A stretch of DNA of 64,000 bases from Apostichopus japonicus (lineage: Eukaryota > Echinodermata > Holothuroidea > Aspidochirotida > Stichopodidae). The notes under the pieces are model-generated. The model searched no databases. It was given only the letters and a program-made list of their open reading frames with translations, and was not told the DNA's origin. Made by a program: the position numbers and the translations under genes. The stretch covers positions 32,136,001 through 32,200,000 of the forward strand of contig NC_092580.1 of NCBI RefSeq assembly GCF_037975245.1, written 5' to 3'. Shown here piece after piece: positions 1 through 64,000 of the stretch (within the stretch, counting starts at the first letter, position 1; each line of letters opens with the position of its first letter).

Positions 1-343
1 TAAGTCCATGCAAGTTCAAAGCAAATGTGTGAACAAATGGCACAGTTTTGAGCAAAATTAGGACGCCAAGAGTTAAAAGTCACCGAGGTGATGACATCTG
101 CAACTCCATGGATTGCTTGCTTGTTCATTTCGAGCTCACACACAACACTTTGTTTGATATTATGGAGTTTTCAGATGTATGTATTTTAGATCCTCCTGCA
201 AGCAGGAACTTGCAAAGAAGCCTCATTTGCTTATCAATGCCACAAGCTGAACAAAGTCAGTCTCTTAGATTCATATTTAACGTCCATGATTATGAATTGT
301 CAATTGTCAACAACTCTGTAACTGGACGACATACATTAATCTT

Positions 344-409
344 GCAGTGACTCGAACCGGGGACCTTATGATTGGAAGGCACCAGCGTTAACCACTGAGC
401 TAACACTCC
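344..409 (-). repeat. tRNA-derived SINE head (in intron or 5' flank)
   Basis: Read on the minus strand, the segment starts GGAGTGTTAGCTCAGTGG and ends near GGTTCGAGTCACTGCA, giving a good RNA polymerase III A box (TTAGCTCAGTGG) and B box (GGTTCGAGTC) at tRNA-like spacing. The anticodon arm is imperfect: the short CCTT/AAGG stem leaves an eight-base loop. This points to a tRNA-derived retroposon head, not a working tRNA. The tail would run toward lower coordinates but I could not define its end. Confidence 0.6.
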
Positions 410-586
410 TTGACTTTCCAGATGTTGTCAAACTTGTCAGATTTTTTTGTGGCAGCGACTTTGATTTCCACTCTTTACATTTGAAATGTTGTGAGCTTGT
501 TTGCTTTCATTTAGATCATGAAGCTCTTTTAAATATGTGTGTAATTGTATCGATACAATCTTGTGTTTTGTTTTTTTCCCATGAAG

Positions 587-709
587 AAAATCCTTGCCAC
601 AGGAGACCCTGTGGAGATGTGGCAGACGGTATCTGTGTTCCAAATCTTTCCAAGTACGAATGCGAATGTAACGAGGCATCCATCTTTAACGGAGAAACCT
701 GCAGAAGAG
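587..709 (+). CDS. Exon: EGF-like module
   Basis: After an acceptor ending ATGAAG at 586, the exon encodes about 41 residues with six cysteines in EGF spacing (NPC, RPC, GIC, YEC, EC, ETC) and ends in CAGAAGAG before GTGACC. It begins and ends in phase 1, as animal EGF exons commonly do. The N-terminal ENPC and internal GIC-V-N pattern resemble ordinary EGF modules; the calcium-binding consensus is incomplete. Confidence 0.8.
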
Positions 710-3700
710 GTGACCTATTTAATGTCGTTAATGCATTCCTCTAAATACATAGTTACTTGCTGAAATCATCCGTTGGGATTTGTTTGTTTGTTTTCTGAAA
801 CTGTTGTGGTCTGGAGTTTGGTTTTCTGCCAGGTGTAATTATTCTGCAATCAATTAATCACTGTTAACACATGTGTTCAACACTATGCTACCAGGGCCGG
901 ACTAAGCGTGTGGGGGGGCCGGGGCACGCAATTGTGTGGGGGCCCTACAGTCTGTTTTTTTTTCGCACTTTCATGCTTGCAAATTCAGAGAGTATTTCAT
1001 CGTGTTTCAATGAATTTAAAATGTCACTTTCGATAGCGAGAATACTCAGGTTTACCAGTCTCTGTTGGCTCATCGTGGTTCTCATGTGATTTGTGGGGTC
1101 CCAAAAAGTGGGGGGCCCGGAGCACGTGCCCCTGTTTGCCCCGCCCTTAATCCGCTACTGTATGCTACACATCATTACTAACTGTTGGTCATTAACCATC
1201 ATTAAATTGCTAGGGGTAAATAAGATTATCAAATGCAAGGAATCATACAGTTTTTCTAACTCATGTTAATTACTCTGTGAGCTACTGTAAGTTAATTACC
1301 TGTGTTGGAGGGCTGGGGGGGGGGGATGCTCCAAATATATCTTAATATGGACTTATTTAAATATTCAGATGATAAATAAAGATATGACAAGGCAAAATCA
1401 GTTCGGCATGGAAGTATATGGAATTCTTTGATGTAATTCATGAAATATAGTTTGAGTATCGAGGTGTAGGATACATATTAAGTAATAACAGAGGTTTAGC
1501 TTTGCAAAGTTGATTGTGTGAATTAACAGGTTACTGTTGTTATTTGATATGTGTGTGCTTTGTCTACCCAATAGGTAGCATTGGTTGACTTGTTCATTTC
1601 ATCTAGCTTAAGAGGTCATTTTGGACAATTGGTCAGTAGAAACAGACATATATGGAAAGTAGAAAGGGCCTCAGTCTGTGAAAATCTCTATCATGAAAAG
1701 TCATCCCAGGGAAGTGCACATATATATAACATATTACAAATTACATATAACATATTACAAATTACATAATATATATCACATGTCTAATTGCAGACGTGGA
1801 TAACCCTGTTGTCACCAGTTGCCCGTCAAGTTTCGAGGTACCGGCTTCTCATGGCAACTGCTCAGCAATTGTCTCCTGGATGGAGATCAATGTCACAGAT
1901 AACTCTGGGAATGTGTCCTTAGTCCGCCAGTCTCACAGTCCTCATCAACTGTTTGACATCGGTGATACCCTGGTTGAGTACGAATATGTGGATCCGGCCG
2001 AGAACAGAGCAGTATGCAGCTTCACAGTATCAGTAAATGGTACGTAATTATACAGCAAACCGTTACCGTGGGTACAGCCTCTCAGTGCTCCCTCAGCTAT
2101 TTACAAAATCTTGGGGCTTTGGTTTGAAAGTGCACCTTACAATAAATTGCTGTTGCTGGATTTATTTATTTCTGTATTTTTATCTCGATATGTTTTGTGA
2201 TGTTGTAAATGGTCAATATTTTATATGTAGTTTTAGTCAATCTTTCCATAGCAGTTTGACAGTCACATAATGTAAAGATGAAATGTGCCAGTTTGTTATA
2301 CTTCTGATCAGATCAGTTTCTTAAGTAAAACTGTTGCAGGTGTGTCGGTTAAAGAGTGCCTTTAATTTTGTGAACTTCACACACCATGCCTACAGTGATG
2401 ACTTACACTTTGGTACAAATGTTAATCCTTTCACAGTTTTTAGTGACTTTCCCCGAAACCCCCAGCGATATAATCATGCTTTTAATATGATGGATATGAG
2501 GTGAAGAGAAGCATGCAATTGACCCAGGTCAAGGCAGGCATGTAGTGGTCTCTCTCACCCCCCTGCAGAATGGGGAACAATGTCCAGTTTGACCCCTTCA
2601 GGTATTTATGACACCCTATGCACCACTACTGCATTTGAGTTCTTGGCGAGCAAAGTTCTTGGAAGGCCATTATACAAACAAGCAAATCCAAATTTCCTAA
2701 TTCTCCAACAAGAAATATAAACCAGATGGAAGAATCTTCTCAACACCACTGTACTTGCCTCTTATCTATTTTGATTCGGTGATATTAAAAGAAACTCTGG
2801 CACCAGGTGGATTTTGATTTGATTTTTTGTCTTCTTCTTTTTTTTTACTTCTGTTTATTTCTACTTTCTTTCTTCTGTTTATTTTTGTGTTTCAGATGAG
2901 GAACAGCCAGAGCTGCACCAGTGCCCTGGGACCATTAGTGAGAGATTGAGGGAAGGAGAAACACACAGGTCGATCTCCTGGAATATTAAAGCAACCGATA
3001 ACTGTGGCAGGGTAAACTCTGATTTTCCTCTGCGGCAAAACTCGCAGGTGTTCCCTTCTGGCAAGTCAGAGATCTTGATAAATGTCTGGGATACTGCAGG
3101 AAACAACAGAACCTGTCAGATAACGGTGGTGATTCACGGTAAATTTCATCTTTCTTGAAAGATATTTACAACTGTTTATTCTTGTTAAGTTTTTGTTACA
3201 AGGATATTTGACATTCTTACCGTTACATTTCTATTGAATGTCTTGCAACAGAGAATAAAGAAGTTATCTATAAAAGTTAATGATATTTCACCCTGTTCAT
3301 ACTTGAAAATTGTGTCTCAGTATGTTGTTTCAAACCATGATTTTTGTTAGGCAAGTTCACCCAGGTCAAAAAACATGTCTCTCCCCCCCCCCACAAAAAA
3401 AAACTATATTGGGTATTAAAGTTAATCCAGCTTGCTGCTGTATCAGCTAGGTCTTACAGCTATATTCTGATGATATATATTGTGTATTAGAGTTAATCCA
3501 GCTTGCTGCTGTGTTAGCTAGGACTTAAGTTATATTCTGATGCTGAATATTGTGTATTAAAGTTAACTTTGCTTGATGCTGTGTTAGCTAGGTCTTACAG
3601 CTATATTCTGATGCTGTATATTGTGTATTAAAGTTAATCCAGCTTGATGCTGTGTTAGCTAGGACTTAAGCAATATTCTGTTGCTATATATTGTGTATTA

Positions 3701-6700
3701 AAGTTAACTTCGCTTGATGCTGTGTTAGCTAGGTCTTACAGCTATATTCTATGCTGTATATTGCATATGAAAGTTAACCCTGCTTGATGCTATGGTAGCT
3801 AGACCTTACAGCTATATTCTTATTCTGTATATTGCGTATTAATGATCATTAGTATTGGCCCCAAATTTATGATTCCAATAATTGCTGAAAAACATGTCAA
3901 ATGTAGCTTCTGCAAGCATTTCAATGTCTCTTGATTCTGCTCTATAATGAGGAGAGTTCATTTAAGACTCTTAAATAACTCAGTGAAGCTGAATGATTTG
4001 AAGGGTGGCAGTAAAAGTTGCGCATTGAAGTCTGAGCAGTTTGAGCGACCATTACTCAAGTTTCTGACATATTGGAGAGCAATAATATTGTGACCTTAAC
4101 AGATGTAAAGGAGGTAAATTCCTGCCATTTCTTAGGCTGCATTAATCGCGTGGCTATTAAAGCATCGTAAACAAGATCACGTTAATAAGTGTCTGATATG
4201 ATTAATGGGCAGACATATTTATAATCATGGGATATTAAACCTGGACGAAGCATCATGAAATTGTCCGTATATTGTTATGTTAATAACTCGGCATCGGCGA
4301 GTTTGAAATATTTTTACATCAACCTAAAGATTTGGCACCGGGACATGCTCTGGAGTCACATGGATGGACTCGGAATCCAGCCTGTATCTACAAAGAAGCA
4401 CAATAGAGTAATTTAACTTAGAAAAATCAACCCTGTTTGGAAATTATTGACCCGATTTGTCGTGGATAAAAGCAAAGTATAATAGTTTAAACTTTAAGTG
4501 ACTGCTGGAAAGGAGTAAACGAACCCCAAAACCCCACGACCCCAAAACCCCACGACCCCAAAACCCCACTGTTTTACATCTCTTCTTCTGTTTATTTTTT
4601 CCAGCTCCTCCTTTTAATTACATCCGGCCAGCGGTCATCTTCAGCTGTATCTTGCTGTTAACTATGTTCGTCATCTGTGTCGTCTGGAGACACCGCGGTA
4701 AACTCAAAGCATTCAAGTCTTTCCTTAAAACTCACCGTCCTTACTCCCTTTCAGGTAAGTCACGTTCAGTCACTGTAGTGACTGATGTGGTCTTTTAGAT
4801 TCAGAGTCCCTACCTTTTAAGCGTTCAGTAAAGTAAGAACCTCATCACAGGCTAAGTATTTATAATACCAGTGACACTTTGCACTCTATAAGATTTGGAA
4901 ACAGAGATACAGCTGTTAACACATACACACACACCCACACACAAGATTTTTGATAACATTGTTCCTTTCTGGTAAGTCACACTCAGTCACATAGTGACTG
5001 ATCTGAATTTTTAGATTCAGAGTCCCTACCTTCGAAGTGTTCAGTAAAGTAAGAACCTGATCACATGCTGCTACGTATGAGTCCTACCGGTGACACTTTG
5101 CACTCTATAACATTTGGAAACAGAGATACAGCTGTTAACACATACACACACACAAGATTTTGATAACATTTGTTCCCTTTCTAGTAAGTCACATTCAGTC
5201 ACATAGTGACTGATCTGAATTTTAGATTCAGTCCCTACCTTCTAAGCATTCAGTAAAATAAGAACCTCATCACAGGTATCGTTAATACCAGTGACACTTT
5301 GCACTCTATAAGACTTGGAAACAGAGATACAGCTGTTAACACATACACACTACACACACGATTTTGATAACATTGTTCCCTTTCTAGTAAGTCACATTCA
5401 GTCACATAGTGACTGATCTGAACTTTTAGATTCAGACCCTACCTTTGAAGCATTCAGTAAAATAAGAACCTCATCACAGGTATCGTTAATACCAGTGACA
5501 CTTTGCACTCTATAAGACTTGGAAACAGAGATACAGCTGTTAACACATACACACACACAAGATTTTGATAACATTGTTGCTGGTTGTATATTTTTTGTGG
5601 TGATAGTTTTGATTGCATTTACAACAGCATTTGCTAGTCTGTTTTGTGTTGTCAAATAATCACGGCTAGCTGCAGTGCAGTGACGAGCAGGTTTATGCCG
5701 GTCTTCTGATCTTCCGAAATGACCAAATGTTTGTACGGACAACCGAAATCAGCTCTTTGGTGGTCATCAGGGGGACAACTAGTTGTTTACATACAATTCA
5801 GATCGGTAAAATGATAAATTGGTAAATCACCTACGATCACTTTGAAGAAGCTGAAATAAAGCAAAATTAGAGGTAGGCTTACGATCCACCAGAAGGGGAG
5901 ATTTTATTGATCCAAAGCTGGTGTTCCATTCACCAAACTTACACACCTTTTCCTACTGTGTATTGTCGGTTCTTTATTTTGCTACTTTCTTTCGGACAAC
6001 CAAATTTGCTGTTCCAACAATACAAAAAAACCTGGTTGTCAGAGGGGCATCCAGAAAAGAAAATTCTTAAAGAATTGGCCTGCATTGTCATGATACACAG
6101 ACAACCTCAGAATAGATATAGAATCACAGTGTCATACCTCAACTCATGACCTGATAGAAGTTTATTTCATAACTGATATTAAATATCCTTCAATACCTTC
6201 CTCATATTACTTCGAACTAACATCCGTTTTTCTTATAGTTTCCTGTGAATGCTGAAATTGTGATTATTTAGATCTGTCCTCAGCTTAAACTTGAAATCAC
6301 ATGCTCCTCAGATTGGCTCATTTGTTTATAGTTCAAATTTGTTAATATTATGTTCTCTCTGCTGGTTTTTATTGTGGTGCCTTCAGGCAATTTTCTGGGT
6401 AAATTTTTTTCAAACCATGAAACCGTATGAGATAGAACAAAGCACATCGGGTGTTGTGCCTGGTAAAAAAAGTATTGTTTTTCATACTCCTGATCCATGT
6501 TTTGAACATGTTGCAGTTGTATAAGCTAAGGGTGCTTTCAAGCATAATGATTGGAGACAGCTGAAAATTTGTTTGCATTGTTAACTACCATGATTAATTA
6601 ACAACTTCATTTATTGGTTTTTATTGTGGATAGTGTGGTCAAGGCATTTAAGATGTCCTCCCCCTCCCCCTACATCCAACCCTCCCTCCTGCATAGTACA

Positions 6701-7654
6701 AAAACATGCATTTCTAGACAGAAGAAAGTTGAAGAACTGAAGAAGAAAACAAATCAGTACGAGTAAGATTAACTGCATTGAACGAAATTTAAATATGCAT
6801 ACATTAATCTTGTAAATCAGTTCCCACAATCTTTGGAATTACTGAAAAGTTTCTGCCTTCTTTGTGTAAGGTTTGAGAGTCGAACCCATTTCCATCTAAC
6901 TACTTTTCGACAATGCAAAAGAAGCAGCAAAATAAATTGATCGTCCTTCCTGACTCTCCTTGTATCTTAAGAGTAGGATTTATCATAAATTGATTGTCCT
7001 TCCTCTCTCTCGATGTATCATGTAAGAGTAAGATATATCATAAATTGATCGTCCTTCCTGACTCTCCTTGTATCTTAAGAGTAGGATTTATCATAAATTG
7101 ATTGTCCTTCCTCTCTCTCAATGTATCATGTAAGAGTAAGATATATCATAAATTGATCGTCCTTCCTGACTCTCCTTGTATCTTAAGAGTAGGATTTATC
7201 ATAAATTGATCGTCCTTCCTGACTCTTGTTGTATCATGTAAGAGTAGGAATTATCATACATATTTCCAAATGTTAATTATAGTTTCTGTGTTCGATTCTT
7301 CTATCATTTTGTCGATTGGTTTTGTTTTATGAAACAGTGGATGGTAACCTCTCTGGCCCTGCATCAGCTAACGGCGCCAGGAATCCCTCACCGGGTGAAC
7401 GAGTCAACAGATGGCTGACCAAACAAGAGTCTTCTATCCCAGACACGCTGTCACGAGAAGATGTAACCAGTGCGCACCTACTGTTTGAACCGGTCGCACT
7501 GATCTGTCAGGAACGCACCCCGATGAACAAACTGGAACATTCTGAGATGAGTTCAGCTTCGGATTCGAGGGACGAGTCGCAAGAGTCCGATCATCTAGTC
7601 TGGTCGGGAGATTCAGTAGGACGCGAATCGGAAGTCGACAGTACCAGTCTGTGA
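587..7654 (+). CDS. EGF/HYR-domain single-pass membrane protein, 3' part of gene (five exons)
   Basis: Five exons (587-709, 1794-2039, 2896-3138, 4605-4754, 7338-7654) join in one frame with every junction in phase 1 and consensus AG/GT borders. The product reads EGF-like module, two HYR domains, a transmembrane helix, then a basic and later Ser/Asp/Glu-rich cytoplasmic tail ending at a stop at 7652-7654. HYR domains are Ig-like folds named after echinoderm hyalin and are usually adhesive or extracellular-matrix modules, so a type I cell-surface protein with outside EGF-HYR-HYR and a tail of about 120 residues is the natural reading. The first exons, including start and signal peptide, lie upstream of position 1. 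All listed exons are symmetric 1-1 apart from the last, so modules could be skipped or duplicated without frame change. Ligand and exact orthology are unknown. Confidence 0.82.
892..1160. mobile_element. hAT-type MITE, 269 bp, with 8-bp target duplication
   Basis: The left end reads CAGGGCCGGACTAAG and the right end, reversed, CAGTAGCGGATTAAGG, which are imperfect terminal inverted repeats of the common hAT type. TATGCTAC lies directly outside each end (884-891 and 1161-1168), a perfect 8-bp target-site duplication. There is no transposase, so it is a non-autonomous element sitting in the intron between the EGF and first HYR exons. G-rich subterminal blocks occur at both ends. Confidence 0.88.
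1794..2039 (+). CDS. Exon: first HYR domain
   Basis: Acceptor TTGCAG at 1793 and donor ATG|GTACGT after 2039; phase 1 on both sides, 246 bp. The product begins DVDNPVVTSCPSSFEV and contains the HYR hallmarks: an early CP-x-S motif, a central W, an N-x-T-D-N-S-G core, a D-x-G-x-T-x-V-x-Y strand, D-x-A-x-N, then C-x-F-x-V-x-V. This is a near-complete HYR unit of about 80 residues. One strong donor was chosen; GT at 2033 and 2044 also exist but do not keep the phase pattern. Confidence 0.85.
2896..3138 (+). CDS. Exon: second HYR domain
   Basis: Acceptor GTGTTTCAG at 2895, donor CACG|GTAAAT after 3138, phase 1-1, 243 bp. It encodes a diverged HYR unit: QCPG near the start, SWNIKATDNCG in the middle, FPSGKSEILINVWDTAGN, then TCQITVVIHG. 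The aromatic and glycine positions and the final C-x-I-x-V strand match the preceding exon, so the two arose as tandem module duplicates. An extra cysteine (DNCG) is unusual for the family. Confidence 0.83.
3404..3841. repeat. Intronic tandem array, ~70-bp unit, six copies
   Basis: A unit of about 70 bp beginning GTTAATCCAGCTTG and containing TGCTGTGTTAGCTAGG, TCTTACAGCTATATTCTGATG and ATTGTGTATTAAA recurs with starts near 3421, 3492, 3562, 3633, 3703 and 3773. Copies differ by substitutions and single-base indels, and two subtypes (TCTTACAG and ACTTAAG) partly alternate. It lies in the intron after the second HYR exon. Confidence 0.85.
4605..4754 (+). CDS. Exon: transmembrane segment
   Basis: Acceptor TTTTTTCCAG at 4604 and donor TCAG|GTAAGT after 4754, phase 1-1, 150 bp. 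The translation starts APPFNYIRPAV and holds one hydrophobic stretch of about 20 residues (from VIFSCILLL to FVICVVW), then a basic stop-transfer run (RHRGKLKAFKSFLK). This fits a single-pass type I topology with the HYR domains outside. The donor lies at the very start of a tandem repeat array (next entry). Confidence 0.82.
4755..5575. repeat. Tandem array of ~205-217-bp units starting at the splice donor
   Basis: Four units start at GTAAGTCAC (4755, about 4972, 5184 and 5387). Each contains TCAGTCAC..TAGTGACTGAT, CAGTAAARTAAGAACCTCATCACAGG, CACTTTGCACTCTATAAGA, GGAAACAGAGATACAGCTGTTAACACATACACACAC and GATTTTGATAACATTGTTCC. The last bases of the transmembrane exon (CCCTTTCAGGTAAGTC) match the end of each unit (CCCTTTCTAGTAAGTC), so the amplified unit includes the exon-intron border. 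Confidence 0.85.
6937..7256. repeat. Intronic tandem array, alternating 53/55-bp units
   Basis: Units start at TTGATYGTCCTTCCT near 6937, 6990, 7045, 7098, 7153 and 7205. Two forms (GACTCTCCTTGTATCTTAAGAGTAGG and CTCTCTCGATGTATCATGTAAGAG) alternate, giving a higher-order period of about 108 bp. It lies about 80 bp upstream of the last exon. Confidence 0.85.
7338..7654 (+). CDS. Last coding exon: cytoplasmic tail
   Basis: Acceptor ATGAAACAG at 7337; the frame enters in phase 1 as VDGNLSGPASANG and stops with TGA at 7652-7654. The roughly 105-residue product has no clear fold: it is polar, with an SREDVTSAHLLFEPV stretch and an acidic Ser-rich end (SASDSRDESQESDHLVWSGDS). Its GC content is visibly higher than the flanking introns, supporting real coding sequence. 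Short hydrophobic motifs inside an acidic tail could bind adaptors, but no known motif is certain. Confidence 0.78.
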
Positions 7655-10600
7655 CCCCCGATCTCAAGTTTTTTTTTTCCGAGACCGTTTACAATTTGCG
7701 ACCGTGTTTTGAAATAATTTCTCACAATTGTGGGTAATTTGTTAAGCCAGTATCGAATTTGATAATGTTGTTAATTTATGATTATCGCTGATATGATCAA
7801 ATATTTATTTCAGTTCTGTAATCCTTCTTTATTTTTAATTTTTTATATTTAGCTTCTTTTCTTGTTTTTCACTCTTTCTCGTCTGTTTTTATATTATCCA
7901 ACAGAATTTGTTGCCTTTGTATGTTGTTGAAGGTACTGAGCTGATAGAAGAGGGCATTTTTCAATATATCTCTTTCAGTTGCATTATTTTAATTTATCTT
8001 TAATACCGCCAGGCCAAGAACGATTGTTTATAACAGTATCCCTTTGTATTGTCATGCCTGTCGATGTTTCGTGAAGTTGACACTCATAAGTCTTTGAAGT
8101 TTGTATAAAGTTGTGTTTCTTTGTGAAGTAATGCACAATTTGCTATGATACTGAAACGGCAAAAAATTTCAACTTATTTTTGCACAAACACTTATGCAAT
8201 GAAAATGATGAAAGCTGAAGAACAAAAAAACTGTTGCCTAACATTTGCTTCAAGAAATGCTTACAACTGTGAAATCATTCTGTATGTTTATAAATATTTC
8301 CATTTATGGATTGGTCATTATATATTATTAACTGAATATACTTCATATTGGGGTTTTTAAATTTGTTTTACTTGGTCAGTGTAAACACTTAAAAATGTTC
8401 TTTGATTTTTAAAATTGTTTTAGTACTATTATAGTAGGTGTGGTCCTTGTTATTCATAAGGGGGATATTAGCAAAGGATTTCTGTATCAAAAAATCAATG
8501 TGCCCACACATCCTAATGTAGAAATTTTTTTCTTGCTATAATGTAGAACAAAGGAAAACTCTGTCATAATTTAATTTACTGGCAGACTTAAAGCAGAGAT
8601 ATTTAGTATTTTATTCCATGTTTGAGAAACAAGTAAAAAAACCAGCAAAAATTGAAGCTACCTACTGTAGAAGTAGTTGTGTGAACTTGCAAGCCATGCC
8701 AAACATGTTAACCTCATCTTTTTAAATGCTATGGTTTATTATATGAAGGGTAGAGATGGACAGAGAGGGCAGGCATCAGGGATGTTGTTACACTGTTTAG
8801 TACAGTTGAGCAATAAATGAGTTGACTATCCACCCCTCTGTGTTCTTCTAGATTTTCACAGGGTATAAATATGATCATAATTCCATCATTTAATTCCATC
8901 ATTTAAAAAAAAAATTTTTTGTTCCATCGGAACCTATGCAGTCCAGTTGGCATGTGTGTATATATACATGTGTGTGTGTTTTGTCCTAGCTTGTAAACAC
9001 TGTATCTCAAGAATGAAACATGTGATTGATGTCATACTTGTTATATATATTGGTCAGGGTCAGTAGATGATCCCTATTGTTTGTGGTGGGGCTATCATGC
9101 ATATTAATGATTGGGCGGGGCTTAATGTAATAAACTTAAAATGTCAATTTCTCTTCAAACGTATGTCCCATTTAGTTGATACTTGGTATGGTGATGTAAG
9201 TACATAGTATGTACATGTTTTTTTGCAACAACAACTTGAAACCTCATTAGTATTCATGGGTGGGTGGGGATTGATGGGAAATCGTGGGAATTGGCTTGTA
9301 AACACAATATTCTCAACGACCACAAGATTTGTCAGTATCATACTTGGTAGGTAGATGCCCGTGATGTGTAGATGTGCCCTATTGTTTTTGGTACCTGTGT
9401 TTAGACATCGGAACCACTAAACGTTTTCGTTTTCTGGTTTTATTCTCTGTAATGGAGATCTTTAGTGCCTTTGAGATAGATCTAAGGGGCTGAGATGGGC
9501 ATGTCATCTTATTCAACTTATCTTCTTCTTTTAATCTGTCACCTAATTGGTTAAGTGTTAAGATTAACATACATGTTGGATAATGCAAGTTTTTTTTTTT
9601 TTTTTTCAAAACAACAATAGAAAATACATATCATAGCCAAAACATGAAATGAGGGTAAACTAAATGGAGAAAATTTATTCGTGGCAGTAATCTAGAAAAA
9701 GTTTGAAATCCCTTGTATGGGCAAAAAACGATAGATAATGCAAAAACAAATTAATTTTAATGGTACTTTCAGATGAAAATTGAATTCCAAAATGAATGCA
9801 CAGAGCTTTTTGAGAATTTTTTTCAGTTGTTTTTATTATTGTTTTTTATTAATCACTGATTAGAGATTCAAATCTCACAACCATGTATATTGACTTTGTG
9901 GTGTTCAGGAGTACCATCCTTAGGCATTGTTTCATTCTTATTATTATTATGATTTTAATTCAGGTTTTCTTCTTTGTCTCCTGAGGTAAAGAGGAGTAGA
10001 CAGTTGTGGGGGGGGGGGTGGGGTGGGGCTTTGTAAAATGTCTTTATTGTCTTCACTAAAGCACAAATTAAATGTCTTTTTATGTTTAAGATATTCTCAG
10101 CCATCATAATAGAGTATTTTAGGTAAGAAAAATATTAAAAAAAAGTATAAGAAATTTGTAATGAAATGCTACCTCAGCTAAAACATTTGATGTACACCTG
10201 TGAACACTGCTTGTTATTTCCCGAATGTCATTTTAGGCAAAAACGTGATAAGTGACATATTTCAGTTGGGTCAAATAACCTTATTTACAGCACCATTTAA
10301 CCATATTTTTTTTATTTGACCGCTACACCGGTGTGTGTTGGTATAGTAATAATGTCACTTATGTTAACCATTTATGAAGTGGCTGAAAGCGTTTCAAAAT
10401 CTTTCTATATGGAGTTACATTTCAAATTTTGTGACATGTGAAAGTCCAAAATCTTTTCTCTTTGTATTTGTAAATACAACCATTGGTAGCTAGCAATCCC
10501 ATAGCTCAAATTCAGCCTGATTTGAAGCTGTGAGAATGAATTTAATTTTCTGCTTTATAATCTTTTTCTATTTTTTTGTTGTTGTATTTCTCACAATTCT

Positions 10601-13600
10601 GATATTTCTTGGGTGGGATGAATTAGTGCCGAGAGAAGCATACATTAAGTCATCACACGGCATGCAAAAGCCATTGGAGGTATCTGGAAAGGTCTATGTT
10701 ATTTCTATCAGGAATCTGTTTGTAAGGAAAATGTTGTTTTTATTAGAGTCAAACAAACCTTGCTTTCCATCTAAGAGACAGTTGTATAGGCTCTTGCTTA
10801 TTGTAAGTTTTATTCAATAGAAGTGCTCATCACACACATGAAAATGAGTCTGGGCACAAAGAGTAATCCAATTGTGAGGTTTGTCAGCAGAAGGTTTGTG
10901 CCTTTTAGGCTACGGATAGTAATGTCTCCTTCCTGCACACTTCCTCCACCCCCCCTCCCATCCACACATTGCATCCTAAATCCACAGTTTGCTTAATTAA
11001 AAAAGTTTTCATAATTTATAATCACATGGCAATTTCTGAATTTTCTGTTTTCATTAAATTCCTGACAGCTTTGGTGTCTTTCATTCCATTCCAAATGTCT
11101 TACATTTGCAAAACTTTATCGAACAAAATCCCCAATTTTTTTTAATACCTTTCTTGCCAGTGTCTGGTTAAGTTCTGCAACATATCCCATTTAGATGTAC
11201 TTTGATTTTTCGGTTATTTTTTTTCTCGAGACAATGCTATCCTTTAAGTGCTAAGAAAGTTCATGTTTGATATCGGTCAATGTCAAGTATGCCTCTCATT
11301 GGTGTGAAACGGAATCAACTCACGATCGCTGAGCACCGTGAATCGATCATCATACATTGTGCAATTTTACTTTGGGCGGCTTATTTACAATGGAGTGCAA
11401 TAAAATGGATCTCTTAGTAGGCAGCAGAGAGGAATAAAGACCTGAAATAAATCAAGATCGATAATATTTAGGGAAATAATGAGAGAGAAAAAGACAACAT
11501 CAAAAGCATCCATAGGATCAACCAATCAGGAATGATTGATGATCCAATCAAAAAGTTATTGTTTTTATTACATATATATAGACACAAATACAGCTATATC
11601 AAAGTAACTATGAATTAAATGAATAAAAAAAAGAGTAAATATCTGAGAATTTCAGGTTAGGCTATTGTTAGGCAAATCCCTTACCGGTTTACTGTACTAA
11701 CCCCTAAGTTGTGTCCTTTGCTTCCAAACTGATAATCTCCAGAGGGCGTTCTCATTTTGCGGAATTCTCGTTCTGCGGAATCCACGGCATGTGCCGTGTC
11801 GAAGATACTTCGAGTATTAACTATATTGCGGGACAGTCTTTGATTTCAGGGCGAACAAATTTATCAGGAATACAGGAAATATTTTAAATTATACGGCCAT
11901 ATTTTATCAATTTTGCATATTTTTAGTTAATAGTCAAAATTAATGACATTTCAATGTCATATTGGAATGCCTTTCAGGGCAACACATCTGTCTTTCACTT
12001 TAACAAAATGAAGAATTTTTTTCCCTTTTCAAACAAAGAAATATGGAGATATATTTGCATAATAAATACTGGGATGATGATATTTGTCCGAAAGGTGTGC
12101 CTTTTGCCATCGAACAAGAGAGTGTGAGAGGTATTTCGTCCCTGTTGTTTACATTCTATGCACTGCATGTTGATGGTGAATTCGATGATGATATTGGTTA
12201 TAATGTCTGTTCTGTGTCTGCCTGAAATCTCTCTTTTCTTTGCTTTTTGGTTAAAGTCTCAATACGTGTTTGCTGATGAATTTCGGAAAACAAACTTCCG
12301 AAGCAGATTCAATGTTTCTTATTCTAAATGCACTCTGACCAGGTGGGTTTAATGAAGAAAAGCTGTTGCAATCGAAAGAAAGAAACTTTTTTTCTGTTCC
12401 CCTTATGGTGCAAACCGTTTACCGTAAAATCACTGCGACCGCCCACAAAATGTAACCTATATATACTTGTATCGTCCACTAGTAAGTCCTATGCCTAACG
12501 GTCGTAAAAAAAACAGAGATTTGATTGGCACATGATCTGTTGGGAAGGGCTTGCAAATTTTGAGGGAAGTTTGTAGAATCTACAGACTCGTTAAAAAAAT
12601 CTGGCGAATTTTATTTAGCTCAAAATGTTTAACAACAGATAACTCAATAAAATAATGATTATTAAATATGAAAATTGCATAGAACGGTGTTATTTTCAAT
12701 GAGGGTTAAGTTAAAATTGGCAAACACACATTGAGACTTTAATACCAAAATAATTTTGGAAACACAAAACGAGTAAAGATATTGTTAAAACATGTGTCGT
12801 GCTTCTGTTAAGTTCTCACCGAATGGAGCAAAATTGTTTGATGTAGATTTGTATTTGGTATGCCTAACATGACAGAGAACTAAAAATTTCTTAGCAAACA
12901 TCATTAATTTCTTTTTCATTTTGTTGCATGTAAATCAGAAATAAAATAAATCTCACCTATTTTTTGGAAATTAATCACCACATTGCTCTTATTAAAATAA
13001 TAAGTTTTGTTGAAAACTGTTTGTTACTTTGTATTGTATTTTTTAAGGTAGCTAGAATTCATGTAAGAATTAGTAAAAGCACTTATAGAAATACACCATA
13101 TATTTTGGAGAGCTTGAGAAGGAAAACAGTTTATGCAGATTATACAGTTCTAGCATTATGCTATGACTGAAGGACTGGATTCCTCTTTCTTCTAAGGAAG
13201 CGAAACTATTTGTTTGCTGAGCTGAATTCTAATGGTTACAGAAAAATTTAGCTCTGGTACTGGAATAACCCTTGAAAGAGAAGGGTGTAGTTTATACCTC
13301 ACAAGGATGAATTTGGCTTTTTATACACTTTGTTCAATGTTAACGTAAGTAGATTGTAAACTTGGTACTTATCGCAGGGATTGAAACCACTCTGGTCATC
13401 GCGTATTTAGTTCACTCGATGGAACAAGTCTGTTAGTGCAACTAATTGTGAATTTTCTTTTCTTGGGATTTATGTATGAAATAGCTGTCAAGGTTGGACC
13501 ATGATCATTAAAAATCAATCGATGATCAATGATAAGATCGATGATAAGTTAGTTCATATCTCACGAAAATTGTTATTAACTACATTGTTATTAATTTTTA

Positions 13601-15314
13601 TATTTTCTACTGCTCAAGTGTCACTCGCTATTTTGTAGAGGGCAATTATGTCTGGCCAGTAAAACTCAAAACAAGCATTTCTGAAATATTTATTTTTTAA
13701 TTTTCGGGATTTGTATACAATAACCAGGGCATTATATAATCAACACAATGTGTTGTTAATTCAGATGTAAATACACATTTCTTTTGTAAACACTTTTTTA
13801 ATCTTTGGTTTTTGTCAGCTTTGTAAATAATGCAATATTATCCCTTTTTTTTCTTCTTTCCTTTTATTCTTGTGTATGTCGTTTGCACGATATCATTTTT
13901 TAGGAGAATAGTTACCCTTTATTGTATTGTGGTAATGATTTGATTAGTTTTCAGTGATATCATAAAAAATCTGTGTGCATGGCCAAGTGCGAGAGGGTTA
14001 GATTGGAAGGGGATGAGATGAAAGTGGATAAGGCAGTGTTTTCTTCATTTTTTTGTGATTTCATATTATTAGTGCCTCCTCCCCTAATTGCCATGCTAAA
14101 ATCATATTGATTTGACATATTTGACAAATTTCCTTTGTTTATGATGGGTAATAACAGGTGGTCAGTAGTAATGGTCAAATCTATGATGCTAAACTAACAC
14201 TTGGTTCTGTAAGAAGTAATTTCCAGAAGGTTGTATCTTCTTACATTAATCCCAAACCTATTCAAAGGGTTAAAATGTGACAATTTGAATGTGTAAGTAT
14301 AAAGGAAATATCCTCAGAGATTGGCATTACTAGAAGGCTAAAGTGCTGATAATAGCCAATCACTTTTGTACCCTTTCCCCACCTTTGGACTAGTCACATG
14401 AAGAATGTTTTCATAATTTCATATTTTATTTTCCATATGTAGTTCTCTTCACTTTGACTAGTTGGTTTTTATTTAATATATATTTTTTTTTAATTTTAAA
14501 TATTTAATTTAGATTTTATTTAATGTACTTTTTATTTTAAATAATGCTGGTATCAGGGGTACCTACCCATTGTTAGTCTAAGTCTTCTGCTACTTTTACT
14601 TAAATGGTTTTTTATGTTTCACATCAGTCTGATAAAATCTGAGTAGTTAGTCACTGACATCCATATTCATTTATGTTACCGATATGACTGTTCATGTTAT
14701 TTCATCATATGTAATACATCCCTGATGAATGTTGTGGCCAAGAATTAACATTAAAGGAAACACCATGGGTTTTAGATGATTTTGTAACCTTGAGAGATGC
14801 TTTAGGACATATATCTCCCTACCTGAAGTAGTTGTATAGGTTAGCATGGCCATTCACAGTACTACTACTACTATTACTGAGTGCTTGTTAAACATTGTAA
14901 ATAGCTAAGGAGTTTACTCTTAGTGGCGCTGTATTACTGGTGCACAATCGTTTAGACCAGGTCAACATTATAAGTGATGCAAAGTCCCATTTAGAGAGAG
15001 CAAAATATCTATGGTCTCAGAAGTTGTGTGTCCAATTTATCCTAAAAATGATGAATGAAATTGTTAGTAAATGCAATTAGCCAATCAGACAGCTTCCTAA
15101 TTTCATCTCCTGTTATCTTTCTTTATACCGCACATATTTTTATCAGCCATCCCTAGCAGAGATGAAAACGGAAGACAGGAACTCAATAATGTTCAAAGCG
15201 CGAATGTACCGGTGGGAAAATTTGGGAAGCAATAACAGTCTCTCATTGGAATAACTTGTTCTATTTTTATGAAGCATTTAATATTACTCTGTATAAATAT
15301 CCTCTGATCGATAT
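7655..15314. other. 3' UTR of the HYR gene and gene-free AT-rich spacer
   Basis: No convincing coding exon is visible on either strand. The 3' UTR follows the stop at 7654. Candidate polyadenylation signals AATAAA occur at 8812-8817 and 9129-9134, without further support for either. The rest is AT-rich sequence with short homopolymers (poly-T near 9590, a G-run near 10010, TA-rich DNA near 11575). Predicted ORFs of 60-100 codons here have low-complexity composition and no recognisable domain. Confidence 0.5.
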
Positions 15315-15315
15315 A

Positions 15316-15850
15316 CAGATTGCCTGTCCACGCCCTTGTATCCTCCGGCTTAGATTACTGTAATTCCTTTCCGCAGTCTGTGCCACAATCACTCATCAGT
15401 CGTCTCCAGCCCATACAAAACACAGCAGCCCGTCTGATTACTAGAGCTAAACGGTATCACCACATCACCCCAAGAATTTTCATTGACTTTCCTGTTAAGT
15501 ACCTCGACCAATTCAAAATATTTGCCCTTACATACATTTCATCATTGGGCTCTGGAATACATAATTGGTATGAGTAAGAAGCATAGCCCTAAACTTAATC
15601 TTAGCTCCTCCAACAAAATCCCTGCTTGATGTACCTGTAAGTCGGACAAAATTCAGTGTGGCGGCTGCAAAACTCTGTACCACAAAACATTAGAGACGCT
15701 CATACCTTAACTAATTTAAATGGTGTTTATTTCAGATATTATTATTAAGTCTTGTTTCATTCAGTACTTGTTCTGGTTGTAAAGCCCAATTGAGCACATC
15801 TTGAATGATTAGAGCGCAATATAAATTTGATATTATTATTATTATTTATA
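15316..15850 (+). mobile_element. 5'-truncated LINE tail (CR1/L2-like), ORF2 C-terminus
   Basis: From 15320 the frame reads LPVHALVSSGLDYCNSF, SLISRLQPIQNTAARLITRA and HHITPRIFIDFPV, the conserved block after the reverse-transcriptase domain in CR1/L2-type elements. The frame breaks at 15577. The element ends in an ATT repeat near 15831-15848, the usual tail of this group. No catalytic part remains, so it is a dead 5'-truncated insertion. Confidence 0.85.
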
Positions 15851-16130
15851 TCTGTGGACGTATCACAGGAAGCCTAGCTGCATTGTAAAGATATTACGGA
15901 ATTTCCATCTCAAATGCAAACAATGCAATAGTCTGTTTAGTACCTACAGAACCATTGCAGATTGTCACATAAACCACTTTTCTGGGGAAAAAAGTTTCAG
16001 CAATTTGTATTTCAAGGAAAAAAAGGAGGAAGTTCATTTAACATTCTAACTGATGTTTTGATCTTTCATTTCTAAAATTGACCCATATAATATGTTCTAG
16101 AATGTTCTACTTTGAACATAGCCAGTTAAT

Positions 16131-16415
16131 GTTAGGGAAGTAACTCCAGCCAGCTGTAGTCAGTTAATTGTAGGGAAGTAACTCTAGCCAGTTAACGGTA
16201 GGGAAGCAACTCCAGCCAGCTCTAGTCAGTTAATGTTAGGGAAGCAACTCCAGCCAGCTCTAGTCAGTTAATGTTAGGGAAGTAACTCCAGCCAGCTCTA
16301 GTCAGTTAATGTTAGGAAAGTAACTCCAGCCAGCTCTAGTCAGTTAATGTTAGGGAAGTAACTCCGGCCAGCTCTAGTCATTTAATGTTAGGGAAGTAAC
16401 TCCAGGCACCTCTAC
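16131..16415. repeat. 38-bp minisatellite, about seven copies
   Basis: The unit AGTCAGTTAATGTTAGGGAA followed by GTAACTCCAGCCAGCTCT recurs about seven times. Early copies are diverged (TTAATTGTAGGG, TTAACGGTAGGG), the middle ones nearly identical, and the last decays into CACCTCTACTCAG. It is intergenic. Confidence 0.85.
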
Positions 16416-17825
16416 TCAGTATTCAGGGTTTGGATTTATCTCGATTTAACCTCTTTTTAAGGAATATCATATCCAATACCAATTTTGGTCTAATTCATAC
16501 AATATTGCAGCAATGCTTAAGTCATTCCATGAAAATCGTTTGGTCATATTCTCCATGCAATTAACATTAAGTTATAAAAAAATTGTCCTGTGGAGACCGA
16601 AAATATATGATCACCTTCACTGGTAAACCTGTTTGTGTGTCTTATCAAATTGGCAACCACTCGTTTTCAATTCTCTCTTTCTTTAGTTCAACAAACACGT
16701 ACAAAAAAAAAAAAGGAAGAAAAAAAATTAAATTACAAAAGCATATTTCACTGAAACAGTATTTTGGTTTCTGCTTTTTTATTGCATTTCAAGTACCTTA
16801 ATTTGTCTGTAAAGTTTTATGGTTTATAATGGTTGTTGTTTTTCTTCATGTTTCACTGAATAACACAAAACACAACTTAATGTCAGCTAATTATGCATGA
16901 TAAATAAAAAGAAGAAATACTTTTGGAACTTGCCTGTGTCCATGACCATTTTATTTATTTATTTTTTTGTTCAAGACATTATCCTTCACAAAATGGTATA
17001 TTTGAATACATAAAAACACATCCAATTATCTGAATGATAAAGATGTTGGCATGTGTACACTTCTGGGGCACCAACTAAATATAATTAAAATAAAAAATAT
17101 CTATACAAAACAAAGGAGAAAGATTTTCATCTTTACACAATAGATGATAGAGTTGTTTGTGAACAAAATTCACTCTAAACTAAGAAATTTTTATTATTTT
17201 TTTATCGTTGTTGTTTAAGATTTGATTGAATTTTGGTAACATTTCCACATAAGAATCTAATTACAATGTGACTCATTAGTATTCAATGCAGTAAGGTTTC
17301 TTTTCAATTAATGAAGCATTTTTGAAGAAATTTTCCTTTGTTTCATTCCATGTTGCTTTATGTATGCGACTGTTGTTAAGATAACACAGTGTCTAAGTGA
17401 TGATATATTTAGATTCGAATTGATTCACAATTGACTAACTTTTCTTTGGAGTAAATGCTGGTTAGTATTGGACCAAATTCTGTGTTCACCTTCAAATATA
17501 ACCTCAAAAGACTGGAATGTTGTCTAACTTGTCTAAACATCACAGTCACCTCCAGGAGGTAACATCTCATCATTTCACTGATTTTCTTTTTAATAGTTCA
17601 CTGAAATGATGTTGCAACTGAAAGCGTTTATACTCAATAACAGACATTGTTGGATTTCATGATTTATTTGTAAACAACATTAAATTACTGTTGCCATCAA
17701 AGCAAGGTAATAACAGTACATAACTGAGCACAAGTGGCTCTGTGATATCATTGTTAGAATCATTCAAACAGAGATGTTTTCTTATCCTGCGCTATCGATA
17801 ACTTGTTCATCTTGATCATCTATCC

Positions 17826-17960
17826 CATAGGAATTATGTCACGGTTTGGGCGTGACATAAGAATTATGTCACGGTTTGGGCATGCCTTGAACAACAGCAG
17901 AGAGATCTGGAGTTATGGGGTAATAGTACATACAAGGTCAACTTGCAATAAACTTGACTT
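17826..17960. repeat. Duplicated 30-mer and TTGAC-rich tail
   Basis: GAATTATGTCACGGTTTGGG appears twice about 30 bp apart, separated by CGTGACATAA, itself an inverted copy of part of the unit (TTATGTCACG). Farther on, AACTTGACTTGACTTG may be the degenerate tail of a retroposon. No family assigned. Confidence 0.5.
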
Positions 17961-19771
17961 GACTTGAACAATCAATAACAAACAATAATCAATAAATCAA
18001 TCAATAACAACACTCAACAGACAATATTGAATATTTAGGAGCAAAACTGGTACAAAAGCTGGAAATTATATACCTTTATAAAAAAAAAAATGGTACAAAA
18101 ACAGAATGCAATTTTAGGACAATCACACTTTAACGATTTAAAGAAATATGTCTTGCCTACTTTACATGTAAAACTCGGGACCCATTCTAGACATAAAAAA
18201 CAAGGCTTAAGTTTTCATTTGTGAAAGACAAGTGTGTCAGGTGCAGGATACGTTATATAAAACTTTAATAAGAAACCCAGACAAGTTCCTTTATTTCCTG
18301 AAACAAGCTGGCAGTAATGAACTTAGCAGTTTAAGGAATTCCAGGTACCTGAATACATGTTCTGCTACTTCAGCCCACAAACATAACACCACCAATTATG
18401 AAACTGGGCATAGGTCAATTTGTTAAATGTGAGGGACACAACATTTTCTGTACAGGAATAAATGATCAATAACTTGCTAGTTAGCAGCACCCAAATTATT
18501 GTAACCATAGAAATGGCATAGTTGGGCCGAATGGTATCAAGGTACATACAGTATAGAGTGACATCACATAAGTGACAACTCAGACCCAACTCAAATTGAG
18601 AGTCTCAAACCAAGTCTATGAATATTAAACATACAGCTGCTTTAAGAGATCTTTAATACTGCCACCAATTTCTTTGCTATGGTCTGTGTCAGTGATTGGT
18701 CAGCTCTCTGAGGATGTAGGATAATATAAAGCTCATACTGGGAATAGTTGCTCAGACCTACTACTGAATGTCGCTGCTATTAAACTTCACTATAATGGTG
18801 AGAGAATGTTCTCAAATTTATTTATTTGACTAGGTTTTGAAGAAATGCTACATCAAACTTTCTGCATTTACCAACCAAGTTTTACTGACGACTCCCAAGT
18901 CTCCATACTTAAAATGATTGTTGTCAAGCAGATGTTACAAGATCTCTGGCCACTGTCAAACCATTATTTTATAGACTTTTATAATGTCACTGTTTTATTT
19001 GGTCTCCAATCCAAGTTCAACTACGACAATACTGGAATACCAAACAAAGACTTCAAATATACATCTGATTGATGAACTAAATGGAAATGTTTGTAAAACA
19101 AAAGTAAAAAAGACCTAAACGACATACTAGTTACACGTTACAAAATAAAGATCTTTCTTTATAAAAAAAAGAAAATTTAGATAATGGTGAATCTTAGTTA
19201 TGAAAATAAAACACACACAACAATGAATGATACTGCTACAGTCGCCACTCTCGGCAGACTGCTATCACCAATGTTAATAATACAAAGTTTCGTTGCTAGG
19301 GATTTTAAACCATAAAAAATACACCAAAGACGTAGGGAGACCTATGGCCATTTCTATCAATGTATCAATGTACGACTTACGGGACAAAATTCAAATTAAA
19401 TATCTACGTATCTATATTCCAATTTACTTTACTTTCTGTACAAAATACGTCCTTGAACAAACCAGTAAACAAAAACGGCTACAGCATAATGGTATTAAAG
19501 GTACACAACTTTTTTGTCGGTGGAAATGAGCATAAAATGAAATTCTAAGTACGAGACAGACATCATACAAGTATACATAAACATAGTCTAGTAGTGCAGT
19601 AGATTTTGTTAGTTGATGTTAGCAATTTCTAATATAAATCTACTCGAATTTTTGCATTTTTCGTTTTGTATCAACACAGATCAACTGCTTACGTACATTT
19701 ACGATGAATGTAGATCAGCTCTGACTATTGCATGTGTGAAACAATTTAGGACAGTACTGAATGACATAAGT

Positions 19772-19858
19772 TAACCCCCCTCCCCAAACCCCCCTCCCCC
19801 AAACCCCCTCCCCCAAACCCCCCTCCCCCAAACCCCCCTCCCCCAAACCCCTTCCCAA
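19772..19858. repeat. C-rich minisatellite (CCCCCCTCCCCCAAA type)
   Basis: Units of 14-15 bp of the form ACCCCCCTCCCCCAA repeat about six times. The minus strand has runs of five or six guanines at short spacing and could form G-quadruplexes. It may fall in the 3' UTR of the minus-strand SLC16 transcript, but transcript length is unknown. Confidence 0.75.
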
Positions 19859-21629
19859 ACTTTCACAATAAATCAACAATGTTTATACGTCTACAGGAAT
19901 GGCGACGGATTCTACGATAATTCTACAGAAACAGGTCTGCAGGCATCCTCCAACTTCCTGGCACTAGAGGTCACCATTTAGGAATGTTTCCAAAACTTAT
20001 GATACTTGATATACACAAACTTAAAAGTTGTGGAGACATGAGTCATCGTGTTGTATTGGAAATAAATATTTTGATAGTGCCAGATTATATAAACATGATA
20101 ATATTTTGCTCTATAGATAAAAAATATATACTTATATATCAATATATATATATATCAAAAAAATATATATATATAATTGAATGCCCAATTGCTATGTGCT
20201 GTTATTTACCCAGCCTCCAAAAAGATTGGCTTTCAGTATTCGTTTATTTTCAGTAAAGCAAAAAACTTCAAGAAGAATATCTACAAATTCTTTCTAATTT
20301 TCAGCCAATCACAGTTCTCCATTTCAGAATGGCATCCAGTCTTGCAAAAATGTTATATTTGCCTTGGACGGAGTCCATCACACTACCACAGGGATTCTCT
20401 CGCCAAGAATATTTAAGGTTAGTCTACTCTACAAACGCCATGACCAATCAAATGACCACAGCATGCTGTCTTATCATGATTCAAAAGACCTCAAGAATAT
20501 GTTAAATGTAAAGATGTAGAAAACCGTAGAAAATGGTAAAAACAATGATGAATTGGAAAAGACTTCTCTTCTTTTGGTGGTACTGTAGAATAAGGCCTTT
20601 TTAGTAACGATACTTGACTCCCTTCATCGGGGCATAATAAATCTCTTGTCCTGGCCATGACAAAAATGCATTTTTGAACAGATGTGCTATGCTCAAAGCT
20701 AAATAGTTTTCTCAGTATTTACATGACACCCACAAATACACAAATCAATTTATTTGTGTAATTTGCCACCTAAGTATTCCCTGCCACATTTTCTTACAAA
20801 AAACTAGAATTCAGGCCATGTTCTGATCGAAAGCAAACTTCACAATTATAAAATATGCAAGGCACTGTGGCTTCTTCAAACTCGATTCAAGTTTAACATC
20901 AAGGCACTGTTAGTAATTTCTTCATATCTACACCGTTTACAGTCAAACACATTTAAAGTTTCCAATTGTGAAATTCATCATTTTCTATCATGAATGACAC
21001 CTCTCCTGTGTACTGGCTACCAGTGTCACTACATCAAAACTTTGAATACAAGCGTACATTTAATCTGGATATTTCACAGACAGATAAAAATCTTGGCTGT
21101 ATTTCTTTTACCCTGTATATTAGGAAACTTCGGAAGTTCATCAGTCAAAGTGACTGGACTACCTAGTCTAACCGATAGATCAGCTTCTCAGAAACAATGC
21201 AAAAATTAAGAGACAAACATAATGATTGTACTGCAATAAATAGGTCATGGTGTTGGATGTCATCTTCGAGTGCCTTCTCATTTATATGACATAAAGAGTA
21301 AACATTTTGATTGGATTTTAATTAGAATTTACAAAACAATGCAATGCATTATGAATTAGGCCTGGACTGACGAGAGAACATCGTTATCACCCTAAAAGGA
21401 GCGTTCCAGATATAGAGCATATTTTTAATATGAATATATTCTCAAAACCTGACATTCACAGAATTACAATCTACAACAATATAAACCTACTCTAAAATCT
21501 TCCTTCCTTGTTGGACCACATCATATCAAAACTGTCTGTTATTTTATCTGGACTCTTCTCTTACTGCACATCATGGTGATAAAATATAAAAGGTGACTGG
21601 GTCAGCTGCAGTGATGATGCCTGTTCTCA

Positions 21630-22000
21630 TCATACTCGGCTTGGAGATCCATCACCATGATCATCGGCACCATCCCCATCAGCACCAACCCCATCAACAC
21701 CATCCCCATCAGCACAATGTCCATCAGCACCATGTCCATCAGCACCATGTCCATCAGCACCATGTCCATCAGCACCATGTCCATCAGCACCATCACCATC
21801 AGCACCATTCTCGTCAGCACCGTTCTCACCGCTTCCATCATCTTTCCGTTGAGGTCTGTTTCTTTTGGGCCAGTTGGAACGCTTATACCAGATTCCCCAC
21901 ACCATGTGGTTAAGGAGCACAGTTACCGCACTCACTGTGCCAAGAGCGGCTGGTAGTAAGAACACATAGGTGTAGTTCTCGCTTACATCATAGATCAGTC
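21630..22000 (-). CDS. SLC16 exon 4: TM12 and GADGH-repeat tail
   Basis: The exon enters after TTTCTCATTTCTAG and begins GLIYDVSENYTYVFLLPAAL, giving TM12, then a basic anchor (WYKRSNWPKRNRPQRK). The tail consists of tandem GADGH/GADGD/GADEN pentads encoded by a 15-bp repeat (about 21672-21830) and stops with TGA at 21632-21630 after GSPSRV. The repeat is acidic and His-rich and predicted to be cytoplasmic. A second frame of the same repeat is also open, but only this frame continues the transporter. Confidence 0.82.
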
Positions 22001-25000
22001 CTAGAAATGAGAAAAAAAATGAAAAGTCACAAGTTTGGGGGGAATATAAAGATGCATTCACTTAACGTTCAAGTACAAGAAATAAAGCATTCACTATACG
22101 TACAAGTACAAGAAATAAAGCATTCACTATACGTACAAGTACAAGAAATAAAGCATTCACTATACGTATAAGTACAAGAAATAAAGCATTCACTATACGT
22201 ACAAGTACAAGAAATAAAGCATTCACTATACGTACAAGAAATAAAGCATTCGATATAAGTAAAAGAAATATAGCATTCACTACACGTACAAAAAATATAG
22301 CATTCACTACACGTACAAGAAATAAAGCATTTACTACACGTACAAGAAATAAAGCATTCACTACACGTACAAGAAATATAGCATTCACTACACACAAGAG
22401 AAATATATCACTCAATACACGAACAAGAAATAATGCATACACTACATGTACAAGAAATATAGCATTCACTACACGTACAAGAAATATAGCATTCACTACA
22501 TGTACAAGAAAAAAAGCATACACTACATGTACAAGAAATATAGCATTCACTACACGTACAAGAAATATAGCATTCACTACACGTACAAGAAATATAGCAT
22601 TCACTACACGTACAAGAAATAAAGCATACACTACATGTACAAGAAATATGGCATTCACTATATGTACAAGGGCCTGTCTTTGTAACTGTTACAATATTAA
22701 TTTAAACCTACCAGCACAGGTTGCACTGATCAAGTTTCCAATACCGACAGACAGAAGGCATAATCCAAATCCGCCAGAGAAATCTTTGGGACCGACCAAA
22801 CTACGGACTATCGGCTGCATGAGTGGGATGTATATCCCTGACCCGATTCCAATCCCAAAAGCACCGATGAGTAACAGGACAAAGGTCGTACTGAAGGCTA
22901 CCACTGCAGATGCGATCCCTGTTGTTGCGTAGGCGAGAAATAAAAGATGAACGGGATGTATAACGCCGCAGTCTACCAATAGTCCATAGGTACAGCGACT
23001 CACCAAGTTCCCCACGCCAACAACGGATATCAGTGACGAGGCAAGCAACTTATCTATGCCTTCACTGACTGCCCTTGCGGCCAAATGTGGCAGTATGGTA
23101 CCCAGGAGCCAGCCTCCTAGTCCGAAGGATACCAAGAATGTGGCAAATGGTGCATTGGTCCAAAGTAGACGAATATTGAAGAGGTCTAATATGTATCCCA
23201 AACCAGAGAACCATCTGTGAGAGGTCATCTTCTCCTTGGGTATCCGCTTGTTGCCCTCAACCGGCGGACCATCAATGACAGCAGGCGATGCTTGTCCAGA
23301 TGTCACCGTCATTTGTAACACTACACTACTTGCGCCATTCATCGCAGTTCCTTCATGCACTGCTATGGTATTTTCATCATGGACATTTGCAGAAGTCTTG
23401 GCCAATGGGCTTCCATCTCCATTTTCCGCCTCTTCAATACTGACCATATTTATGTCCTCTTTGGCCTTCCCTGCAACACCACATTTGCATTTTTTAATAA
23501 CAAGTTCTTGACCATTTGAAGCATCCATGCTTCCTTTTCTCTTCTGATAATCACCGTTTCCTGTTTCTGAATCTATCCATGCCTTGTCATAAGACATGGC
23601 ATTGTCGCCCATCTCACCATCCTCACCCTGCCTCTGTGCTCCGGCGTCTATCCCCTCACCTCCACCGTCTCTCCCATTCCCAGATCCTGCCTCTGGTATA
23701 GTCTCTAGGGGTTTATTACCCTGTCTGCTACCACCAGGAGCCTTTATTATCATCATGAACACAAATACGTGAAGCTCAATGGCTGCGACTACCAGGCAAG
23801 CACCTCGCCAGCCATATGCAGAGACCAGAATTTCAAACAAGATGGGGAGGACGAGGATGCCCATGCTGGCTCCAGCGTTTGCCACTCCAGAGGCAGTCGC
23901 AAAATTTTTGGTGAAGTGTTCGCTCACTGCTATGACTGAAGACATGTACACAATACTTGAACCAAACCCTGTGTGGAAAACAGAAATGGCAGAAATAATG
24001 TCAGTTTCTATCACTTTTGAAAAGAGAAGTTCATAAACTATATGATGATGATGACGATGACGATGATGAAGATGATGATGACGATGACGATGGTGGTGGT
24101 GGTGGAGGTAGAATTTGTATATCCCAAATATCCAGAAAAGAAACTGTTCAATGCGCTTCACAAACAAAGTATGAATGACAAAGAAAAGATTTTAGTTACA
24201 TCCATCCAATAACTGAAGATGGACCACTGGATGGTGCACATGGTCTTACGTACCAGCTGTTCTGCTGGATGTAGATATGTGAATAGCACGGAATATGATG
24301 TATTACACACATATAGGACTTTTAATTGTGAAGTACACTAGCACAGGCTATGACCGCTGGAATAATATAGTATATTGGTTCAGCTAACCAGCAGTCTAGT
24401 ACCATGCAGCAGGAATCAAGGTGTAAGAAGACATCCATTTCATAAGAGAGAACCTACTATTTCAATTTAGCAACACAATACCAAACATTTGTCCAATAAG
24501 AGGAAAAATCCCTGCAACAGTTGTGAAATACCCTTTTGCACACTTGGGAGTCCATACGGTTTTACTTGGATGTTGCTCAAAGAACACATATTAAAAATAT
24601 TTCATGTATGTTATACACCTGGTTTCCCAGTGAACTATTCTCATAGGCGGTTGTCATTAGGCATTATCCAAATGTCTGAATAACTTCTCACTTACCGATC
24701 ATAGCAGTAACTGTGAGGAACAGCAGAGAGGCCCTGTAGACAAAAGAAGTAGCGCAAAATCCGGCGAAGGCCAGAGCACCGCCGAGGGCCATGGATAGGC
24801 GTATCCCCGCTTTTCTTGAAATAGCTCCACTAATGGGTGCTGTAACGAAAACCAATGTGAGATAAATAGCCCCGTCGAAGTGTGTTAAAAAATAATGATA
24901 CAACATCAAGTGTACCCAACCAAAGGAGAACTGGAAAGAAACCATACAAATCTGGAACTTAACTTAATGTACACTAATGTAAAGTTAAACACATCCAACA

Positions 25001-27967
25001 ATAACATGCTCCCCACCCCATCCCACCCACCCACCCACCCACCCACCGGTTATTACCTAGAAAGTCAGTCAGCTCTGTGATTCCTTGCCATACAATGTGC
25101 TCAAGATTCAAAATAACTAACTGACTAATGTAGAGCAAGTGAGTTTAATTTGACTAAGAATTAAGTGAGAACCAGAAAAGATTTCTGGCAATCCCTTGTG
25201 GTTTTAACCATGTCATTCACATCATCAGGATTTTACAATACAGAAGTTTAAACCAAAATGTTTCAATATCCAGAAAAAACAGTCTTCCTATGTGAAATAT
25301 AGGCACATTTTACCAATTTTGAGCTAGCTTTTTCCCATTTAATAACTATTGAGAGTTACATGACATTGTTTTATACACTGTGAAATCCTTTGAAAAAAAT
25401 GACTAATTTTTTTCACCATTTGAGATAACCTTTTGACCCCTTGAGTCACTTTGTGCTCATTTGAAATAACCTGTTGACCCTTGAAGCTCACAGAGTAAAA
25501 ACTGAGCCCTACATGCAAGTTTAAAGCAAGAGTATGAACTCTGAAGCAGATTTCCTTACCTGGATGCCAGGTATGTTTGCTGAAGACCTATTAGAGCCCC
25601 TTCACAGAACTAAACTGAACTGAATTTGACCAAACTATGTTCACCAAATGAAATTCATAGCATTGAAGAATTCACAGATTAATTGTATCTTTAATTTTGG
25701 AGTGATTATGTTTAAAAAGATATCACACTTTGATACCTGTTGACCTCCATCATCCCCAGTCCCCTCCATAACCCCAGTCTCATCCATCATCCCCAGTCCC
25801 CTCCATCATCTAGAGTCCCCTCCATCATCCCCAGTCCCCTCCATCATCCCAGTCCACTCCATCATCCCCAGTCCCCTCCATCATCCTCAGTCCCCTCCAT
25901 CATCCCGTCCCCTCCATCATCCCCAGTCCCCTCCATCATCCCCAGTCCCCTCCATTATCCCCAGTCCCTTCCATCATCCCAACTCCCCTCCATCATTCCC
26001 AGTCCCCTCCATCATCCCCAGTCCCCTCCATCATCCCAGGTCCCCTCCATCATCCCCAGTCCACTCCATCATCCCCAGTCCCCTCCATCTTCCCCAGTCC
26101 CCTCCATCATCCCCAGTCCACTCCAACTTCCCCAGTCCCCTCCATCATCCCCAGTCCCCTCCATCATCCCCAGTCCACTCCATCATCCCCAGTCCCCTCC
26201 ATCATCCCCAGTCCCCTCCATCATCCCCAGTCCACTCCATCTTCCCCAGTCCCCTCCATCATCCCCAGTCCCCTCCATCTTCCCCAGTCCCCTCCATCTT
26301 CCCCAGTCTCTTCCATCATCCCCAGTCCCCTCCATCATCCCCAGTCCCCTCCATCATCACCAGTCCCCTCCATCATCCCCAGTCCCCTCCATCATCCCCA
26401 GTCCCCTCCATCATTCCCAGTCTTCTCCATCATCCCCAGTCCCCTCCATCATCCCCAGTCCCCTCCATCATCCCCAGTCCCCTCCATCATCCCCAGTCCC
26501 CTCCATCATTCCCAGTCTTCTCCATCATCCCCAGTCCCCTCCATCATCCCCAGTCCCCTCCATCATCCCCAGTCCACTCCATCTTCCCCAGTCCCCTCCA
26601 TCATCCCCAGTCCCCTCCATCATCCCCAGTCCCCTCCATCATCCCAGGTCCCCTCCATCATCCCCAGTCCCCTCCATCATCCCAGGTCCCCTCCATCATC
26701 CCCGGTCCCCTCCATCTTCCCCAGTCCCCTCCATCATCCCCAGTCCACTCCATCTTCCCCAGTCCCCTCCATCATCCCCAGTCCCCTCCATCATCCCCAG
26801 TCCCCTCCATCATCCCAGGTCCCCTCCATCATCCCCAGTCCCCTCCATCATCCCCAGTCCCCTCCATCATCCCCAGTCCACTCCATCTTTCCCAGTCCCC
26901 TCCATCATCCCCAGTCCCCTCCATCTTCCCCAGTCCCCTCCATCTTCCCCAGTCCCCTCCATCTTCCTCCATCTTCCCCAGTCTCTTCCATCATCCCCAC
27001 TCCCCTCCATAATCCCCAGTCCCCTCCATCATCACCAGTCCCCTCCATCATCCCCAGTCCCCTCCATCATCCCCAGTCCCCTCCATCATTCCCAGTCTTC
27101 TCCATCATCCCCAGTCCCTCCATCATGCCAGGTCCCCTCCATCATCCCCAGTCCCCTCCATCATCCCCAGTCCCCTCCATCTTCCCCAGTCCCCTCCATC
27201 TTCCCCAGTCCCCTCCATCATCCCCAGTCCACTCCATCTTCCCCAGTCCCCTCCATCATCCCCAGTCCACTCCATCTTCCCCAGTCCCCTCCATCATCCC
27301 CAGTCCCCTCCATCATCCCCAGTCCCCTCCATCATCCCCAGTCCCCTCCATCATCCCCAGGCCCCTCCATCATCTCCAGTCCCCTTCATCATCCCCAGTC
27401 CACTCTATCTTCCCCAGTCCCCTCCATCATCCCCAGTCCCCTCCATCTTTCCCCAGTCCCCTCCATCATCCCCAGTCCCTTCCATCATCCCCACTCCCCT
27501 CCATCATTCCCAGTCCCCTCCATCATCCCCAGTCCCCTCCATCATCCCAGGTCCCCTCCATCATCCCCAGTCCACTCCATCATCCCCAGTCCCTTCCGTC
27601 ATCCCCACTCCCCTCCATCATTCCCAGTCCCCTCCATCATCCCAGTCCCATAAATCCCCATCATCCCATGGTGGGCCATTTGGGACTGTAAACCGTGTGG
27701 CCTTGATGACAGTACATTCAAAGGTATCACAAAAAAAAAACCGATACTGTAGATGATCTTATCCAGAGAACAGACATGTTATTTACCTGTGCATAAGATG
27801 GTGGCCAAGACTGATGAAGCCAATGCGCTAATTAGTATGGATGAAGATGGGAATTCTTTGTCCCACTGGATGTAAAACACCCCCATGGAGGATCCCAATC
27901 CATGGGTCAAGCCCTGGAGAACGAAGGCACATGCAACAGTGATCCAACCTTTCTTGTTCTTCAGCAT
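21630..27967 (-). CDS. SLC16 (monocarboxylate transporter-like) major facilitator, complete four-exon gene
   Basis: Exons 27967-27787, 24839-24696, 23968-22712 and 22000-21630 join in frame, all junctions in phase 1, to give 650 residues. SLC16 carriers are 12-helix MFS proteins, mostly plasma-membrane carriers of lactate, other acids, thyroid hormone or aromatic compounds. Visible: TM1 with SSMGVFY (about residues 7-32), the TM2-3 exon with APISGAISRKAGIR, the family motif SAYGWRGA between TM4/5, a hydrophilic central loop of about 160 residues, TM7-11, and TM12 in the last exon. In TM8 the sequence is NLVSRCTYG where MCT1 has its paired Asp and Arg: the Arg is kept, the Asp is Asn, and the TM1 lysine of MCT1 is absent. 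A classical proton-lactate carrier is therefore less likely than an orphan SLC16. The substrate cannot be read from sequence. The C-terminus ends in a GADGH repeat. Confidence 0.87.
21672..21830. repeat. 15-bp coding minisatellite (GADGH pentads)
   Basis: On plus the unit is CATCAGCACCATGTC, repeated with substitutions (CCC, ACC, CTC) at the variable third triplet. Because 15 is a multiple of three, copy-number change adds or removes whole pentads in the transporter tail without frameshift. Confidence 0.85.
22063..22672. repeat. Intronic 27/33-bp minisatellite in SLC16 intron 3
   Basis: Units GTACAAGAAATAAAGCATTC + ACTACAC (27 bp) recur about 15-20 times; the first few copies carry six extra bases (GTACAAGTACAAG) making 33 bp. 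Both lengths are multiples of three, so the minus strand has a long false ORF of about 198 codons with a nine-residue period (VVNAIFLVR). It lies between the exon 3 donor (22711) and exon 4 acceptor (22001), so it is intronic. Confidence 0.88.
22712..23968 (-). CDS. SLC16 exon 3: TM4-TM11 and central loop
   Basis: This 1,257-bp exon is entered after TTTTCCACACAG at GFGSSIVYMSSV and left at GCTG|GTAGGT. It holds TM4-6 (with YGWRGA), a polar loop rich in Gly, Glu and Asp (about residues 186-345) with a KKCKCG cluster, then TM7-11 (from NIRLLWTNAPFATFLVSFG to NLISATCAG). Open sequence upstream to 24167 is intron and includes a His-coding GAT/GAC microsatellite. The central loop lacks recognisable motifs and is where SLC16 proteins usually diverge. 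Confidence 0.87.
24042..24106. repeat. GAT/GAC microsatellite in SLC16 intron 2
   Basis: About 65 bp of GATGATGAC-type trinucleotides ending in GGTGGTGGTGGTGG. On minus it reads as poly-His in an open frame continuous with SLC16 exon 3, but the CACACAG acceptor at 23969-23971 places it in the intron. Confidence 0.85.
24696..24839 (-). CDS. SLC16 exon 2: TM2-TM3
   Basis: This 144-bp exon is phase 1-1, entered after TTCGTTACAG and left at ATCG|GTAAG. It encodes APISGAISRKAGIRLSMALG and YRASLLFLTVTAMIG, covering TM2, the short basic loop and TM3. Exactly 48 codons fall between the borders, and joining preserves family alignment to the flanking exons. Upstream in-frame sequence to 24945 is intron. 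Confidence 0.85.
25742..27656. repeat. 19-bp C-rich minisatellite, ~1.9 kb, about 100 copies, in SLC16 intron 1
   Basis: The unit CCCCAGTCCCCTCCATCAT repeats with few variants (CCATCTT, CCAGGT, AGTCCACT, AGTCTTCT). Because 19 is not a multiple of three, one 57-bp turn gives the 19-residue period SIIPSPLHHPQSPPSSPVP. No stop arises in the main plus frames, which creates false ORFs of 637 and 188 codons. The lack of any non-repeat protein, the strand opposite to the host gene and the intronic position argue against coding. Confidence 0.92.
27787..27967 (-). CDS. SLC16 exon 1: start and TM1
   Basis: ATG at 27967-27965 begins MLKNKKGWITVACAFVLQGL; the exon ends ACA-G before GTAAAT. The KKGWITVACAF stretch corresponds to the DGGWGWVV start of family members, and MGVFYIQW to their GVF motif. 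It was chosen as the start because it gives the normal short N-terminus and no in-frame upstream Met precedes TM1. CTGTGAAC at 28013-28020 reads as an acceptor (GTTCACAG) on minus, so part of the 5' UTR may lie in an earlier exon. Confidence 0.83.
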
Positions 27968-28019
27968 CCTCCTGGCTTATCGCAGCTCCTCGTCGACAAG
28001 AGAACAGCTAACCTGTGAA

Positions 28020-29685
28020 CAGATGAAAGGGACACATACTTAAAAAGAATATCCAATAAACTGTATCAATCATGGAGGGAACTACTGTATTTAGACTCCC
28101 GCAATGTTAATTTATCATGGAACTGTACAACCAAATTGATTGATCATATGTAACAAGTTTGTTACTGTACATTAGATTTGACTGTTCAAAAGTTAAACCT
28201 GATTAATGGAACTGTAACAGAGAGATGCCAATGTTTCACTAATTAATTATGCACAAACGAAGAACAGCAATGATAAAGACAGGTAGGTATTCAAATGTTT
28301 AAGTAAGGAGACTTCTCAATACTGTTCAGAGAGATATATGCAGAATGTACTATACCCCAAGGGAAGAAAGAGAATTTCATTCGCATAATGCATTTATAAC
28401 GATAGGACAATTTAGCAAATCTACATACCAATTCTAAAGCAAAATAGCCCAGCTTGGATCACACACTTCTGCTTGGAAAAGTGGATTGATGTTTGTTCAT
28501 AAAACTAGCAGACTTCGTCAAGGGTGTTTAACTATATCCGTTGTAACCTTCAGGCACTCTAAGGCACATTTAATTTGTATTTATTTTTTTGTGTTTATTT
28601 TTTGTATTTAATTTGTATTTATGTATATGTGTTTATATATATATTTTTTTTTTTCTTTTCTTTTCTTTCTTCAGGGAGTCTTCCACATTGTTAAGCTTTT
28701 AAGCTTTATGGAAGACTTCCCTCCACTTTGTACTTTTGTGGCAAAACAAATAAATAAATAAATAAACAAGGCCGACTAACTTTCTTGCTAAAGTGTATAG
28801 GAATTTGCAGTCGTTCCAAACGCAACCATTTCCATTCACCTTTTTGACTGTACCATTCAGATGGGACATGCTGACAGACACTCAGACACGGATCTGGACA
28901 TACTGATAGACAAAGGAAGCTCTTATAATGACAGTTAAATAGTCCGACCAGTCTTGATGACAGAGATCTACTCTAGATTCTATTTTATCTGAAAGATATG
29001 CTGAAATATCTATTCATGACTTGAGACCAAGTCAATCATGGCAAATACAGATTACTGTGCATTGAGATAGCTGGCGACCAGAAGTCTACTCTCTTTGGAA
29101 GACAATGCAGATGTGATGACTTGTCATTAATATGGTGACAAATTCACCAGCCATGTAGGTCACTTTTCACAATTCATACTGAATGGAGTTTTAGACAAGA
29201 GAAATGCTAGCTTTCTTCCAACGTGATAAGTGACAGTTCTGGGAGTAGATAAATGGTTGGTGTGATCATAACAATGAAGGACATGTACTGTTAGTTGTTC
29301 TCTGATAATTAGCCATATATCACACACTCAAAATGACACTGACAATATAGGCATTGATTCAACTGTTAGCTTTCCATTTACTGTATACATCAATATAAAT
29401 ATATTTATTCTATCTAGGTGCAGACACTGATAAAGTTTAACATCCGTTTTGTAATCACTAAATGTATGACGATCTGCAAAATGAAAATACGCACATTGCA
29501 GAGTTTGTCTGTAATTTTTTAAGTCTGTAGTTTAAAATTATTGATTTCAGCCAACCATATTAACCAATTTAACAGCAACATGCACTCATTGATTACATCA
29601 TGGTAAATGAAGTGAGCCGGTTACCAGCATTGGGTGGTGGGAGGTAGATTCTGACATCTTCAAATGATCTTGTGATCCAAACATT
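28020..29685. other. Upstream flank of the SLC16 gene; no gene seen
   Basis: Sequence upstream of SLC16 exon 1 on minus. It probably contains the promoter or a 5' UTR intron, but no TATA or initiator could be chosen with confidence. T-rich and ATTT-rich DNA at 28560-28660 is followed by a short inverted repeat (AAGTCTTCC type) and an AAATAAATAAATAAATAA tract at 28748-28768, the look of a degraded retroposon tail. Confidence 0.4.
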
Positions 29686-29691
29686 AAGTGC

Positions 29692-29995
29692 AATTCCAGG
29701 CATTCAGAGCTTTGAAAAGTAAAAGACCTCCTAGATGCCTTGCAATTCTTCCGATATTTGACACACAGACCACCACTCGACTAACAGAAGTGGGCAGCAG
29801 TGGTGTGAATAATTATGATCGGGTTAAATTGTTGCTATTGTCAGCAAGGGCAGGACCATCGCAGGAATCTCCTTTGAGCCACGCTTCGGTTATGGCGAGA
29901 ACATCAATCTGCTCAGATATGATCAGATCGCAAACAACAGCAGTTTTATTTATCATTGACTGAGTATTCCCAGAGTGCAGCTCTTCTCCTTGCGG
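29692..29995 (-). pseudogene. LINE endonuclease fragment (APE-type)
   Basis: On minus the frame reads LHSGNTQSMINKTAVVCDLI, then SEQIDVLAITEAWLKGDS. This is the start of the apurinic-endonuclease-like domain of non-LTR ORF2 proteins: the N-x-(R/Q)S-(V/M)-x-NK block and the catalytic-Glu motif (I)TE-(T/A)WL. The frame stops soon after (TAA in the CGATCATAATT region). It is an isolated fragment; upstream sequence to about 30324 with G-rich patches may belong to the same copy. Confidence 0.75.
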
Positions 29996-31794
29996 GACAG
30001 GGAATTTTTTCGGGTTTTATGCACTTTTTTTAGTTCAGTCAAGAAACCTAGGTGTTGTCAAAGTGATACAATTTTTGCTTTCTTATCATTACCAATTGTC
30101 CTTTCTGAGCTATTCCTGCCAAGTCCATGTGACTGAGTCAGAATAGTGGGGATATTCCAGACCTTTGAATGAAATTGGGTCCCCCCACTACATCCTCTGG
30201 GAGGGTGCACGGGGGGGGGACATGGATCCCCAGATCTCCGATTAAAGAATAATGCCCTTGTGGCAGTTTTGGTATGTCTTATTGATCTCCTACAGCATAG
30301 TAATTCCTCCTTTGCATAACTCACCCTGACTGATAATGATCCACATTTCGTGGGATATGAGCAGGGTCATCCTTGATTGTTGATCAAATTAGGTTTGAAA
30401 ATACTAACTGTAGACATGATGGCGAGCACTGTAATTAACTGTTAGCTATGTAGAAGACCATTGGAGATCAAGCAAGGTGTGATGTTTGTTGAATACACTG
30501 TAATACTAGGGAGTTAAGGATACAGAAGCCTATCATTTCCAAACCAAGAGTTTGACAACAGTAAAATTTATCCACAAAGTTCTCAAAGAAACAATATATT
30601 AAGAGGAAACACATATAACGAGCACAGTAAGTCCAAAACAAATACAAATTAATGAACATCCAAATAGCGGAATAAAGAATGAAGAAAATACGAGACCTGT
30701 GTCTGTATAGAGAGCTACTGAGATGCTGCTGCCACCACAAGGCTCATACAAGTACACTGTTATCACATCTAAACTTCATTTTAAAAGTTATAAGTGTAAC
30801 AGGCGGAGAAAATAATAAAAAATAGACTGGAAACACCCTCAGCGGTTGATTCTGTTTGTTTGATGTGGTGCTTGACATTGGTTAGTTTGTGCTTAACAAA
30901 ACACCTATAAAGAAATTAAATGACTGAAATACGGTTACAAATCTACGTACTTTAAAACAAAGAAAAGGTACTTACGATTCAATTAAGAAAATGATATACG
31001 ACAGGTATGGAATATTATTCATTACTAACGACCTGTAACACTCTCTCGTGAACTAAACAGCAAAACCCAGGAGAACTGGAATAGGGCTTTGAGGCATGCC
31101 ATCCGTATAACGCAGCCTGTCTCCAACAACCCGTGAAGAAGATTTTCTGGCTTCAGTCTAGCGTTACCGACGCTTGTGAGCACTAATTTAGTCATAAGCA
31201 ATAATAATAATAAGTAAAACAATGATAGTAAAACTTGTTGGCAATGCACCCAATTGCCATTTTACTTGAAATAACAATGAAACATCTCATGCAGCAACTT
31301 AGCACATACCATGCTAAACACGATTTATTTCAGACTTTCTAACTAACTAGTAAGAATAAGAAGTAGTCCCTTTTCCTTAGCTACATAATTATGAACAATG
31401 AAAGCACACAAGATGATATATATATACATTATTAAAGCTCAACAAAATGTTAAAGTCTTATATATATCTTTGTCTAGAAGCTCGCTACCAGAATGTGGGT
31501 TTTTTACAACATACTGTCTGACACATTCTACTCAGCTGCCAACCAGAATAAAGAAGACAAAAATAATGTTGCTTCACAAATGTACCTTTAATCATTGATG
31601 CCCTCTTTGATTTTATAACAACATTTGACATTGACATGTTGTGTACCAAAAGTGAACTTGAGAGCAAACAGGTTGGGACATAGATGCACACGAAAAAAAT
31701 TGTTTAATGATTTTCTTTAGAATGTTCATCTGATTTTCTTGAAGCTGGGATGCATAAAGTTCAGCATATGAATATATTCTACAGCGGTACAGCC

Positions 31795-31922
31795 CGGGTT
31801 CGGTTTCTTCCGGAAGAAACCTATTTCTTCCGGGGACGTGGAAGAAACTAGAAGAAGCCTGTTTCTTCCGGGTTTCTTCCAGTTTTTTCCGGAAGAAACT
31901 AGAAGAAACTGAAAGAAACTGT
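31795..31922. repeat. GGAAGAAAC / GTTTCTTCC palindromic island 1
   Basis: Within about 125 bp the motif GTTTCTTCC and its reverse complement GGAAGAAAC occur repeatedly in both orientations (GGTTTCTTCCGGAAGAAACC forms a perfect palindrome near 31799-31820). The DNA or a transcript would fold into several alternative hairpins. Confidence 0.75.
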
Positions 31923-33069
31923 GAAAATTGGCATATACGGAGCATAACCCACATACATGATAAAGAGACAAATAGTTTACCACCATCTGACTGAAATGCA
32001 TACCATTGAAACCATCAAAATATGATATTTTTGTTTGATTATAATTTTGGGTTGTTTTTCTACACCAAAAGATGTTTGCTTATAAATCACAATATTGAAG
32101 GACTTTATCATCTTGCGATCCCCCCATCAACCAGAATTGAATAACTGACCATACTGTATGTGTATGAATGATTAACCTGGATTGGCCCATGCACTGAGGA
32201 TTTAATACAATGAACACCAAGAAAATATATGTTAAAAAAAAATCTGTTAGATCTGTTAGAAAATATCTGTTAGATTAAGGCAACAGTTTAATTTCTGCAA
32301 CTCCCTAAATTACAACTTGTAGTTAACAGGAGGACTTGTCATCCAAACAGCAAAAAGAACAAACATCCACAATTACACACAGCTGGCCACAAGCCAGCCC
32401 TCATTTCACACTACAACTTCCAGTCAAATCTGTAACCCTCATGTCTTGAGTTCAGTCTCCACAAAATCTCACAGAACACCAACAACTTATGACACTCAAG
32501 TCTAATCATACATACTTACATACACGCATACCTACATACTGTGTATGTATATATTGTAAAATGAATTGCTCTGGCAAAGTGCCTACAGGTGACCTAATAA
32601 TTATATCACATGTACTGTACTTACTTGGTTGAAAAAAAATCTTAGAACCTACATAGGGATGACTGCCGATTCCAAGCATTCATAGCCCAAGATCACATCT
32701 CCCTGCTGTACTGTATATCAGCCATGAAAGTGCCTAGGCCCAGGAAATTCCTTGGAAGGAAAAAGTACATAAAGCCTACTGTACATAAAGTACTATAATT
32801 GGAAACCAGGCTCAGGCAATTTCCCAGGCTGTGCCCCTATACAGGTATCAGTTTTGACTCACACAATTACTGCAGCACCCCACCCCCACCCCACACATTT
32901 CATGGTCATTACAACATTATGAGTTTTGAAATATGTATCTAGTAGACTACTATTATATTGTGTATACAGTATATGCTGGAAGCAGGTCATGTGCTCCAAA
33001 CCAGATATAGACTGCCTAGATGACACTATAGTGCTTCTTGTCCATTTTATTACATAGTTAGAAATCATT

Positions 33070-33195
33070 GCAGGTTTTTTCCCCCCAAAAAATGAGTTTC
33101 TTCCGTTTTGTCCAGAAGAAACTGGAAGAAACCTATTTCTCTGAGTGGAAAAAACACGTTTTTTTCCCCGGTTTTCCCCTGGAAGGAACCTGTGA
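33070..33195. repeat. GGAAGAAAC / GTTTCTTCC palindromic island 2
   Basis: A second, more diverged island with GTTTCTTCC, AGAAGAAACTGGAAGAAACC and TTTTTTCCCC blocks, about 1.2 kb from the first. Shared motif order suggests a dispersed repeat family, not chance. Confidence 0.65.
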
Positions 33196-35964
33196 AACCT
33201 GGTACAGCCATTGGGGAATTGATAACTACACATGCCCAATCCAATCGAAAGGCAAAACAATTAAAGTAAGTTGAGAAAACAATGACAAACAGGAATATGT
33301 TGCTGGCAGTGTGCAAAGTATATGACATTACAAGTATTTGCCTCAAGTTAACTTATGGTACTTTATAAACTGTGACAGTTTCAATTATCAATGTCTCGAA
33401 AAAGCAACGAAGCAATTGCATGCACTTTTCACCAGAATGCACATTATGTGTTTTTCATTGCTCAAAATTAATTTTCTCTGGAGTTTTCTTTTAATGGACT
33501 ATTAGGTATATAGCTTGTATTATGATTAATAAAATGATGGTCCTGGTAAAACTGCACAATTGTAACTGGTACAGTGAGCAATATAACTGAACAATACAGC
33601 TGATACTGTATGCTTCAATGAAGAGAACAATCTCTCTAGCTAATGGAATTGGTTGTTGCCAGGCACATGGTACAAAACTGTTCACCTCGCATTCACAATG
33701 TGGTCTGTCATTTGTATATTGCCGGGGCAATTGCCCCAATATGCTGGTTGCGCACAACTGTGGATTTGCCTTGACTTCATTTCATGACCTATGATTGTAA
33801 TTATAGGCCAAGGCTGATAAAGTGTAACTAGTGAAACCTCATATTAGTAATTATTTAATGTCTATAGAGCTGTTAGATTGAAGACATGCCTTGCACTGCC
33901 TATATCCTCAAACTAACAATGGGGTCATTCCATCTCAAATCACAAATGGCTGTCGTTGGACCCTCTCCAAATATTTACACCCTCATTGCATGATTAGAAG
34001 CACCATGACATATATTCTGAAAAATTTAAGTTGCATTGCTTCAAATTGAAATTCCGCAATTTGTCGCCAACATGGTATTTTAATCATTATTTTGTATTTT
34101 TTGGACTGGACATACGTAATAATCTCTGAAGGTACCAAGCATCCTGAGGCAAAAGTTTAGGAGCAATTTATCACTAAAAATAGCACATTTTGGGTGAATA
34201 ATACCAAAATTGAATATTTTGTCTCTTTTAAGTTAACCTAACTCCCTCCACAAGACAATGTTATTATCGCCTTATTTTTGTTTTCCATTTCTATGGGATA
34301 AAATCTATTGGCTTCTGTAATAGGAAAATAGTAGGATGTTTAATCAGAGAAAAAACTGACCTAAAAAATCATGAAAATGCCACAACGGCTACAAGTACAA
34401 AGCACAAAGCACAGAATTTCAAAGTGTGATAAATTAGCAATGAAGCAATGAAACTTACATTGTCAGGATATGTTTGTGTTATGGTGTTCCAAGCATACAT
34501 TAAATTCTTAATATCAAACACCAAATTCTGGTGATGTGATATGTAATGACCCAATGGATAGTAGGCAATATAGTCTATGGTAGAATGCAAAAAAGCATTT
34601 TCCCCCTCTGATATACCTTTTGACTCTCTTGTTGCAGGTGAACAGTAACATATCTCAAAATTAGACCAGTTTAGCCATATCTTTCTTACTAAAATACTAG
34701 TCTTGGCCTAATTTACACGGTTGTATATGGTTATAGGCCTATGGCCCAGAGTGTTGCAATAAATCAACATAAGTTAGTCTAGGCCTAACTTCTCTTGTCG
34801 CTGGTGATCAACAAAATAAGAGTTTCCTAAATTTGCCTAACTTTGCCGAAAGTTGCCTAAATTTGCCAAATCTAGTTAGGCCTTCATGGTGTTTGACTAT
34901 AGCCTAAATCAACGAAAGCTAGGTTTCACATAGACTGTATACTGTTGAAGCATTTGATATTGTACTAACGTTGGTTCTACCTCGACTGGTATACTTTCTC
35001 AACACAAATCCAAACACCAGGGTCAAGAGCTTTTCATGTGTCTCACGTCATACTCATAGTCTAGTCATCAACCAACTTGAAAAATATAATTTTACTTTCT
35101 AAACAATTCCCCACGTTGGTCCTCTTGAACATAGAAATGATATTATCGTTCAATCAATGAATGAGTGTGTCAGGTTACTGAAAGTTATGTTGACTTATAG
35201 ATCAGCAGCGCTAAAAACCATTATTATGAGCCATTTATCGTGCACAGCTAGCCCGGATTGCGAAAGATGATCTGTGGTAATGTATTGTCTTCGGATTCCT
35301 CAGTTCAGAAAAGTTTCGTGCAACTTTATATACTAACACAATGTTTGGCGTCGCTAGAGTTACTGTCACTACATGCATTGAGCCGTATCTGTGCTTAACC
35401 CCGTGGAGTGATCTGCAGTTGTTTAGATGTTTTCTTTGTGTTGTTTCAGTTCACGCTGTCCACGCATTCTTTCATTTTGTAGTACACTGTTTATAATATT
35501 CCCATTCCTTGGTTGAGTTAGCAAGGTATTGAACAGGTATTCCTGGCACCTTACAGCCAAAATTAAAACACATATAAGACCTATTGCATTGCTTTTTTTT
35601 TGGTGGGGGAGTGTGGGGCGGGGGGTAGTCCACAGGAATGTTTGCTTTTTCCAGAAACTACAATTTCCCAGCAGGGTGTGGGCTCCCAGAGAAAACTTAG
35701 GAGTTAAATACTTTTAGATGCCGATTATATGGCACCTGGCAGCCAAAAATAGTACACAATAAACATATTTCTTTGCATAGTTAATATTCTCCTTGTGACT
35801 TTGCTTAACACGAACTGTTTCATAACACAGTGGTACTGGTACGTGGCTTCACCCGTACCGCTTGCGAGCGGGGAATGCGTGAATACCTCGTCGGGGGGGG
35901 GGGGCAGGGCGTCAATCCGATTTGAAACGTGGGGGGGGGGGACGTAATCGATTCGAGTTTTCCG

Positions 35965-36090
35965 GCCGTAGATACTATCTAAGCGGAGCGCCACCATCGG
36001 TTGGCGCGCAGCGTACCAAGAAAATTTCAGATTTGAATACCTGCCAGATCGCTGGAGATGGCACTTGCCAGGCTGGATAACAGCCATCTA
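35965..36090 (+). repeat. Dispersed GCGCCA-hairpin element, copy 1
   Basis: ACTATCTAAGCGGAGCGCCA, loop CCATCGGT, TGGCGCGCAGCGTACC, AAGAAAATTT, then GATCGCTGGAGATGGCACTT and GCCAGGCTGGATAACAGCC. It lies inside the span of the defective hAT element near its left end. Confidence 0.75.
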
Positions 36091-37576
36091 TAGTTGCGTG
36101 ATATCGGGTGAAAATTACAAATTTGTCACTCAGGAAATCTGCAATAAAGTTCATGCGACCTTCATATTTGGTGGATTATTTCTTTTATTAGTGATTTAAA
36201 TTGACATAAACATTAGAACCCAGTGCAAGTTGACAAATGATGCGGCGAACTGGAACCCCAGCCCCATTTTGCCCTATGTTTTAGGATAGAATACCCCTCA
36301 ATTGTTCGAACCCATGACAACTAACAATCTGTGAGTAAATTGTATCGTCAGACTTAGAATAGGTCCCATGTGAGTGGTGGCTAAAGTGATGAAGGCATCC
36401 AAATAAATCAGTGGTTGTTCGTTGGAGTCCTCACGCAAGTTACCTCGGTTGCTAGGTGGATCTGCATCTAGTAATCGGGTGAATTCTGGTCGGAGCGTAC
36501 TATATGTAACCACCGTGTACCCAGGAACGTAGCTAAGGCCTGATGATTGAGGGGGGGGGGGGGGTTGTAGTGGCTGAAAATCCAACTGGATGGGTTTTGA
36601 AGCCAGAAAATTCCGACTGCTGCTTTGTACCCCCCACCCCCCCCCCCCCCCCACCCTCGCGCTACTCGTCAACGATACGGTCAGTGTAAGTCAGACACCC
36701 AATCTTTCGCGACTGCACTTTTGTTCCGAACTTTTTTTCGATACATTTGTACCCACTGGCACTCATTTCAGAAATTTATTAGCCATCCCCTCTCACCCCA
36801 ACCAAATATTTTTGTGAAATTTCGGGCAAAATGCTGATAAATTTTCGGGCACCTATACTGAAAGAAAGATAATTTGCAATAAGTTTTTCAGTAGTTAAGC
36901 TTATATTATTATTACCATTAATATTGTAACGACTTTCAAATAATTCTAACCAATATGGAAGGGTATAATAAGACGGAAATGATTGTGCTATTTGCATGCG
37001 ATGTAAAAACCGATGCATGTCTATATAATATGCACATTGACATGTGGAACGCGCGCGTAGCGCGCGAAAAATATTGGTTATATTTTTCGGGCAAGTCGTA
37101 ACAACCCCCCAAATCAAATTGTCTCCTACGCCTATGACGGTAGTTCTATTAGGCATTTTTTAATTGAAGTATTCAAAATCATACTAAGTTTTGTACGGTG
37201 GAGTATAAGAATCGCGAGATACAATTTCTCAAAGTGGCAAGGAAAACGTGGTAAATATGACAGATTAAAGGTCAATTTTGACCGAAATGTAGGTCATGCA
37301 CAATCACAGGAATAAATGAATAGGCCTAGATAAACTAGAGTGCGACAGTCGCACTCCAGTTTCCAAATTATCGTCAGTTTTACCAAGTTTGGGGTGAGAC
37401 AGCCCCACACACCCTCCAGCGACGTCCCTGCGTGTACCCAGTGTTCTCACTGTGGAGTTAACTCCGGTATCACTCAACAACAAGGTAACATGGGATGCGC
37501 TGCCACGGAATATTCATTTCCCCAATATTAGGGAACGGGCACCGTCTTTGAAACACCATCTACAACTACACAACCA

Positions 37577-38065
37577 CTATGTACAAGCTTTGGCTCTAGC
37601 TATGAAGTGCTGTCTCTTATGATAATGACGGAGCGCACTAGTTTTCAACTGGAATCGCCCGAAGATGCGGCGTCTGTAATCCGAGGAACCAACGAACTTC
37701 TCTGCTAACTCCTCAGGCTTCAACTGGGCTAGACGTTCGCGGAGAATATAGCACACCATCACGTGATTCAGCCTCTGTTGAGTCATGGTGCTCCGTAGCC
37801 ATGTCTTCAAACGCCTCAAAGCACTAAAAGATCTCTCGGCTTCCGTCGAACTGGCGGAGGAGACGAGGAGCAACCACAAGAGAGCTTCGACTTCTCCAAA
37901 CATAGCCCGTATCGCTGGATTCATCAACTTGAATATTTGTCTATACCCTTCAACCGACAACAACTGGAACTGGCCTCGAAAGAAAGGCAGACTAAGCTTA
38001 AGATTGTCGGAGAGCTCAGGGTACCAACTCACGAGATCTGGGTGGAATTCTCCATTCAGCAACAT
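37577..38065 (-). pseudogene. hAT transposase, C-terminal dimerisation part only
   Basis: The 162-codon frame contains SSASSTEAERSFSALRRLKT, then WLRSTMTQQRLNHVM, the signature of the hAT C-terminal dimerisation region in TTF/ZMYM-type hAT transposases, and ends with a basic tail (RRRIFGRFQ). The N-terminal BED/TTF zinc finger and RNase-H-like catalytic acidic residues are missing: only about 170 bp lies between the frame and the right terminal repeat. It cannot be an active enzyme. Exaptation is possible but nothing supports it. Confidence 0.85.
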
Positions 38066-38489
38066 TGAGTGATATTCGATGATATGAATCCTTAGATGTG
38101 TAAGTCCTAACCAAATAGAGACACGACATTACTCTTTTTCCAAATTTGTGGGGGGTGGGGGGACATTTGCTATTGTTTCCCCCACCCATCGAAATGTGGG
38201 GGGACGTGTCCCCCCGTCCCCCCTGGATTGACGCCCATGGGTCGGGGGTACTCGCTCAGAAATTGTTAAAATTTAACACCTTTAGATGCGATATACTGGT
38301 ACCTGACACCCAACAATAGTGCACAAATGCCCCCTCTGCCCACCCCAGCCCCGCTACTGCACATAACTGCAACAACTATTTGCATATTGCCAGTAAGCAA
38401 ATGTTTAACCCCCGAACGTGAGGGTGGGGGCTCCCCCCAGATCTCGACGAAGTAGGTTGTCTCCCCTGCTCCCCCCCCCCCCGGTTCCT

Positions 38490-39540
38490 ACGACTACGAT
38501 TTTCTCAGAAAGCTGCAGCAAGAATGATTCAATGCAACATTCCGACCAGGAAACCTCTTTAAACCTTTGAACTGGTCCCCACTTGAAAAACTTTTCAAAT
38601 GTGAAAAGTTGGCAATGGTGTATAGAAGTCTTTAAATTTGTCGTGTACCACAGTACCTTGCGGTTATGTTCCATCCAGTTGGGACAATTTCCTAATGCTA
38701 ATACCTCTCTAAACAGTACACCCATATCATACTCTCAAAGCACTGGTATCGACAGTACAAACAGTTCCTAACCTTGATCTGATAGAAACATGAAATTCAT
38801 ACTGCTCGTACTGACAATACGAATGCTCTGAAGCGGGACATGACACTATACGGTGTAGAAAAAATTGTCCCAACTGGGTGCAGCCCCATATGTTCCGTCA
38901 GACGACTGATATACATTACCATTCCTTAAGATCAACCACAGGGTACCATTTATTCTTGGAAGGCGGCAATACGCAGGACCATAACAAACACTTTCCTAAG
39001 TTGCTACTAAGGAGTGGAACGAATGATCTAAGGAGTATAAAAACTGCCAACTCCTTAAACACCTTTCAACGTTATATCCATGTTTTTTCTTCTTCTGAAC
39101 TTTTATATCGTATATAAAACTGCCAACCCCTTCAATACCTTTAACGTTATATCCAGGTTTTTATTTATTTTTCTTAACTTTTATATCGTTCAAAGTTCCA
39201 TGTTCTTTTGTATTATTGTAAGGTATTACTAGGTACGGTGGCTTAAAAGGGACATAGGAAAGAAACAAACTTGAGATAAGAAGTCAAAATTTTGAGATAA
39301 AAAGTAAAGAAAAAAAAAGTATTCCTTTTTTCCTAAGTCCCAATTAAGCCACATTATAAAGGAAAATGTTCGCTTTCTTTTCATTTCTTTTACACTATTG
39401 TCATAGTGTATACGTTTGTATTCTTTATTATTTTTTATGTACTGTTTTTTCTTCTTTTTTTGAGGGGCCACGGTGGAGATTAAAGATGAAAGCTAACCGA
39501 GTTTACCATTTAATGTTTAAATAAATATAAATAAATAAAA
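38490..39540 (+). mobile_element. Degenerate LINE 3' end
   Basis: Broken frames spell KAAARMIQCNIPTRKPL, then WSP..KLFKCEKLAMVYRSL-like pieces, and near 39040 IKTANSLNTFQRY, the usual order at the end of CR1/L2-type ORF2 proteins. The 3' end shows GGGGCCACGGTGGAGATTAA (39464-39484) and finishes with AAATATAAATAAATAAA. Many frameshifts and stops show it is old. An insertion may sit near 39240-39450. Confidence 0.65.
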
Positions 39541-40161
39541 GAGATGGAGAGGGGGAGAGGGAGGGAGAGGAGGTATTGGAGGGGGGTATTTACTGGAAGA
39601 TACGTAAGCTAATTAGGCCCATGGGAATAAAAGCTTAACATTTGTTACTTTGCAAGTTTATTATACAAGTTTATTATACAAATAATTAATTTGCTATTTC
39701 AGATAATGGTGTTTATTACAAATCAATTTGTTATTCCAAATTATGAAATTTTTGATATAAATTCCATGCCAAATTATTATGTTTTAGAAATTGTTAATTT
39801 GTTATTGCGAATTATTAATTTTCTTTTGCAACTTATTAAAATGTTCTTACAAATTACAGATGCATTCTGGTCACATTAGATGTCATAAACTTATAACCTT
39901 TGTGAAGTCTTACTTGCCAGTATTATAACAATCACGCACTAAGGAACAACCCTCTATTTACTATTCTAGGTCAACAAACAATTTGACACATACGGCACAG
40001 TGTGTCCAAATCAAATTGATAGTTTTTTAATATCAATTCTGTGATTTGTATTAACAAATGAATACTTTTTATTTACATGGCACAATAAGATACTTTCGAA
40101 GGAAGAGGTATAGGCCCACTGGAAATAAACACGCAAACATTACAAAAAGTGTCTCTGCTAG

Positions 40162-41146
40162 CAAGGGGGGCGGAACCGGGGGGGCACAGGGGGCACGTGC
40201 CCCCACTTTTCCTCAGGTTAAAAATGTGCCCTTGTTTTACATAAAAATTGAGGTGTCTTAAGTTAGCAAGAGGCCAGGGAACCAGAATGAACACTCGGGA
40301 AGGGCCGTTTCCAGCCATCTGAGGGGTTTGTAAAACCAAAAATTTTCTTGTACGCTCCGCGCCAACCGATGGTGGCGCTCCGCTCAGATAGTCGTGCATA
40401 CAACTTTGCAAATCCTGGCTACGCCCCTGACTTTTAATGAATTTATGTGGTCAAACTCAAGCTATTTCGAACAGAAAAAATTTGTTAAGATATTGACAAG
40501 TAATAAACTCTAATTCGGAAGATTCCTACATTAGCAACTAGCATGATTTCACCTCATTTTGTCTCAAAAAGAAAACTTGTTTCACAATTTGTACATTGGA
40601 TATTGCCGGCTAGTATGCATATTTTCCTTCAGGGCGGGGGGGGGGGCGTTGAAGGAGTGATGTGTATACGCAAATACGAATACAATAAGAGTTATAAAGG
40701 GTACTAAATATAAGGCTGCCTATATATATCGACTATCGGGTCTTATTCGGTGGTTATAGGTAGGGGATAGGAAGCTTCCAAAAAGTGTTGGGGGGGTGGG
40801 CACAACATTAGAGGGGCCCTTTCTCATTCCACAATCACCACTCGAATTATGGTATAAACCGATACACACCGGCCATATCACTTAAATATATATGATGTGT
40901 TAGTATGCTATCAATACTATTTATTGAGATTGTTTATTGTTAACCGTGCTACAAAAAGATATGGGATGCCATTTTAAAAATAGCATGTACAGACTAAAAA
41001 TAAATAAATAAAAGAAAAAAATAAATGAAAGAAAATAAAGAAAAGGCTAAAGATATCCAAAAGACAGTTCTTCATCAAAGGGGCACAAGCACATTTGCTA
41101 TATTGGGCATGTGCCCCCAGTGCCCCCCCCCCGGCTCCGACCCCTG
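40162..41146. mobile_element. Element with G-rich ~40-bp terminal inverted repeats
   Basis: Left end CAAGGGGGGCGGAACCGGGG followed by GGGCACAGGGGGCACGTGCC; right end, reversed, CAGGGGTCGGAGCCGGGGGG followed by GGGCACTGGGGGCACATGCC. The ends match over about 40 bp. No transposase is visible and the flanks (TCTGCTAG; GCTATATA) do not match as an 8-bp duplication, so the ends could belong to two copies. The copy of another family at 40270-40432 lies inside. Confidence 0.55.
40270..40432 (-). repeat. Dispersed GCGCCA-hairpin element, copy 2
   Basis: On minus it starts TCAGGGGCGTAGCCAGGATT, then CGACTATCTGAGCGGAGCGC, the hairpin GCGCCA-CCATCGGT-TGGCGC, GGAGCGTACAAGAAAATTTT and GGCTGGAAACGGCC. The same order occurs at 35965, 44165 and 55660. 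The start is a hAT-type terminal sequence. Confidence 0.75.
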
Positions 41147-41931
41147 GCTATATAAGAGAGGTGACAGTGCAAAATGGCCACAAAAAACTGGAAAAATGGA
41201 CTTGCTTAGAACTTTCTATACGGTGATGGATAGGAAACTTTGCCACAGGCCTAGGTTACGTGGGACCACTTCTTTCAAAATTAGTTCAACAATGCATCAG
41301 GGGTGTATACAAACATTATTTCTACGATTTTGAGACAATAAACAAATTATTATGTGTGTGCGAGACCGGGCAGCTTTTTTTTTTTTGACCGACAGCCGCT
41401 GTCGGGCAAGTAAGCCGAGTTTCAAAAAGCAAACCAACAACCCTAATAAAAATTAAACAGTCGGAAATGGGCATTTCTGTATACTTTGCTTTTCTCTAAG
41501 TTTTCGCTGTTTCTCATTTGTGTTTATTCAAATGACTTGATGATAAAACGCGAGCGACGTCGCTGTGAGTCCGGACTCGACGTGCACAAACAAATCTATT
41601 GAGCTCAATGTAACCGCTATTCCGCAATGGTCGAACAAGCGAAGACCGACTATCACAAATCCCAATTTCAGGACTGTGATCAGAAGCAGTTATTCCGGCA
41701 GGTCGACAGGTTATACTCATTGGGTTCAGACAAAGTTCTTACATCCCATGAAGATACAGAGAAGCTAGCAAATGACTTCGCATATTTTTTCGTGGACAAA
41801 ATTCGAAAGGTTGGAGATAAGTTGGACAACATCACCCTGCAACCGCCTGTGTTTCCTGGAAGGCTTCATCAAAACAAATCGCTGGCAGCCTTCAGTGAAT
41901 TTCGCAAAGTATCAGTCGACGCCGTCCGTCG

Positions 41932-42072
<141 letters not shown>

Positions 42073-42215
42073 GTCCCTTCGATTCAATTCCTACGTCGCT
42101 TCTCAAAGAGTGTCTTCCTGGGTTAATACATCCCATCACCTAAATTGTCAACCGTTCACTCAGGTCTGGCGTTTTCTCGGAATCGTATACCAATAATTAT
42201 AGACCCATTTCCAAC

Positions 42216-43535
42216 TTGAAATTCGTTTCCAAGGTTGTTCAGAGGGCAGCCTTAGCTCAGCTGCAGGATCATATGTTGGTGAACAATCTCTATGGGAGCA
42301 AACAATCCGCGTACCGAAAAAACTTCAGCACTGAAACCGCGCTCGTCCGTGTTCAGAACGATATCTTAAGGGCTGTTGATCAGCATTCCGATGTAATCCT
42401 CGTTCTCCTTGACCTTTCGGCCGCCTTCGACACCGTCGACCACCATACTCTACTCGATCGGTTGAAGGATCGCTACGGACTACGTGCCGACGCTCTGTCG
42501 TGGTGTGAAAGTTATCTCTGCGGTCGTTGGCAAATGGTTGCTATTGGTAACAGTGTATCAGATACATATCTCATGGATTGTTCTGTGTCCCAAGGTTCCG
42601 TTGCAGGACCTTTCATGTTCACTGTCTATGTATCACCACTCGAGGATCTGATAGAGGCTCGCGGCGTTCAGACAATGATGTATGCAGAAGATACCCAACT
42701 GTACCTTGTGCTTAATCCTGCTGAGGCTCGAGAGGATCAACTTCAGTGACTTGAAGTCTGTATTCGCAGCGTGAAAGCGTGGACCACTGCCAACAAGTTA
42801 ATGCTGAACGACACCAAGACGGAGGTTCTTCACTTTTCCTCGCGTTTTATAAAGAATCCGTCTCCTATCTCCGCTATTCAAGTTGGTGACACGGAAGTTG
42901 GTGTTGCTCCCGAAGCACGGAATCTCGGCGCGTTGATAGACCGACACATGTCGCTAATTCAATCGCATGTGAACAAATTGTGTCGCTCTGCAAGTCTTGG
43001 GATATCAAAGATTGGTCGTATAAGGAAATATATAGATCGGCCGACTGCTGAACGACTTGTACACGTCTTCGTAACATCTCATCTCGATGCCAATAACAGT
43101 CTTCTCTATGGCCTACCAAATTCTGCCATTGCCAAGCTACAACGTGTGCAGAATGGTGCCGCTCGAGTTGTCCTGGGTGTAAGTGGTAGGGATGTTCACC
43201 TAAATGCCTTGCGCAAGAACGAGCTCCATTGGCTTCCAGTGAAAGACCGCATTGTGTATAAAATTCTATTGCTTACTTACAAGTCACTCAACGGTCTTTC
43301 TCCTGCTTACATCAGAAATCTTCTCGCTGCTTACACCCCGGGACGCTCGCTCCGTTCAGCATTGCAGGCACTCCTCGTGGTCCCGAAAACCGTCTCAACC
43401 AAGAACTACGGAGATCGCGCTTTCTCGGTCGCTGCACCGAAGCTTTAGAACGACCTACCACACGACGTAAAGACTGCCAAATCTCTCGCCATATTTAAGG
43501 CAATTTTAAAAACACATCTTTTTAGTTTCTCAACG
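42216..43535 (+). pseudogene. LINE reverse transcriptase (ORF2) remnant
   Basis: In one frame: KFVSKVVQRAALAQLQDHML, VLLDLSAAFDTVDHHTLLDR (RT motif with the first catalytic Asp), SVSQGSVAGPFMFTVYVSPL (QGS block), MYAEDTQLYL where active enzymes have (Y/F)ADD, then LGALIDRHMS, LHWLPVKDRIVYKILLLTYK and the C-terminal NDLPHDVKTAKSLAIFKAI. Two in-frame stops occur: TGA at 42747-42749 and TAG at 43446-43448, where related proteins have Trp before NDLP. The Asp-to-Glu change in the catalytic motif and the stops show it is dead, although most of the frame is still open. Confidence 0.9.
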
Positions 43536-44164
43536 TGATTTTGTCACTTTTATATACTCGTGTTTTTATCTAGACTTTTACTTTTGTATAACTATATTTT
43601 ATGGTGCCTATCCTTTGTTTTTTTGTTTTGTTTTGTTTTTTATAGGTTTTGGTCTGTTTTAAAATCTTCTCGTGTTTTAAGATTTTTGTGTTCGTATTTT
43701 ACATACTGTTTAATTTTCGTTTATGTGTTTTCTAGACTTTTTATTCCATTGATTTCTCTGTCTTTTTTCTATTTGTTTTAGGTTTTTTAAAGCGCCTAGA
43801 GGCCTTTTGGTATTTGGCGCTATATTAAGAACTTATTTATTATTTATTATTATTATTATTGTAAACTAGATGTGCGGTTTCAGTCAATGCTATAAAAGAC
43901 GCAGTTGTTGTCTAATTGTGATTTCTTTCCAAGACACACGGCTTCTCCAGATTCACACAATTAGTACGATGCTGAATTATAGATCCGTATACGGTAGCCT
44001 CGCAGTTGTATAAAGTATATACGGTATCTATTCCATCCTTCAAAAAGACACGAATTCATCGCGTTACAAGCCTTGTGATTAATTACAAAGTGAGCCTACT
44101 TATCGATTCTGGAGAAGTAAAATTATTTCCCATCTTGGGTACATTGCGATGATGTACATGCCGT

Positions 44165-44355
44165 CAGTGGCGTAGCCAGGATTTTTTCAGTGGGGATCTC
44201 TGGGAGGGGGGCTTGACCATAAATTTCCTGGGAGGGCGTCTTGTTACTATCTAAGCGTAGCGCCACCATAAGTTGGCGCTTAGCGTACCTGAATTTCGTA
44301 GCTAAAAAGGCCTCCTAGATCGTTGGAAATGACACTACCCAGGCCTTGTAAGCTG
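44165..44355 (+). repeat. Dispersed GCGCCA-hairpin element, copy 3
   Basis: It starts TCAGTGGCGTAGCCAGGATT, has G-rich patches, then ACTATCTAAGCGTAGCGCCA, CCATAAGT, TGGCGCTTAGCGTACC and GATCGTTGGAAATGACACTA. The hairpin is kept (GCGCCA/TGGCGC) although the loop has changed. The right end was not identified. Confidence 0.72.
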
Positions 44356-45384
44356 CTCTAAAGTTTTCTCAACATCCTTTATTTTGAGATCCCATGTCTT
44401 GATATGGTCATCAAATAGTTTAGTGAAATAGAAAAAAAAAACAGTCTGGTACGTTACTTTGAAATATCATGACATATTTTTTGTGAGTTTGACACCGGCA
44501 TTGACATTTTTCGACAAATCTACAAATTGCGCGTGGAAAATAAAAAAAGATCGACTGGGCTTTCAGCCAAGTAACATACTGAAATGACCAAACTATATGT
44601 CAAACTGACATCAAAGATTGCGTCTGAAATATTATTAGGGTGATAGACTGATTGGCCGGTAGTTCTCAGCGATAGTATTGTCTCCTTTCTTGAAAATTTG
44701 GTTTTTTAGCGGTTTTAAGAGCATCAGGGTACGTCCCATGCAGAAGTGAAAACCCGATTGCAAATGTAACAGAGTATTGAGGCAATGACGCGAGCAATGA
44801 TGTGAGAAACCTGTATGATGTCAGCATTTTTTTACTTTTTAACATCTTCTTTGGCATTCCAGTACCTGGAAACCACCTTTCTATAGGGTATAGTATAGCT
44901 CACTAGCTTGATTTATAAGTTAGTGCGCACTAATCACAAGATCCTGATTGGCTGTTTGTATTAGTATTTATTTGTATGTTAGGGATTAGGGTTAGTGTTT
45001 ACCAATTAGGGAAATTCTTGTAAACCATTGCGGATCGACCCTCTTTTTATCCGTGGAGACACTGCATAACATGATAGTGTTGCTGTGTTGTTAAACCCAA
45101 CTACCGACCAACCACGAGAAAGGATAGGATATGTCACCGTTCATTTATAAGAGAGAAACAAAAGCAAAGTTTGCCCGAACAGTCGGACACACATATACAA
45201 GAGTAAACATTATATGTGTTGTAGTCTTTTAGAGCAGGAATTATATAATTCGAAGGTCGTTGACATGCGTTTTCAGTACAATGTGATGACTGTAAATGTC
45301 TTCTCGGCCTATGCGCTATGTCACGTCGGGTTTTTCAGCAACTATAGCCTACTGCCGGTCCGCAGGTCGAAGGGTCGTTCATGG
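44356..45384. other. No gene seen
   Basis: AT-rich sequence between the hairpin repeat and the segmental duplication. The minus ORF at 44666-44857 has no recognisable domain. Nothing else could be supported. Confidence 0.4.
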
Positions 45385-47103
45385 GTGGTCATCATTCATG
45401 GTGGAGACCATTCAGACCAATGATATATTTTTCGCACATGTAATTTTTTTTCGACACCCAAAATCCCAATGGGAGGGCGACTGGGGGGCGACAAGCTTTC
45501 ATGGGGGCTGTCGCCCCCCCCACGCCCCGTGGCTACGCCACTGCATACCATATACGAAATCTGCATCACTCCGTCTTCTTCCACCGTGTAAAGGTGTTAC
45601 ATCCACGAGATGACATTAAGTCACCACGCATGCGTCTAGCTGAGGTCACCCAATGCCTACTATGAGTGACAATGGTTCTTAGCAGGGTCATTGTCGTTCA
45701 CGCACTGCAATATATGCGCGTACTATACTGATTGATATAAACACAATCAACTGATTCCTGCTGTAATTGTAATGTAAGCCTAAGTCTGTTTTGTTGCTGT
45801 GCATGGACTGCTGCTTTGGTTTTAATTTATGGCACTGGTACGTATGTGGAAAATAACAAACACTTAGACACATTTGGAGAAAAAAAAACTTTATTCCATT
45901 TGTTTTAAGTGTGGAACCATCTACCAATGATAATGTGAGGCCATCCGAGAAGACCATATATATTATCATATCATAATTTTTATTAAAACTTGACAAACTT
46001 ATCTGAGTTTGGGTTATCCAACTGGATTATATTCACAATGCCGTAATTCTGTGAGACCTTGATAGCATCCGAGTGATCAAGCAAGGCTTATCAACTGAAA
46101 CCCGAATTGAGCGACCCGCTTTTCATTGCGTGCGAAAATGTTCACTTAGTCACAAGTCACATTAAGTCACAAAGAAGTAGGCTATATGTCATTTAATGCA
46201 ACTGAGAACCGTTGTCACTTTAAATACGCGGGTGACAGTTTGTGACACCTTTAACTGTCAGAATATAGGCTACAGGTCAGTACGTCCTACCATATGTAAG
46301 ATAAGTACTTGCAAAACTATGAAGATAAAAATATATATAACCAGGCAACTATATTCAGTGCACGGCATCGCCCTACTTTCATAGTAATGTTGTTAGTACG
46401 GATATGCGATAACTTGGCAATGTTTGTTACGAGATCAAAAGTGAACTGCACACTTCATGAAGGTTTGCATGCATGCTTCATTAACTTGAAACTGCTATTA
46501 AGGGTGTATGGTTTTCTATCAATAACGCTGTATTTGTACCTTAATATAGGATATTTCTCTTTTCAGGAAATTAACCACAAATAGAGCCTAGATATCAGGA
46601 GCTTAAAGGTAATTCACCAAGATAATATATCAGCTCTTAGCCCCACTCCAGTCACATCGAAACTATCAGTTATAATTGCCACATTTGTCAATGAAAAGGA
46701 CCATTTCCTCTATTTTTGTGATTTAGGGCTTCTTTTGGAAGTAAGCAAAATACCCAGAGACTGGATATTGTCCTATTGAACACACAGAGGAATACCTTTA
46801 TCAGCCCGTTTTCTTGGGAACGTCGTGGGTCCCCCCCTCCTCCTCCCCGCCACTCAAACCAACTTGTTCACCGTATATACCACTGTCCCTCTATTATTTG
46901 TCCCCGAGTCTCCGTCCCCAAGATTCAATTCTCTGAGTCGCTCCTGTGCAAGGAGAAGAAACATGATCGTATAAACACACTGTTCAGAGAGATTCGAATG
47001 GTGTTTAGACTAATGGTTTAAACATTGTGGCAGTCTAAGTTTCCTTAAAGCGTGGAGCAAGCTATTTAATCTTTGGCACGTCGTGAACCAGTATCTTTAC
47101 ACA
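45385..47103. repeat. Segmental duplication copy A (1.7 kb)
   Basis: Similar to 57362-59050 in the same orientation over about 1.7 kb, with substitutions and small indels, including about 23 bp (TCGCCCTACTTTCATAGTAA and following bases near 46368) absent from copy B. It includes a G/C-rich block ending GTGGCTACGCCACTG, the right end of a hAT-like element. The 62-119-codon ORFs within it change differently between copies (frameshifts), so they are not under protein constraint. Similarity stops exactly at TTTACACA (47103), where copy B carries the transposon insertion. Confidence 0.88.
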
Positions 47104-47709
47104 ACGCTGTTTTAGGATTCCAAGCAACCGGTAACCAAAACAAACAACTCTGAACTGTTGCCAAATTATGCAATATATTCATTCCGTCACAATACATCAA
47201 CAGCTGGTAATCATTTTCTCTCCCTCACACAACCCCCAACGCCTCGGGCAGTTTACAATAGGCTCCACTGCAACACACACTTTCAGCAGTTAAACGAAAA
47301 GCACGCATGCATTTGAAGTACTGATGTCATCTCCAATTATCTACTTTTGTATAGCAATGAACTCTGAATACGGTAGTAACTATTATCACCCCAACTAACA
47401 ATAAATGTACAACAAGCGCGGAGTGCAATCACATATCATATCAATTGCAAGATATTTAACAACTAAAATGAGTAATTAGCTACGTTGCATCATTTTATTT
47501 TGCACCATACAGAAGAAATGATAAGGCTTACGCAAATGTGGATTGCATTAATAACTGTGAATTTAACAGCTTCACGTACCTATAACGTGCGTAGTTGAAA
47601 TTATGTCATATGTGTATACTTTACCATAACCTCGGCAAGAAAGTTAAAATTAAGTAACAAGCATTTTGTCTCTCTCGCATGATGTAAATGTGAATTTCTT
47701 CTTTTCCAA

Positions 47710-48065
47710 ATGTGAATCACAAATAAGTGATTTCGTGGATCCAAAATGATGCGAGCTGAGCTTTTGGGCAATGTTCATAAATATGAATTATGTGTATAGG
47801 GTTTGTTACTAACTGTGAGACTCAGTATATAACATATATGACGCCCATGAAAAAGGCAAATTGTGATTACAAATTGTTTAGTCCACACAAAGTCGCACGG
47901 TAACAAAGAACAAGGAATTAACGTTAAGGAAACAGGCCAACTCAGGTGTTCCAAATCGAACGATAGCACATTAGCATACAATAAAGCTGTAAAACAACAA
48001 CACATTTTTTTATATATGGATAAGGTGCTCATTAACTCAATTCTTTCACCCATTTTCAAACAGGA
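47710..48065. repeat. Local duplication block 1, first copy
   Basis: About 350 bp from AAGTGATTTCGTGGATCCAA to CACCCATTTTCAAACA recurs at 48352-48697 with about 90% identity by eye. The block contains GAGACTCAGTAT, GACGCCCATGAAAAAGGC and GTCGCACGGTAACAAAGAAC. Confidence 0.85.
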
Positions 48066-48340
48066 TATCAATTTCAGCGGAAAATAATACAAAACATCTT
48101 TCTTCCTTTTCGTCTTACGTTAATGGATGTAAGACCACGATAAATTCGACTCCAAGCTTGAGACCGACTTGGAATCGATTTGACCCCGACTACTGAAGAT
48201 GCACTGCATGTGAACGTATAACAACCCCATCCCCGTTTGTACATCCCTGATTGCACCAATGATATTTCATGTAGATCAGGCATTGTGCGTTAATTCCACT
48301 AATCATCTATTAAAGAATGGTATTCCTGCGGAGAGCTATC
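48066..48340. repeat. Local duplication block 2, first copy
   Basis: From ATTTCAGCGGAAAATAATAC to CCTGCGGAGAGCTATCGAAA; a second copy is at 50967-51265 in the same orientation, on the other side of the minus-strand receptor gene. Shared marks include GACCACGATAAATTCGACTC and TGGAATCGATTTGACCCCG. Confidence 0.85.
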
Positions 48341-48351
48341 GAAAATAATGA

Positions 48352-48697
48352 ATCACAATTAAGTGATTTCGTGAATCCAAGATGATGCGAGCTGAGCTTT
48401 TGGGCAATGTTCATAAATATGAATTATTTGTATAGGGTTTGCTACTAACTGTGAGACTCAGTATGATATATGACGCCCATGAAAAAGGCAAATTGTGATA
48501 ACAAATTGTTTAGTCCACACAAAGTCGCACGGTAACAAAGAACGAGGAATTAACGTTAACGAAAGTACAGGCAAACCCAGGTGTTTCAAATCAAACAATA
48601 GCACATTAGCATACAATAAAGTTGTAGAACAATAACACATTTTTTATTTATGGATAAGGTGCTCATTAACTCAATTCGTTCACCCATTTTCAAACAA
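48352..48697. repeat. Local duplication block 1, second copy
   Basis: Second copy of the 350-bp block. It contains TTTATT at 48643-48648, which on minus is AATAAA about 170 bp past the stop of the receptor gene, so this copy may supply that gene's polyadenylation signal. Confidence 0.75.
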
Positions 48698-48815
48698 CTG
48701 AACAGCTTCTCTAGGAATCAAGTCAACGAATCCGGCTAGCATCAACAACTTGGTTGTGATCATCGGTTTGTCCTGTCGTCCATATGGTGACTTATGTGTG
48801 TAAATTTACTCAACG

Positions 48816-49952
48816 TCATTGCTCGGAAATTGTTAACTGGCGCCTCGTCAACGAACCTTGATGGTTGCTACTGCCAAATATCTGCCAACGGCTAGGACAC
48901 TTGAGCATCTTTTTGATCTCTTCTCTGATAGTTTTATTTCCGAATCCATATATGTAAGGACAAAAAAACCCAGTACTGTGCGCGAATAAGTGAAGCAACA
49001 CATACGCTTTCGGTGAAACATTCTCTGGAGTTATTACTCCGGTGAGTAAGAAGAGAGTAAATGGTACCCAATTGATTACATATATCGTCAATACGATGAA
49101 GAGGCGCAGCGCCGATTTGGCTTCTCTCATCATACGACCATAGGAGTGGTTTCTAACACTGGCGTTTCGAGCCGGTGTACGCCGAGTCCTTTCCCGAGCT
49201 GGCTGGCCGCTGTTCGATTCAGTCTGGGGAGTAGATTTAATCGATGCGGACACTCCAGTAGTTGGTCTAGTATCAAAGGCTGACGTGGCGGCTATCTCCC
49301 GAATATGTCGTCTAACCGTCCAGAAAATGTGGGCATGAATGAATGTCATAATAGGGATAGGTAGCATCCAATGGGCAACAAGAATCATCCCGTAGATCTT
49401 AGATGGCACCATAAAACTCAAATTGCATCTTCTTGTAAGTCGCCAGATGTGGCCCTTACCAATCCACAGAAGCCCCGATACTACAATGCCATACGTATAG
49501 CCATATATTGCAATGGATGCCAATGCAATTATGGATCTCCTCGGTGTGAGTATTGTGTTGGCCGTGAGAGGCCGACAGATTGTAATGTAACGCTCCACGG
49601 TGGTAGCTAAGAGACAAAATGTGATTTGTATTGATAGAGCTAAGTTCGGGGATCCTCCCAAGTAGCAAGATGGCTGGGTGGTGAAGAAGAAAAGGTCGAA
49701 GAGTGACTGCATCGGATAAGCTGAAATGTCGTTGATCAAGCAAAAAAACATCAATACAACTGTGAAATTGTTCGAGACCGTACGGATGTGTCTCTTCTTG
49801 ATAAAGACTAGAATAACGCAGATATTGCCAAAAGAACCAAATAAGGCGACGGGAACCGTTGTCAGAACGGTAAACCTAACAAGATCAGGAGTTACTTCTC
49901 CAATATTACTAGATGAAGCTTCAGATGATATATTCATGACTTTCATCGACAT
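48816..49952 (-). CDS. Orphan class A (rhodopsin-like) GPCR 1, intronless
   Basis: A single 378-residue frame has seven hydrophobic helices and class A marks: GN in TM1 (GSFGNICVILVF), Asp75 at the conserved TM2 site (LINDISAYP), Cys96 before TM3, ERY at 120-122 (VERYITICRPL), a partner Cys in the second outer loop (RRCNLSF), Pro in TM5 (HWMLPIPIM), NWVPF in TM6 and CPYIY in TM7 where most receptors have NPxxY. The third inner loop is long and basic; the N-terminus has an NIS glycosylation site. It signals presumably through G proteins at the plasma membrane; the ligand is unknown. It resembles lineage-expanded orphan receptors of marine deuterostomes. Its closest relative here is the plus-strand gene at 53021. 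Start: first Met of MSMKVMN; the later Met6 is also possible. Confidence 0.9.
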   Translation of the reverse strand: MSMKVMNISSEASSSNIGEVTPDLVRFTVLTTVPVALFGSFGNICVILVFIKKRHIRTVSNNFTVVLMFFCLINDISAYPMQSLFDLFFFTTQPSCYLGGSPNLALSIQITFCLLATTVERYITICRPLTANTILTPRRSIIALASIAIYGYTYGIVVSGLLWIGKGHIWRLTRRCNLSFMVPSKIYGMILVAHWMLPIPIMTFIHAHIFWTVRRHIREIAATSAFDTRPTTGVSASIKSTPQTESNSGQPARERTRRTPARNASVRNHSYGRMMREAKSALRLFIVLTIYVINWVPFTLFLLTGVITPENVSPKAYVLLHLFAHSTGFFCPYIYGFGNKTIREEIKKMLKCPSRWQIFGSSNHQGSLTRRQLTISEQ

Positions 49953-51701
49953 CTTGATTGCAGATAAGAAATAATGCGTTCGAGAAACAATAGGTGTGAC
50001 TGTGACGAAAATTAGAAGCGCGCCCGGTCAATAAGCCTGTGTTTTATGAATGTACATTAATACCTGAAATACAGAGTTTTTATTTGCAAACTTCAATACA
50101 ATTTTCCAACGTGTATACGGTGCCCAATCACACTTGTGCTAAACATTAAAAAAATGAAGTCCGTTTGCGGAAAAAGGAAAACATGTAATATGTATAAATA
50201 TAATATTCCCTGTTAATAAGTGCGACGATCGTCCAATCATTAATATATCTGTTTGCTTTTACAATCTATAGGAGATTTCGGTAATGCGTGGCCATTGGTC
50301 GACGTTCTATCAGCATAATATTAATAAAACCTGAGCTTTCATCAAGGCAAATCAAAGGAGTTCAAATATAGGTCACTAATATTTACCAATAGATCTTCAA
50401 TTATAAATACTGTACGTGATTATTTGACATCATCTTGCTTTGCATATATAGCAAGTCATTTATAATGGATGCTGGACATTGGCGATTCATAAAACTTACT
50501 TGTTTTACAACACCAAATAAACAAAAAGTAGGCATTTCATGGATATGCAGATCTGACCTGAACTTTGGCCGCTGACGCATATGTGACACCATCACTCAAT
50601 AGCCCATGTCATAACGGAATACAAACTTGAAGTGTATATGAGCCTTAGAATTTAGAAGAACTTTCTACACACTTTTTTTAGTCTTTAAAGTCCAGTGACC
50701 TCAATATATATTTTAACATTTTACCCTGGTTTATACGTTACATGCAAACAACATATAAAAACACATTCATATTCCAACATGGGTATGACAATCTCTCGGC
50801 ATTTTGGCATGCACCAAAAATATCATCTTTATTTCTGCCCTTTGAAGATTAAAACTATGGCCCTATATAATAATATGTCACAGAGGCATAACGATGGACA
50901 TATTGGAGTGTGGAGGGGATTATGTTTTTGTTAAATCGATTTTCAACACAGAAACACATATCTGACAGGAATTCAACTTCAGCGGAAAATAATACAAAAC
51001 TTTTTTCTTCCTATTTGTTTTATTACTCTTACGTTAATGGATGAAAGACCACGATAAATTCGACTCCAAAGTTTGAGACCGACTTGGAATCGATTTGACC
51101 CCGACTATTGAAGATGTACTGCATGTGAACGTGTAACAACCCCACCCCCGTTTTTACATCCCTGGTTGCACCAATGATATTTCATGTAGTTCAGGCATTG
51201 TGCATTAATTCCTCTCATCATCCAGTATTAAAGCATGGCATTCCTGCGGAGAGCTATCGAAAAAGCCATCATCAACAATGCCAAAATATTTGTCTCAGCA
51301 TATCTGTAGCTGAAATTCCCATTAATGGTAATATCAAAACCTCGTTTAGCTTATATGGACAAAATGAGACCTAATGTAACACAAACGGACTACCTAGTCT
51401 ATAAAAGACGCAGATATATCAACAATGATGCAGAACTCGGTCGGGCTTTGCATTGTTTTCTACACATGAGAACTAAAAGAGGTAAAAGACACCTTTGGGA
51501 AACAAAATTTACATCAATATCTCTCCAAGCAGAAAATACTCAACTAGCTGGATGCTGGGCACGTGGGACAGCCACGACGCCTCTCCGGAGACTCTGTCTG
51601 TTAGCCCAACATCAACCCTGTCAACCAATGAACTACTGGAACCACACGACATACTTTCCAAGATAGCCCGTGAATTGGAATGGCAATTATCTATATACAC
51701 C
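49953..51701. other. Between the divergent receptors: no gene seen
   Basis: Promoter-side DNA of GPCR 1 followed by AT-rich sequence and the second copy of duplication block 2 (50967-51265). The plus ORFs at 51325-51746 have no recognisable domain. No core promoter could be assigned. Confidence 0.4.
50967..51265. repeat. Local duplication block 2, second copy
   Basis: Matches 48066-48340: AACTTCAGCGGAAAATAATA, CGACTCCAAAGTTTGAGACC and CCTGCGGAGAGCTATCGAAA. An 11-bp insertion (TTGTTTTATTA region) separates the copies near 51018. Confidence 0.82.
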
Positions 51702-52063
51702 CAGTGGCGTAGGAAGGTACTTTTGAGTGGGGGGGCTGAAGACTGATGGCCGGCCTGGGGGAGGGGGTGTCCCCCTCCCCTTTGGATTTTTTTTGCATTT
51801 CCAGGTGGCCTCAGATGCAATTTGGTGCAATATAGCACACTTCAACACTCACTCCATTTTGTAAACTTAATTTTGTATTTTCACCTGGCCTTAGATGCAA
51901 TTTGGTGCTCCAAATGAGACTTTTTTTCTCATTTGGAAATGAAAAAGGGGTTTTCTGACTTGCGAAGCGGGGGGGGGGGGGGCGGAATGATACTTCCGCC
52001 CCTCCACATTTTTCACTGGGGGGGGGGGCTGGCGCCCCCAGCCCCCCGGTTCCTACGCCCTTG
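51702..52063. mobile_element. hAT-type MITE, 362 bp, with 8-bp target duplication
   Basis: Ends CAGTGGCGTAGGAA (left) and, reversed, CAAGGGCGTAGGAA (right). TATACACC lies directly outside both (51694-51701 and 52064-52071), a perfect 8-bp duplication. Inside, G-rich subterminal blocks surround a twice-repeated core (ATTTCCAGGTGGCCTCAGAT and TTTTCACCTGGCCTTAGATG, each followed by GCAATTTGGTGC). No coding capacity. Confidence 0.92.
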
Positions 52064-53020
52064 TATACACCTCTATAGTTACACAACGTTGCGCAGATTA
52101 GAAACCCTCTGGGACCACCAAAATAAATCATCGCACAAAATGGGCAACAATTCCATGTTCAACCATATCGAACAAATTGAAAGAATGAATTACAAACTTT
52201 TAGCCCTTACTATAATCTGATAGTAACCGAAAATTGGGCATGTTGCGGTTTATAAAGGTGTATTCGCATACCCTTCCTGAACGGAAGGGCTCGTGTAGGC
52301 CGATACTGTAGACTTTGAAGGTGGGTGGTGTTATGCTTCCGGAGTTTTGACATAACAGGGGTGACCTTACAACCATATTTATTTCATCTGCAACTCTATG
52401 GATTCTCTTGTTATGATTTCTTAGTTATAATAGCATAAAAGCCGTTGCCGTAGATTTTCACGCAAAAACCTCCTGTTACCAAAAACTATCTATATATGAT
52501 ACGTGATCACTTAATGTTCTTTAAGACAAATCTAAACTGTTGATAACAGGAAAGCCGTTCCCGTGGATTTTCATGCAAATGCGTCATATTTACCAAATAC
52601 CGATGATACATGCGCACATTAAACGAAGATTTCCAATCAATTTGTTTGTTGAAGTGCAATATATATGTAAGGCAAATGTAACCCTATTGATTATTCGTTA
52701 TCAGATGCTCTGGAACCGTTTACTAAATATTGTCTGGAAAGATTTCTGAATGTTGCCCTGTGCCGAGAATACACGTTTATACGACCACTGGAAATATTTT
52801 TTCCAGCAGTCACATAGTTATTTTAAGTTTAGTTATTATAATTAGTCATAATAATAGCATCGTTGAAACGCACTGTTCGCGGCCACAACATAGAACTGGC
52901 AGGAATTACAGTACTGTGAAAACATTCAATCAGCTGATAAGTTTGGTGAAATTTCACTGAATCTGTCAGTATAAGTAACCTGATTATAAAAAAAGAAAAG
53001 AAAAAAATCATCTCATCGCC

Positions 53021-54109
53021 ATGGCGGGAAGGAACAACCAATCTTTCAACAATAATATTGAAGATCTCACCTCTGATATTCTTATCTTTAGCATATTCAC
53101 ATGTGGCCCAGTGATCCTGGTTGGAACATTTGGCAATCTTTCCGTTGTAGTAGTGTTCTTCAGGAAGAGGCACATCAGGACCACGTCCAACTATTTCATG
53201 GTTGCATTGATGTTTTCTGTCGCATGGGTCAATATGGTTGCCTATCCCTTGCAAGCAATGTGCGATGTGTTTTTGATCGTTACTCAGCCTATGTGCTACT
53301 TGGCCGGTGCGTCTGGTATTATGTCGTCCTTGTTCATGACTTTGTTTTTGCTGGCAACGACGGTCGAAAGATACATTACCATTTGTCAACCCTTAACAGC
53401 ACACACGATAATAACTCCAAGAAGAGCTGTTACCATCATATCATTTCTCGCATTCTATGGGGTTCTCCTTGGAAGTGGTTTCTTTGGTACCGTCTGGATC
53501 GGAAAGGGAGAACTATGGCGCCAAACTCGGCGTTGTAACTTCAATTTTATGATGCCATCGACAATCATGGTGCAGTTCATTATAGGTCATTGGATGGTTC
53601 CTTTACCGGTTATGATCTTTATTCACCTTCACATATTTCTTACCGTTAGGAGACATATTCGCGCAATTGCAGCAGTACAATGTGGAACAATCGTCCGACC
53701 TCCTGTAGGGGAAGACCCTGTCGGTCTTCAACGCGGCGGCCAGGGAAACATCCTTGCACAAGACGGACAAAGATCTGCCCACAGTCGTCTAATGAAGGAG
53801 GCTCGATCTGCCATGCGCTTAGCTCTCGTTATTGCAGTTCACATATTTAACTGGGTTCCTTTCACCGTCTTTTTGTTGACAGGTGTGCTCAGATCAGAGA
53901 ACATTTCCCCTAAGCAGTATATCCTTCTTCATTCGTTTGTATACAGCACTGGATTAGTCTGTCCTTATATTTACGGATTTGGGAACAAATCAATACGCAC
54001 TGAAATTCAAGCAATGTTGTGTGGAAAATGTACCACTTCAACCAGGGATCCTCGAGCTCATAGGATTGCAGCGATTACTACTGGCCTTCCTCGACAATTT
54101 ACCATGTAA
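53021..54109 (+). CDS. Orphan class A (rhodopsin-like) GPCR 2, intronless
   Basis: 362 residues, paralogous to GPCR 1 throughout (shared RKRHIRT, TTVERYITICQPLTA, WIGKGELWR-TRRCNF, HWMVPLPVM, FNWVPFTVFLLTGVL, CPYIYGFGNKSIR). It is a plasma-membrane receptor with N-terminal NQS glycosylation, ERY at 117-119, Cys92 and a loop-2 Cys. The conserved TM2 acidic site is Asn71 here (AWVNMVAYP), unlike Asp75 in GPCR 1; this residue normally coordinates sodium and shapes activation. Asn also replaces the usual Cys in the TM6 CWxP motif, and CPYIY replaces NPxxY. The C-terminal tail after GFGNK is unrelated to that of GPCR 1. Start: ATG in ATCGCCATGGCG, a good initiation context. The 3' end is partly duplicated just downstream. 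Confidence 0.9.
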   Translation: MAGRNNQSFNNNIEDLTSDILIFSIFTCGPVILVGTFGNLSVVVVFFRKRHIRTTSNYFMVALMFSVAWVNMVAYPLQAMCDVFLIVTQPMCYLAGASGIMSSLFMTLFLLATTVERYITICQPLTAHTIITPRRAVTIISFLAFYGVLLGSGFFGTVWIGKGELWRQTRRCNFNFMMPSTIMVQFIIGHWMVPLPVMIFIHLHIFLTVRRHIRAIAAVQCGTIVRPPVGEDPVGLQRGGQGNILAQDGQRSAHSRLMKEARSAMRLALVIAVHIFNWVPFTVFLLTGVLRSENISPKQYILLHSFVYSTGLVCPYIYGFGNKSIRTEIQAMLCGKCTTSTRDPRAHRIAAITTGLPRQFTM

Positions 54110-54116
54110 GATTGTT

Positions 54117-54288
54117 CATTTGTTTGTAAACAGCACTGGATTAGGCTGTCCTTATCTCTACAGTTTTGGGAACACGCACTAATATTCAAGTAATGTTTTG
54201 TGGAAAATGTACCACTTCCACAAGGGATCCTCGAGCTCATAGGATTGCAGCGATTTCTACTGGCCTTCCTCGATAATTTACCTTGTTA
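54117..54288 (+). pseudogene. Partial tandem copy of the GPCR 2 3' end
   Basis: About 172 bp repeat 53930-54107, 187 bp downstream, beginning in TM7 (STGLGCPYLYSFGN) and covering the tail (GGGATCCTCGAGCTCATAGG). Small deletions (about 17 bp after GGGAACA) break the frame. There is no upstream receptor sequence, so this is a terminal duplication remnant, not a gene. Confidence 0.88.
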
Positions 54289-57200
54289 CGTGCAGAATCT
54301 CTGGGTATTAGGAAAGCTGGGTATTATGTTGGAACACTCAAAAATTAAATGTATTAATTTTAATTTTATCTGCAGAAAAGGTCGTCCCTAGTACCCCCCC
54401 CCCCCCGTCCACTATAAACACGTTCGAATGAGCGATCACGCTCAAGGAAAGATCATAGTTATCCGCCTGTGTTAACTTTTATTAAAAGTGTAGAAAATCC
54501 AGTTCAAGTGTAACATTACTAATTACGATTCGTGAGATTTATTTAAGGAAACGATATCGTAATATGTCCACAATGACGTCATCAGTGTTTGACACAGCTT
54601 AACTAAAGATAAAGCTAGATGTTGTAATAACTGGTTCAGGAAAGGAATAGGATGATCGGGACGTGGATACTTAGTGTATACTAGGATTGCCATAAGCAGG
54701 GTAATGATCAAAATACTTGATGCGTTGTGTGTCTCGAGTCAATGTGAAGATCCAATCAGTTTACTGCTGACTTGAGTTCATATTACTCTTAGACAAAATG
54801 TACACCAGCCTGTACTGCTTGCTTTACAGCCACCTGTGTTTTGTTTACCGCCAGATCCACTAAAATTATGTGAACAATGGCGTCGAACAGTAGTATCTCA
54901 AATAGACCGAATGTGCAAATTAACTGCCATCAAAGTAAAGGGAATGGCACGAGAGTTGCTGACTGCACACGTGGCTATGGTTTTCATAAACACGTTGGAC
55001 GTTACATGAAAGAGAGCAATGTGGTTATATATGTATGTTAGACCGCACAAGAGAAGACAATATCCAAAGAGAGTAAGTTTTGACTAATTTGATTTCTGCC
55101 TTTTCAGTAGGCCCTACTCATGAAATGGCGAAACTCGTTTTCTTCTCTCGTGTAAGAATAACGGAGTTGTGAGGTCCCATTGGCTCATGTACATTACGTA
55201 CTCATACGAGACTTCTGTCGAAAAGGTAACCCTATACTTGTGGTTGATAGCTGTATGATGCTAATGTTTCAGTCGGGTAATTCAACTTTGCATGGGAATT
55301 TTAATGTGAGTGTGGCATAATCTTAACCTTTTTTGTTTGTCAATACTGCTATTGTTAGTTTTACTTTTCTGACTATTCTCTACTTTGATAACATGCCAAC
55401 ATGCAGAAACTCAGCTAAACTGCCATTTGAGTAATTTGTTTTGATTAGTCATATTTCTGAGCATGCAGTTTATGCATTAGTTTGTGCGAACAATATAAGA
55501 CATAAGCGGGATAACGGTGTCATTTAATGTCCTCCCATCTCCCTTTTCCTTGCCTTATGATCGTACTTGGCAGTGTTTTCTCTAAGAAATTTCCCATCGG
55601 GTCAAAATGGCTAATATCTGAACATTTGACTCACCACCGTCCTGGGGGAGGGAGGGGTCAGGATTTTCAAAGTTGTAGGCACGACTATCTGAGCGGTTGG
55701 CGCGGAGCGTACAAGAAAAGTTTTGGTTTTACAACAATTAATACATTGATACTCAAAATGACACCTTCTCATGGAAGTAGGAAACTTGTCAATTTTACCT
55801 TTCCTCAGCTATGGCGAACACAACATTTTCAAATTTAAGCCAATTGACGTCAAATGACTTTGCCTAAACTAATGTCAAGGATTTGTGCAACTCAGAATGG
55901 GTAACCTTAATGTTTCCATTATTGAGATAGGGTAGGTAGAAGGAGTATCTCTTTATCCTGTTGACTTCATATGACTCTTGACCTCCAATCAGAGAGGTAG
56001 CTACTGAGCTGGGGTGGGGTGTCTCACTCACCCAATAGTTGTCTTGAATCACTGAAATAGTTGTCAGTTGAAAAAACAAATTATCGATGCAACATCTCCT
56101 GCTGTGCGGCACCCCTCCTTACGAAAATGCCCAGTTTGAAAACTATTATTCTAGTTGTAATATTCTGATTCTACACCCCCCCCCCCCCACACGTACCCTA
56201 TAGTCAGAAGACCCTGGCAACGTCCCTGTAATACTAACATGATAGAAGGTTTTGATGGGGTTTGTACAGTATGAAGACAGTACTATCTTAGCAAGCGCCG
56301 TAGAAACGTGATTATGATAACAAACACAATTAATATTGCATTATACTTGACCATGACGTCACCATTCTGATGTATTATATTGCATAGATAGGCTAATATG
56401 TTGCATAACTGCGGCGAATTTCATCAATGGTCAGCCATTGTTTTACAAAATAGTACCGCATGCGCGTAGCATGATCACAGCATGGCAGGTGCGAGCAATA
56501 ACCAGTGCTTCCAGATTTCAGAAATGAATTCCCCAGAATTATGCCAATATGCATAACTTGAAATCCGGTGACTATTTCCTGAAATGGAATGATTTCCACG
56601 GTCGTTATCCCTAATTACTGTAGAGAGTATGCGAACCGCACCTTGTTTGTCCCCGAAAATTTTCCCGATATTGATGTTTTCCGGGAAATTTCCTTCAAAG
56701 TGGAACACTGTCACAAACTTATTTTATGCAATAGATCACACAAGGGATAAAACATATGCTTCATTGCAAAACCAAAGAACCTACACTATATGCGCTTTGT
56801 AGTTTTCATTCATGCAATTATAGCACCACATCGTACAAAAAGTATTCATATGCTCAAATGTTGTGGACATCAAGTTCGAAAAGTGTTAATCCAAAATTGC
56901 GCACGAAAGTTGCAACCGTACAATAACAGCACGAACTGCAACTTGTTTACATTCGACGTACCACAAGGAAACGTTTGAGAGCTGATATTGGAATCGGTTC
57001 CAACAATATAGGTCATTCTCACTAGTCGTATTTCACACACAAACTGTGGAAAAGTTCAAATTACAAATCTGCCGAATAGTCCTTTTTTTTATATCGAAAT
57101 ACATAGCAAGTCCGAATAACAAGTAAATATCTGACTTGATCAAGTCTCCAAGGGGTGGCATTTTTCAATATGCGAGAGATTTTGCTATTCACACCAAAAC

Positions 57201-57361
57201 ACATACTGGACATGAATACTTAAAAGTAGATAAACAAATCCATGATGATTGCATATGATCTGTGGCCTACATTCCATCAGAACTGAAACCTTACAGAAGG
57301 CTCTGGTTTGGGCCCTCACATGACGACAAAAAAATTCATGAACAACTTTGGTTTACCACTA
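54289..57361. other. No gene seen between GPCR 2 and duplication copy B
   Basis: AT-rich DNA with C-runs at 54396-54408 and 56174-56190 and the fourth hairpin-element copy (55640-55740). The ORFs (for example 55527-55838, 56475-56714) lack recognisable features. Confidence 0.4.
55640..55760 (+). repeat. Dispersed GCGCCA-hairpin element, copy 4 (hairpin arm deleted)
   Basis: GGATTTTCAAAGTTGTAGGC, ACGACTATCTGAGCGG, then directly TTGGCGCGGAGCGTACAAGA and AAAGTTTTGGTTTTACAA. Compared with copy 2 it lacks exactly the AGCGCCACCATCGG arm, so the hairpin is lost. Confidence 0.75.
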
Positions 57362-59050
57362 GTGGTCATCATTGAAATTCCAGACCATTCAGACCAATTA
57401 TATATTTTTCGCACATGTAATTTTTTTCGACACCCAAAATCCCAGTGGGAGGGCGACTGGGGGCGACAAGCTTTCATGGTGGGCTGTCGCCCCCACGCCC
57501 CCGTGGCTACGCCACTGCATACCATATACGAAATCTGCATCACTCCGTCTTCCTCCTTCGTGTAAAGGTGGTACATCCACGAGAGGACATTAACTCACCA
57601 CGCATGCGTTGAGCTGAGGTCACCCAATGCCTTATATGAGTGACAATGGTTCTTTGCATGGTCACGTGCGTTGACGAACTGCCATATATGCGCGTACTAC
57701 TGATTGTTATAAACACAATCAACTGATTCCTGCTGTATTTGCAATGTAAGCCTAAGTCTGTTTTCTTGCTATGCATGGACTGCTGCAGCTTATCGCTTTG
57801 GTTTTAATTTATGGCACCGGTACGTATGTGGAAAATAAAGAGCACATAGACACACTTGGAAAAAACTTTGTTCCATTGTTTTAAGTATGGAACCATCTAC
57901 CAATGATAACGTGAGGCCATCCGAGAAGAGTATGTATAATATCATATCATATTTTTTATTAAAACTTGACAAACTTATCTGAGTTTGGGTTATCCAAATG
58001 GATTATACTCACAATTACGTAATTCCGTGAGACCTTGATAGCATCCGAGTGATCAAGCAAGGCCTATCAACTGAAACCCGAGCGACCCGCTTTTCATTGC
58101 GTGCGAAAATGTTCACTTAGTCACAAGTCACATTAAGTCACAAAGAACTAGCTATATGTCATTTTATGCAACTTAGAACCGTTGTCACTTTAAATACGCG
58201 GGTGACAGTTTGTGACACCTTTAACTGTCAGAATATAGGCTACAGGTCAGTACGTCCTACCATATGTAAGATACTTAGTACTTGCAAAACTATGAAGAAA
58301 AAAATATATATAACCAGGCAACTATATTCAGTGCACGGCATGTTAGTACGGATATGCAATAACTTGGCAATGTTTGTTACGAGATCAAAAGTGAACTGCA
58401 CACTTAATGAAGGTTTGAAAACATGTTTCATTAACTTGAAACTGCTATCAAGGGTGTACGGTTTTCCATCAATAACGCTATATTTGTACCTTAATATAGG
58501 CCATTTCTCTTTTCAGGAAAATTAACCACAAATATAGCCTAGACATCAGAAGCTTAAAGTTAATTCACCAAGAAAATATACCAGCTCTTAGCCCCACTCC
58601 AGTCACATCGAAACTATCAGTTATAATTGCCACATTTGTCAATGAAAAGTACCATTTCCCCTATTTTGGGGATTTAGGGCTTCTTTTGGAAGTAAGCAAA
58701 ATATGCAGAGACTGGATTTTGTCCTATTGAATACACAGAGGAATACCTTTATCAGCCCGTTTTCTTGGGAACGTCGTGGGTCCCCCTCCTCCTCCCGCCC
58801 CTCAAACCACTTGTTCACCGTATATACCACTGTCCCTCTATTATTTGTCCCCGAGTCTCCGTCCCCAAGATTCATTTCTCTTAGTCGCTCCTGTGCAAGG
58901 AGAAGAAACATGAACGTATAAACACACTGTTCAGAGAGATTCGAATGGTGTTTAGACATGTGGTTTACACATTGTGGCAGTCTAAGTTTCCTTAAAGCGT
59001 GGAGCAAGCAATTTAATCTTTGGCACGTCGTGAACCAGTATCTTTACACA
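57362..59050. repeat. Segmental duplication copy B (1.7 kb)
   Basis: Counterpart of 45385-47103 in the same orientation. It ends at TTTACACA (59050), immediately before the 3.7-kb element. The differences from copy A are scattered substitutions and small indels, so it is clearly older than the near-identical elements that follow it. Confidence 0.88.
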
Positions 59051-59383
59051 TAGTTAGGCAGATATCAGCAAAATTATGAAACAATATGGCATTTTTTCAT
59101 ACAAGCATGAGTTTTGGCACACAGGTAGAGGACACCCTAAGTAACATTTTCAGAAGTGGAGCCATCGCGAAAAAATCCCACGTCAGCCGTGGCGACCATT
59201 TTACAAAATGGCCGCCAAAATCTCTGTTTGCTACTATAATTTGCCCTTTAAAATCTAATCTAGAGATAATTGGATTTGAATTTTCATCAGTGAATGCACT
59301 CAATTACATGTACTAGGTACATAGATGGCTAGAGATCATGAATCAGACTAATTTAGAAGACATCAACAAGGATAGCAATATGC

Positions 59384-61709
59384 TTGGCAGCATATCATGC
59401 CAGTCAGCAACCAGTACGAGATCGTACACCTGCTATTACAGCACTGTTACCACTGTTTCCTGAAGACTCAAAGTCTGCTGCCATGATAAAGCACTCCACG
59501 GACCTGATAAAGCGAGCAGTAGAAAAACTCAACCCTGGCCGAATACCAGTGATCACCTTGGATCAGCCCCTCTACACAATCGCCAAACAGATACATTGGC
59601 AATGGCCTGCAGACTACAGGGAAGATGTTTTTGTCATAGTGCTTGGAGTGTTTCACATTGAGATGACTGGATTCAAAATGATCGGTGATTGGCTGGAAGA
59701 TTCAGGCTGGGTAGAGGCACTTTTTCAGTCTGGAGTCACATCAATAGGAACTGCAGATTCATTTTTGAGGGCCTCCCATGTTACTAAAACTAGACAAGCA
59801 CATCAGGTTACGGCTAGTTGTTTGTACATACTACTCAGGAAATCATACGACAACTACAAGGGGACACTAGATCCAGAGGTACATCCAGAAAGATTTGACG
59901 ACTGGTGAGTTCAAACAAACAAGAGATACCACAATTAACGTTTGGTACACAGTGTTTCAGCTGGACCTTCTTGTCTTGACATGTGTGCGAGCACTGCGTG
60001 TGGGGGATTTCGCTCTGTATATTGATTCCTTAACAAAACTTGCACCACGGTTCTTCGGCTTGGATCACACTAACTATGCTAGATGGATGTCAGTGCATGT
60101 ACGGGACATGACCATTTAAGCAAAACACATCCTGACATTGCTGCAGAATTCAATAAAGGCAATTTCACAGTCCGTAAGTCAAGACGGCCATGTTCATCCA
60201 TAGCCCTTGATCAGGTGCATGAGCAGAACAATGCGATTGTAAAGAGCGATGGTGGAGCTATTGGTCTGACCCAAAACCCCTGATGCTTTCAGACGATGGA
60301 TGGTTGCCGGCCCTGAGGTAGTAAGGATGAACACAGAGTTCAAAGCCTCGATCGAGAGATATCTAAAGAATTCAAACCAAGAATCACACCATCACGAACA
60401 GACCAAAATTTCGCAAGTTACGTTTGCCAAGGAAGTCCAGAGTATGGTTCAAGTGATGCATGAAGAAATGGGCAATCCTTTTCTGGGGGAAACTAATGAC
60501 TTGCTCAAACTCGACAACAAGGATATTGTTGATCAAGCTGTGACGACCGCAGTATGCCAGACAAAAAAGATAGTTCAGCAACAATATGACGACTTTGTGA
60601 CAGAAAGACTACAAGACCAATCAACACATATTTCAAAACCAATTAGGAAAAACAGACTCTTATTACTTAGTCTTCCTCCTGTGAGAGTGAAATCCAGTTC
60701 AAAATTGAAAGTGTCGACATTGAAGAGCAAAGTGTCCTTATTTTCACGCCTCTACATTGCCTGCAAATCAAGAGATGATGACAAAGGTGACTATTTGAGA
60801 CATGAAAACAAGGCATGTCCCCCAGTATTATCCCAATTTAGAAACTTGAGACTAGGGAGCAAGTCGGATCTTCTTGTGTTCCTTGAAGCATTCTCAGAGT
60901 CTACAAGTGGCATACCAGCTATACTATTATTCTAGATGGAGCAGTAATTGTCAATATACTTTGACCCATAAATGTCAAGACGTTTGACGACTATGGACTG
61001 AAGGTGTTCTTGCCATTCATAAAACGGCAGTTGCAACATGCTAGTAGAGTGGATATAGTCTGGGATCAGTAAAGGGAACGCAGCTTGAAGACGCAGGCCA
61101 GGAACAAACGTTGCAGACTGCAGAGGTTTCCGAAGACGAGTTGAAGGCTCCAATAGTTTGCCAGGGAACTGGCAACAGTTTCTACGCCTCGACGAGAGCA
61201 AAACCGAGCTGTTCAATTTCTTGCCCAAGCATGTATCTAATATGCAATTGGAACACGGCAAGATAGTAATCACAACCAGCAGGCCAAAGGTGTTGTGCAT
61301 GCCTCCTCAGGACACATCAAATATATCACCCTGCGACCACGAAGAGGCAGACACTAGGATGATATTGCACCTTTCGCATGCATTCCATGAAGGGTTCCAG
61401 AATATCCTCCTACGCACAGCGGACACATATATAGTGGTTTTGACCATAGCTGCAGTATCTAAACTAGGCATCCAGGAGCCATGGGTGGCATTCGGAACTG
61501 GTAAAAGCTTTAGATATATTCCAGTACATGAAATTGCTGCATCACTTGGCCCAAACAAGTGCCAAGCTCTGCCAATGTTCCATGCTTACACCGGGTGCGA
61601 CACTGTTTCAGCATTTTACAGCAAATGGAAGAAATCTGCTTGGGAAACGTGGAATGTATATGAAGCTTTTACCATAGCATCCATGACCATGCCAAATTCT
61701 GGACAATGA
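59384..61709 (+). pseudogene. Broken HEEADTR-family gene carried by the element
   Basis: Fragments in order: 59384-59908 (VLGVFHIEMTGFKMIGDWLE, GTADSFLRASHVTKTRQAHQ), 59895-60119 (FQLDLLVLTCVRALR, LDHTNYARWMSVHVRDM), 60083-60283 (HPDIAAEFNKGNF, ALDQVHEQNNAIVKSDGGAI), 60300-60935 (RRWMVAGPEVVRMN), and 61158-61709 (HEEADTRMILHLS, DTYIVVLTIA, WVAFGTGKSFRYIPVHEIAA, FHAYTGCDTVSAFYSKWKK). Together they follow the order of a large uncharacterised protein family that is multi-copy in many invertebrates and some fish. At least four frame breaks separate them. The conserved acidic residues (EEADTR, a DTDxVVL-type strand, GCDTVS) suggest a PIN/FEN-like nuclease fold, which is inference; here DTD has become DTY. 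The translation ends at 61709 well before typical length. Confidence 0.75.
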
Positions 61710-61743
61710 ATTGGCAGTACTGGAACGCTTTACGATTTTGTTA

Positions 61744-62082
61744 TGAACCAGTGCTATGGCCGAGTGGGAACCGGTGCTATGGCCGAGTGGATAAAGGCGG
61801 TGGCATTTGAAGCAATGAGGCTTAGCAATCGGGAGGTTCTGGGTTCGATTCCCGGCCGGGTCATAGTAAGGTGGGTTTTTCATCCAAGAGCAATCTATGG
61901 TTTTCCCATCTGAAATGACTTTCTAAATTGAAAAGATTCCAAATTTGAGTTATAATGTTGAATTGGAAGCCACCCGACGTGTAAGTTGTAATCCATAAGC
62001 CCTTGCGGGTTTCTCCCACATTTGTGGTCGCTTAAGCGTCGTAAAAATAACTGCTGATTATTATTATTATTATTATTGTTAT
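61744..62082 (+). repeat. tRNA-derived SINE with ATT tail
   Basis: A box TGGCCGAGTGG (61780-61790) and B box GGTTCGATTCC (61842-61852) lie in a Leu/Ser-like class II tRNA arrangement with a long variable arm. The 5' part is doubled: GTGCTATGGCCGAGTGG occurs at 61751 and again at 61774. A body of about 200 bp (TAAGTTGTAATCCATAAGCC, TTAAGCGTCGTAAAAATAAC) ends in (ATT)n, the tail type of CR1/L2 LINEs that would mobilise it. It is nested in the 3.7-kb element. Confidence 0.82.
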
Positions 62083-62230
62083 ATGACAACAGCAGCACCA
62101 TGGTAGATATATGGTATATATATATATATATGACTTCGAGTTGGTTAGCATCATGAGCTAGTATTGTTTGATACAGGTGTCAACGCAAACCTTCCTTACC
62201 GGTTTCGAACCTCTGGACATACAATCAGCA

Positions 62231-62298
62231 TCAATAGCCTAGTTGTTACGGTGTCCGCGTACAAAGCGGGAGGCCTGGGTTCGAAACCCGGTGGAGGC
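62231..62298 (+). repeat. Second tRNA-like sequence in the element
   Basis: TAGCCTAGTTGTTACGG (A box), an anticodon-like arm CCGC-GTACAAA-GCGG with a seven-base loop, and CCTGGGTTCGAAACCCGG forming a perfect T arm with the B box GGTTCGAAACC. No matching acceptor stem was seen, so it is probably a SINE head, not a tRNA gene. The anticodon position reads ACA. Confidence 0.65.
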
Positions 62299-62582
62299 TG
62301 GAAGATTTTTCACTGTTCTTCATTTTCCTTCCCATTACGTTTTCAATATTTCCCAAGAGTAGTTTCCACACATTAAATTTTGACTGCAGTACACTTTACC
62401 GTTCCATTACTAAAATTTGGCGGCCATCTTTAAAAATGGCCGCCACATATCACATGTACCCATCTATTTCAAATCTTTTTATTCCATATACATAATTATT
62501 ACATATAAAGTGATTTTCAGGTATATCAATACCTCTAATTATCTATTAAATTCAGTGCAATCAATGATTTTGCACTAAAAAT

Positions 62583-62926
62583 GTGGATTTTGGCGGCCAT
62601 TTTCTAAAATGGCCGCCATTGCTAATGTAGGCTCTTTTGGCGATGGCTCCACTTCCAGAAATGCTCCTTAGTATGTCCTCTACATGTGTGCCAAAGCTCA
62701 TGCTTGTATGACAAAATGCCATATTTTCACTGGTATCTGCTTGACTAGTTAGGCAGATATCAGCAAAATTATGAAACAATATGGCATTTTTTCATACAAG
62801 CATGAGTTTTGGCACACAGGTAGAGGACACCCTAAGTAACATTTTCAGAAGTGGAGCCATCGCGAAAAAATCCCACGTCAGCCGTGGCGACCATTTTACA
62901 AAATGGCCGCCAAAATCTCTGTTTGC
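62583..62926. repeat. Head-to-head inverted repeat at the element junction
   Basis: The right terminal repeat of copy 1 (62583-62745) meets the left terminal repeat of copy 2 (62746-62926), creating an inverted repeat with arms of about 170 bp and roughly 80% identity, centred on CTAG (62745-62748). Such a structure can extrude as a cruciform. Confidence 0.85.
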
Positions 62927-64000
62927 TACTATAATTTGCCCTTTAAAATCTAATCTAGAGATAATTGGATTTGAATTTTCATCAGTGAATGCACTCAATT
63001 ACATGTACTAGGTACATAGATGGCTAGAGATCATGAATCAGACTAATTTAGAAGACATCAACAAGGATAGCAATATGCTTGGCAGCATATCATGCCAGTC
63101 AGCAACCAGTACGAGATCGTACACCTGCTATTACAGCACTGTTACCACTGTTTCCTGAAGACTCAAAGTCTGCTGCCATGATAAAGCACTCCACGGACCT
63201 GATAAAGCGAGCAGTAGAAAAACTCAACCCTGGCCGAATACCAGTGATCACCTTGGATCAGCCCCTCTACACAATCGCCAAACAGATACATTGGCAATGG
63301 CCTGCAGACTACAGGGAAGATGTTTTTGTCATAGTGCTTGGAGTGTTTCACATTGAGATGACTGGATTCAAAATGATCGGTGATTGGCTGGAAGATTCAG
63401 GCTGGGTAGAGGCACTTTTTCAGTCTGGAGTCACATCAATAGGAACTGCAGATTCATTTTTGAGGGCCTCCCATGTTACTAAAACTAGACAAGCACATCA
63501 GGTTACGGCTAGTTGTTTGTACATACTACTCAGGAAATCATACGACAACTACAAGGGGACACTAGATCCAGAGGTACATCCAGAAAGATTTGACGACTGG
63601 TGAGTTCAAACAAACAAGAGATACCACAATTAACGTTTGGTACACAGTGTTTCAGCTGGACCTTCTTGTCTTGACATGTGTGCGAGCACTGCGTGTGGGG
63701 GATTTCGCTCTGTATATTGATTCCTTAACAAAACTTGCACCACGGTTCTTCGGCTTGGATCACACTAACTATGCTAGATGGATGTCAGTGCATGTACGGG
63801 ACATGACCATTTAAGCAAAACACATCCTGACATTGCTGCAGAATTCAATAAAGGCAATTTCACAGTCCGTAAGTCAAGACGGCCATGTTCATCCATAGCC
63901 CTTGATCAGGTGCATGAGCAGAACAATGCGATTGTAAAGAGCGATGGTGGAGCTATTGGTCTGACCCAAAACCCCTGATGCTTTCAGACGATGGATGGTT
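62746..64000 (+). mobile_element. Same element, copy 2, cut by the window end
   Basis: From 62746 to 64000 the sequence repeats 59051-60305 with an offset of 3,695 and no difference that I found, including all frameshifts. Copy 2 starts at the last base of copy 1. Either the unit is tandemly amplified or the assembly repeated it. Confidence 0.9.
63079..64000 (+). pseudogene. Second copy of the HEEADTR-family pseudogene (partial)
   Basis: Identical to 59384-60305, with the same breaks after DDW (63603) and after RDMTI (63814). The window ends inside it. Shared lesions show the duplication came after the gene was already broken. Confidence 0.88.

Follow-up and report, generated by a model that had tools for sequence, protein, structure and literature searches.

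The question raised by this locus is what the HEEADTR protein family does. A remnant of one of its genes lies in a stretch of 64,000 nucleotides of the Apostichopus japonicus genome (C20:32136001-32200000, called the window here), and a first-pass annotation made from the letters alone had proposed that the family is the transposase, or a passenger, of a DNA transposon. We read the region as a DNA transposon copy, now dead and doubled in tandem, that encodes the HEEADTR protein, most likely as its transposase, and we put the probability of this reading at about 0.85.

The gene remnant lies wholly within a 3.7-kb unit with inverted ends (59051-62747). The long inverted ends that the annotation had placed around the gene are real: positions 59083-59222 pair with 62586-62725 over 140 bp at 86%, and when the pairing is extended to the tips (TAGTTAGGCAG at 59051 and TAGTCAAGCAG at 62747) the local score is 234, as compared with a maximum of 36 in 50 mononucleotide shuffles. 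The span that it gave, 59384..61709, covers the gene but misses the rest of the unit, and it was silent on the tandem, the 3-bp target duplication, and the empty-site paralog at 45385-47103. Near-identical tips begin other copies of the subfamily of the window element. The features of the unit and its surroundings are as follows:

57362-59050, forward strand: host flank with an element-free paralog at 45385-47103 (91% over 1735 bp), the match ending exactly at the element
59048-59050, no strand: target site duplication of 3 bp, ACA (left copy); its right counterpart lies after unit 2, beyond the window
59051-59222, forward strand: left terminal inverted repeat of unit 1, tip TAGTTAGGCAGATAT, with the 140-bp core 86% complementary to the right end
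59190-59217, no strand: palindrome TGGCGACCATTTTACAAAATGGCCGCCA within the left end, with more copies at 62418-62445, 62591-62618, and 62885-62912
62586-62747, reverse strand: right terminal inverted repeat of unit 1, tip (reverse complement) TAGTCAAGCAGATAC
62746-64000, forward strand: second unit, head-to-tail with unit 1, running about 2.4 kb past the window end

The palindrome count expected by chance has a mean of 0.00 (100 shuffles). Unit 1 has three copies of this 28-bp palindrome (TGGCGGCCATTTTNNAAAATGGCCGCCA in general form), which is a candidate binding site.

The outer flanks of the tandem read TTTACACA before unit 1 and ACAGCGCTG after unit 2. The empty site in the paralog is located at 47103/47104, from where the sequence continues as ACGCTGTTTTAGG without the element. 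Because the paralog runs on in this way, the pre-insertion site is TTTACACA-RCGCTG, of which ACA was duplicated. The two paralogous segments of 1.7 kb (45385-47103 and 57362-59050) are 12 kb apart, the second being the one that received the transposon, and two related receptor-like frames, recognized by eye, are found near them (48816-50027 and 52979-54109). Elsewhere in the window there are an array of about 101 tandem copies of a 19-bp unit (CCTCCATCATCCCCAGTCC, 25744-27649) that is open in several frames and, by eye, a reverse-strand frame resembling the C-terminus of a hAT transposase (37577-38128) and a forward-strand frame resembling a CR1/L2-like reverse transcriptase (41603-43448).

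The second unit shows 0 differences from the first over 3695 bp, with L013 used for the portion beyond the window. At the junction, GACTAGTT, the two tips are joined with one common TA, the last two bases of the right end of unit 1 being also the start of unit 2, and because this TA is single, both units occupy one target. The shared TA at the junction (62740-62752) together with the one target duplication suggests that the tandem arose through a circular or dimeric intermediate, or by a very recent duplication with its boundaries exactly on the tips. A nested self-insertion was rejected, as unit 2 would be expected to have its own 3-bp duplication at the tip of unit 1 and the right flank speaks against it. 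A TA target duplication, which the tandem junction had suggested, was dropped, since the outer flanks are ACA. The identity of the two units would also fit an assembly artefact at 62746 in place of a true tandem; however, the junction would hardly be creatable by an assembler from a single copy, and ACA is present in both outer flanks, and we consider such an artefact somewhat unlikely.

The gene remnant itself, which had been noticed at first pass, consists of five pieces in two alternating frames (59357-61709) that are collinear with the open 1466-aa protein of L002, a contig of a Planctomycetota assembly, with E values from 8e-22 to 8e-4. Because the five pieces align in order to this protein, and two acidic motifs are found in the stop-broken stretch, we take them to be one broken gene, composed as follows:

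59357-59905, forward strand: DUF6589-like half, piece 1, with ITLDQ at 59552-59566 and LGVFH at 59642-59656
59871-60116, forward strand: DUF6589-like half, piece 2, with LDHTNY at 60060-60077; Pfam DUF6589 match at E 0.0018, below cut-off
60083-60280, forward strand: DUF6589-like half, piece 3, with LDQVHEQ at 60206-60226
60270-60932, forward strand: linker region, E 8e-4 against the L002 protein and 81% identical to the C16 copy L031
60929-61069, forward strand: nuclease-like half, first two acidic motifs (ILDGA, VWDQ), broken by stops
61089-61709, forward strand: nuclease-like half, with HEEADTR at 61338-61358, ADTY at 61419-61430, and GCDTV at 61593-61607
61745-62075, forward strand: tRNA-derived short interspersed element, recognized by eye, inserted in the gene; the L031 alignment resumes at 62076
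62109-62347, forward strand: second insert, with a tRNA-like stretch at 62227-62300, replacing 523 bp of the C16 copy near the 3' end of the gene

The first 23 bp of the insert at 61745-62075 are doubled (61745-61790), and neither ARAGORN nor Rfam found a tRNA origin for it. Compared with the C16 element, the window unit is missing positions 277-4227 of that element, and the inserts replace part of the 3' end of the gene. With the C16 frame as reference, the dN/dS ratio of the window copy is 0.78; five other copies give 0.51-0.66.

Related elements were sought in the window's genome (671.6 Mb, 35 contigs) by their ends and by their protein. With 210 bp of the left end as the query, 16 matches were obtained, from which ten stretches, equal to nine elements, were taken; two of them, L037 and L038, agree in the 20 bp that flank them on the right and may represent a single insertion that was duplicated. 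In six of the nine, the stretch contains pieces of the gene. The C16 copy (L031) spans 7616 bp, its ends are 93% and 91% identical to those of the window element, and within these matching ends it has an uninterrupted 950-aa frame and, upstream, a 599-aa frame. The latter, which recurs in copy L039, shows homology to the N-terminal regions of three other family proteins, those of C8 group A (E 5e-12), C8 group B (3e-5), and L002 (3e-5).

The 950-aa protein as the query gave at least 75 matches in the genome (48 scored of 450 first-look candidates), so that the multi-copy character ascribed to the family at first pass is borne out for the window's own genome. Four loci were chosen among these matches for having near-identical sisters, a selection that favours recent movers. 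The group A pair, on C8 and C20, is 99.8% identical over 7.8 kb, with a frame of 1551 aa and the tip TAGTCAGTGGGCCGA at both ends; the group B pair, on C8 and C18, is 100% identical over 6.5 kb, with a frame of 1572 aa and the tips TAGACTATGGGGC/TAGACGGTGGGGC. The sister copies sit on different chromosomes, each with its own target duplication.

The relatives outside the window's genome are two contigs in bacterial assemblies, L002 and L003. L003, from an assembly of a Bathymodiolus symbiont, contains a gene remnant flanked by ends of its own, with the tips TAGTAGGGTGCCC, a TTA duplication, and an end-to-end inverted match with a score of 96 versus a maximum of 41 in 300 dinucleotide shuffles; in our reading this contig is derived from the mussel host. 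L002 (1-6512), probably a contig of foreign animal origin, contains an open gene of the family, the product of which is 81.9% identical to that of C8 group A; the frame continues past the contig edge, and the ends of this element are therefore outside the end counts. The queries used found no relatives in the collections of viruses, phages, and plasmids; L001 and L004-L009, from the viral collection, match the pattern by chance and were set aside.

Both ends could be read in eight elements, one of them from mussel, and seven with one end only (L030, L032, L033, L034, L037, L038, and L039) were excluded from the duplication count. For both sister pairs and L003 the boundary was placed at the TAG tip, which in the pairs is one base inside the BLAST boundary. 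All eight have inverted ends, and the flanks match over 3 bp in 8/8 and over 4 bp in 0/8, the duplications being ACA, CAC, CTA, ATG, TAG, GGA, ACA, and TTA. When flanks were paired across different elements as a control, 2/56 agreed. The right tip of the C3 element has decayed, with 8/15 tip bases matching. Inverted ends and the 3-bp duplication are present in each of the five elements with uninterrupted frames (950, 1551, 1551, 1572, and 1572 aa); intact genes lacking flanking inverted repeats, which would have spoken against the proposal made at first pass, were thus not seen among the five intact-frame elements of the sample. With inverted ends, a duplication of constant length, an empty site, and copies at multiple loci, the window element is a class II DNA transposon with terminal inverted repeats. 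Because the intact relatives and the copies found by protein lie inside ends with 3-bp duplications, the HEEADTR gene is the element's own and its product is probably the transposase, which supports the original suggestion of a transposon-borne family.

On the basis of sequence alignment, the N-terminal half of the HEEADTR protein is homologous to the Pfam domain DUF6589 (PF20231, unknown function). This domain is the top Pfam match, below cut-off, for 4/4 intact HEEADTR frames and 1/5 window pieces, with E values of 0.0018 for the window piece 59871-60116, 0.003 for L002, 0.0046 for C16, 0.0074 for C8 group A, and 0.049 for C8 group B; Pfam gives no match to it for the remaining four pieces of the window gene, the 599-aa frame, or the three pieces of L003. 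The HEEADTR sequences with a match score 12.8-17.5 bits, under the curated cut-off of 27, and differ in this from the domain as defined, although their N-terminal half aligns to it in a consistent register. Run against the window's genome, the DUF6589 model gave 9 matches, 8 of them above the cut-off, and none in 14 control genomes. Three of these loci (L048, L049, and L050) have frames of 1882, 1822, and 1601 aa (the last cut by the stretch); L048 and L050 score 54.1 and 49.2 bits, and L049 scores 25.2 as a protein and 29.5 in the genome search. The proteins found with the model are homologs of the HEEADTR proteins over both halves: all 12 pairings of the three with four HEEADTR proteins align, over 808-1405 columns, with E values from 2e-41 to 6e-13. 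Their later motifs read HEE[SG]DSR, SPD[TR]D, and SGCD[YF], and the three (1601-1882 aa) make up a second clade, marked by HEE[SG]DSR. In the first half, D604, H633, D799, D845, and E849 (L050 numbering) are, among others, invariant in 7/7 proteins, and D604, D799, D845, and E849 are candidate DDD/E residues, the AlphaFold model having a pLDDT of 41. In the literature collection searched, no paper names DUF6589 or HEEADTR, and one names AcademX.

In the second half, D1128, E1239, E1240, D1242, D1263, D1265, and D1336 are invariant in the same seven proteins and are followed by a tail with eight cysteines, likewise invariant, to which the Pfam CXC model TCR gives a weak match in some proteins (E 0.0033-1.1). 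By eye, the order of the acidic motifs (D, D, E-E-x-D, D-x-D, and G-C-D, then a G-x-G-K turn) is that of FEN1/XPG/EXO1, and the motif spacings are similar. The family differs from these nucleases in the spacing of motifs 2 and 3 (102 residues versus 72), in the first acidic residue, which is E in the DUF6589 clade, and in having no significant profile or fold match to them. Among the Pfam matches of the long frames scanned there is no XPG model up to E 10, and no helicase in the seven scanned. The AlphaFold models of the two halves of the L002 protein, from four-row alignments, have pLDDT values of 43 and 41, and Foldseek on the first (pLDDT 43) returned nothing under E 0.3.

The FEN profile comparisons used five archaeal FEN proteins. 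With shallow alignments, hhalign gave no match. In a profile Smith-Waterman comparison the I region had a z value of about 0 and the N region one of 2.2, in another register. With four divergent proteins, hhalign aligned the last two motifs in the expected register at E 0.054, which was equalled by 9/300 column shuffles and outscored by 2/13 windows across the same protein; with seven proteins it aligned the first two motifs in the expected register at E 0.15, equalled by 19/200 shuffles and outscored by 3/9 windows. A profile search of the PDB ranked EXO1 (E 2.3) and the Cys-rich domain of LIN54 (E 2.4) below a BAR domain (0.0025), a match taken as one of composition. The metal-dependent nuclease suggested at first pass thus remains a motif-level proposal, which neither the structure models nor the FEN profiles established. 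It is possible, and we propose it tentatively, that DUF6589 is the transposase core in both clades (HEEADTR and HEE[SG]DSR) and that one chain combines a DDD/E-type half with a flap-endonuclease-type half.

As for the placement of the element, the name AcademX stands for XPG, and an eight-cysteine motif marks Academ proteins. PMC10045372, which cites the AcademH paper, gives duplications of 3-4 bp for AcademX and 9-10 bp for AcademH, linked to nuclease versus helicase; in PMC9587614 Academ stands among the superfamilies with a DDD/E transposase, and PMC10294476 describes an amplification of Academ in bivalves, where the mean length of 100 curated consensuses is 5565 bp. The elements studied here share with AcademX, as PMC10045372 describes it, inverted ends, 3-bp duplications (3-4 reported), a half that is nuclease-like by motif, and presence in a bivalve, and AcademX is likely the best name for them, a placement made by published description. 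A superfamily other than Academ, or an unnamed one, would agree with the length of the three complete element intervals measured (7616, 8991, and 8391 bp), which exceeds the bivalve mean in PMC10294476, and the likeness to Academ is one of description; yet the 3-bp duplications and the nuclease-like half fit AcademX (PMC10045372), and a bivalve relative, L003, was found for a superfamily that PMC10294476 describes as amplified in bivalves, which makes such a placement unlikely.

A transposon moved by another enzyme, in which the family protein is just a passenger or an accessory, is very unlikely. The putative catalytic residues of the protein come from sequence comparison, its C-terminal half resembles repair nucleases and could be accessory, and the data would also fit an obligatory accessory protein that acts alongside a second enzyme. 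The family is, however, found inside four different end sequences, because of which we regard it as the core gene and not a chance passenger, and in the C16 element each of the five frames of at least 90 aa between the ends is one of the two parts of this protein, lies within one of them, or is antisense to one.

With the HEEADTR protein as the transposase, transposition may be envisaged as follows. The intact protein (frames of 1551-1572 aa) would consist of an N-terminal region, the DUF6589 half, the FEN/XPG-like half, and the eight-cysteine tail. It would bind the long inverted ends with their palindromes and cut at the TAG tips; the DUF6589 half probably makes DDD/E-type cuts and is the likelier strand-transfer domain. 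The element would then be joined to a target cut with a 3-bp stagger, and gap repair would yield the 3-bp duplication. The window copy has lost about 4 kb upstream, where the N-terminal region is encoded, and inserts have cost it part of the 3' end; it would have been movable only with help and is now decayed.

These results point to a likely job for an unnamed animal protein family and for a Pfam domain of unknown function. They explain the copy number of the family in the window's genome, where near-identical copies with uninterrupted frames sit at different loci, and gene counts or claims of an expanded gene family that include HEEADTR proteins would need masking. One protein with two nuclease activities for transposition becomes testable; if the two-nuclease reading is true, trimming or cutting of the non-transferred strand would fall to the second half, and many proteins now labeled uncharacterised or DUF6589 would be transposases or their domesticated offspring.
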